From NCBI RefSeq assembly GCF_027579695.1, contig NC_083587.1:36943232-37007231 (forward strand): 64,000 bases of DNA. The letters are read 5' to 3'. Below are positions 1-64,000 of the stretch, piece after piece (positions within the stretch are counted from its first letter, which is position 1; each line of letters starts with the position of its first letter). Below the pieces are notes generated by a model that searched no databases, was not told where the DNA came from, and worked only from the letters and a program-made list of their open reading frames with translations. Position numbers and translations under genes: made by a program. This stretch comes from Neoarius graeffei. Lineage: Eukaryota; Chordata; Actinopteri; Siluriformes; Ariidae.

Positions 1-390
1 ATCGAAAACTTTCCTGGTTACTGCCCCCTGGTCCTGTGGCATGGGTGTTTATTTAGCTACATTATTCCAGACAACAGAACGTGTTGCCATGCAACAATAA
101 AATAAACATTAACTGGTGCGAATGTTCTTTGTCTAGCAGCTAGCAGCAGTAATGCCGCAGCAATTATGCCGAAAAGAAAATGTACCTTTTTCCAAAGATT
201 TACAGGGCACCTACCCCTTCCTCCGAGAGGTGCAGAACAATGCGCGCGAAGCCGACTGCACACACTGTAAGTGCTTTGTTCTTGTACTGAGTTGGGTAGC
301 CTGTGTTGCAAATGCTGTGCGCTCCTGTGGGGGCTTTCCTCGGGCTGTCGCCCCTCTCCTCCTTTATTGCTGTTTTGTTTGAGTGTATAT

Positions 391-886
391 TTACGGAAGC
401 CGCGATGCCTTTCATATAATCTTTTTTTATTCACCTTGTTATCCCGAGATAACGACATAATTAATTCAGGATCTCGAGAAAACAACACAACTAATTCGAG
501 ATCTCGAGAAAACAAAACCGTTATTCCGAGATCTCGAGAAAACAAAACAATTATTTCATGATCTCAGCTGGATCACTGTATCCACTGATTATTCCAGACA
601 TTCTAATGACCAAAGTTGCGTCTATACAGAATGAGAAATAGCCCCAAAGTCAGCATATCACAAGTCTCTTGGCGCACCTGAATGAACCATTTCTCAGCTG
701 TTTACTTGAGATCATGAAATAATTGTTTTGTTTTCTCGAGATCACGGAATAACGGTTTTGTTTTCTCGAGATCTCGAATTAGTTGTGTTGTTTTCTCGAG
801 ATCCTGAATTAATTATGTCGTTATCTCGGGATAACAAGGTGAATAAAAAAAAGGATTATATGAAGGGCCTCTCTCGGCTTCCGTAG
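391..886. mobile_element. Foldback MITE with TACGGAAGCC termini, Mutator-like
   Basis: Terminal inverted repeats TACGGAAGCC / GGCTTCCGTA flank arms of about 180 bp built from CTCGAG-containing 30-bp-like units that are inverted copies of each other (about 394-565 against 705-883). A 9-bp direct repeat GTGTATATT flanks the element on both sides. Long TIRs and a 9-bp duplication fit a Mutator-type non-autonomous element; the family is inferred. No transposase is present. A related element lies at 52304-53272. Confidence 0.75.
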
Positions 887-2520
887 TGTATATTCTCAAA
901 TCACTTGTCTCTTTTTTGTTTCTGTTTAACATACCATTCTGACAGTTTGGCCATATTGCTGTGTTGAACAGCTTGTTGCAGCTTCCATTAAAGTGTTCAC
1001 TTTTGTACACATCTTCTTGCTTTATTCATTCAGTTGTGGGGAATGGTTAGTAAGGTTGAGTCTGACCTAGGCTATGTTGAGGTCACATATCTACTTTAAG
1101 TTCATGCTATAGTGCATACAATTTTAGAGATATAGCCTACATGTGCATATGCGTTCTTCTTGGTGTTCTCACAAACAGGTGAAATAAATCAGTTTAAATT
1201 TGGCCTATGGACATAGCCTGGCCTATTCTCAGCCATTACAAAATCTGTTGTCTGACCATAATTTAACTGATCTGTATAGCACTATGCTACTAGATAACAA
1301 AATGCCTGCTTGTTTTATTTCATGTGAGATGTTGATAAATGTGAGCTTCAGCAAAATGATAAGAGCACCTCTCTGAGTGTCATGTTTACGTAAAAAAAAA
1401 GGTGTGCGTGCACGAGCATGGTCGCGCGTAAAAGTGTCCCGGTTTCAGACTAGGGAAATCTGGTCACCCTAACCAGAGTACCCTAAAAATCTCAATACAG
1501 CCTGTAACCAGAGCTCAGGATCGAACCAGGAACCCTAGAACTGTGAGTTGGAAAGATCCCTCACTGTGCCAGTCAATATTAGATCATGCTCTTAAAATAA
1601 ATCTGTACTGAGGGGTCCAGGGAATGTTTTTATAGTTCCATGGGTCCCTGGCAGTAGAACCAGGACTTCTATTTAAAGTTTTATAGTAACTGGGGTCTAT
1701 TACTAGATTCTTTTAGCTGTATCCTAGTATTGTTTTTATAAATTTTCTATTGTGCCGTTCTGCAGGAAATTCATACTCCATGAAAAAATGAGAGCAAGTT
1801 AAAGTATGTTGACTGAAGTTACATATATCTAGTAATAGTTCCTATTATATGATTATAGTAAAGCTAATATAAGATTATTAAACTTATTCCTTGACAGTTT
1901 TACTAATTTCAAGCTTGAAATTGTCTTGTTCTACTGGCAGGTAATTTTTCTCATTTTAAGCATTTATTTCTAGAAAGAACCAAAAGTAATTGCCCACTGA
2001 AAAAGAAAATGTAAAACTTGAAATGCATAAAAGCTAAAAACTGGGTGAATCTTTTATCTGATTTATAATGATGGTGTAATAAGAAATATTAGACACATTC
2101 ACCCATAGATATTTTCACTTGTTTGGTTATAAGTTTTTGGAGTGTGCTCAAAGAAAATATTAGCAAACACATCATATGTCCTGGTATTTCGGTTGGTTTT
2201 TGAGGCCCCTGTTATATTTGTTCCTGTTTGTGTCTGGAAAAAGAAAGTTTAATCATTATCATCTCACCAGCTCTGTTTTGCTTCAAGGGGCAAAAACAAT
2301 TATGTCCAGCAACAGCGATGTGTATTGTCTGACACTTATTATGTGGTAAATGGATGTAGAGGTCTGTCTTCTGTTCATTAGATCTAATCAGGCAGTCCTA
2401 GAAAAACTGGCCTTGTGCTGGGTTCTGCTGCTCAGTTATAAGCTATTATACTCTTTAAATAGTATATCATCATAATGTATTCAAATCTGTACCACTGCTG
2501 AGACACGACAAACACACACA
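887..2520. other. Unassigned AT-rich sequence
   Basis: No ORF above noise, no splice-supported exon and no recognised repeat. It is probably TMEM108 intron or upstream sequence. Confidence 0.5.
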
Positions 2521-2529
2521 TATCTCTCA

Positions 2530-2903
2530 TCTCATCTCATTATCTGTAGCCGCTTTATCCTTCTACAGGGTCGCAGGCAAGCTGGAGCCTATCCCAGCTG
2601 ACTACGGGCGAAAGGCGGGGTACACCCTGGACAAGTCGCCAGGTCATCACAGGGCTGACACATAGACACAGACAACCATTCACACTCACATTCACACCTA
2701 CGGTCAATTTAGAGTCACCAGTTAACCTAACCTGCATGTCTTTGGACTGTGGGGGAAACCGGAGCACCCGGAGGAAACCCACGCGGACACGGGGAGAACA
2801 TGCAAACTCCACACAGAAAGGCTCTCGCCGGCCACGGGGGCTTGAACCCGGACCTTCTTGCTGTGAGGCGACAGCGCTAACCACTACACCACCGTGCCAC
2901 CCC
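2530..2903 (-). mobile_element. DANA/Mermaid-like SINE, full length
   Basis: Minus-strand copy: read on the minus strand it begins GGGTGGCACGGTGGTGTAG, has the tRNA-like head with B-box-like GGTTCAAGCCC, the conserved block CCCCCACAGTCCAAAGACAT, and ends in the ATGAGATGAGA tail. It is followed on the plus strand by a CA/TA microsatellite. Confidence 0.9.
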
Positions 2904-2948
2904 ACACACACACACACACACACACATATACATATATATATATATATA
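2904..2948. repeat. (CA)n(TA)n microsatellite
   Basis: CA dinucleotides to about 2925, then TA dinucleotides, directly at the head of the SINE. Confidence 0.9.
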
Positions 2949-2959
2949 CTCCTCACAGC

Positions 2960-3600
2960 AAGAACTGGATAGTACAGTGGTAATGCTTACTGACTACGAT
3001 GCAGGAGATCGGGGTTCGAATCCCAGTCGGGGCAAAACATCATCCAGTAAGGGTCCTTAGGCAAGACCCCTCATGATATATCAGCCTACCTCAGGAATGA
3101 GTGAAGACATAACTGATAGTCATACCGGCTCAGACGTCGCCCGGGTCAACAAGGTCTGTGTCAGTTGCTAGGGAACCAGGGCAAACTGATGAGAAATGGG
3201 CTACTGGAACAAGACATCGGTGGACGAGGACAGAAAATACGGATTTGCTGGAATGCTACTATACAAGCAATCCCAGAGAGATACATGCATCGAATGTGGG
3301 ACCATTGGATACTTCGAAACCCACAATCAAGGCTAACAAAGAAACAGCTATTAACCCAGTGTTAATAAGTGTTCATTATTAATGAAATACAACGATGCTA
3401 CGGCAAGGGGGAGCCAGGAAGACAGGTCAGCGGGGAGATGTCATCATCATCATCCCCACAACCAGAGATTGGGTACCAAGCCCCAACAGCTAACAGCCTC
3501 AACACAAGAACTGCTGACCTGAGAAGGAAGATTGTGACCCAACTGGAAACCTGGAGCCCCCGACGAATACCGAAGCTGAGTTTAATAACAATTAAAAGCA
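2960..3600 (+). mobile_element. R4/Dong-like LINE 5' fragment with a tRNA-like head
   Basis: A tRNA-like segment with a perfect B box GGTTCGAATCC (about 3014) precedes a decayed ORF including NGLLEQDIGGRGQKIRICWN and RMWDHWILRNPQSRLTKKQ, which resembles the start of Rex6/Dong-type non-LTR retrotransposon ORFs in fish. Frameshifts and stops break it. The family assignment rests on memory of those ORFs. Confidence 0.5.
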
Positions 3601-4210
3601 TTCATAATGGGAAAGGGTATTTAGTAGAAAATCACACAAAGTGTTGTTCATCAGTAAAAACAATATGAAATCTATAAATATTTTAATTGTAATACTGAAC
3701 TTTAACCCTGACCTGCATAAATAAACATAGCATCACTGTTTGACTGAAAATGAAATTATTAAAATGTAATTACTGTTTGTAAACAAATAATTAGCAATAA
3801 GTACTGAATAGCCATTTGAATGAAAACAAATATGTGGGCTCTGATTTGGTTAAAATATAAATTTATTTTGGCTAGTTTATTTAACTGAAGCCTTCTAATG
3901 TTACAGCCTGAGAAGAAAAATGATGAGGTATGATACCCTGAATCAGGCAAGATGTGATAATCCAATATCGTTTGTAAAATTTGATGAAAGACATAACATT
4001 TTCAACATACCATTCATTTCTGGAATTTACTTTCATTCCTCAAACTAGTTCAGAGCCCTGGCTAACCCAGGTTAATCTTTGCACTTCTTCTAGCAAACAA
4101 AATCATAATATGCATTTAATTCCACAAAGCACACAGTTTTAAATAATACTACTAATCATAATCCAGTACAAAGAATATCAGAAGTACGTGGTATAAAATT
4201 AAGACAACTG
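3601..4210. other. Unassigned AT-rich sequence
   Basis: No gene or recognised repeat; AT-rich with scattered short ORFs. Confidence 0.5.
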
Positions 4211-4336
4211 GCAATACAGCACTGCGATGACCTGGCGACTTGTCCAGGGTGTACCCCGCCTCTCGCCCGTAGTCAGCTGGGATAGGCTCCAGCTTGCCTG
4301 CAACCCTGTAGAACAGGATAAAGCGGCTACAGATAA
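4211..4336 (+). mobile_element. SINE 3' half (DANA/Mermaid-like)
   Basis: Starts inside the SINE at TGATGACCTGGCGACTTG and runs to AGCGGCTACAGATAATGG, where it passes into a GGAT microsatellite. The tRNA head is missing (5' truncated). Confidence 0.88.
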
Positions 4337-4375
4337 TGGATGGATGGATGGATGGATGGATGGATGGATGGATGG
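4337..4375. repeat. (GGAT)n microsatellite
   Basis: About nine ATGG/GGAT units at the tail of the SINE fragment. Confidence 0.9.
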
Positions 4376-4603
4376 GCAATACAGCATAAACCTACTTAAA
4401 AATACTTTAAAAATGCAAATAGTAACTATGTAGTTTTAGTTTCCTACAAAAAAAAAGTGTCCTACTGCACAAGACTGGTGTCTATCGTTGTCAGATGAAT
4501 GTTTCTGAGAATACAGAAATGGATATAGGTAAAGCTGGTAGTATAATTCTGACATAAACTGTGTAAGTAATGTTTGATTTGTGTCAATAATCTTTGGCTG
4601 CGG

Positions 4604-4972
4604 GCGGCACGGTGGTGTAGTGGTTAGCGCTGTCGCCTCACAGCAAGAAGGTCCGGGTTCGAGCCCCGTGGCTGGCGAGGGCCTTTCTGTGCGGAGTTTG
4701 CATGTTCTCCCCGTGTCCGCGTGGGTTTCCTCCGGGTGCTCCGGTTTCTCCCACAGTCCAAAGACATGCAGGTTAGGTTAACTGGTGACTCTAAATTGAC
4801 CGTAGGTGTGAATGTGAGTGTGAATGGTTGTCTGTGTCTATGTGCAGCCCTGTGATGACCTGGCGACTTGTCCAGGGTGTACCCCGCCTTTCGCCCGTAG
4901 TCAGCTGGGATAGGCTCCAGCTTGCCTGCGACCCTGTAGAACAGGATAAAGCAGCTAGAGATGATGAGATGA
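4604..4972 (+). mobile_element. DANA/Mermaid-like SINE with target duplication
   Basis: Full-length copy from GGCGGCACGGTGGTGTAGTG to the GATGAGATGAGAT tail. The 11-bp sequence TCTTTGGCTGC occurs before the head and after the tail, a clear target-site duplication. Confidence 0.93.
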
Positions 4973-4985
4973 GATCTTTGGCTGC

Positions 4986-5897
4986 AGTAATATTAAAAAA
5001 AAAAGTCTCCACCTTCTGCACATGTAAATTTCTTTATTTCTTTACATCTTTTATATCTATTATTTCTGCACACATCAGTGTAATAATATAAGACAACAGT
5101 CTTTTTTTCTAATGCAGTTGCTAGCTAAAGTGCTTCTAATTGGTAAAATGATTTGTCTACCTGCGGGTTGGGAACATGCAATGCACACACCCCTTGTTCC
5201 TATTCTCAGCCTTTAGCTCTGTACATTATTGAATGTACTGCATCTGTTATGCTGTGCATCAGAATGGTAACAAGTCTACCAATCCTGAAATACAGAGAAC
5301 AAATAAACAACAGCAGTGGTGTCTGTGAAAGTGGTACAAGTGCAACACAGAGTGGTAGCGCTGGTTGTCTGTAGTACTGACATTTTTAGCAAAATACACT
5401 CTGTCTGTTGCTTTCATGGCCAGTCATAGATATGGAGAGGTTTTAGAACTAAAGACAAAATAAGACCACTGTCTTTCTCAAAAGATGTGTTTTTGCATTA
5501 AAACACGTTTTCTTTTGACCAACTTAAATGTAGATGTGCTATCTAGGAGTCTGGAGCTGTCAGAAAAGACACCTGCCATTAAATATGACACTGCTGAATT
5601 TAGCACAGCTTGAATATATAGTGTTAAAGATATACAATATGAAATTGTCAAATTTAAATGCTTTAAATGAATATTATGTTCAAAATTTTGATGATTGCAT
5701 TATACTGAAATAAATGCACCCCCTTTATTTTTATTTAATGAGATGACATGGAAGGATCTTTGATATGATTTGTATTCTATAGCCCTTTTCTTTTCTTTCC
5801 TTTTTTTAATCAAAATATTATTGCTTAACTCCTGAGTGGTGCAACATAAAAGTGTATTGTATTATTTGAGAAGGTATTCACCACAGCAGCCCACATA
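4986..5897. other. Unassigned sequence
   Basis: AT-rich; no coding potential and no repeat recognised. Confidence 0.5.
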
Positions 5898-5898
5898 T

Positions 5899-6436
5899 AG
5901 TATCAGTCAAAAGTTTGGACACTCCTACTCATTCATAATTTTTTCTGTATTTTGACTATTTTTTATACTGTAGAACAATACCGAAGACAGAAAAACTATG
6001 AAATAACATATGGAACATATATGGAATTATGTGGTAAACAAAAAAGTGTTTAAAAATATGTTCCATATTTTAGATTCTTCAAAGTAGCCACCGTTTACCT
6101 TGATGAAGCTTTACACTCTATTGGCATTATCTTCATGAGGTAGTCACCTGGAATGCTTTTCAATTAACAGCTGTTCCTGGTCAAAAGTTAATTAGTGCAA
6201 CTTCTTGAGTTCTTAATGCGTTTGAGATAATCAAACAGTAAACAGTAAATAATAAAAATACAGTAATAGCCCTGTTCGACAACTGTAGTAATCCATATGT
6301 CAAGAACCGCTCAACTAAGTAAAGAGAAATGACATCCATAATTACTTCAAGACATGAAGTGTCTTTTAATTAATAAAAATAAAGAAAAAAAACCCCCACT
6401 GAATTAAAGGTGTGCCCAACCTTTTGACTAGTACTG
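5899..6436. mobile_element. Tc1/mariner-type MITE
   Basis: Ends read AGTATCAGTCAAAAGTTTGG and, inverted at the right, CAGTACTAGTCAAAAGGTTG, the terminal type of a common fish Tc1 family, with flanking TA. The 538-bp body has no transposase. Confidence 0.8.
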
Positions 6437-6623
6437 TATATTGGCACAGATCACAGGATACTAGACAAATCCCAAAAACATAGGCATATGGCATATGTTA
6501 TAGTCCCAGAGACATGCATCTCAAAGTCAGAATCTCAACAATGACATGAATAATCAAACCTTTTAATTAAGCATGTACTCTATTGACTATCTGGCCTTAC
6601 CACTTTTTCCCCATTTCCCTCAG

Positions 6624-16113
<9,490 letters not shown>

Positions 16114-16790
16114 GCATGTCACCATTATCAAAGCTTGTCTGTTTCTTTTTTCTTTCTCAATGTTTTTTTTTTTAATAATTTGGTGAACCTTCAGAGACTG
16201 ATATATATATATATAAAAGATATCTAGACATGTTTAAAAAGACAAATGAATAAATTAAGAGCACTCTTGCTGTAAGGGTGAGCCCCCTTGCATATTTTTC
16301 CTGATGTACATTTTCTACAGATGCTTAATTGTGATAAGGGTTTTTATGTCTTTTTTGAATAAAAGCAGTGTGTGTGTGGTTTCTGTGGTGTTCAAGTGGC
16401 TTGGAATATAAAGCAATGCAATGTATGCTGTAAAGATGTGTGTGGTCTTACCCAAAACACTTAAAAACTTAAAGCCTGATGAACTTGAATTGCCTGTGTG
16501 TGTGCAGGGATGCAAAAGCAGATGGCAGTTGGTATGTGCCTGGGTTCAGGGAGGTAATTAAACCTTGTGTTATCAGTGGAAGACATGTAGTAGTTTCGTT
16601 TGTCATGAGATTGAGGACATTTTTAGTTTTTGCCCTTATGAGTCACCAGCGCAGGGACTATTTGAAAAGTCTATAGTCCTGTTGTAGACAGCACTGTGTT
16701 TCTGTGTCCAGTTGCATGTGGCATTTGTGTGTGTGTGTGTCTGTGTACATGATAGATTAGGGATCATATTGTATGTTACATCATCTCTTA
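16114..16790 (+). other. tmem108: Probable TMEM108 3'UTR
   Basis: Non-coding AT-rich sequence after the TMEM108 stop. AATAAA polyadenylation signals occur at 16249-16254 and 16358-16363, with another at 18003-18008 beyond the SINE. Which one is used cannot be decided from sequence alone. Confidence 0.5.
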
Positions 16791-17160
16791 AGGCGGCATG
16801 GTGGTGTAGTGGTTAGCGCTGTCGCCTCACAGCAAGAAGGTCCGGGTTCGAGCCCCGTGGCCGGCGAGGGCCTTTCTGTGTGGAGTTTGCATGTTCTCCC
16901 CGTGTCCGCGTGGGTTTCCTCCGGGTGCTCCGGTTTCCCCCACAGTCCAAAGACATGCAGGTTAGGTTAACTGGTGACTCTAAATTGACCGTAGGTGTGA
17001 ATGTGAGTGTGAATGGTTGTCTGTGTCTATGTGTCAGCCCTGTGATGACCTGGCGACTTGTCCAGGGTGTACCCCGCCTTTCGCCCATAGTCAGCTGGGA
17101 TAGGCTCCAGCTTGCCTGCGACCCTGTAGAACAGGATAAAGCGGCTAGAGATGATATGAG
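16791..17160 (+). mobile_element. DANA/Mermaid-like SINE with target duplication
   Basis: Full-length copy. CATCTCTTAA stands before the head and again after the tail, a target-site duplication. The copy differs little from the others, so it is probably young. Confidence 0.93.
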
Positions 17161-17170
17161 ATCATCTCTT

Positions 17171-18228
17171 AATTAAACATGGATGCCAGTGTTTGAAGTT
17201 GTTCCTACAAATCTCTGCAATTTTTAACACATGATAATATTATCTGGCTTTGTTAAGCTTAACGGTGTTGGGCAATTTTGTATCATTACATGCTTAGCGT
17301 ATTCTTTCTGTTGAGCCATTACACTTTTTTTTTTAATACAGTGGCACTTTTATGAGCTCAGAAAGTGGTGGTAGATGCGTCTCAGATCCCTCATGACAAA
17401 AAAAGCAGTTGTTTTTAAAAAGGATGGGAAAGCTTTAAAGTGTGTGGAAGGAAGAAGCCCTTTTTTGTCTGTGTCTGTCTTTCTGCCTTTAAAATTGTTT
17501 TATTGTGAGCATTGAGGTTTGTCCTATCTTGGACTGCATTATTTTCTGCTGAAAGAATAAGACCAAAAGTTGTCACTCTGTAGTTCTCTGGTGTTTATTG
17601 CTGTATTGTACAATTTTTTGGATGATTATGAGTATAAAACACTGGATGTAATAGAGTAAAAGTATTAGAATAAATGATTAAATCAGAGAAAATATTTTAT
17701 ACTGCAATATTTACTTTGAGCATATGTATGAACATATTGTTATTCAGTCAATCTTTCAGTAAATGTATTACATATTGAGTCAGCTCAGTAACAGTTTCTG
17801 TTGTCATGTACTGATTTTATTGTGTGTGTTTATCTTTTTTTATCTTTTATCATCCTGTTATTTTTATTTTACATTTAGGAAGGATATGTAGGAGGGATAT
17901 TGGGTTTACTGCTGAATGCTTTACAAAGTTATTCGAAGAGGGAATCACATTTTCGACTTATTTTGTATTGTAGCATATACACTGTACTTTTTACTGCTGA
18001 GCAATAAAAGGAAAAATAGTTTATGGCGTTTTGTGTCTCATTTCTGTCCCAAGAGTCATAGCCATTTTCTTATGCATTTGAAATATATACTATTAACCAC
18101 GCTAAAAAACTAGCTTTAACCTCAGATACTGTATCTGATTGCACGTTGCAGAGAGTCTAATAGTTTTTGTACGGCATTCTTGCCATAAGTTTCAGTTTCA
18201 GCAGTTTTAGAACCAATTTACAACCTGG
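17171..18228. other. Unassigned intergenic sequence
   Basis: AT-rich sequence with no exon or repeat recognised. AATAAA at 18003-18008 could be a distal TMEM108 poly(A) signal. Confidence 0.4.
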
Positions 18229-18401
18229 AATTGCAACTCCAAATCAGAAAAAGTTGAGACGGTAAGTTGGAATTAAAATTAAAACCCAAAACAATGATTT
18301 GTAAATAATTTTTAATCTAGATTGCAGTCAAAACAATACAACAGCACATCAATTGATGTTTTACCTCATTATTATTATTATCTCATCTCATTATCTCTAG
18401 C

Positions 18402-18770
18402 TGGGTGGCACGGTGGTGTAGTGGTTAGCGCTGTCGCCTCACAGCAAGAAGGTCCTGGGTTCGAGCCCCGGGGCCGGCGAGGGCCTTTCTGTGTGGAGTT
18501 TGCATGTTCTCCCCGTGTCCGCGTGGGTTTCCTCCGGGTGCTCCGGTTTCCCCCACAGTCCAAAGACATGCAGGTTAGGTTAACTGGTGACTCTAAATTG
18601 AGCGTAGGTGTGAATGTGGGTGTGAATGGTTGTCTGTGTCTATGTGTCAGCCCTGTGATGACCTGGCGACTTGTCCAGGGTGTACCCCGCCTTTCGCCCA
18701 TAGTCAGCTGGGATAGGCTCCAGCTTGCCTGCGACCCTGTAGAAGGATAAAGCGGCTAGAGATAATGAGA
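18402..18770 (+). mobile_element. DANA/Mermaid-like SINE
   Basis: Full-length plus copy from GGGTGGCACGGTGGTGTAGT to the GAGATGAGAT tail, with an ATT microsatellite before it. Confidence 0.92.
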
Positions 18771-18853
18771 TGAGATTATCTCTAGCTGCTTTATCCTTCT
18801 ACAGGGTCGCAGGCAAGCTGGAGCCTATCCCACTACACCACCGTGCCGCCCCA
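18771..18853 (-). mobile_element. Inverted, internally deleted SINE remnant
   Basis: Directly abuts the previous SINE in the opposite orientation: TATCTCTAGCTGCTTTATCC to GGAGCCTATCCC, then a jump to CACTACACCACCGTGCCGCC. Only the two ends are retained, about 83 bp. Confidence 0.85.
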
Positions 18854-18899
18854 TTATTATTATTATCAAAATAAACAGGTATTTCAATTCTGATTCTTA

Positions 18900-19475
18900 T
18901 AACATTTTTTTTTTAAAAGATGGGAAGGTAAAGCATTTACCACTTTGTCATGTTGCCATTCCTCCCCACAACACTTACGTAAAAGATGTTTAGGGACTGA
19001 AGACACCAAGTGATGAAGCGTTTCAGGTGTTATTTTGTCCCATTCTTCCCGTAAACAGGTTTTAAGGTGTGCAACATTTCAAAATGTTTCAAAGTTTGCC
19101 ACACATTCTCTATTTGGGACAGAGGGGACAGGCACCCTCTTCTTCCATAGCCATTCCGTTGTAATATGTGCAGAATGTGGTTTTACATTGTCTTGTTGAA
19201 ATCTCCTTGGAAAAGATGACAACTTGAAGGCAACATATGTTGCTCCAAACCCTCAGTGTACTTTTCTGCATTAACGCTGCCAGCACAGAAGTGTAAATTA
19301 CCTTTCCCAAGGGTACTGACACAACCCCATACCATGACAGACCCTGGCTTTTGGACTTGTTGCTGGTAACCGTCTGGATGGTCCTTTTCGTCTTTGGTCC
19401 AGAGCACATGGCATCCATTTCTTCCAGAAAAGATGTGGAATACTGAAAACCATTCAAGGAATCTAGATGAAATTC
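18900..19475 (-). pseudogene. Tc1-type transposase fragment, minus strand
   Basis: Minus-strand ORFs include QKPGSVMVWGCVSTLGKGNL, then LEQHMLPSSCHLFQGDFNKT, the middle part of the transposase. They parallel the plus-strand copy at 19800-20050, so the two are inverted repeats of each other. Confidence 0.75.
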
Positions 19476-20180
19476 ATTGCATAAAGGGCAAGGGCGCAAG
19501 CCTAATCTGAACACCTGTGATCTCCAATCCCTCAGACGGCACTGCATCAAGAACCATCATTCATCTAAAGCTGATATAACCACATGGGTTTGGAATTACT
19601 CTGTCAAACCTTTGTCATGCACTAGAATATGGAGTTATGTCCACAAATGCCAGTTAAAACTTTACAGTGCAAAAAGGAAGCCTTATGTTCACTGTGTCCT
19701 GAAGCACTGTCAAATTCTCTGGTCTTGGAGGCAACTGGGATGGATCATCACATAGTGGAAATATGTGTATTATGGTAAGATGAATAAATATTGCAGGTCT
19801 TTTTTTGGAAGAATTATACGCTATACACCCATGACCAAAGATGAAAAGGACCATCCAGACTGTTACCAGCAACAAGTCCAAAAGCCAGGGTCTGTCATGG
19901 TATGTCATGTCATGGGTTGTGTCAGTGCCCTTGGGAAAGGTAAGTTACACTTCTGTGATGACAGCATTAATACAGAAAAGTACATTGAGATTTTGGAGCA
20001 ACATATGCTGCCTTCAAGACGACATCTTTTCCAGGGATATTTCAACAAGACAATCTAAAACACATTCTGCACACATTACAAAGGCATGGCTGTGGAAGAA
20101 GAGGGTGCCTGGCCCCAATAGAGAATGTGTGGCGAATTTTGAAAATATGACAACAACGTCCCCATACTGTTGCACACCTT
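19476..20180 (+). pseudogene. Tc1-type transposase fragment, plus strand
   Basis: Runs KGQGRKPNLNTCDLQSLRRH, CQLKLYSAKRKPYVHC, KDEKDHPDCYQQQVQKPGSV, ALGKGKLHFCDDSINTEKYI and LEQHMLPSRRHLFQGYFNKT. Several stops and frameshifts; the catalytic C-terminal part is lost. Confidence 0.8.
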
Positions 20181-20224
20181 AGCTGTACTGTATCAATACA
20201 TTGCAAATTGCTTTGCATTTTGTG

Positions 20225-20662
20225 GGTGGTAGAAATGGGCAACTGGACTTGCTTGAAAATTCTTGAAAACGTTTCACCTCTTGTCCAAAAGGCTTCCTCA
20301 GTTCTAATAGGGAGTATCAGATATCTGACTGATAGGGAGTATCAGATATTTATCCTCTCCTGGATCAGAATCAGAATTCTGATGACCAGCTCATCTAAGG
20401 TGTCATTGTGTCAACGGGCAATCCTTTGATCACCCTAATGACTCGCCGTTCACACCCAGCCTCCAGTGACCCACACCAACATGATGCCTCAATGACACCT
20501 TAGATGAGCTGGTCATCAGAATTCTGATTCTGATCCAGGAGAGGATAAATATCTGATACTCCCTATTAGTCAGACAGAACTGAGGAAGCCTTTTGGACGA
20601 GACGTGAAACGTTTTCAAGAATTTTCAAGCAAGTCCAGTTGCCCATTTCTACCACCCACAGT
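20225..20662. repeat. Large imperfect palindrome
   Basis: The arm 20225-20405 (GTAGAAATGGGCAACTGGAC ... CAGCTCATCTAAGGTGTCAT) reappears inverted at 20493-20662, around a centre near 20450. The arm contains a block about GAAAACGTTTCAC and GGCTTCCTCAG that is common in fish repeats. It may be a foldback element inserted in the Tc1 composite. Confidence 0.85.
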
Positions 20663-21181
20663 TTACTATGACCTGGATGATTGAGAATCTTCACAGACAT
20701 GTTTTGCATTTTATTTCAGTATATAATTATTATTATAATATTATAATACTTAAGTATTAATACTTCATTTAAATATAGTGTGTCACATGCTTTGCAGGAA
20801 CACTGGTATATGACTTACTGATAACACATTGACAGAATTTACAGCCTTATTTGGTGTTTCTAATGTCAATAATGGTACTGTTGACTGTATTTCAATTATT
20901 GCACATCACTATAATAATATAAACACATCAGTATTTATTTGTTTTACCTCATTCCTAGCCCTAAATTGCTCCTATCCCAACTTTTTTTGTGAAATGGGTT
21001 GCAGGCTTGAAATGCAGGAATGGATGTAGATTAACAAATGAAGCTGACCAGACAAAACATGAAATATCTTGGCTTCATACTGTCTGCAATGAAATACAAG
21101 TCAGAGTAAATTTAGAAATCACTGCTTTCTTTTTTTATTTGCTTTTTCCCTACCATCCCAACCTTTTCTGATTTAGGGTTA

Positions 21182-22030
21182 AGTCAAGTCAGTTTATTTG
21201 TACAGCGCTTTTAACAACAGACATTGTCGCAAAGCATCTTAACAGGAAAATAAAGACTTTAAACATGACTAATTGTATCCTTAACAAATTTATTTATTCC
21301 TGATGAGCAAGCCTGAGGTGATGGTGGCAAGGAAATACTCATCTCATCTCATTATCTGTAGCTGCTTTATCCTTCTACAGGGTCGCAGGCGAGCTAGAGC
21401 CTATCCCAGCTGACTACGGGCGAAAGGCGGGGTACACCCTGGACAAGTCGCCAGGTCATCACAGGGCTGACACATAGACACAGACAACCATTCACACTCA
21501 CATTCACACCTACGGTCAATTTAGAGTCACCAGTTAACCTAACCTGCATGTCTTTGGACTGTGGGGGAAACCGGAGCACCCGGAGGAAACCCACACGGAC
21601 ACGGAGAGAACATGCAAACTCCACACAGAAAGGCCCTCGCCGGCCCCGGGGCTCGAACCCAGGACCTTCTTGCTGTGAGGCGACAGCGCTGACCACTACA
21701 CCACCGTGCCGCCCAAGGAAATACTCCCTCAGATTAAATGAAAAAGAAACCTTGAGAGGAACCAGACTCAAAAGGGGACCCATCCTCATCTGGGTGATAA
21801 TAGATAGCATGATTATAAATGACTTACTTGTATAACTATGTCCTATATAGTCACAAGGTACAATTGTGTAACCAAGAAATTCATTATAGTTTTTGCATGA
21901 AGTCTATTTTGTTGAAGTTAATCAACTGTTCATTGATAGAGACTTGAATGCAAAACTGTTCATGACAACTGCAGGTCTAAAGTTATCATAACAGTTGTGG
22001 TCCGCAGCCATCGTTTCAAAACTGTAAGTG
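21182..22030 (+). mobile_element. Unnamed teleost interspersed repeat, split by a SINE
   Basis: Contains CAGTTTATTTGTACAGCGCT, TGATGAGCAAGCCTGAGGTG, ATGGTGGCAAGGAAATACT and AACCTTGAGAGGAACCAGAC, which I recognise as a widely dispersed fish repeat without recalling its class. A SINE interrupts it at 21341-21714. The right limit is approximate. Confidence 0.55.
21341..21714 (-). mobile_element. DANA/Mermaid-like SINE with target duplication
   Basis: Full-length minus copy. AAGGAAATACT flanks both ends, showing insertion into the repeat at 21182-22030. Confidence 0.93.
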
Positions 22031-22168
22031 TCCAGAGCCATCTTCCAACCAAGTGTGTCTTTCGACTGTCCATATATAGCCATCCTCTACAGGAGCGAAG
22101 TGATGAGACTCCAGCCAGAAGTAGGGCATCAGGATGACCCTGATTGTATTATTGTTACTACTGGGTTG

Positions 22169-22170
<2 letters not shown>

Positions 22171-22203
<33 letters not shown>
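22171..22203. repeat. (AAT)n microsatellite
   Basis: About 11 ATA/AAT units. Confidence 0.9.
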
Positions 22204-22550
22204 GTCACACTTGCAGTAAAATTACAATGTGTAATATATTCATGTTAATGTACCATAATAATAAATTCTTCTTCTTGGTCTTTTTCTTCTTCTAAATGTG
22301 AATGCATATTCCAATGATACATTTGATTAATCCAATCCATTGGTTGTTGACACACAATGTCTCGGCATGTATTTATTTGGAACGTTAGGCTGATCTGATT
22401 GGAAAAACAGAAAACAATGTGGATTTTCAAAAAAAAATTCCCTTTTTTTCTTGTCATGTTTTGAGTGAACATTGTAATTTTGTGCTTATATGTTCCCTAT
22501 GGAAGCCTGCTTCTGCCACCATAATAAATAGATAATTATAACTTTCTATC
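22204..22550. other. Unassigned sequence
   Basis: Nothing recognised. Confidence 0.4.
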
Positions 22551-22553
22551 TCA

Positions 22554-22924
22554 GGCATCACGGTAGTGTAGTGGTTAGCACTGTCGCCTCACAGCAAGAA
22601 GGTTCTGGGTTCGAGGCCCAGCAGCTGACAAGAGCCTTTCTGTGCAGAGTTTGCATGTTCTCCCCGTGTCTGCGTGGGTTTCCTCCGGGTGCTCCGGTTT
22701 CCCCACAGTCCAAAGACACGCAGGTTAGGTTAATTGGTGGCTCTAAATTGACCGTAGGTGTGAATGTGAGTGTGAATGGTTGTTTGTCTCTGTGTATCAG
22801 CCCTGTGATGACCTGGCAACTTGTCCAGGGTGTACCCCGCCTCTCGCCCATAGCCAGGTGGCAAAGGCTTCAGCTTGCCCGCGACCCTACACAGGATAAG
22901 TGGCTATAGATAATGGATGGATAG
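22554..22924 (+). mobile_element. DANA/Mermaid-like SINE, somewhat diverged
   Basis: Starts GGCATCACGGTAGTGTAGTG; all internal blocks are present with more substitutions than its neighbours. The tail changes to GGATGGATAGA. Confidence 0.9.
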
Positions 22925-23004
22925 ATTTTCTATCTCATAATAATAAGCTGCCATTTCATAATTATAAATTTCAATGTCGAATAATGACTTAGTATGTCTT
23001 ATTA

Positions 23005-23094
23005 TTTCTTTCTTTCTTTCTTTCCCCCCCTCTAATTGTAAAGTGACCTTGGGTGTGAGAAAGGCACTATACAAACTTATTATTATTATTATCC
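23005..23094 (+). repeat. Retroposon 3' tail with (ATT)n
   Basis: TCTAATTGTAAAGTGACCTTGGGTG...CACTATACAAA followed by TTATTATTATTATT. This is a short 3' end of a non-LTR or SINE element whose longer relative ends at 27900. Confidence 0.65.
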
Positions 23095-23361
23095 ATCCAT
23101 CCATTATCTGTAGCGACTTATCCTGTTCTACAGGCAAGCTGGAGCCTATCCCAGCTGACTGTGGGCGAGAGGCGGGGTACACCCTGGACAAGTCACCAGT
23201 TTATCGCAGGGCTGACAAATAGACACAGACAACCATTCAAACTCACAGTCAATTTAGAGCCACCAATTAGCCTAACCTGCATGCCTTTGGACTGTGGGGG
23301 AACCCAGGACCTTCTTGCTGTGAGGCGATAGCGCTAACCACTACACCACCGTGCTGCCCCC
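23095..23361 (-). mobile_element. SINE, internally deleted copy 1
   Basis: Minus-strand copy lacking the block between the CCCACAGTCC region and the GGTCC promoter end. Otherwise it has the complete tail and head. Confidence 0.88.
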
Positions 23362-23643
23362 TCATCATCTCTAGCCATTTTATCCTGTTCTACAGGGTCG
23401 CAGGCAAGCTGGAGCCTATCCCAGCTGACTACGGGCGAAAGGCGGGGTACACCCTGGACAAGTCGCCAGGTCATCACAGGGCTGACACAGAGACACAGAC
23501 AACCATTCACACTCACATTCACACCTACGGTCAATTTAGAGTCACCAATTAGCTTAACCTGCATGCCTTTGGACTGTGGGGGAACCCAGGACCTTCTTGC
23601 TGTGAGGCGACAGCACTAACCACTACACCACCGTGCTGCCCCC
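23362..23643 (-). mobile_element. SINE, internally deleted copy 2
   Basis: Same minus orientation and the same internal deletion as the copy immediately before it, joined head to tail with CCCCCTCATCATCTC linkers. The shared deletion suggests local tandem duplication rather than two insertions. Confidence 0.88.
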
Positions 23644-24006
23644 TCATCATCTCATCATCTCTAGCCGCTTTATCCTGTTCTACAGGGTCGCAGGCAAGCT
23701 GGAGCCCATCCCAGCTGACTACAGGCGAAAGGCGGGGTACACCCTGGACAAGTCGCCAGGTCATCACAGGGCTGACACACAGACACAGACAACCATTCAC
23801 ACCTACGGTCAATTTAGAGTCACCAGTTAACCTAACCTGCATGTCTTTGGACTGTGGGGGAAACCGGAGCACCCGGAGGAAACCCACGCGGACACGGGGA
23901 GAACATGCAAACTCCGCACAGAAAGGCCCTCGCCGGCCACAGGGCTCGAACCCGGACCTTCTTGCTGTGAGGCGACAGCGCTAACCACTACACCACCGTG
24001 CCGCCC
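23644..24006 (-). mobile_element. DANA/Mermaid-like SINE, nearly full length
   Basis: Third minus-strand member of the cluster. It keeps the head region that the two previous copies lost. Confidence 0.9.
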
Positions 24007-24031
24007 TGTACTGCCCCCTATTATTATTATT

Positions 24032-24294
24032 TGGCAGCACGGTGGTGTAGTGGTTAGCGCTGTCGCCTCACAGCAAGAAGGTCCGGGTTCGAGCCCTGTG
24101 GCCGGCGAGGGCCTTTCTGTGCGGAGTTTGCATGTTCTCCCCGTGTCCGCGTGGGTTTCCTCCACAGTCCAAAGACATGCAGGTTAGGTTAACTGGTGAC
24201 TCTAAATTGACCGTAGGTGTGAATGTGAGTGTGAATGGTTGTCTGTGTCAGCCCTGTGATGACCTGGCGACTTTTCCAGGGTGTACCCCGCCTG
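24032..24294 (+). mobile_element. SINE, 3' truncated, next to CDV3 promoter
   Basis: Plus copy ending abruptly at GTGTACCCCGCC. It lacks GGTGCTCCGG in the middle and the final third. It lies about 590 bp before the CDV3 ATG. Confidence 0.88.
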
Positions 24295-24882
24295 AGATAT
24301 ATGAAACAGTTATTATGACAATTCATAATTGTGACTTTATCTCATAATTCTGAGATATGTTCTCATTCTTATGACGTAACTTCCTTTTTTTTTCCAGGTG
24401 GCGGAAACAGACTTCCGTAGGTTCCCTAAGCGGTTAGCGTATTTATTTAATTGACTTATTTGTACTTTTTAAAACCCCGAATGTCGAAAAGCAGGCACTT
24501 TCCTAATCCGGTGTAATCAGGTTTGGAAAGAAACTTCATCCGGTTGGTTCTCTGGATGAACGGTTCCGTCTAAAACCGTATACGGCGGTGCTAAATAGTG
24601 TGCACGAGCCCGCGGGTGTCGTGCTGTTTTGGCGCACTATTTAGGAAGGTAGTGTGCGGTTTTGAACGTGGATTGAATCGCGTGTCAAACAGCAGCAGCA
24701 GCCGCGTCAAGTCACACTTCCAGCTGGTCAATGTGGCGGTAGTAAGAAGCCGGGGCGTGTTTCGTGATTGGAGTTTTCACACACGCGTGCGGTGGGAAAC
24801 TATTTAAAGATTCTATTTCCTGATGTATAAATCATTATTTGACAAGTAGCTGTGTGAGAATTGAAGTTTGCGATTCGAGAAA
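24295..24882 (+). promoter_or_regulatory. cdv3: CDV3 promoter and 5'UTR region
   Basis: This stretch between a truncated SINE and the CDV3 ATG contains many CpGs, in contrast with the AT-rich surroundings, and shows no TATA box near a plausible start. An ETS-like ACTTCCG lies near 24413. The start codon sits in AAAATGGCGG (24881-24890), which fits both a Kozak context and a YY1-type core as seen at many housekeeping starts. The transcription start is not determinable from the sequence. Confidence 0.5.
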
Positions 24883-25080
24883 ATGGCGGAGGTTGTTGCT
24901 ACAGCCGGCGTGGAAAAGAGTCTCGACGACTTCTTTGCTAAGCGGGATAAAAAGAAGAAGAAAGAAAAGGGGAAAGGGAAAGAAACGGGCCCGGTGAGCG
25001 CCCCGGCCTCGGTGAAGAAGACTAAGAAAGAGAAGGAGAAGTCGGTGAAAAACGAAAACCAGGACGCGACCGTTGAGAAG
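24883..25080 (+). CDS. cdv3: CDV3 exon 1
   Basis: Starts at the ATG of MAEVVATAGVEKSLDDFF and is followed by donor GTAACA at 25081. It encodes 66 residues, highly Lys-rich (about one third Lys). An upstream in-frame extension without ATG is not part of the protein. Confidence 0.95.
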
Positions 25081-28000
25081 GTAACATCTGTGTGGCCAAA
25101 CTCGTTGAACTGGTGGCTAGCTAGTTAGCTTCGATGCTATGTTCCAGTACTAGGGTTCGGGTCAGGCTAACAGGCTAACCCCGACAAGCTAACAGGCTAA
25201 TTCAGTTAGAAGAAGTGAAAAAGCACTCCGTCCACATGGCGGACAGCTTACTGAGGCGCTCAGCGTGTCCGGGTTGGTGCAGTAACTCCGGCGCTGTCGT
25301 TTATTACTTCTCTGCAGCTTTAAATCCCGCTGATATTGATTTGGGGTGCTGCAGAGTCATCGTGGCGTTTCTGGAGCTTTCGCTAGCTGAGTTAGCAACA
25401 TATTTAGTGAAAGCGTGTGGGCTTCTGAGCTTATTCAGACTCTAACTGCAGTGACTGAAATTGGTACAAATATTTTAACGTGCTGTATTTTTCCTCCCCA
25501 AATAACGGGCACTAATGTTAAAACTGTTAACCAAGGTTAGTTAGCTAGCTAAGTACTATCTGGCTAAAGCTACAATAAACACAATTTCAGGAGAACCTGA
25601 TAACATTTTTTTTCCCTCACACTAAGCGTGTTCAACAACTGTAGCTGGGATTTGACATTCATTGTAAGCTAATTAGTCACTACTGACCTGTTGAGCTATA
25701 ATGTGTAACAAGTTAGTGCTAATGTCAGTGTACTAGATATATTGACACTCAGAATGTCAGGCCTGGGGTTGCCTTGCTCAAGGGCACTTCAGCCATTCCT
25801 GCTGGTTCAGGGACTCGAACTGGTGACCTTTTGGTCCCAGAGCTGCCTGTCTATGAATGATCTAAAACATGAGGTTTTCACACAAGTCCTAAAAGAGAAC
25901 CCAGTTAAACAAATGAGAGAAAAATATTATACGTTGAGGAAAATGATTCAATATTGCATATCTGTGAGTGGCAAAAGTATGTGAACCTTTGTTTTCAGTA
26001 TCTGATGTTTGTGACCGTTTGCGGTAACTGTTGATCAGTCCTGCACACCGGCTTGGAGGAATTTTAGCCCGTTCCTCCGTACAGAACAGCTTCAACTCTG
26101 GGATGTTGGTGGGTTTCCTCACATGAACTGCTCGCTTCAGGTCCTTCCACAACATTTCAGTTGGATTAAGGTCAGGACTTTGACTTGGCCATTCCAAAAC
26201 ATGAACTTTATTCTTCTTTAACCATTCTTTGGTAGAACGACTTGTGTGCTTAGGGTCGTTGTCTTGCTGCATGACCCACCTTCTCTTGAGATTCAGTTCA
26301 TGGACAGATGGACAGATTAGAATTCGCTGGTATAATTCAGAATTCATTGCTCCATCAATGATGGCAAGCCGTCCTGGCCCAGATGTAGCAAAACAGGCCC
26401 AAACCATGATGCTACCACCACCATGTTTCACAGATGGGATAAGGTTCTGATGCTGGAATGCAGTGTTTTCCTTTCTCCAAACATCACGCTTCTCATTTAA
26501 ACCAAAAAGTTCTATTTTGGTCTCATCCATCCACAAAACATTTTTCCAATAGCTTTCTGGCTTGTCCACATGATCTTTAGCAAACTGCAGACAAGCAGCA
26601 ATGTTCTTTTTGGAGAGCAGTGGCTTTCTCCTTGCAACCCTGCCATGCACATCATTGTTGTTCAGTGTTCTCCTGATGGTGGACTCATGAACATTAACAT
26701 TAGCCAATGTGAGAGAGGCCTTCAGTTGCTTAGAAGTTACCCTGGGGTCCTTTGTGACCTCAGACTATTACAGGCCTTGCTCTTGGAGTGATCTTTGTTG
26801 GTCGACCACTCCTGGGGAGGGTAACAATGGTCTTGAATTTCTTCCATTTGTACACAATCTGTCTGACTGTGGATTGGTGGAGTCCAAACTCTTTAGAGAT
26901 GGTTTTGTAACCTTTTCCAGCCTGATGAGCATCAACAACGCTTTTTCTGAGGCCCTCAGAAATCTCCTTTGTTTGTGCCGTGATACACTTCCACAAACGT
27001 GTTGTGAAGATCAGACTTTGATAGATCCCTGTTCTTTAAATAAAACAGGGTGCCCACTCACCTGATTTGTCATCCCATTGATTTGTTTTAGGTCATATTT
27101 AAGCAGAAATAGAAAATTCTCAAGGGTTCACATAATTTCAAGCACCACTGTAACACCTTAGACTGTGTAATGAACCCATATGGCTATTAGGGCTGCAACG
27201 ATCCACTAAGACACCGATTCGATTCATGATTCAGACCCTTTGATTCTGCGACTAAATATAAAAGGACAAACAAACATCAGATTTTAAACTTTTAATTTCA
27301 CAAAATCCCATTGAAATTTGTCTGGAAAGATGAAAACTTTCCAAATGCTGACTTGGCAACAGGATGAGGGTTTTTTTTTGGGGGGGGGGGTAGTTTGATG
27401 TTTGTTTTTTGTTTGAGTGATTTGTCCGCCGGTTGTGGTGTAGCTCCGGACCCAGTTTAGGGTGTCAGTTCCCTCCAGGCTGTGGTTTGCCGTGGGTGAT
27501 GCCTGTGCTCCTAGCTCTGGACTGCAGGGAGCTCGTTGCTCATTTTAACATCGTGTTTGTCCAGCGCTCTGTGCAGTAGTGCTTGGCGTGATGTTCCGAG
27601 TGATCTTGCTCAGTGGCGTCGCGGCGGCTGTACAGGCGGTTTGGGATGTACCAGCGTTCTGCGTGGCAGTGCTTCTATGCTCGCTTTGTGGAGCCATGGC
27701 GTGGTGTTCCGAGTGATGTTGCCCGGCGGCAGATGTGCTGGCGGTGTGGGACTTGTTTTCGTGCGCCTTTTGGTGGGACTGTGGCTGCTACACCATTGGA
27801 ATGACATCCTGACTTCTATTTGGTGGATTTTCTTTTTTTTTCGGGTTCCCTATAATTGTAAAGCGACCTTGGGTTTTGAGAAAGGGGCTATATAAATTGA
27901 ACTTTATTATTAGTAAGTGTAAAATGCTTCAAACAAAATATTTAAAATAAGGATATTTTGGCAACTTAAATTGATGAGTTCCTGAGCATTTGCTGAAATA

Positions 28001-31000
28001 TGTCCTACTAGGAATGGAATACCTTTGCTCAAGGATATTTATCACGTTTTTAAACCCATCGTTCTGTGTGGTCGAGTATGGCCGCATTTCGTGGCTACCT
28101 TGCCTATGATTAGCCTTCGAAATAGTTTTATTTCTAGTTTCATTCAGTTTTGGTCTGTTGACTAGTCAGTCAGTTTTAACTGTCCCTGTGTACCTGGTTT
28201 TACTACGTTCTTAACACTTTGTTTTCAATTCAGCAGCACTTACTTCGTTTACATCCACATTTCTTTTTAAATGATTTGTGAGGTTTGTCGTTGACCCTCC
28301 CTTATGCTTCACATCAACATAACACGTGCGGCATGTTGTCGTTGACCCTCCCTTATGCTTCACATCAACATAACACGTGCGGCATGTTGCAATGTCCTTC
28401 GTGTCTTCTTGAAACCCCAAATGTAGCCAGACTTTCGATTTAAGATGAGACGAAGGATCTTTAAGCTTGGCTTCAGCCATTCTGGTGCCCAGCAACGGCA
28501 TGTAAAGTGTTGGCTACTCTGATTGGACAAGAGCAAGGACCCAAACCAATCAAATTGCACGTTTTATTTAGAAGCAAAGCTGTGCTCCATTCCAGCCAAT
28601 CGCTTTCTCACATCGGTTTAACAATGCAAATGTAATGGTTACACGGTAAAAGTGCATTTATAAGTCAGTAAAAATTGAAATAAAAAATGTCGCCAAATCG
28701 AACCAAAAATACAGCTACGTGGATCGATAATTGGTACAGCAGGTATGAACTCGATTTTCGGTGCACTGTGGTGGATCATTGCATCCCTAATGGTTATGTT
28801 AGAGGAATCCCATTAGGTTATTCCCAGAAGTCAGGGTTTCTGGGTCTCAGCCCAACTCGGTCTCATATACAGGACAAAAGGATAGTTCTTCGGTAACAGA
28901 ATTACATTCTAGGCAAAATGTGGTCGTTTTTATTTATTTTTTTTAGTCGCAGTACTCAAGATAATGGTATTAAAAAAACAAACTCCACACTGTATGGGAT
29001 ATGTTTTGACCCTAAAAAAAGCATAGAACAATTAGCTATGTTTAATTCTGAACACAAAATCTTTTACGAGGAAAGAAGTCAGTAACGGAACGACATCAGA
29101 AAAACTGAACTTTCATTTCTTAAGATTCACATCAAGATTTCTCTAAAGCAGCATTGCTGTTTTTTTTTTTTTTAAATATATGGTTTTCAGTATATTTTTG
29201 CCTTGGATTCCATACTTTAGCAAGATCACTGAGCTGACAAGTTAAGGCAGTTCATAATTTTGGCCTCTCTGCTGAAGAATTGCCCAAAAAGACCTGAAAC
29301 TGACCCACACAGTTCAGGCATTGGAAAGGGTTGCTGTATTTTTTTGTTTCTCAGTCTTTGTGTGCAAAACACTAAATTGTTGGCATGCATTGCGCATCTT
29401 GATTAGCTTATGTTCCAGATGGTTTTGGGTGTTTTGAAGCTCCAGTGGGATGTTTGGGATCCCAGAACTCCTCCCAAAGTAGTGCCTTACTGACCAATGC
29501 ATGGAAGTGTATGACGGGATCGGCCTAGGCAGTATTTTTGTCTCTCAGGATGGTCACGGTGTTGGATTAGGAAATCATAGCGCTATAAATTCTTGCCATG
29601 TCTTGCTCAGGAAACTGGCAACACACTACAACTACAAGTTTGAGCCAGACCAATCATCATTCATGCCCTTGCTTGTTGTCGGGGAAGAGGGTCAAAAGGT
29701 TGTTAATCCTGGTCAAAGAACATGTCCGAGGAGTTGTTTAACTAGGTGAGGGAGTGCAAAAATATTAAAGCTAGATTAGAGGGGCCCAGATTCTTTCCTG
29801 TGATGGGCCAAAAATAAATGTTATGTGAAATTACATTTCCATTAAAATGTATCATTTTATAGAAAATTAATATTTTCAGGTCACTTGCCTTCTTTCAGTC
29901 CTCACAGTTGTACTTTTCGCTTCATAGTGATGGCAGACAAACCACTCTGTCTGTAAATGAGGCAATCTGCTGTCATTCATTTCTTTAAAAATTGGTTATC
30001 TTGCCAGTGTGGGTTTTTTTTTTTTTTTTTCCGGGCTGTTGTGGGGTGTCCCAGATACCACGTTGCTGCTGCTTGATTGTGTCACACTACAAGGCCCATT
30101 CATTGTTCACAATATTCATGTTTGGGCCCAGTGCTGGAAATTTGGCAGCCTGTCAGGCTGTTATTCGTGTAGTCTAATCCTGGCTTTACATAAAACATTA
30201 GAAGCTAAATAGATGGAAATACCATTAAAGTGCCGTGACATAGCAATAAGCCATGCTGATTGGGAGATGCCAGGCAACTTTTTTTCACTCAGTAATCCAG
30301 TGAGCCATGGCAGTCTAGTTATGCTGCAATCAGACTACATGTTTAGCCGGATTCTGACACTTTTTTTGGTGGCCGACAAATTTCTAGCATCAGACTCCTA
30401 TATGAACGATGAACAGGACTTGTAGTGTTACATTGAACAGTGATGTGGCATCTGGGATGCCCATGGATACCCTGAGGAAAAGTATAGCACGTCAGTGTTT
30501 GTGTTTTCTCACTCAGTTTGACCACCCCATGACATGTTCTGCCACAACAACACACAATGCTTCTGTAGCTGATTGACAATTTCTTGACACCCCCCTGATA
30601 ACCAGCAAAGACGTGAACAATGATTGGTCAGGGTCAAACTTGTCGTGTTGCCAGTCTCCCAACCAAAGACATGGCAAGAACTTGTAGTGCTATGATTTTC
30701 TAGTCTGACATGGTGATCGTCCTGAGAGACAAAACTATTGTGTAGCCTGATCCTGGCATATCAGTTTTAGCATTACCTATTGTGAAACATGCATTGAAAT
30801 TGCTGGGCTACTGCAGTCAGATGCTGTACACGTGTATCAAATTTGGTGTGAATAAGCAGAAGCATTGAGGAGATGAGCTTCATCGCCTGTTTGTAATATT
30901 CATTCATTTTTGTAGCCCAGTCATGGCTGAATGGTTTTGAGAATTATCTTTTGTGCAGTCTGTCTGAGGCAAAGTTTGAAGATGCAACAATTTTTTTTTT

Positions 31001-34000
31001 GTGAAGCGCTGATAAAATTTGTATAAGGACCCCCCGCCGAGACTTGCAAAAGCATGTATAGTTATAAAGTGCCACTTATTTTTCCATTGTCCTGTATTAA
31101 TTCACATAATTAGCTTGTCATTTAGGGATTAAATTTAGTTGTAGCGCTTTAGCCTGGGCCTCTGAATTGCATGGAAATGGACTTTCAGTATTGTCAAATA
31201 CAGATGCAACCCTTCTTTCTTTCCCCCCCTCTATTAAACTGATAGAGATGTTGTATTGAGGTGATGTACTGGACAGCACATGCCACCAGAGGCTTAAAAC
31301 ATGCTTTCACCAACACACACTTGCTGGGCATTCATTGGCCTAACGCTTGGTAAAATTTTTTTTTTTTCAAAAATTTATTTTAACAAACACATACTGTCAT
31401 GTATCCTATACCCTGGTGAAATGTCGGGGCAGAATGAGGGGGTAAAAAAACACACACACACCCAAGCCTAACCTTAGGCCTAATTTTGATTGGTTTAGGA
31501 TAAATTTATTTAGACTCAATGTATAAATCCACATTCTCTTATTAGAGCCAGTTTCCTTCACAGAACATGGCAAATTTAGTTTGTATACAGCCTGTGGCAA
31601 TTAGAACAAATTTAGATGTCCTATGGATTACCCAGAAGATACAACTTCATACTCGGCAGTCGGTTTCAGCCTCTTTCCAATTTACTGAAGCAGCATTGTT
31701 TTAAATTTTCCCCAGTCGACTGTGCGTCTTTACTGCTGAAGTCAAAACTTCCTTGGGTCTTTGTAGGAAAAAGGATCTTAATAACGAACATTAGTAGCAA
31801 CATTAATTCTTTAATTCGTGTTAGTGTGATCAATAATTTGCAGTTAATTCCAGCGCTATAACACTTCATGTAAGCCGAGTCAAGTCTCTGAATGTTAATT
31901 GTGCATTTTTAACACTGCTCAAATTGAGTATTTAGAGCTGTGAGTGTAGTGGTGTGACATTTTGCAGTTTATTCCATTTTGCCAAAAAAAACAAGGTGGG
32001 TCAGTGGAGACGTCAATAAGCAGGACCGTGATGAGTTAACGGGCTGACGTTTTATCATCTTTCGCTTTTTCTATCTGCAGGAGGATGAGGAATGGAAAGA
32101 GTTTGAGCAGAAGGAGGTGGACTACAGTGGCCTGAGGCTTCAGGCTCTGCAGATTAAGTAAGGGCCAGATTCTGTTGGGGATGTGAAAGATGCCTCATCC
32201 ATGGTGCATTTTATATTAAACAAACAACCATTATTCTGTATGGTTTTAGCGCTTCATATTGATGCATGCTTTACTTTTTAATAGTATGGTTAACATTATT
32301 TGCATAGAGCTTTAGTTTGTATTTTGACACATGCATCAGCTTTAGGTATTAATAATGTGAATTTCCATATGTCTCAGTGATGAAAAAGAGGAGGAAGAGT
32401 ATGAGAAGGAGGAGGTGGGAGAGGATGGCGAGATCATACTGGTCAGTGGAGATAAAGTATCTGGCCCTTGGAACAAATCTGGACCTCCTCCACCAGCTGC
32501 TCCCGTGGGTGAGTGAACAAACAACAACTTGGCACAGAAAGTAGGAGAGAGCTGGCACAATTGTAACAGTTCTCTAAATGCATACATACAGTACACCTCT
32601 ACAGAGTTCTGCTACAGAGGGTCTCAGACTGTTCATGAAACAAGACTAAAAAAAAAAAGGGGGGGGGGGCTTTTAGTCCAACTTTTGTAAAAGCTTAAAT
32701 GTAAAAAGAAGGGAAGGATTCTATTGTATTATATTAATAAAAAATTGGCTTAAGTATATAATTTACCATTGAGTTAAACAGATTTAATAGTTGACGAGCT
32801 TCTACTTCAGCTGGCGTATAAATGGTTTTGATGCTGCCAGAAATGGTTTTATGAATTTCCTGCATGTATGCATGTTGGCTGAGGGGAGCTTCTTTTCTCT
32901 GTCATGCTCATTTCTGCTACATTAAACACGCTTGAATGTTTCCTTTTTCAAATTTAATGGTTAAAATCTGAAGTTCACTGAAATTTTAATACCCCAGTAT
33001 AGAACATGACACATCCACCACCTGTCATTTAACGCAACCTGAAAGTAAGAGTTGATCCCGGAAATGATGTAAAACGTGGTTTGAGTGCGAATTTATACGG
33101 TTACCATTTTTGATGCTTTGCACACCAAAGATTAGAAGAAATATCTTCAAAGTAACCTTTTCAGTTTGTGCATTGTTCAGGAGAACCCATAAAGTCACCA
33201 TTTTAACCACAAAAATGGACTTTCATGAAGGCCATGTTTAACCTCGAAGTCTTGTTACACTCCTTGACTCGCATCTGTTTAGAGCATCTAGTAGTATCGA
33301 GAGAGGGCACGGGGTGTTTGAGCTGATCTTAAATTAGTCTTAAGAAGGATTGCTAATCTAGGAGTTGGAATGTAGTGCTAACATCATGTGTTTGCCAGGC
33401 TCTCAAACCTAGTGACTTTGTATTGTTAATTTTAAAAACACTAACTGGCTGGAGAGCAGATAAATAAGTAGCATGGCTATGGTTTAAAAAAAAAACCTAG
33501 TAAAGCAATGTTCATTTTTGCAGGCTTTCTGCACTGTTGAGTCAGTTTAATGCATCACTGGTTTTGATCATTAGAGTCTGGGGTATATAGTTCTTCAGCT
33601 TGAAACAGTAAATCCAGAATTTGGACAACTTTTGCTATAGACTTGTTTTTTTTTCTTCTTTTAGCGGTGTGCGCTAATGCGCTCCCTCAGTACCAGATAT
33701 CTATGGTCATAGGTTATGTACTGTATATATTGGAATCACTGAATTGCAGTATTTAGTATGTACCAGGGCTCTAATTGACCATATTTAAGAAATGGTCTTC
33801 CAAGAACATTGTTAGTGGGTGTTAGTTTATTTATTCATTTAAATAAATAAATGAGTTAATTACTGGATCTTTCTCTGAAAGCCCTAAACCTGAAAATCAC
33901 TGAACTAAAGGTAACTGTCTCTTCTATTTTGCAGAGGACAAAGAGGTTTCTGAGTCGAAGCCTGCTGGTGTATATCGTCCCCCTGGGGCTCGGTTAAGTT

Positions 34001-36739
34001 CATCAAAAAGGGGGCCGTCACAGGGGCCTCCAGAGATCTTCAGCGATGCACAGTTTCCCTCACTTCTTGCAACTGCCAAACATGTGGAGACTCGCAAGTG
34101 AGATGCTCATCTTTTATTTGAATTGCTGACTGTCCCAACCAGTTAATCATCCTGTTTTGGTGGTGGGGGGGGAACTACGGCTCATATTAGTAAAGCTACT
34201 GTAATTTTTGAACTGCTCAGTGTCATCCTGATTCTTCTTCCTCTTGATTCTCTGGAACATACCTGAAGTGTTTATATAAAAAGTAAATTGCCAAACAGGA
34301 ATATTTTGAAATTGAAAAACACCCACCCCCCAAAAAAACCCCAAACATTTGCATAAGGTTTTTTTTTTGTGGGTCATGAAATTTGCATCACTGTATTGAT
34401 GCTAACTCAAACGCAACTTGGTTCTCGGAGTTTTGATATACTGGATGTTTTGGCCATAACGTGCACATAACTAAGCTGCCAGAAAGGGATTCTCTCAACA
34501 ATGGTGTGATCTATTAGACCAAACTCTGTACGTGAGTAAAGGACCTTGTCCTGTAGGAGTGCAAGAATCAAGGTCTGCTTTCAGGGGGTTAATTAATAAA
34601 ACCACTCCTAGCTTTTGAGTGAGTAATATATACATTTTTTTTTTTTCCCTTTCAGTGACACTGTGGTGGGCAGCGAGTGTTCGTGATGTCATTTGCAAAA
34701 CAGTTTACCAAGTTGAATTAACAAAAGCCCCCCTTCACTTAGAATCTCTGTCTAATCTTTGTGAAAGTTGAACCAATGCATTAATTGGATCATGCTGAGT
34801 AAAACTTTTTCTTGGATTTGATATTCTATGCACAAATCCATGAACAGGCCATATCTAAGCAGTGGGTTGATGTACTGAAATATCTTAGAGGAAGAGCGCT
34901 GATGGTCTCATTAGCTTCTGACCTTCCTCTATCATGGTGTGAGACCAGAAAGTGCAAAACCATAATTGCTTCTTGTAGCTATAGACCCCCTTTCACTGAT
35001 GTCACCCGAAACCAGAAGTAAACAGACCCTGCGCCATTTTGGAAGACCAACAAACTCGTGATTGGGGGAAATAACGGCAGCGGTATGTGAGCCCATGAGA
35101 ATAAAGTGGAGTGGCAAACGACTTAAACAAACAAATCTGAGCTGTTTTATTTATGATTTATTGGCCCAACAGTAGACTTGAAAGAAACCTGTGAGACTTG
35201 GCAAAAAACTGTGGATATAATGGATAAGTCTGTGCATGATCTGCGGACACTTTGAGGTAAGCAAACGCAAGAAATTCAGATTTAAAACATGCTAAATTGG
35301 CCCCAAGTTGATAACTGTATGAGGAGCAAGCCTCCCAGACTTCTACAATTTTTAATAATTTAGGATGGTTTGGGGCTTGCTCGCTGCTGCCAGGTTGGTT
35401 GTTGAGTAGCCTGACTGTTTTTTTTTTTTTCTTGCGTGTGGTATCATTGTTGATGAGGTTGTTTTTTGAACATGCCAATGCAGACACTATTTCCCCTGAT
35501 GAGTTATGACTTCAGACGCGATGCGTGTGTGGAGGTGTGGAGTCCGCGTGATATGTGCATAAGAGAGGCTTCTCATGTGTTTGGAGATCTGCGCTCCGAG
35601 ACAAGCGCAAGCACACACACCCCCAAGGGAAAAAAAGGGACCCCCCGAAAATATCGGCATAGTTCGAACACTGAGTGTAGGCACTGGGTGTAAACAACAA
35701 ATAGTTTACAATGTCTGGGTAGCAAACAGATGGCAGAATTGGTGTCCGGTCCTCCTTATGTTTCCATTCTCCCTTGCCCCGAGTCTTATCATATGGGTCA
35801 AACCCATCAATCACAGCCAGTTTCTCCACATACCGTGCCCTTTCTGCAGCTGGTAATGTACTCACATAACCAGAATTATCAGCCATCGTGTCACTTTACT
35901 CTCGCTCGTACTTTTGTTTTATATTGTGAGTGCATGTACTTGGTCTTCCAATATGGCGCCTAACAAAATCTCGCGGCGCAGTGACGTCATGTGAAAGGGG
36001 TCTATACTCCCCACCCCCCCACCCCCATTCAAATTACATTTTAATTATTTATGGAAATCTGGTCATAATACTTGTTGGTCACTATAACCAGAACTTAATC
36101 CTTGTAATATAACTAAAGATAAAACTGTTTTATTATTGAGATTGGTCATATTAACCTGAACCGAAGTGTTTAGTGCAAGTGGGTTTGGTTTTTGCCCAGT
36201 GAATATTACTGGTAAGGAACGTTAGGGAGGATGCAGTAAACAGTGAGACAGTATTGTCAGAAATGAACATGCCCAATAGGTCTTTGAAAGCAGACGAAAA
36301 CTAATGGCATGGAAATAGTAAGTAATACATTATTATAGTACATCAGCAGAAACCAACACAAAAACTGCATTTAAGGTTGCTCACATCAAAAGTACTCCAG
36401 GCCACAATGGGCATTTAGCAGCTCATGTAAGCTAGCTAATGCAATATTAACATATTAAAAAAAAAATTCAAGCTGAAAAAGAATATTGTGAATATTTAAT
36501 TGCCCACCCTGGGCTGTGACTGACTGGGTCACTGTAACTCGATAATTTATTCTAGTTTAGAACCGCGCACAATTATGAGCTAGTGTTTTTTTTTTTTTTT
36601 CCCCCCCTTTAGGGACCGAGAGATTGAGAAGACGTTCGAGGTGGTCAAGCACAAGAGTCGTGCCAGAGAAGGGGAAGGTCCAGGAGCTGTGCAGCATTTA
36701 CAGTTAGACAACCAGTTTGCTGTTTTGGAGGATAAATAA
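24883..36739 (+). CDS. cdv3: CDV3 homolog, complete five-exon gene
   Basis: Coding exons 24883-25080, 32081-32157, 32378-32508, 33935-34097 and 36613-36739 join in phase to 696 bp (231 residues plus TAA). Recognisable CDV3 blocks in order: N-terminal SLDDFFAKRDKKKKKEK (residues about 13-29), EEWKEFEQKEVDYSGLRLQA, an acidic run, VSGPWNKSGPP, GVYRPPGARL, PPEIFSDAQFPSLLATAKHV, and C-terminal LQLDNQFAVLEDK. CDV3 (also TPP36) is a small, very hydrophilic, widely expressed protein with no enzymatic domain and no settled function; it was named from carnitine-deficient mouse heart. Its length is close to vertebrate orthologs, and it ends without the short extra tail of the long human isoform. Introns 1 and 4 are crowded with transposons. 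Confidence 0.97.
25081..25870. other. CDV3 intron 1, 5' part
   Basis: Includes a short stretch at about 25750-25850 (TTGCCTTGCTCAAGGGCACT then GACTCGAACTGGTGACC) that resembles a common fish retroposon fragment. Otherwise nothing recognised. Confidence 0.45.
25872..27150 (-). mobile_element. Tc1-like DD34E transposon with nearly intact C-terminal transposase
   Basis: The right end is flanked by TA at 27151-27152, and its terminal repeat (AGTGGTGCTTGAAATTATGT on the minus strand) is present; the left terminal repeat is lost. The transposase is in two frames: N-terminal helix-turn-helix part (26996-26760; HQAGKGYKTISKEFGLHQST) and a 272-codon ORF (26707-25889). Catalytic residues are visible in [19 protein letters not shown] and SPDLNPTEMLW with 34 residues between the last two. 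It is inactive through the frameshift and lost end. Confidence 0.88.
27430..27905 (+). mobile_element. Retroposon fragment ending TATAAATTGAACTTTATTATTA
   Basis: GC-richer segment inside the hAT element, ending CCTATAATTGTAAAGCGACC...GAAAGGGGCTATATAAA and an ATT tail. The tail matches the shorter one at 23005-23094. It is likely a non-LTR or SINE 3' end; class not certain. Confidence 0.55.
28211..28501 (-). pseudogene. BED-type zinc finger from a hAT transposase, internally duplicated
   Basis: The 96-codon minus-strand ORF has KSKVWLHLGFQEDTKD, then CRTCYVDVKHKGGSTT twice in tandem, then NLTNHLKRN. BED fingers of hAT transposases read W..F, CxxC, then HxxxH; here the CxxC half is duplicated by a perfect or near-perfect 51-bp repeat (about 28287-28388), and the last His is lost. 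It is a relic within the hAT element. Confidence 0.8.
28798..29499. other. CDV3 intron 1, unassigned
   Basis: No recognised element; contains the poly-T run 29160-29172. Confidence 0.45.
29500..30790. mobile_element. Long inverted repeat (foldback) in CDV3 intron 1
   Basis: The arm at about 29525-29745 reappears inverted at about 30560-30750 with moderate divergence: TTTTGTCTCTCAGGATGGTC / inverted TTTTGTCTCTCAGGACGATC, AAATCATAGCGCTATA / AAATCATAGCACTACA, and TCTTGCCATGTCTT in both. The roughly 0.8-kb centre is not recognised. No target duplication was located, so limits are approximate. Confidence 0.7.
30791..32080. other. CDV3 intron 1, 3' part
   Basis: No recognised gene or element; ends in a pyrimidine tract and CTGCAG at 32080. 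Confidence 0.45.
32081..32157 (+). CDS. cdv3: CDV3 exon 2
   Basis: Acceptor CTATCTGCAG ends at 32080 and donor GTAAGG starts at 32158. The 77-bp exon encodes EDEEWKEFEQKEVDYSGLRL and the following QALQI, the most conserved CDV3 block. Confidence 0.96.
32378..32508 (+). CDS. cdv3: CDV3 exon 3
   Basis: Acceptor ATGTCTCAG ends at 32377 and donor GTGAGT starts at 32509. It encodes a Glu-rich run followed by SGDKVSGPWNKSGPPPPAAP. Phase matches exons 2 and 4. Confidence 0.95.
32509..33934. other. CDV3 intron 3
   Basis: No repeat recognised apart from homopolymer runs (for example A/G at about 32650-32670). Ordinary intron. Confidence 0.5.
33935..34097 (+). CDS. cdv3: CDV3 exon 4
   Basis: Acceptor ATTTTGCAG ends at 33934 and donor GTGAGA starts at 34098. 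It encodes GVYRPPGARL and GPPEIFSDAQFPSLLATAKH, both diagnostic for CDV3. Confidence 0.96.
34098..34979. other. CDV3 intron 4, 5' part
   Basis: No recognised element. Homopolymer T and A runs only. Confidence 0.45.
34980..36006 (-). mobile_element. Element with TATAGACCCC inverted ends carrying a YqaJ-transposon-type gene start
   Basis: Left TATAGACCCCCTTTCAC and right GTGAAAGGGGTCTATA are inverted. GTCACC/GTGACG blocks lie just inside each end. The minus strand carries an ORF start (35886) resembling the N-terminus of fish transposon proteins that contain a YqaJ exonuclease domain. No transposase core is seen, so it is an internally deleted copy. Confidence 0.65.
35680..35886 (-). pseudogene. 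N-terminal fragment of a YqaJ-type transposon protein
   Basis: Begins MADNSGYVSTLPAAERARYV, then EKLAVIDGFDPYD and CYPDIVNYLLFTPSAYT. From memory this is the conserved start of large fish ORFs of mobile origin that contain a YqaJ-like nuclease. After about 70 residues the frame becomes unrelated. Confidence 0.55.
36007..36612. other. CDV3 intron 4, 3' part
   Basis: No element recognised. The acceptor is preceded by an unusually long T and C tract. Confidence 0.5.
36613..36739 (+). CDS. cdv3: CDV3 last coding exon
   Basis: A C/T-rich tract and TTTAG precede 36613. The exon encodes DREIEKTFEVVKHKSRARE and ends LQLDNQFAVLEDK with TAA at 36737-36739. Confidence 0.95.
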
Positions 36740-37935
36740 ACACTGTCCTCAGCCCATCACCAATGGTGCAGTCCGAACCACAGGGCGAGACGACCTGCCG
36801 CTGTGCTGATGCAGTCCTGATCATGCTGGAGATGCAACACACACACACCCCTGTACTACAGTTGTTTTCTCTCTCTCACACACATACATACACACACAGA
36901 CCTCTATACTACATGGCTATTTTCTCTCTCTTGCTCTGTTACATACACAATTTATTTTTTTTTTCTCTCTCTCTCCCACAAAGACATTCAGACAGAGTGC
37001 CCTCAAGTATTTCACTCACACTTGGCTGGCCAAGGTTCTCTTATTGAACACATCCAAAAGGGCTGTGGCAAAGGGGACTGAGCAACTTTTTTTTTTTTTT
37101 AATTCTCCTTCTTATGACGGTGAAAACAAGCAAACTTCTGTGATGGTGGATTTACTCAGAGCAGTGCAGGGTCGGAGAGCTGTGCAATGGGACATCAGCT
37201 GAACTCTGAGAAAGCCCTCTCTGAGGATGGACCCTTCTGTGATCAATTGAACTTCTGTTGAAATTACACCCTTTTTTTGGCTTTGCGAAATCAACAGAAC
37301 TCCTGAATGTGAAGTTGTTGTCTTTTCATGGTGGGAGTGTTTGGGTCAGGCCAGAGGAGAGGGTAAGACTACCTCAGTTGCAGATCTGTGGTTACCCTGT
37401 TGAGAGTCCTGGGCCTGGTCACAATCCCAGCTAAAAGGGGAGCACTTAACACTTCATCCTAAACTTGAAAGTTTCTTTTCTCTCCCCTACTTTCCTCCTC
37501 TTGGGGCTTTAAAGCTTGCGCTATTTGAATCGATCTTATTAAAGTGGCCTTACTGTAAAGAGTAAAAGCATAGTGATTTTGAAATATAGATATAGATATA
37601 TATATATATATATAAATGAGTGAGAGAAATGTCTATCATCTGGAAAGACACTTTGGAGTGTGTGGAAGGCTGCTGCTTGCCTCTTGTACCACTCAAGGAG
37701 TAAAAACCATCTTTTTACTTGCTGGAGTGTAGTGCTCAGTTAGTTTAAATCCCCCCCCTCCCGGATTCTGCTTAAACACATTGTTTATTGCAAAAATGAA
37801 TTTGATGCAAGGCTTATGTTCAGACCCCCCATTTTGATTGTTTCCATTTAGTGTTTTTCCTCTTTCTGCCCTTTTCAGTATACTTTTTAATCTGATTTCA
37901 TGATTGGCAAATGAGAATTAAAGCATAACCTTCTG
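36740..37935 (+). other. cdv3: CDV3 3'UTR
   Basis: Non-coding, T- and CT-rich sequence following the CDV3 stop without recognisable interspersed repeats, as expected of a conserved 3'UTR. The last good poly(A) signal is ATTAAA at 37917-37922. A short TA run lies at about 37586-37612. Confidence 0.6.
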
Positions 37936-38227
37936 AAGTGTTTTCACTGGAATCATTGCTGCTTTGAGTCCGAACTACTGAATTGCTTAAGTTGAACATT
38001 TTACAAGTGTTAGCTTTTCTAAACTCTGATTATACTATCATGGACTCTGCCTAAAAATGGCGGTGTTAAATTATTTTTTGTTTTGACTTCATGTTTGTGT
38101 AGTCAGGTACCAGCGATCAGTGTACACGTTTAGTATTTACACGTACAGGTGATTGATTCTCTGTCCTCCTCCCCTTCCTTTTTTTTTTTTCTCCCCCTAA
38201 GCCAAACAAAACCCCAAAATTAAACTC

Positions 38228-38520
38228 CTTTATTACTTACTTGATCCTGTTACACCCAGTGGTGCGTGGGGCAGCAACTAGACTACTCCATCTTTGGCCA
38301 CTGGTTGTACGCTGGCCCAGGTGTAACCCATCTCCTTCAATTCCATCTCTACAGTTGTCCTCCTCCACGTGGTCTTGGGACGTCTGCGCTTCCAGCGTCC
38401 AATGCAGAGCGATCTTGGTAGTTGTGGCATCTTGCCGAAGCACATGGCCGATCCACCTCCAGCGCTTTCTCTTCAGGATCTCAGCAAGAGTGTCGGTGTG
38501 GCATCTTTCGGGGAGGTCTT
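38228..38520 (-). pseudogene. LINE reverse-transcriptase ORF, C-terminal fragment
   Basis: The minus strand encodes GHVLRQDATTTKIALHWTLE and, in shifted frames, blocks resembling RKRWRWIGH and TTWRRTVEAE found at the C-terminus of RTE/CR1-type fish LINE polymerases. Frameshifted. Confidence 0.65.
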
Positions 38521-40137
38521 AAACTCCTTTATACTGACATAATACAGATTTTATTTTAAAAGAAAAACAACGTCCCTCTCTCTAAGGTTCAAATAATGTG
38601 CTCCGAGTGCAAATTGTGATGTCACGGACTCCAAACACGAGTTCGTGGACACATCGCTTCTAAATTGTTGTAAAGAACCCTAAAGATGCCCGAGTGGTTG
38701 GGTGAAAAATAAGCCAGATCACTGATCATTTTGTGACCTGCTTTTATTTATGTTCACTGAGAAAGATCTTTTTAGACTGCAAGAATCGTTGCTAGGGCAG
38801 CAGGATTGTTGACTAGTATCTTTTTTTTTTTTTGAGAAACAGCATTTTTATTTTTTGCAAATTTGATAAATCAGAATTACTTTATTAATCCCCCGGAGGG
38901 AAATTCAAATAACTTTTTTTTTTTAAAATTTGAGAAGCTAACAATTTATTTTCTTCCTCCGTGAGTTTTTTTTTTTTTTTAAATTTATTTGCTAACAAAT
39001 CAATACATACACATGACATACAACAGAAGCACTGACGTAACTAACAACAATTTCAAAGGCTGGACAATACTACTAATATGTTAAAGAGATGTAACAGAAC
39101 ACATGGAGACAAATTCGACAAAGATAAACAAGAGCTATATTGCTGTATAGAGGAGGATGGGTGGGGTTATGAATGTGCATATGAGATAGAGGAGGGTAGG
39201 TGGGGGGGATTTGGGCGGGTTTTGGGCCTTGAATTATGGGTGGAGGGACAGTGTGTATATGTTGGGGGGGGAGCGGGATATGTGAAAGTAAGCACGTGTG
39301 TGTGTGTGTGTGTGTGTGTATATAAGCAGTGCTGGTCTGTGTCGGGCCAGGGAGAAGGAAACTGGATCATAATGAAGGAGAGAGGGGGAGGGGGAGTATT
39401 ATTTTATTTGCTAATCATTTGTGTTAGTAAATTTTTTATAGATAGAAATTCTAAAAATAATAGTTATTTAATAGTTAATTATGATGACTACCTGAGCACC
39501 TGTTATGGCTATGGTGCCAGCCCCCCCGCCCAAGCTGATTCATGATGGGACGACAGAGGGGAGGGGGAGGTACTGCATGAGGCAGGGCTCTGGGCCCTGA
39601 TGCCCCATACACCGACACCAGCCCCCCATAGCCTCCGCACAACACGCCCTACCTATCCTATATATGACTGTTGTTATATATATATATAATATTGTTGACT
39701 AGTATCTGTCAGTACTGCGTCAGTGATTGCTAGCTGAGTGATTTAAACTTCACTTTTATGATGTGGATTTTGTTGCAAGTCACATGGCTACAGAAAATTA
39801 CTGATTTAGATTTTTAGAATTCAAGGTCTTTGCCACATACATTTACAGCACAGTGAAGTTCTTTCTCTGTATTTAATCCATCTGAAGAAGTGCGCACACC
39901 CACAGTGTTGAATATCGCTCTCCGTGCTTATTAAATGCTTGACACACTATGTTTAGGGTTGTTTACAACAATTTTAGAAGTGATTCGTCCAAGAGCTCTA
40001 ATGGCCTCGGTGAGTCATGTTTGGAGTCGGTGATGTCGCAATTTGTACTCTAAGCATGATATCTGAACCTCGTACAGAGTAAGATGGCAGCACCCAGGGA
40101 CTTTTAAAATAAAATCTGTATACAAGTATGAACATTA
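38521..40137. mobile_element. Foldback element with inverted arms, interrupted by a retro-insertion
   Basis: Left arm about 38525-38690 and right arm about 39945-40135 are inverted copies: ACAGATTTTATTTTAAAAG, then GACTCCAAACA and TTCTAAA-TTGTTGTAAA are found in both orders. The right arm directly abuts the Tc1 element at 40138. Inside lies the insertion at 38822-39690. Confidence 0.75.
38822..39690 (-). mobile_element. Retrotransposed insertion with 17-bp target duplication
   Basis: ATTGTTGACTAGTATCT occurs exactly at 38805-38821 and 39691-39707. A poly-T run starts at 38821, so the inserted strand ends in poly-A on the minus strand. Long duplication plus poly-A indicates LINE-driven insertion. 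The 869-bp content is not a recognised gene and is probably a 5'-truncated LINE tail. It holds a TG microsatellite (39297-39320). Confidence 0.85.
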
Positions 40138-41629
40138 CAGTGCCTTGCAAAAGTATTCATCCCCTTGTGTGTTTGCCCTGTTTTGTTGCATTACAAACTG
40201 GAATTAAAATGGACTGAGGGTTAGCACCATTTGATTTACACAACATGCCTACCACATTAAAAGGTGCACTACTTTATTTTTATGACACAATAAGGTGAAA
40301 AAACAGAAATCTGGAGTGTGCATAAGCATTCCCCCCAAGTCAATACTTTTTATAGAGCCACCTTTTGCTGCAGTTACAGCTGCAAGTCTCTTGGGGTATG
40401 TCTCTATTAGCTTAGCACATCTAGCCACTGGGATTTTTGTCCATTCCTCAAGGCAAAACTGCTCCAACTCCTTCAAGTTAGATGGGTTGGGTTGGTGTAC
40501 AGCAATCTTCAAGTTATGCCACAGATTCTCAATTGGATTGAGGTCTGGGCTTTGACTAGGCCATTCCAAGACATTTAAATGTTTCCCTTTAAACTACTCC
40601 CATGTAGCTTTAGCAGTATGTTTAGGGTCATTGTCCTGCTAGACCGTGAACCTTCGTCCCAGTCTCAAACCTCTGGCTAACTCGAACAGGTTTTCCTCCA
40701 GAATTGCCCTGTATTTAGTGCCATCCATCTTTCCTTCAGTCCTGACCAACTTTCCTGTCCCTGCAGATGAAAAATATCCCCACAGCATGATGCTGCCACC
40801 ACCATGCTTCACTGTAGGAATGGTGTTCTCAGGGTGTTGGGTTTGCGCCACACAGGGCATTTCCCATGATGGTCAAAAAGTTCAATTTTTGTCTCATTTG
40901 ACCAGAGAATCTTCTTCCATGTGTTTGGGGAGTCTGCCACATGCTGTTGGGCAAACTCCAAACGTAATATATTTTTTTAAAATCAATGACACTTTTTCTC
41001 GCCACTCTTCCATAAAGCCCCACTCTGTGGATTGTATGGCTTAAAGTGGTCCTATGGACAGATACTCCCATCTCTGCTGCGGATCTTTGCAGTTCCTTCA
41101 GTGTTATCTTTGGTGTCTTTGTTGCATCTCTGATTAATGCCCTCCTTGCCTGGTCTGTGAGTTTTGGTGGGCGGCCTTCTCTTGTCAGGTTTGTAGTGGT
41201 GCCATATTCTTTCCATTTTGCTATAATGGATTTAATGGTGCTCCCTGGGATATTCAATGTTTGGGATATATATAAAAAAAAAAACCCCAACCCTGATCTA
41301 TACTTCTCCACAACTTTCTCTGACCTGTTTGGAGGCTCCTTGGTTTTCATGTTGCAGAGTCAGGATCCTTCCAGAACAGACATCATGTGACACTTTAATT
41401 GCACACAGGTGGATCTTAATCAACTAATTATGTGATTTATGAAGTGAATTGGTTGGAGCAGCTCTTATTCAGGGGTTTCATACGAAAGGGGGTGAATACT
41501 TATGCACACTCCAGATTTCTGTTTTTTCATCTTATTGTTTGTGTCACAATAACAAACAAGAAAGTGCACCTTTTAAAGCAACAAAACTGGACAAACACCA
41601 AGGGGGATGAATACTTTTGCAAGGCACTG
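40138..41629 (-). mobile_element. Tc1-like transposon, broken transposase
   Basis: Inverted ends CAGTGCCTTGCAAAAGTATT / AATACTTTTGCAAGGCACTG, with an inner copy of the AAGTATTC motif on each side (IR/DR layout). TA precedes the left end, but the right flank is AG. The minus strand has transposase in pieces: helix-turn-helix at 41350-41160, [20 protein letters not shown] at 40860-40790, and [20 protein letters not shown] at 40569-40510. Frameshifts inactivate it. Confidence 0.9.
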
Positions 41630-42283
41630 AGGCATTTCCCCTCTGCATGCTGTCAAACTAGGGCAGCTGATCAGCTTTTACATTTTCAGGTTTGCTCATT
41701 ATATTCCTATGGCCATGGTGTGCATGTCGCTGAAGACTAATTTCTAACCTTTTAGCTAGTCTGTGCCTCCTCGTGCAGGTATCGATGACAAATACTGAAG
41801 TCTGGACTCCTTTTCTAGATGGAAGCAACAGCTAATTAATAAACATTTAATATAAGCCTTGAAGTGTAAAGATGTTAGGACATTAAAAGCTTTCAAAACA
41901 GTATAACAGTCCTGTACACCGTGTAATATTGATTCATTTTTATTGTGAGAGATAAAGGCCAAACTACAAATAACTTTGCCCATCCTCCTAATTTTTTTTT
42001 TTTAAAATAGTCCACTCACTATTCAGTTCCTGCATGGGTTCCTGTTTCTCTACTTCACTGACCAAAAAAGTGTACAAACTGCTTTCATGCCAAATGAACA
42101 ATGTATAAGCAGTGCAAGGAAAGAAGAAGAAAAAAAAAGGACTTTACAGTTCTGCACACAATGTAAATGCTTAAATATGTACAGTCAATTAACCAGACTA
42201 TCATTTTGTAATATTCACCAAGACTTGCAAAATGAAATGGCAGTTTGCAGTATGTATGTAAGGAGTCACTAGATAGGAGGACA
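41630..42283 (-). other. vps41: VPS41 3'UTR and intergenic spacer to the Tc1 element
   Basis: Non-coding sequence downstream of the VPS41 stop. TTTATT at 41939-41944 is AATAAA on the minus strand and is a reasonable poly(A) signal. Nothing else is recognisable up to the Tc1 element ending at 41629. Confidence 0.5.
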
Positions 42284-42364
42284 CTACTTCTTCATTTCGA
42301 GAATGCCGCTGCCTGGGCCTCTTCGCTTGGCACTGCAAATGTTACAGTACTGTCCGCCAGGCAT
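42284..42364 (-). CDS. vps41: VPS41 last exon, final RING ligands and stop
   Basis: Minus strand, acceptor TTTTCTAG, in phase. It encodes MPGGQYCNICSAKRRGPGSG then ILEMKK and TAG at 42286-42284. The CNIC pair completes the zinc finger. A nested transposon stack fills part of the 5.9-kb intron before it. Confidence 0.95.
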   Translation of the reverse strand: MPGGQYCNICSAKRRGPGSGILEMKK

Positions 42365-45300
42365 CTAGAAAATCAAAGAAACAATAAGCATGTGTGTGCG
42401 TATACCTTTGTAGAACTCCGAAGTGATTTCTACAACCCCTGGCAAAAAGTATGGAATCACCAGTCTTGGATGAGCACTCATTCACACGTTTTATTCTGTA
42501 GAACAAACTCAGATCACAAACATGATACAATAATAAAGTCATTCCAAAGTGCACCTTCTTGGCCTTCAGAAACACTAAAAGAAATGAAGAAAAAGCATTG
42601 TGGAAGTCAGTAAATGTTACTTTTATAGACCAAGCACAGGGAAAAAAATATGGAATCATGAAAAACAGACAAACAAAAGAACATGCAAAACACATCACTA
42701 GTACTTAGTTGCACCACCTCTGGCTTTTATAACGGCTTGCAGTCTCTTAGGCATGGACTTGATGAGTGACAAACAGTATTCTTCATCAATCTGGTGCCAA
42801 CTCTCTTTGCCCATGTTTACATTAGACCGTATCAGCGGATCATCAGATTAACGTTTTTAAAACGATTAGTGTGCACACAGCAACACCAATACACGATTCG
42901 CGTGCACACAGCAACACCAATACACAGATACGCTCGGCTCCGCAGGCATCCTGCGCTCCAAATCACTCCGCCCTGAACAGCGAGTGCCCTCTGGAGGGTG
43001 CGCACTCCGGCCTTGCGCAGCTCACAGAGCGCGCGAGTGAAGTGCACAAGCAGTGATTCGGGACTGAGCCGCTGTGTGTGTGATCCCAGCGCATATCACT
43101 TACCACTTGCAAGTGGAAGGATGGCAAGCCTAAAGACAATCATAACTACACAATGGGCAGTATTTGCATCAGTATTTGCAGTATTTTCATACTTTTATAC
43201 TCTTTAATGAAAGGTGATACAAGGCGGAAGTCCGCGCCGTTTTTCAGCAGTCGCGTCACATGACCAACCCCAGCGAATCAGGAAGGTGGATGTCACAGTG
43301 ACGTCGTCCAATGAGACGCCAGCTAGAGCTCAGCACAGCGTATCCGCGTATTCGCAATGTTTACACAGCACCGGAGCTGACACGATCTGGATTGAATACG
43401 TGGACGCTGGCGGATTCCCGTTTCCCGGCGGTTTAATGTAAACGGACAGTGCATCCGCGAAGAAAACGAGACAGATACGGTCTAATGTAGGGATGTCCCG
43501 ATCCGATCACGTGATCGGAAATCGGGCCCGATCACATGGTTTCAGACTCGATCGGAATCGGGCATTGCCTCCCGATCAGGGATCGGATATATATCTATAT
43601 AATATATTCTCATTTTTAACACATCAATAGCTATGCGTTGGCACAGAGTGAGACCAGACCTCTTGTCTCAACACAGCAACATCAACGCGTGCGGCATGAC
43701 ATCACTTTGTAGCGGAGACGCTATTGGTTATTGGCTGCCTGTTGCCGGCAAAGTTGAACACGGAAGCAGTTCGAAGCGGAAAGCAAAGCATGAGATCTTT
43801 TTTTTTTTCGTTGGATGACAAAAGAAACGGGCTCAAACCTGAAAGGGTAGAAATGCTTGTTTTCATCAAGAAAAACGTTCATTTCCTTAATTGAAATTAC
43901 TGTACACCACTGTGAGATGCGTTCTTAAAAGCAAATTACCGGCACCGTGGCACTTTATTTTTTTTATTTGTTTACATTCCTGCCAGGTATTTTAAGGTTA
44001 TTTTTTTTAATTTGTTATTTATTGTTCAAACTGCCTCACGTAAGTGCTCTGTTTGCTAACGGAGTTGTTGGATGTTAAAATAAGGTGTTAAATAAAAAAT
44101 GAGGAACATCCTGGATCCGTTTCTTTCCTCATCTTTATTTTTTATGGATTATAAGAAGTATCGGATCGGGACTCGGTATCGGCAGATACTCAAAATCAAA
44201 TGATCGGTATCGGATCGGAGGGCAAAAAAACCTGATCGGGACATCCCTAGTCTAATGTAAACGTAGCCTTTGATTGCAGTTGCCAGATCAGCTTTGCAGG
44301 CCGAAGCCTTGTCGTGGACCATTTTTTTTTTCAATTTCCACCACAAGTTTTCTATTGGGTTGAGATCTGGACTATTTGCAGGCCATGACATTGACTGGAT
44401 GTGTCTTTCACCAAGGAATGCTTTCACAGTTTTTGCTCTATGGCACGATGCATTGTCATCTTGGAAAATTATTTCATCATCCCCAAACATCTTTTCAATT
44501 GAAGGGATAAGAAAACTGTCCAAAATGTCAATGTAAACCTGTGCATTTATTGAAGAAGTAACCACAGCCATCTCCCCAGTGCCTTTGCCTGACATGCAGC
44601 CCCATATCATCAAGGATTGTGGAAATTTGGATGTTTTCTTCAGGCAGTCCTCTTCATAAATCTCACTGGAACGGCACCAAACAAAAGTTCCAGCATCGTC
44701 ACCTTGTCCAATGCAGATTCGTGATTCATCACTGAAGATAACGTTCATCCAGTCATCCACAGTCCATGATTGCTTCTCCTTAGCCCATTGTAGTCTTGTT
44801 CTTTTCTGTTTAGGTGTCAGTGATGGTTTTCTTTTAGCTTCCCTATATGAAAATCCCATTTCCTTTAGGCGATTTCTCACGGTTCGGTCACATACTTGTA
44901 CATTGACTCCAGCTTCCTCCCATTTATGCTTCATTTGTTTTGTTGTACTTTTTCGGTTTTCAAGACATATGGCCTTAAAGGTCCCATGGCATGAAATTTT
45001 CACTTTGAGGTTTTTTAACGTTAAAATGAGTTCCTCTGACCTTCTTAAGTCACCCCAGTGGCTAGAAATTTCATAATGTGTAAACCAAACTATGCCCAAC
45101 GTTTGAGAATGGCGCGTCAAAACGGCGCATTGATAAACTCTCCCCTTGCCTACGTCAGCAAGGGAGATGATCCCCACGCCCCCCCTCTGGATTCCCATCC
45201 ACTGTATGGATTGCCCCGCCCAGCACAAAAGTTGCCACCAAACATGGAAATTGCGCTGTACATGGATGTGACAACACAGAAAGGAGTCTGTTTTTACTGC

Positions 45301-48188
45301 CGACGGGAGAGCCCCTGAAGACGCAGTGGCTTAATTTTATTTACTCCAATAATATGCCGTCGAGTCTACCTAAGACGGTGTATGTTTGTCGGAAGCATTT
45401 TCCTGATGAATGTTTCCACAACTTGGGACAGTAGGGCAGGTTTTGCACATCAACTGTCACTGAAGCCTGGGTCCGTACCAAGCATCCCTGCCGCATCAGC
45501 CACAAACACCGAACGAGTAAGTGTATAACTGTTAAGTCGTTTTGCCGTGTTTTAAAATCGGTGCCACGTTAGCCTTGCAATGGCTACATTAGCTGTGCAG
45601 CTAACCGCTTCCTGCAGTTAGCCAGGTAATCTGCGCTACAAAACCAAAAAGCATGCAGCATGTTCTGTTATAATAGCCAATCAAAACAGTTTTTACAAAG
45701 ACACCCACATTCTTTTTTTTAAGTCACTCGTTCATTTTATTTGTTTGTTTGTTCAGTAAAAACCCAAACATTTGTTGAATTTATTTTATTTCCTCGCGTC
45801 GCACCTTAATGACATCAGCGCGCGGTATTTTTCCCTTCGCGGTTTGTTCCTTCTCTCTCGCCATAGTAAGACACCCACATCCGCTTGTTCTGACCCACTG
45901 GAGGTAGCATCACAGTGCTGTTAGCCAATCAGAGGTAACACGTTTACATGTTATGAATATTAATGATAAGACCCGCCCCCACCCTCTACCCTTCCCCGCC
46001 TCCATGCTTCTCATTAGCAAAACGACGCACTGGGAAAAGCGCTGAAATGGGGCTTTCTCCCAGGAGGCTATATCTACGTGCCGAGGGTTCATTTCGAGAA
46101 AGGCTGCGGATATAACATCCGGAAACCTCCACGAGCCCGTTTAAAGCATCAACAAACCACCATGCCATGGGACCTTTAAGTTTTTTTGTCTTGACGCTTT
46201 GATGTCTTCCTTGGTCTACCAGTACGCTTGGCTTTAAAAACCTTCCCATGCTGTTTGTACTTGGTCCATATCTTAGATACAGCTGACTGTGAACAGCCCA
46301 CATCTTTGGCAACCATGCGTGAAGAGTTACCTTCTTTAAGAAGTTTGACAATCCTCTCTTTTGTTTCAAGAGACATCTCTCTTGTTGGAGCCATGATTCT
46401 TGCCAACCCACTTGGTCCAGCAGCCCTCCAAGGTGTGATAACTGCGCTGTTTCTAACTGCAGACTAACGAGCAGATCTAATCTGAGGCAGATGTCAATTT
46501 AGGGAAAGGAAATTGACTGGGCGAGTCCTTATTTTCTACCTGAGAATTGAGTGATTCCATATTTTTTTCCTCAGAATTGAGTGATTCCATATTTTTTTCC
46601 CTGTGCTTGGTCTATAAAAGTAACATTTGCTGACTATCACAATGTATTTTCTTCGTTTATTTTAGTGTTTCTGAAGGCCAAGAAGTTGCACTTTGGAATG
46701 ACTATTATTGCATCATGTTTGTGATCCGAGTTTGTTCTACAGAATAAAACGTGTGAATGAGTGCTCATCCAAGACTGGTGATTCCATACTTTTTGCCAGG
46801 GGTTGTAGATTGTTTGTTCATGATTCTTCACTAATTTGAGGCACTTAAAACTCTGCAGCATTTACAGTGCCGTATTTCAGCCTTAAGTTCTAAATTTACA
46901 AGTAAATCATCATGCCTTGCATTAACTAAAGGAGCACAGATAGGACAACAGCAGCGGTATTTCCTCAGCAGCTGCAGATATCCACGTCATTTATTATTAA
47001 CAAATAATCATGTGCCAGAAACAATCTGAAAATGAAATACATCTTAAACCAAAACTAGAAATATTACCTCTTAACTGTGTACTCTAGGGCTGTAACGATA
47101 CACCCAACTCACGATTCGATTCGTATCGCGATTTTTGACCCACGATTCGATACGCCCACGATTTTTTTAAAAATGTTTTTTTAAAGTAGTAAATTTGACT
47201 TATTAACATTTACTTACTTACATTAACTATTTAATAACAAATAATTCAGACCACTGCAGAGAATGAGTAATATGTATGCAAAAATGAACAAATGTATATC
47301 CAAAGATTGTTTTATTTCTCAAAATAATACTGCTGAGCCGGAAGCTCTGTTTTTTTCGGTTCTGAAAAAGTCATTTTTCCAAATCGTGTAAAACCGTTAA
47401 GATTTTTTTTTTTGGGGGGGGTGGCTCTCACTGTCTCACTCTCATAGGGCCAATGATTTTCTGTGATCGCGGAAAACAGATGGAAATTACGGAATTTTTA
47501 TGGTGAAACATTGCTCGCGTGTCAAAATGTAACTGCCGCAGAAGGCTTCCGCCCAAGCAGACATGCCTTCAGTGTTGCCAGATATTGCCAACGTTTTCCA
47601 CCCCAAAATATGTTCAAAACCAGCCAAAAAGCGCCTAAACCCGCCCAATCTGGCAACACTGCATGCCTTTCCGGTCAAGTGATTGTGATTGGCTTGTGGC
47701 ACACCTAGCCAGCCAATGAGCTGCTTGTTTACAGATTCGCTCCCCGCGTCGCAACCAGAATGGCGACCGCTTAAAAGAAATGAATGCTCTGCCAGTGGCG
47801 AGTGTGGATGTTGCGTGACTCGCAGAAGATTGTCGCAGGTCGGCGAAAAAACGACTTACTAATAGATATTAAAAAAAAAAGTAATTTAAGTAAGTTTAAA
47901 ATGTAATTTAAATAAAAAGTAAAGTATTCATAAATTGAAGTTTGGAAGCGTCTCTGTTTTTGGGCTGAGGAGAAGTTTGAAAGGGTGTACCGCGATTCTG
48001 CCTTCTTGTATCACGATACGGATCGTGGCTCTGTGTATCGCGATTTCGATACGCATATCGTTACAGCCCTAGTGTACTCTAAAGATAAAGTTACTAAAAT
48101 TAAAAAGTAAAATGAAAGAACTGAAATTAATTTAAAATCTTGAAACTAGGTACAAAGACACTGAGTATTCTGTTTCAAGGAGGGGAGG

Positions 48189-48221
<33 letters not shown>

Positions 48222-48974
48222 TCTTACTGTTCCTGGCGAGGGGAGACACTCTTTATGGAACATGTGCCTGCAGTGGAAGACCACTACACTGAAGGGCTGA
48301 GCCGTATCTAAAAACATGATATGGAAGGAATTACACGTGTTCCTGTACGTCTTCTGCATACCGTAGCATGACGCTAAACCATTAATAAGAAATATGCAAT
48401 GATTTTGTGAAAGATGTAAAAAGGAAGGTAAACGGATGAAAATATGGAATTCAGAAGACACAAAATGAGTCATTTTAAGACTGTAATAATCAATAAATAA
48501 TACTATAATGAACCTTGTATCAAAATATAACCATGTCAATCATGCCAGGGAGGCACAGTGGTGAGCTTCCTCTTAGTGCTCCGGTTTCCCCCACAGTCCA
48601 AAGACATGCAGGTTAGGTTAACTGGTGGCTCTAAGGCCCTGTCCACACGGCAACGGATTCAGGTGAATCTGATAAAATTGTTTATCGTTTCGGCCTGGCG
48701 TCCACACGGCACCGGCGTTTTGGGTGCCCCAAAACGAAATCTTTTGAGAACGGGTTCCAGAGTGAAAAAAATCTGGCAACGGCGCCGTTGTGAAGTCGTC
48801 TGGATGAGTAGAACGGATTTGTTTACGATGACGTCACAACCACATGACTGTCAGTGCTTCACGCCGGGTAGAAGTGTAACAAACCCGATGCAAGTTGTCA
48901 ACAAATCCTATAACTTGGTTCATGAAACGCACTTACAAAATATTTTCACTGTGAATTGTGTAATGGTGCAAAGT

Positions 48975-49006
<32 letters not shown>

Positions 49007-52000
49007 AGCAGCCCTTAGGGCAGAGTCTTTAGTCCAAACACTGCGGAAGCAGTACCAAACCGCACACCGCCCGTGTGCTTTCCAAAAACAAAAACAATCC
49101 CGCCAGCAAACATAGGAAAAAAAAAAAAAAGGAGCGATCTCACCTCTTCAGATGTTGGTTTAAGTCCGACAATACATTCCTCAAAAAGGGCGTAGAAGAA
49201 CAAAGTAATCCATCAATGTGTAGCATTCAATTTATTCCGGACCATTAAAGAATTCTGGAGGATATCAGAATGTTGGCGTACCGGCTTCCATCTACCCCCA
49301 TTCATTCCTCTTTCCCTGTCTTTCGTTTTACGCTACTGATTAATAATCAAAACTTTATGTGGCTGATGCTACAGAAGAAGGGGTTTATGGGGGCGTCGTG
49401 GCTCAGGTGGTTAAGGCGCCATACCATGAATGCGGGCGACCCGGGTTCGATTCCGGCCCGAGGTCATTTCCCGATCCCTTCCCGTCTCTCTCTCTCCCGC
49501 TCATTTCCTGTCTCTACACTGTCCTATCCAATAAAGGTGCAAAAAGCCCAAAAAAATATCTTTTAAAAAAAAAAAAAAGAAGGGGTTTATGCGCATGCAT
49601 CTACTTCTATTGTTCTGGTGTCTCCGATGGGACCGTCTTACAGTGCACGTAGAGGTGTGGCATGTGTATTGCATCGTTTTCAGCAAGCATTGCGTTGCCA
49701 TATGAACCTGATATTTTACTGATCCGTTGCCCATGTGGACGCGATATTTAAAAAAAAAAAAAAAAAAAAAAAAAATCTCGTTGTCATTGTCGCGTGGATG
49801 TAGCCTAAATTGACCGTAGGTGTGAATGGGTGTCTGTGTGTCAGCCCTGTGATGACCTGGCGACTTGTCCAGGGTGTACCCCGCCTTTCGCCCGTAGTCA
49901 GCTGGGATAGGCTCCAGCTTGCCTGCGACCCTGTAGAACGGGATAAAGCGGCTATGGATACTCATGCCAGGGCAGATGACGCATGCAGTCATGACATGAC
50001 TAGTAGGGTTATGACTGTGAAAGTGTTTTCAAAATTTCTACTTTCCTGATGTTGCATTTGGTGAACTTTTACTCATATATTACTTTTTTGAAGTTATTTT
50101 TATTGGGTCATGCAAAAACCTCGCGCACCCAACATCACCTCACTTTTGATAAATACATGTATATTAAATAAATCATGATTATAAAATAAATTCATTAAAA
50201 GATGTGTAAAGTATTTATATAACAATAAATTGCTTAACAATTGTTGTAATAATAATTATAATTGTTAATTAATACAAATTTAAAATTAAATTAAAATTGT
50301 TAAATTAAATTTGTACTAATTAATTATAATTATTATTACAACAATTGTTAAGCAATTTGTTATATAAATACTTTACACATCTTTCAATGAATTTATTTTA
50401 TAATCATGATTTATTTAATATACATGTATTTATGGGTAGCACAGTGGTTAGCGCTGTCGCCTCACAGCAAGAAGGTCCGGGTTCGAGCCCCGTGGCCGGC
50501 GAGGGCCTTTCTTTGCGGAGTTTGCATGTTCTCCCCGTGTCCGTGTGGGTTTCCTCCGGGTGCTCCGGTTTCCCCCACAGTCCAAAGACATGCAGGTTAG
50601 GTTAACTGGTGACTCTAAATTGACCGTAGGTGTGAATGTGAGTGTGAATGGTTGTCTGTGTCTATGTGTCAGCCCTGTGATGACCTGGCGACTTGTCCAG
50701 GGTGTACCCCGCCTTTCGCCCGTAGTCAGCTGGGATAGGCTCCAGCTTGCCTGCGACCCTGTAGAACAGGATAAAGCGGCTAGAGATAATGAGATGAGAT
50801 GAGACATGTATTTATCAAAAGTGAGGTGATGTTGGGTGCGCGAGGTTTTTGCATGACCCAATAAAAATAACTTCAAAAAAGTAATATACGAGTAAAAGTT
50901 CACCAAATGCAACATCAGGAAAGTAGAAATTTTGAAAACACTTTCACAGTCATAACCCTAATGACTAGTAATGGGTTAGAATGTGTTTTATGGCCTTTTG
51001 ACAAGAACATTGTCACGATATGGTATAACAGAAATCTGGATGTAGAATCCCTTATAAGTAAGCCTGGGGAGACAGAGGCAAGGGGGCGAGAATGACAAAG
51101 AAATTTGACTCAAAAGGCAAACCATCCTCTTTGGCATAAGACTGGAGAGTGGGATTATTAATCTTTTAGACTGTAAAGTCAAACAGTACTTTGTATGTAG
51201 AAAGGACTTTCAGCATGAGCATATTATGTGAAGAGGAGCCTTAGGACTATGCAACAGCCTCTGGGTGAAAGGGAGGGTAAACTCTGTCTCCCCTGTCAAT
51301 CAGAGCGACACTGGCCAATCATGGGCATCTGAGAGCTCATACACACGAAAGATGGTGGACAGCATTTTCCTCCGAGGGCGTCACGCCGCCCTGTGCGAGG
51401 GCGTCACGCCGCCCTGTGCGAGGGCGTCACGCCGCCCTGTGCGAGGGCGTCACGCCGCCCTGTGATGCAGCATGAGCAGCAGTTCCAAAAGGATGCAGTT
51501 GGCTGGCTTCATGTGTCTCAGAGAAAGCATGTGTTAGCCTTCACTATCCTCAGTTGGTAGCTGTTGCCTGATAAGAAAGAGATCTGGCTGGTGGGTAGCA
51601 AATGGCAGATGACCAAATTGGGGAGAAAATGAGACAAAGTCCTGGGATGGGCATCAGGGCATTATGATTACAGCAGCTGTTTAGTACAAGACCAGGTGGA
51701 ACTTGGGCATAGCCTGCTTTTTGCAGAAGTGCATAATAAATAGGGATCGCTTCATAACAGTTACGGAACAAAACAGGCTCTTATAACAATTCCCAAATAC
51801 CAACATGACACTTCCTGACAGCACGACCCCTGCTAGGATGTGTTTAATCACATGACCATGTCAGTCTTATGGCACAGGATTCAAGCTACAAATCATACCT
51901 GATGGTAATATTGGGACATGACATGCTTCACAGTTGTTCTCCTCTGCATAAAAAAAGAAAAACGGCATTAATAATTTTCTCGAATATACAGATTCATGAA

Positions 52001-55000
52001 TGAGTGAAACGCTGTGAATGGCATTTTACCGTCCACTCGAACGCCTCTCATCTGTGTTCTGTGCATCTTTTGCAGCAGGGAGAGTGAATCTGCTACCAGG
52101 ATCTTCTTACAGCCCTCTCGCAATAAAATCTAAAGGGAGAGCCATGAAGATGCTTATAAACTTTAGGTCTTTATTAGACCTTGACATTTTATTTTGGATG
52201 TCGACTGACCTGTGCCAAAACTTACTTTTCTTTCTTTGTAATAGGTTGTTGTTTCTGTTGTGACAGCTTACATAGGGAATTGTATGGAGGATGTTCCACA
52301 CTTAATGGCACGGAAGCCGCGAGAGGCCCTTCATATAATCTTTTTTTATTTGCCTTGTTATCCCGAGATAACGACATAATTAATTCAGGATGTCGAGTAA
52401 ACAATACAACTAATTCGAGATCTAGAGAAAACAAAACCGTTATTCAGAGATAACGACATAATTCAGGATGTCGAGAAAACAATACAACTAATTCGAGATC
52501 TCGAGAAAACAAAACAATTATTCCGTGATCTCGAGAAAACGAGACAATTATTCCGTGATCTCGAAGAAAAAAAAAAATTATTTCATGATCTCGAGAAAAC
52601 AGCTGGAGATTTCTAGCAGAGCTGCGCCCCCCTGTGGGTCAGACAATGAAGACTTAGAAATTGGCAGACATGTACCTGGATGAACCATTTCTCAGCTGTT
52701 TAACTCGAGACCTCGAAATAACGGTTTTGTTTTCTCGAGACCTCGAAATAACGGTTTTGTTTTCTCGAGACCTCGAAATAACGGTTTTGTTTTCTCGAGA
52801 CCTCGAAATAACGGTTTTGTTTTCTCGAGACCTCGAAATAACGGTTTTGTTTTCTCGAGACCTCGAAATAACGGTTTTGTTTTCTCGAGACCTCGAAATA
52901 ACGGTTTTGTTTTCTCGAGACCTCGAAATAACGGTTTTGTTTTCTCGAGACCTCGAAATAACGGTTTTGTTTTCTCGAGACCTCGAAATAACGGTTTTGT
53001 TTTCTCGAGACCTCGAAATAACGGTTTTGTTTTCTCGAGACCTCGAAATAACGGTTTTGTTTTCTCGAGACCTCGAAATAACGGTTTTGTTTTCTCGAGA
53101 CCTCGAAATAACGGTTTTGTTTTCTCGAGACCTCGAAATAACGGTTTTGTTTTCTCGAGATCTCGAAATAACGGTTTTGTTTTCTCAAGATCTCGAATTA
53201 GTTGTGTCGTTATCTCGGGATAACAAGGTGAATTAAAAAAAAAGGATTATATGAAGGGCCTCTCTCGGCTTCCGTATAATGGGTTAAAAAGCTTTAAGTT
53301 TTCAGACACAGCAAAATCTTCAACACAGGACTTGAAGACTAGTTTCTTTGTAACGTGGCAAGCTGTGTGGATTTTTTTTTTTTGGGGGGTGGGGAGGTAT
53401 CTTATTTACTTCTCAAGAGGGAGAAAGAGGCTGGTGAGGGAATGACTTTTTATAGCTCTTGTAACAAGTAATAACCAACTTGTTTCACAGATTTTCCACA
53501 ACATGAAATGTGTCTAAAATGAATAAAAAAGTATGATGTGTTTATTAATAACATTCTAATTATTGGTGAATTGCTGTGGTGTAAGAGGAGTAGAGCAATT
53601 AGGGACCTTGCTGTTAAGTGGAACATAATCAACTACCATGTCATGTCCCATATTAACTGGAGCACCGTGATTGTGGGGGGGAAACTACATTTCATTCCTA
53701 TATCTGGTTTCATTTGTGATGCGATAAGAGGCAAACAAACAGTAAAGTGACTCGACCGGAGTGGTAACAGTAATCCTGCTTCATCTCACCACCTCATCAT
53801 TGTTTATTTTCCTGTAACAGCACGCCCCATCAAGTGTTTTACCTGGAGATTAATATTAAATTGGTTTTGGGAATCACCACACTTTAAGGCATCCAACCAT
53901 ATACCTAAAGCACAAACATTAGCATCTTTGAATCTCAGGCATAAATCAGGTTCATATACATGATTATACTATAGGCATGTAACGATATATCGTGTGACGA
54001 TAAATTGCGATACAAATTTCAAAGAAATCGGGACTCTCTTGTTACAGACTGCCAAAAGCAAAAGAGAAGCAAATGGAGGTAGTACAAAAGGCCTACTTGT
54101 AATCTTTTTTTTTTTAACTAAAAGGAATATTTTAGTTAAAGAAGAACTGAAGGCAAATTTATCATCAAGATTCTATTTCTCATTTTATTAAATATAGGAA
54201 TGCATTTTTGATCGCTATTTTGTCGCTGCTATAGCAAGTTATGAGTGTCTGAAATACGCTCTGTAATAGTATATCAGTCCATATGTCAAAGCAATGGCCG
54301 TAAACGAGATTCGTTGAGACCTGTGCGAGACATCGTAGGACGGAAGTAAAACGTACAGCGGAAATCAAAGTGACCGACATCTGCCAAAAGACGCGCGCGC
54401 CCTCTTTCGAACGCTGACGTAATCAAGCTGGAAGTTTTGTTTGTTTTGATAGCAATCAGGAAAGTTTGAAGAAAGTCGGCAGTAATCGGCATTTAAACTC
54501 GTTTTTGTGCAATGTTTCGTTTGGAAAACAGTTTTCAAAATGGCGGCGCTGACACTTCATGTTTCGAAGTCTCGCACACGTCTCGTGAAGATCGCGCGGA
54601 TGAGCGACGCCTGCTGTGGACCAAACGAACTAAATTCAACACGGCTAAAAACCGAATAGGCCGATAAGGGTAATATTTAATTGCAATTAGTTGCCAATAC
54701 GAGTCGCAATATAAGGTTACTAAAACCGAAAACGTAATTGAATAACACGTTAAGAAATGACTTCAGTTCTCCTTTAATATTATAAGACTATTATATATTT
54801 TCGTCCAACCTTTACACATGGGTAAATAATAATTTTTTATTAAAAATTAATTCATTCTTGATGATTTAAATTTTTTTTTTTTTAAACAAAAGGAATACTC
54901 AAGTTGATAAACAGGAAAATAAATGTTGCACTTTTTTGGTAATAAAATGTTCATTTTTATTTCCCAAAAAAATAATGTGGGGGGGAAAAGCAAATCATGA

Positions 55001-58000
55001 ACCCAATATCGTGATGTGAACTGGAAGAATCGTTACATGCCTAGTACACTATAGACAAATCCACACTAAGGTGGTTTGACTAGACAGAATTCAGTAGTGC
55101 AATAGCGGACTCTACCTGTAGATTGTAATCATGCAGGATTTTGACGAGCGAGTCTCTGAGATTTGGGATCTCCATGCCTTCTTTAATGCGGTGGATTAGG
55201 ATAATAGGGTCCACGTGGGTTCCTATGTTGTTCAGGAGGCCTGTGATGAAGGCTGGAGAGTGTGTATGAGGTCAGATGAGCAAGTTTCTTAATGGTTATT
55301 GAAGAATTGCATGCTCTTTTGGGTACTATCAAATGTTTCAAATGTAGGTTTGCCAGTATACTTGAGTCAAACCATTTCATGAGTATCAGCATCACAGGAC
55401 CTTTCAAATGCGTCTGGTCCTGTTTGACCAACAAGCACTGATAGGTTTCTGCTTTCAAAATGACACAGGTTATCACGTACGTGGTTTATCTATGGAGTAG
55501 GAGATGAGATCCTCCCACAGTTCAGCATCATCCTGCTCTTTAGCAAACTCGATAGCCTTATCCACATCTTCCAGCTCCCCCATGATCATCTGCAATGCCC
55601 GCCTGCAGTTTCCCATGCGACCTGCAGATGGAGCAAGGGAGGTGTCATTCCTCTCAGGAACAAAAGTTTAAGATGTGCTTTTATTAAAACTTAAAAAAAA
55701 AAAAAAATGCTGAGAATTTATATTCAAGTATCAAAGGTTACTAAGGTTATTTCCCATTCCTGTTGGTCAGAACATGTGCCTTAATTTTCTATATACGAGA
55801 AGGAATCCTCTTCCACCAAGACAATGCACCAGCCCACACCTCACTGGTTGCCATGGCAACAATTCACGATTGTGGATTCGAACTTGTTCCTCATCCACCT
55901 TATTCGCCAGACCTGGCCCCCTCCGACTTCCATCTGTTCCCCCAAATGAAAAAAGCCTTGGCTGGTCACCATTTTGCCAGTGATGATGATGTCATAGCTG
56001 CAGTCGAGGGGTTTCTTGAGTCCCAAACAAAGGACTTCTTCTACACCGGGATAAAAGCGCTTCAGCACCGTTGGAGCAAGTGCTCAGCCTTTGAGGGGGA
56101 CTATGTTGAAAAATAAATCATCAAAAATCCCTTATCCCTTTTAGTTTTTCTGATGCTTAAAACTTTTCATACACCCCTCGTACTACAGCGTCACTGAATT
56201 CTCAAATCTGACTGGTCAGGTAGTGCGTGTGATTTTTGTACAACACGGATCAGACAGCAGTTTAAAGCTGTACTGCTTTTCAGATTTTTCCACTGTAGGT
56301 CTTAAAATCAATTTTCCCCGACACCCAATTATTTTTGTTTAATGGACCGAAAGCTACTGAATTCGAATCACAGACTTCCAATTTTATTCTTTAAAAAAAA
56401 AAATGAATGAATGAATGAACACGGCTATTTTTTCCTGCTTCACCATGACCCAATTCAAGATGCTACATCATGCATCATGTGGTGGGCTTTCCCTGTTTGC
56501 GCAAGGCACTGTGGGATACAAATTTGAAACAGGAGAGAAAAATGGAGGACGCGAAAGAAACGTGAAAGACCGACTACAGTAACGGAACGTGAGAAGAAAA
56601 GACGTTACGTTGCGAAGGAAAGGAAACGCAGGACCAAACTAATAAATATCGACGGTTAGCGAGCACCTCGGTGTGATCAGCTGTTCGTTTAGAGACAGAA
56701 TGATGTAACTGTCAGTGCACGGTCAAAGCTAAACCTGTGCATGCGCACACGGACTTCCTCTGTCTGCTTGACTACGTGAAGCGAGCAATTTCATGTACAT
56801 TATTTGCGAGGGAAACCCGTCAAATTAAATAACTTCCCAGCCACAGAATGGCTTGGATTTTTTAAAGATATTACAGAAATAAACATATCACAAATGACCA
56901 AATTCAGAGGGAATTAAATTTCACAGATTTTTTGAAAATGAAAGACCGTCTACTTTTAAGCTGTAACATGAACTACAATTTAAGTTAATATTAAAGTGCT
57001 CATTCTAATGTTGTTAGTTCTATAGTAACAACTCTTTCACAGGGATGTTTGGTAGATGGGCCATATAATCTCATCTCATTATCTCTAGCCGCTTTATCCT
57101 GTTCTACAGGGTCGCAGGCAAGCTGGAGCCTATCCCAGCTGACTACGGGCGAAAGGCGGGGTACACCCTGGACAAGTCGCCAGGTCATCACAGGGCTGAC
57201 ACATAGACACAGACAACCATTCACACTCACATTCACACCTACGGTCAATTTAGAGTCACCAGTTAACCTAACCTGCATGTCTTTGGACTGTGGGGGAAAC
57301 CGGAGCACCCGGAGGAAACCCACGCGGACACGGGGAGAACATGCAAACTCCGCATAGAAAGGCCCTCGCCGGCCACGGGGCTCGAACCTGGACCTTCTTG
57401 CTGTGAGGCGATAGCGCTAACTACTACACCACCGTGCCGCCCCGGGCCATATAATTTAAGGCAAAAAACAAACAAACGGTCTTTTTAAAATCACAGTTGT
57501 TTAATAAAGAAAAAATTATATTTACTGATGTAGTGAAGTTTATTTTTGCGGAGACACATTTACATAATATTTATCAAAGGAGTCTGCGCTTTGTAACAGT
57601 CACAGTGCTTTGCAAAGTTTCCCACCACTGGGAAAAATTCTTGAAGACCAAGGAGTTTATGCTTTCAGTTTCTCTGTAAAATGACAAGTTGATTATGTGA
57701 CACATAATAAATGCATTAAAAAAAACATTATTTAACGAAAATTGTTGTTAGAGTCAAGCTTTCTTTGTGGAGATGCTTATTTAGCATTTATGGAAGGAGT
57801 CTCAGGTGTCAGTGCTTTGCAGTGTTGTAGTCGAGTCACTAAACCTCGAGTCCGAGTCATTAAAAATACAAAAAATATTTGAGTTGAGTCCAAGGACAAC
57901 ACTCCAACCGCGCCATGTGACGGTGGCTGTTTCAGCACCATTAACATTAGTTTGTTCCTGAGCATGACGTATGAACAGGTGAATGTGCTTCTCTTTGTCA

Positions 58001-59942
58001 GGGAGTGTGAAGTATTCTGTCAGAGATGGTTAGGAGATGGATGTAAGTGCAGAAGGTGTGTTTATTAATACAAGTGAAGACAGGTAAACAATCCAGAATG
58101 ACAGGCAAAATCGTAAAACAGTGAAACAAGAAGAAGAAACCTTTGTCGCATGCACACTTCAAGCACAGTGAAATTCATCCTCTGCATTTAACCCATCTGA
58201 AGCAGTGAACACGTGCGTGCACCCAGAGCAGTGGGCAGCCACACTACAGTGCCCGGGGAGCAGTCAGGGGTTAGGTACCTTGCTCAAAGGCACCTTAGCC
58301 CAAGGCCCCCCCACGTTAACCTAACCACAGGTCTTTGAACTGTGGGGGAAACCGGAGTACCCGGAGGAAACCCACGCTGACACGGGGAGAACATGCAAGC
58401 CCCACACAGAAAGGCCCTCGCCGGCCACTGGGTTCGAACCCAGCAATAGATCGAGCGATGCACAAACAGGTTATCGTAGACTCAGCAGAATCAAAGACGA
58501 GAAACAGGAAATCAGGCATCAGGAAACCAAATAAGGAAATAAGGCTCGATAATGTGTCAGCAACGCAAGTCAATACTTCGCAAAGTATGCAAGTGTTTTT
58601 TCAGTTTTTATATAGGCGCGCTGACTGCGCCTTAATCCTGTGCAGGTGCGAGTTGTTTATGGCACGCCTGAGAGTCTATCTGATGCACGCGCCAAGGTGT
58701 GCAGGTGTAACAAATTAGGACAAAAATTAAATATCTTACGGCAAATTATTATGGCATGTTACAAAAAAAAAAGAAAAAAAAAAAAAAAAGAGTCCTCGTC
58801 TCCAATTTACGAGTCCTAATGCAGTTAATGCACGAGTCCAAGTCCGAGTCAAGTCACGAGTCCTTAAAATTAGGGCACGAGTCGGACTCGAGTACTACAA
58901 GCCTGGGGCTTTGTACTGGTCAGAGGACAAGAGCGTTCTTGGTAACATGAAAATCTGTGAGTTTTTGTATTTTTAACATCAAGGGCAAGTCAAAAGAGAG
59001 GGGCTGGAGGAACTATTGTTTATAGCTGCTATAATGCAAGTGATAACATGAACTGCTTTCATGGATGTTACATTCCATTCCATGTAACAAATACGAATGA
59101 TGCATCATTCATTAACAAATTTAAAATTGTAATTGGTCAGCAGCACGTCCATTCGAATTCCATTTAAGATTCAGAACAAAAACTGTCTAAAAAAAAATAT
59201 TAATTAAAATAAATTAAAGTAGTATAGTGTACTTTTATGACCCGGATCAAGTTACTTGGTCAAAAAGAAGTTTAAGACTTTCAGCTTAGTATATAAAAAA
59301 AGAGTGCTTAAAAATGTTTTTTATATTGAACAATGAGTTCTGGCTCTCAAATATATAAATATTACGTACATTTAAAAAGTATTTTAATAGTGGAAACCAT
59401 TCATACAGCGCCTCATTCTCAGAAATAAATGTAGGGCAGTAAAGGTTAGATGCAAGAGAGTATTTCATCACGGAGGATTCCAACTTCAGGAGGTAAAACG
59501 CTGAAATGATTCAAAGGTCAGCTGAGGTGATCTGATGAGCTGAATGATATTTTTCGTAGCTCCAAATACGTGCTGCTGGTTTGCTTTTATTTCACTACAC
59601 CACTGGACCTTTCATTAGGTTAGTGAGAAGCATCACACCAGGAATTCTAAATAAGCCTACAAAAATTTGGACTCACTGAGCAGAAAGACTGTTTCCTCGA
59701 CAAAGTGTCTCTGCTGGCAGATCTCCAGGGCCTACAAGAGAACAGCGGATCAGGCTTGTAAAGAAAAATATGATAAAAGAGCTGAGCAGGTTCAGCGGCT
59801 GTACCTTCTCCAGTGGGCAGTGAGTGCTGTCTCTGAGGAAGGGTAGAAGGTTGCCCCGGTCGTACTCCGCATACAGACTGATCTGCTTCTCATGATATCT
59901 CTGTCCCTTGTGGTGGTCTCGCTTAAACAGCTTGTGCAGGTA
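42284..59942 (-). CDS. vps41: VPS41 (HOPS subunit), C-terminal eight exons, gene partial at 5' side
   Basis: Eight coding exons on the minus strand (59942-59805, 59731-59677, 55621-55481, 55252-55116, 52129-52030, 51943-51899, 48307-48228, 42364-42284) join in phase to 777 bp: 258 residues plus TAG. VPS41 is a core subunit of the HOPS tether, which joins late endosomes, autophagosomes and AP-3 vesicles to lysosomes. Residues 1 to about 190 belong to the clathrin-heavy-chain-repeat helical region (LFKRDHHKGQRYHEKQISLY, FITGLLNNIGTHVDP, HRIKEGMEIPNLRDSL). The rest is a RING-H2 finger with ligands visible as CEAC, then CRHMFHKEC, then CNIC. The C-terminus GPGSGILEMKK matches vertebrate VPS41. 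About 600 N-terminal residues (WD40 part and early helices) lie beyond 64 kb. The gene converges with CDV3. Confidence 0.97.
42810..44269. mobile_element. MITE with GTTTACATTAGACCGTATC ends inside the Tc1 element
   Basis: Left GTTTACATTAGACCGTATC and right GATACGGTCTAATGTAAAC (the latter split by the hAT MITE at 43488) are inverted repeats. CTTTG flanks both ends, a 5-bp duplication confirmed by comparison with the interrupted transposase frame. The interior is GC-rich (about 42900-43460) and codes for nothing recognised. Confidence 0.8.
43488..44249. mobile_element. hAT MITE with TAGGGATGTCCCGATC ends
   Basis: Perfectly inverted TAGGGATGTCCCGATC / GATCGGGACATCCCTA; flanks GTCTAATG at 43480-43487 and 44250-44257, a perfect 8-bp duplication typical of hAT. 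It is inserted in the right terminal repeat of the MITE at 42810-44269. Confidence 0.93.
44273..44978 (-). pseudogene. Tc1 transposase catalytic part
   Basis: Open from the MITE boundary through QMKHKWEEAGVNVQVCDRTV, ARG-rich SYREAKRKPSLTPKQKRT, and the full DD34E catalytic domain to KADLATAIK, where the second insertion cuts it. No internal stop or frameshift was seen apart from the two insertions. Confidence 0.88.
44979..46179. mobile_element. PiggyBac-like MITE carrying a THAP-type exon
   Basis: Ends AGGTCCCATGGCATG / CATGCCATGGGACCT are perfectly inverted and both are flanked by TTAA, the PiggyBac target. It is inserted in the Tc1 transposase frame. The interior carries, on the plus strand, a THAP-like zinc-finger coding segment with a donor splice site (45237-45525), so this is not a simple MITE. 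Confidence 0.85.
45237..45525 (+). pseudogene. THAP-type zinc finger exon fragment
   Basis: The frame from 45237 reads HGNCAVHGCDNT (CxxxxC), TQWLNFIYSNN (conserved Trp) and TVYVCRKHFPDECFHNLGQ (CxxH plus F), the C2-CH signature of THAP domains, then stop at 45432. In a shifted frame follows LSLKPGSVPSIP, a segment that commonly follows THAP domains in fish proteins, ending at GTAAGT (45519 region). The frameshift shows it no longer codes. Origin: captured host exon or remnant of an autonomous element. Confidence 0.65.
46176..46406 (-). pseudogene. Tc1 transposase N-terminal part
   Basis: MARIMAPTREMSLETKERIV then KLLKEGNSSRMVAKDVGCSQ and KAKRTGRPRKTSKRQDKK: the paired helix-turn-helix DNA-binding region with a GRPRK AT-hook-like linker. 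The frame is cut by the PiggyBac-like MITE. Confidence 0.88.
46808..47076. other. VPS41 intron, unassigned
   Basis: Nothing recognised. Confidence 0.4.
47085..48071. mobile_element. hAT MITE with TAGGGCTGTAACGATA ends
   Basis: Left TAGGGCTGTAACGATACACC and right inverted TAGGGCTGTAACGATATGCG; flanks GTGTACTC at 47077-47084 and 48072-48079, a perfect 8-bp duplication. The 987-bp interior has no transposase. Confidence 0.92.
48190..48219. repeat. Poly-A run
   Basis: About 30 consecutive A, close to the VPS41 RING exon donor. It may be a retroposon tail or slippage-prone tract. Confidence 0.9.
48228..48307 (-). CDS. vps41: VPS41 exon, RING-H2 core
   Basis: Minus strand, acceptor TTTTTAG, donor GTAAGA. 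It encodes TAQPFSVVVFHCRHMFHKEC and LPSPGT. Immediately beyond its donor, a run of about 30 T on the minus strand (48190-48219) lies close to the splice site. Confidence 0.95.
48308..48547. other. VPS41 intron, unassigned
   Basis: AT-rich; nothing recognised. Confidence 0.4.
48548..48637 (+). mobile_element. SINE 5' part, interrupted
   Basis: AGGCACAGTGGTGAGC then a deletion to GGTGCTCCGG-like sequence and on to ACTGGTGGCTCTAA, where another transposon begins. The SINE continues at 49806. Confidence 0.88.
48638..49805. mobile_element. PIF/Harbinger-like MITE inserted in a SINE
   Basis: Ends GGCCCTGTCCACACGGCAAC and inverted GGCTACATCCACGCGACAAT. The SINE sequence GCTCTAAATTG is split so that TAA is present on both sides, a 3-bp duplication as made by PIF/Harbinger. 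No transposase is recognised. It contains the second SINE at 49389-49578 and poly-A runs. Confidence 0.75.
49389..49578 (+). mobile_element. Second-family tRNA-derived SINE with 14-bp target duplication
   Basis: Starts GGGGCGTCGTGGCTCAGGTG with A box TGGCTCAGGTGG and B box GGTTCGATTCC (about 49443), then a CT-rich body and TCCAATAAAGGTGCAAAA, ending in poly-A. AGAAGGGGTTTATG is present on both sides. Unrelated to the DANA-like SINEs of this window. Confidence 0.88.
49806..49960 (+). mobile_element. SINE 3' part, continuation
   Basis: Resumes AAATTGACCGTAGGTGTGAA and runs to GGGATAAAGCGGCTATGGAT, completing the SINE started at 48548. Confidence 0.88.
50004..50960. mobile_element. Palindromic hAT MITE, split by a SINE
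   Basis: Ends TAGGGTTATGACTGTGAAAG / inverted copy at 50960; flanks ATGACTAG at 49996-50003 and 50961-50968, a perfect 8-bp duplication. Apart from the SINE at 50431-50804 the element is a nearly perfect palindrome of about 580 bp with centre near 50290 (AAATTAAAATTGTTAAATT). The arms appear almost identical, so a very long hairpin is possible. Confidence 0.92.
50431..50804 (+). mobile_element. DANA/Mermaid-like SINE inside the palindromic MITE
   Basis: Full-length plus copy, flanked by ACATGTATTTAT on both sides (about 50423 and 50804), its target duplication. This SINE is younger than the palindromic element. Confidence 0.93.
50969..51373. other. VPS41 intron, unassigned
   Basis: Nothing recognised. 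Confidence 0.4.
51374..51463. repeat. 23-bp minisatellite, four units
   Basis: The unit contains GAGGGCGTCACGCCGCCCTG followed by TGC; four near-identical copies in tandem, the last one incomplete. Strikingly GC-rich in an AT-rich intron, and each unit contains a GGGCG...CGCCC inverted repeat. Confidence 0.93.
51464..51898. other. VPS41 intron, unassigned
   Basis: Nothing recognised. Confidence 0.4.
51899..51943 (-). CDS. vps41: VPS41 45-bp exon, first RING zinc ligands
   Basis: Minus strand, acceptor TTATGCAG, donor GTATGA. It encodes EENNCEACHVPILPS with the first CxxC of the RING-H2 finger. The small exon is real because phase and flanking protein match exactly. Confidence 0.93.
52030..52129 (-). 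CDS. vps41: VPS41 exon (ILLREGCKKI)
   Basis: Minus strand, acceptor CCTTTAG, donor GTAAAA. It encodes ILLREGCKKILVADSLSLLQ then KMHRTQMRGVRVD and one base of the next codon. Confidence 0.95.
52304..53272. mobile_element. Second copy of the ACGGAAGCC foldback MITE, expanded by a tandem array
   Basis: The ends ACGGAAGCC and GGCTTCCGT and the inner blocks TCATATAATCTTTTT and TTATCCCGAGATAACGAC match the element at 391-886. The right arm has expanded into 16 tandem 30-bp units. TAATGG occurs at both flanks but is not a clean 9-bp duplication. It lies in a VPS41 intron. Confidence 0.75.
52711..53190. repeat. 30-bp tandem array, 16 units
   Basis: The unit contains CCTCGAAATAACGGTTTTGT followed by TTTCTCGAGA, exactly 30 bp. 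Fifteen copies appear identical and the last has two changes. Because 30 is a multiple of three and the unit has no stop in several frames, long ORFs run on both strands (10-residue repeats FSRDLEITVL on plus, RKQNRYFEVS on minus). These are probably not genes. Confidence 0.95.
53273..53971. other. VPS41 intron, unassigned
   Basis: Nothing recognised. Confidence 0.4.
53972..55043. mobile_element. hAT-like MITE with TAGGCATGTAACGAT ends
   Basis: Left TAGGCATGTAACGATATATC, right inverted TAGGCATGTAACGATTCTTC. Flanks TTATACTA and GTACACTA agree at six of eight positions. The roughly 1.07-kb interior has a CpG-containing part near 54350-54620 and no transposase. Confidence 0.82.
55116..55252 (-). 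CDS. vps41: VPS41 exon (FITGLLNNIG)
   Basis: Minus strand, acceptor CTCTCCAG, donor GTAGAG. The 137-bp exon encodes FITGLLNNIGTHVDPIILIH, RIKEGMEIPNLRDSLVKIL and HDYNLQ, among the most conserved VPS41 segments. Confidence 0.96.
55253..55480. other. vps41: Short VPS41 intron between two CHCR exons
   Basis: 228-bp intron without inserted elements, in contrast to the neighbouring large introns. Confidence 0.7.
55481..55621 (-). CDS. vps41: VPS41 exon (MGELEDVDKAIEFAKEQ)
   Basis: Minus strand, acceptor ATCTGCAG, donor GTACGT. The 141-bp exon encodes RMGNCRRALQMIMGELEDVD, AIEFAKEQDDAELWEDLISY and SIDKP. Confidence 0.95.
55745..56180 (+). pseudogene. Mariner (DD34D) transposase 3' fragment
   Basis: The plus frame encodes ILFHQDNAPAHTS, HPPYSPDLAPSDFHLFPQMK and KALQHRWSKCSAFEGDYVEK with TAA at 56114. 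The second and third acids are Asp, 34 residues apart, in the mariner-specific YSPDLAPSDF block. The 3' terminal sequence ACTTTTCATACACCCCTCGT is present; the 5' half of the element is missing. Confidence 0.9.
56181..57057. other. VPS41 intron, unassigned
   Basis: No coding or repeat signal recognised apart from a short (AATG)n at about 56401. Confidence 0.4.
57070..57443 (-). mobile_element. DANA/Mermaid-like SINE with 12-bp target duplication
   Basis: Full-length minus copy. GGGCCATATAAT is at 57058-57069 and 57444-57455, perfect. Confidence 0.95.
57456..57823. other. VPS41 intron, unassigned
   Basis: Nothing recognised. Confidence 0.4.
58135..58310. repeat. Common fish retroposon fragment
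   Basis: CACAGTGAAATTCATCCTCT and GCATTTAACCCATCTGAAGC followed by GCCCGGGGAGCAGTCAGGGG and CTTGCTCAAAGGCACC. The same motif class is seen at 39850-39900 and about 25760. The class is not certain. Confidence 0.5.
58312..58442 (-). mobile_element. SINE fragment (DANA/Mermaid-like)
   Basis: Minus-strand copy of the middle part: GTTAACCTAACCACAGGTCT to GGGTTCGAACCCAGCA. Head and tail missing. Confidence 0.82.
58908..59676. other. VPS41 intron, unassigned
   Basis: Nothing recognised. Confidence 0.4.
59677..59731 (-). CDS. vps41: VPS41 exon, 55 bp
   Basis: Minus strand, acceptor CTTGTAG, donor GTGAGT. It encodes ALEICQQRHFVEETVFLL plus one base of a split Ser codon. Confidence 0.94.
59805..59942 (-). 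CDS. vps41: VPS41 exon (CHCR part)
   Basis: Minus-strand exon of 46 full codons with AG at 59943-59944 as acceptor and GTAC at 59804-59801 as donor. It encodes YLHKLFKRDHHKGQRYHEKQ and continues to HCPLEK, near-identical to human VPS41. Confidence 0.95.
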
Positions 59943-60254
59943 CTGAGGGCAAGAGAAAGAGCGCGTCTCTTTTTAGAGGCGATAAGAAGGTGGAATACTG
60001 CTTTGAGCAGATTTGATAAACACTGCAATAAACCAGCTGACAAATTAAGGCAACAGAAAGAAGGTGGAAATTGATAAGGGTTGTTTTACAATCAGGGTAC
60101 GCAAGCTAAAAATCACATTTAACACTTATTATCTTCAGTATCAAAAGGCTTGACTAAATAAACTTGGTTGTTTATTGTAGCCCTGTGAACGCTCTATTTA
60201 CCATGCAAAAAAAATTTTGGTGATAACGTTATTTTTGGTGAATGTAGGGCAATA
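59943..60254. other. VPS41 intron between exon and Tc1 element
   Basis: Nothing recognised. Confidence 0.4.
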
Positions 60255-60256
60255 TA

Positions 60257-61861
60257 CAGTGGGGCAAAAAAGTATTTAGTCAGTCACCAATTGTGCAAGT
60301 TCTCCCACTTAAAAAGATGAGAGAGGCCTGTAATTTTCATCATAGGTACACTTCAACTATGAGAGACAGAATGTGAAAAAAAATCCAGAAAAATCACATT
60401 GTCTGATTTTTAAAGAATTTATTTGCAAATTATGGTGGAAAATAAGTATTTGGTCAATAACAAAAGTTCATCTCAAGACTTTGTTATATACCCTTTGTTG
60501 GCAATGACAGAGGTCAAACATTTTCTGCAAGTCTTCACAAGGTTTTCACACACTGTTGCTGGTATTTTGGCCCATTCCTCCATGCAGATCTCCTCTAGAG
60601 CAGTGATGTTTTGGGGCTGTCGCTGGGCAACACGGACTTTCAACTCCCTCCAAAGATTTTCTATGGGGTTGAGATCTGGAGACTGGCTAGGCCACTCCAG
60701 GACCTTGAAATGCTTCTTACGAAGCCACTCCTTCGTTGCCCGGGCAGTGTGTTTGGGATCATTGTCATGCTGAAAGACCCAGCCACGTTTCATCTTCAAT
60801 GCCCTTGCTGATGGAAGGTTTTCACTCAAAATCTCACGATACATGGCCCCATTCATTCTTTCCTTTACACGGATCAGTCGTCCTGGTCCCTTTGCAGAAA
60901 AACAGCCCCAAAGCATGATGTTTCCACCCCCATGCTTCACAGTAGGTATGGTGTTCTTTGGATGCAACTCAGCATTCTTTCTCCTCCAAACACGACAAGT
61001 TGAGTTTTTACCAAAAAGTTCTATTTTGGTTTCATCTGACCATATGACATTCTCCCAATCCTCTTCTGGATCATTCAAATGCTCTCTAGCAAACTTCAGA
61101 CGGGCCTGGACATGTACTGGCTTAAGCAGGGGGACACGTCTGGCACTGCAGGATTTGAGTCCCTGACGGCGTAGTGTGTTACTGATGGTAGCCTTTGTTA
61201 CTTTGGTCCCAGCTCTCTGCAGGTCATTCACTAGGTCCCCCGTGTGGTTCTGGGATTTCTGCTCACCGTTCTTTCTTGTGATCATTTTGACCCCACGGGG
61301 TGAGATCTTGCGTGGAGCCCCAGATCGAGGGAGATTATCAGTGGTCTTGTACGTCTTCCATTTTCTAATAATTGCTCCCACAGTTGATTTCTCCACACCA
61401 AGCTGCTTACCTACTGCAGATTCAGTCTTCCCAGCCTGGTGCAGGTCTACAATGTTGTTTCTGGTGTCCTTTGACAGCTCTTTGGTCTTGGCCATAGTGG
61501 AGTTTGGAGTGTGACTGTTTGAGGTTGTGGACAGGTGTCTTTTATACTGATAACGAGTTCAAACAGGTGCCATTAATACAGGTAACGAGTGGAGGACAGA
61601 GGAGCCTCTTAAAGAAGTTGTTACAGGTCTGTGAGAGCCAGAAATCTTGCTTGTTTGTAGGTGACCAAATACTTATTTTACAGAGGAATTTACCAATTAA
61701 TTCATTAAAAATCCTACAATGTGATTTCCTGGATTCTTTCCCCCCATTCTGTCTCTCATAGTTGAAGTGTACCTATGATGAAAATTACAGGCCTCTCTCA
61801 TCTTTTTAAGTGGGAGAACTTGCACAATTGGTGGCTGACTAAATACTTTTTTACCCCACTG
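60257..61861 (-). mobile_element. Full-length Tc1 transposon, apparently intact
   Basis: The 1605-bp element starts CAGTGGGGCAAAAAAGTATT and ends with the inverted counterpart; TA flanks both sides (60255-60256, 61862-61863). Each terminal repeat is about 200 bp and contains an outer and an inner copy of AAGTATTTRGTCA (outer near 60270 and 61845, inner near 60445 and 61668), the IR/DR arrangement of Tc1 elements such as Sleeping Beauty. One uninterrupted transposase lies between. Outer ends differ at few positions over the first 115 bp, so the insertion is probably recent. Confidence 0.95.
60473..61495 (-). CDS. Tc1-type transposase, uninterrupted 340 codons
   Basis: Cuts and pastes its own element at TA sites. 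Start ATG gives [20 protein letters not shown]; 340 residues is the normal length for this family. Residues about 1-110 form the paired helix-turn-helix DNA-binding region ([19 protein letters not shown], then the GRPR-like linker [13 protein letters not shown], where the usual Arg is Ala). Catalytic triad: [26 protein letters not shown] and [11 protein letters not shown], with exactly 34 residues between the second Asp and Glu. The glycine-rich [20 protein letters not shown] is present. The minus-strand gene is sense with VPS41 and lies in its intron. Whether every residue is functional cannot be told by eye. Confidence 0.93.
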
Positions 61862-62008
61862 TATGTCATATTTAGCAAAATTACTCGTGTCATTTAGAAA
61901 AAGTGCTTTTTTGACCACAGGTAGCTCCAAAAGGGATGCACTTAAATCATTCTTTATACCATAAAACAAATATTTGGTTCCACATCATTGGAAACATACT
62001 GTAGTTAC

Positions 62009-62400
62009 AGGGATGCAAACAACCATGGTCAAAAAAGAGTGAGGTAGTGCGGCGACGCGGACCCCCCACACACACACAAAATAGTCAGACAACAGTTTCA
62101 ACAAAACAGAACATTTATTAATTACTATTATTTATTAATTCAGTTCCCAATCCATCTTCAGTTCCCCACCCCAAAGTCAGTCCATCTTTACTCCTTTTTC
62201 TTCCTTTTTTTTGCCACTTCCTGAAGTTTGTGTAGTGCCTTGCGTCTGGCAGCATTCTTTTGCTTGGCTGCATGTCTCAGTCTTTCTTGTTTTTCGTCAG
62301 CTTGAGCTGTTGCTTTAGATGCCTGGGCACTTCCGCAAGATGTGCTGCAACCAAAATCACTCAGCCTCCTCCGTTTTGCCAACATCTTCCCCTCTCTCTC
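62009..62400. other. Possible hAT end and basic ORF
   Basis: CAGGGATGCAAACAACCATG at 62009 resembles a hAT terminus. The minus strand at 62385-62188 has a 65-codon Lys/Arg/Ala-rich ORF ending KLQEVAKKRKKKE that could be an N-terminal transposon ORF; no family was recognised. The other end of the element was not found. Confidence 0.3.
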
Positions 62401-63355
62401 TCTTCCTTGTCCTTCCTTCCTGCAGCCCTCATACTCCTACACATTCTCTTATCTACTGGGCCCATCTTCACATCTTCCCTTCTGAACAATTCTGTGGCAA
62501 CTGTACTTCTCAACTGGTCTGACTCCCACCTATCGAATCAACAATTTATACACTGTCAGCCCTCCCAAATGTCTCGTTTTGAATGCTGGGACCCTCTTTT
62601 GACTATTTAGTGAAGTGGTGAATCATGTCAAGCTTTTTAATAGTTTAGAAGTAAGCTAGTTGTCAACATAGCAACACAGTGGGTGCAGGATTGTAACTGA
62701 AGCCAAATTACCCAACACTGACACTGTAAATATAGCCAAGTCGGTGGCCAAATCTTAATTGGTTTAACATTAGGCCGCACTCACGGCCCACCCGGCAAAC
62801 ACATGAAACGGAATGACACTTATCAAGGAATGTTATGTTTAAATAAAGACTTCATTACGGTCCATCCCGACACAAACGAATTTCGCTTCGCTCTCATTGA
62901 CTTTGAAAGGAGGCGAAATTCGCCAATGTTTTTGCTTAATTTAGACAGCCTAAGTGACTGTAATGTTGTGGCTACCACGGATGGATGTATGCACCACAAA
63001 CTCATAACACACACATGGGTTACACATTACCATTTGATCACTCGATGTTTTAAAATAGCAGCTAGTCGGGTGCTAACAGTTAGCATTTTAACTAAGCCAG
63101 ACAGCCACAAGCTTTAATAAGACCAATTCTTGCACGTATAGAACGGTATTACGGCACTTAAATATTATCTAGGAACAAAAAACAATAGTCATTAACCCAT
63201 GTAGACACTACGTTGAGAACATATACAGTTATCATGCAACTCCTCAAATAACATGATGTTTTTCAGGCGTTTTTTTTACCCCAAGGATAGGTCATGGCTA
63301 ATATGGTTAGATGAAGGAGGCTAGGTTACGAGAGACAAAGTTAATATATATATCA
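62401..63355. other. Unassigned VPS41 intron or upstream sequence
   Basis: Short ORFs only, none with recognisable domains or splice support. Confidence 0.4.
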
Positions 63356-64000
63356 GTGGCGGCTGCTGGTTTTTAAAACAGGGGAAGCCCATTTTACGCA
63401 TTCATCGTAAAACCTGTAGGCCGGATATCAAAGCATAGAAAGGTGTGCCCCATTAGCATAGTGAACTAGACAACCCTACCTAGTGGCAGAAAGTATTTTT
63501 GCTTGTACATTTCATGTTATAGTCTGGCTTGCCAGGCTAGTGCCTCATATCCTTAATCAAAACTATCAAACATCCAAAAATCACTGGCTATTCAACGAAG
63601 AGCCTTGAACAATCATACCCTGATATGCAACACAGAGTCTTTAACACAACACCCAGCTGTGCAACACATCCTTGAACATCTTCTGCAACACAGTCTGGAA
63701 ATTCATAACCAGGTAGGCTATGCAACACACAGAACCTTGAATATTATACCCAGGTATAACCTATAACACAGAGCCCACCATTCTCTTAACATTACTGAAC
63801 AATATACACACTTCAGATTCATGAACATGAACACTATACACAAATTCTGCCCTTCGCTCCTTTTCCAGAAAATGGTCTGTGACCCTGTCATACCAGCTAG
63901 TTGTGCTTTCCAGAGACTTCACCAATTTCTGTTAGCAGCTAGCACTGCAGATCCCAATAAGGCTCAAGCTAGCCTACAACCAGATTGAACTACAAATGAA
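63356..64000. mobile_element. Probable transposon end running out of the window
   Basis: CAGTGGCGGCTGCTGGTTTT at 63356 followed by GGGGAAGCCCATTTTACG looks like the start of a hAT-type element seen in many fish genomes. The distal part is outside the window, so this is tentative. Confidence 0.4.

Follow-up and report, generated by a model that had tools for sequence, protein, structure and literature searches.

The Tc1 copy at positions 60257 to 61861 of the window, which is the whole stretch of 64,000 bases (no N) analysed here, is very probably a recent insertion of a fish DD34E/Tc1 transposon that has complete ends and a transposase damaged by cancelling indels and by the loss of one codon. 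Two frameshifts appear to cancel each other within this copy, and the element is an ordinary representative of the DD34E/Tc1 group common in fishes, with a deceptively open transposase frame. The sequence-only reading had taken it for an apparently intact copy that may be recently or still active. The whole Tc1 structure and the young look of the element stood up to closer analysis, but the intact transposase, and hence the still-active copy, did not, because part of the RED subdomain is misframed and one codon is missing.

Boundaries, ends and coding capacity of the element

The element is 1,605 bp long, and its coordinates, which were read directly, are exact to the base. The target site copies, ends and direct repeats are as follows.

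60255..60256, no strand: TA target site copy, left (read directly)
61862..61863, no strand: TA target site copy, right (read directly)
60257..60464, plus strand: left inverted end, 208 bp, beginning with CAGT (end-to-end comparison)
61654..61861, minus strand: right inverted end, 208 bp (end-to-end comparison)
60267..60290, plus strand: left outer direct repeat, core (19/24 match to the inner repeat)
60441..60464, plus strand: left inner direct repeat, core (same repeat comparison)
61828..61851, minus strand: right outer direct repeat, core (19/24 match to the inner repeat)
61654..61677, minus strand: right inner direct repeat, core (same repeat comparison)

The TA duplications, the terminal repeats of roughly 200 bp with outer and inner direct repeats, and the near identity of the ends over their first 115 bp had all been proposed from the sequence alone, and all were recovered by measurement. 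The outer and inner direct repeats are alike at 19 of 24 positions in each end, a value equalled by none of the 200 shuffles made per end. When the left end was compared with the right, two differences were found in the 117 bp of the outer part and 25 in the 91 bp of the inner part. The TA target site duplication is that of DD34E/Tc1 elements, and the length of the ends, about 200 bp, and their paired outer and inner repeats are those of the IR/DR group.

The insertion is probably recent, because the outer 117 bp of the ends differ at only two sites. With the synonymous rate quoted in PMC7913693, these two differences correspond to about 2.1 Myr (interval 0.25 to 7.5), an estimate that presupposes identical outer ends at the time of insertion and no conversion since. 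The differences between the inner parts were also considered as a sign of age and were rejected (25/91 vs 2/117, Fisher p 1.9e-8). Given this contrast, the asymmetry of the inner parts is probably a property of the family and not the result of decay. The element marks what is probably a recent wave of Tc1 movement in the host genome.

The coding region and its flanking motifs lie on the minus strand.

60473..61495, minus strand: Tc1 transposase open frame, 340 aa from ATG, DD34E (D154, D244, E279)
61539..61546, minus strand: TATAAAAG upstream of the transposase start (motif match only)
60418..60423, minus strand: AATAAA downstream of the transposase stop (motif match only)

The full-length frame of 340 codons and the complete DD34E triad that had been claimed for the element are both present. 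The frame is open from its ATG, and the other two minus-strand frames over the same interval contain 22 and 21 stops. Pfam matches to the 340-aa protein were obtained for PF25787 (Sleeping Beauty HTH), PF01498 (Tc3-type second HTH) and PF13358 (DDE_3). This is the DD34E/Tc1 arrangement of paired-like N-terminal HTH domains followed by DDE_3, with PF01498 matched only from profile position 18. The catalytic domain matched the solved Sleeping Beauty structure at 1.3e-78 and the PAI subdomain at 4.2e-9. Counted by hand, 34 residues lie between D244 and E279, the spacing of a DD34E/Tc1 triad. We take D244 to be the second catalytic Asp, in preference to the neighbouring D246 (spacing 32), on the basis of the Sleeping Beauty alignment and numbering. 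Judged by its sequence, the element is a DD34E/Tc1 transposon with an IR/DR layout.

The alanine noted earlier in the GRPR-type linker was also found, in the form RSGAPRKIS, and SGAPRK is common in fish transposases of the same type. A literature search found SGAPRK in no paper. The position of the alanine is occupied by Arg in two relics of the window (SGRPTK and EGRPPK), and Sleeping Beauty carries a GRRR motif (PMC7827188).

Reading frame of the RED subdomain and the missing codon

The transposase is not in register with its relatives throughout: it departs from them at residues 75-86 and at residues 227-228.

61238..61273, minus strand: residues 75-86, which depart from the family's frame; the RED subdomain reading lies in the neighbouring frame
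60812..60817, minus strand: residues 227-228 (ENLPS), where relatives have one residue more (alignment with Sleeping Beauty and window relics)

At the first place, the PF01498 match to the open protein begins at profile position 18, corresponding to residue 87, and the matches in two other Tc1 relics of the window begin at positions 7 and 8. The part of PF01498 absent from the open frame is contained in the neighbouring frame. When the neighbouring-frame reading was put in, the profile was covered from 3 to 71 and the score rose from 68.4 to 84.1 bits. On the same profile the 11 residues, shuffled by hand in eight ways, scored 69.5 to 78.4 bits, in every case below the real order and above the open reading. 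The Pfam gain is thus partly due to the dropping of the extra residue, or to composition.

A comparison with the Sleeping Beauty RED structure (5unk) pointed the same way. The neighbouring frame aligned without gaps at 41.4 bits (1.3e-9), with NPRTT identical, whereas the open frame needed a one-residue gap and reached 24.8 bits (2.9e-4). A Pro-x-x-Thr at the same spacing is kept in the two window relics that were read at this place (26.9 and 40.9 kb). Anchored on the Pro, the neighbouring-frame peptide gave BLOSUM scores of 21 and 11 against the relics at 26.9 and 40.9 kb; the open frame, placed as favourably as possible, gave 0 and -1. These neighbouring-frame scores were reached by 25, 344 and (jointly) 73 of 20,000 shuffles. 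The earlier reading had held that diverged genome copies together with departure of the ORF from its family consensus at catalytic or DNA-binding residues would speak against an active copy, and of these a departure at DNA-binding residues was found in RED relative to Sleeping Beauty, to Pfam and to the window relics.

At residues 75-86 the open frame exceeds that of its relatives by one residue, which is most simply explained by a net gain of four bases at an AAGA repeat and a net loss of one base in a G run. We infer that these two offsetting indels would have scrambled the stretch from RED helix 1 to helix 2. Both places are short repeats, which are prone to sequencing or assembly errors, and the real copy might therefore be in frame. 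Such an explanation is nevertheless very unlikely, since a pair of mutually cancelling errors would have to have arisen by chance inside 40 bases. Frameshifts are known in many fish Tc1 copies (PMC4683633). The literature search returned NPRTT only in unrelated papers, and no paper that pairs a compensatory frameshift with Tc1 and transposase.

The second place, at ENLPSAR, is one residue short when compared with Sleeping Beauty and with five of the six aligned window relics (40.8, 44.9, 9.6, 19.4 and 20.0 kb); the sixth relic (26 kb) is shorter still there, not longer. The other strand of the Group 1 primer 2R of PMC3516227, by the reading made in this analysis, gives ENLLPS. As far as the aligned sequences indicate, the gap at ENLPS is an in-frame loss of one codon in the catalytic domain.

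Both places bear on whether the copy could be fully autonomous and still active, with residues 75-86 as a tolerated or family-specific RED variant. The frame is open from end to end, the triad is present and the outer 117 bp of the ends are nearly identical, as such a copy would have them. Against this, the conserved residues lie in the neighbouring frame, the open frame is longer than that of its relatives at that point, and the catalytic domain lacks one codon, so that full autonomy is unlikely. A frame kept open despite two inferred indels might also be expected of a domesticated Tc1-derived DNA-binding protein, retained by the host with its RED altered under selection. Complete ends flanked by TA are instead what a simple recent insertion would show, and we regard domestication as extremely improbable.

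What the misframed stretch would mean for the protein can be judged from Sleeping Beauty. In its RED subdomain, helix 1 comprises residues 67-77 and helix 2 residues 84-93; a role in RED-RED contacts has been proposed for helix 2, and assembly at the outer repeats is not completed without RED (PMC7827188). Residues 75-86 run from the last part of helix 1 through the turn into the first part of helix 2. Our preferred reading, a recent insertion with a damaged transposase, would run as follows. An IR/DR transposon of the Sleeping Beauty, ZB or DTSsa1 kind would have inserted recently beside a VPS41-like exon. This copy or its parent would have taken two cancelling indels, leaving residues 75-86 of RED misframed, and the same copy or parent would also have lost one codon of the catalytic domain. 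The protein, if made, would keep PAI and most of the catalytic part and would be damaged from RED helix 1 to helix 2. It would probably be inactive, or weak in the recognition of outer repeats and in the pairing of ends. The transposase of a working relative could still mobilise the ends. The copy is probably non-autonomous, to judge from its sequence, and perhaps still mobile in trans. It is highly improbable that the reframed RED is functional and shifts which ends are recognised or paired, which would make the copy a naturally occurring variant that acts on its own family with altered specificity or as a dominant negative.

In a published survey (PMC9777934), an 'intact' copy is defined by TA, the ends and a transposase 300 aa long or longer, and the present copy has all of these. 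Caution is needed here: by such a standard the copy counts as intact, although its DNA-binding domain seems to be scrambled by cancelling indels.

Relation to known transposons

Among known systems, Sleeping Beauty, a salmonid DD34E/Tc1 transposon with IR/DR ends, shares with the element the domain order, the DD34E triad and the make-up of the ends, which measure about 200 bp and hold direct repeats in outer and inner positions. It differs in belonging to another family by sequence; in the present element, moreover, the RED stretch is out of frame and the catalytic domain has one codon fewer. DTSsa1 of Atlantic salmon is similar, with a length of about 1,600 bp, 200-bp ends, CAGT termini, a TA target and, in one copy, a 340-aa frame (PMC2198921). 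ZB of zebrafish, which was compared by description, is alike in size (1,597 bp, 201-bp ends, 341 aa; PMC7913693), and more than 100 'intact' ZB-like copies in 26 species have been reported (PMC9777934).

Identities of 92.5-100% have been reported for the Group 1 Tc1 elements of fishes and lampreys (PMC3516227), with which DTSsa1 is grouped; membership was judged by an identity of at least 92.5% to the Group 1 consensus. The six Group 1 primers given in PMC3516227, the only part of that group compared, showed 27 mismatches to the element in 126 bases, an agreement well under the reported identities. With primer 2R left out, because it finds its best ungapped match away from the homologous place, there were 20 mismatches in 106 bases. 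Judged by these primers, membership of the element in the fish-lamprey Group 1 is not likely.

Sequence collections were searched as well; they comprise viruses, plasmids, bacteria and archaea and say nothing about fishes. A protein-based scan of genome_contigs gave 14 stretches that fit the pattern, none of them confirmed, and the same scan of viral_contigs gave one, also not confirmed. The end-sequence pattern was found in neither genome_contigs nor viral_contigs, and a degenerate pattern for a 12-residue peptide had no match in viral_contigs. A tblastn search of phages gave no match, and that of plasmids gave one weak IS630 match. The literature search found the element's end sequence in no paper.

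Genomic setting and other features of the window

An exon at 59802-59942 on the minus strand, and further exons near 59.7, 55.6, 55.2 and 52.1 kb, are presumably VPS41-like, by their match to a VPS41 query sequence. The match to the Vps41 chain 7zu0 reached an E value of only 0.067. Of a query of 99 VPS41 residues that takes in the preceding part of the protein, the first 79 had no match in the window, so the element would lie upstream of the exon at 59802-59942. The element is most likely in an intron of this VPS41-like gene, in the same orientation as the gene. Other pieces of host genes occur on the plus strand at 6587-7927 and 24865-25125. One TMEM108-family match was obtained among them, and one stretch of this set, which has no Pfam match, was taken by us to be CDV3-like.

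Other Tc1/mariner relics were located at 25976-26978, 40345-41330, 44329-44901, 9206-9940, 18983-20183, 55778-55972, 15178-15366 and 46179-46463, most of which carry stops or frame changes. The relic piece at 44152-45330 contains one stop-free stretch of 393 codons with matches to PF01498 and DDE_3.

A repeat of about 375 bp is present at 2529-2902, 4602-4975, 16792-17165, 18403-18776, 21341-21714, 50443-50800 and 57068-57442, together with more partial copies. Its copies are mostly 94-98% alike, and duplicated flanks of 10-12 bp were seen at five of the seven copies whose flanks were inspected. It looks like a young SINE-type element; a tRNA scan aimed at this repeat called no tRNA gene. A retrotransposon lies on the minus strand at 11607-14158, with RNase H-like matches at 12185-12802 and, near them, frames which by eye are integrase- and Gypsy-like. 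Finally, a 30-bp tandem array of 16.5 copies with 99% matches occupies 52704-53197, and related 30-bp units occur at 441-565, 699-832 and 52467-52601.
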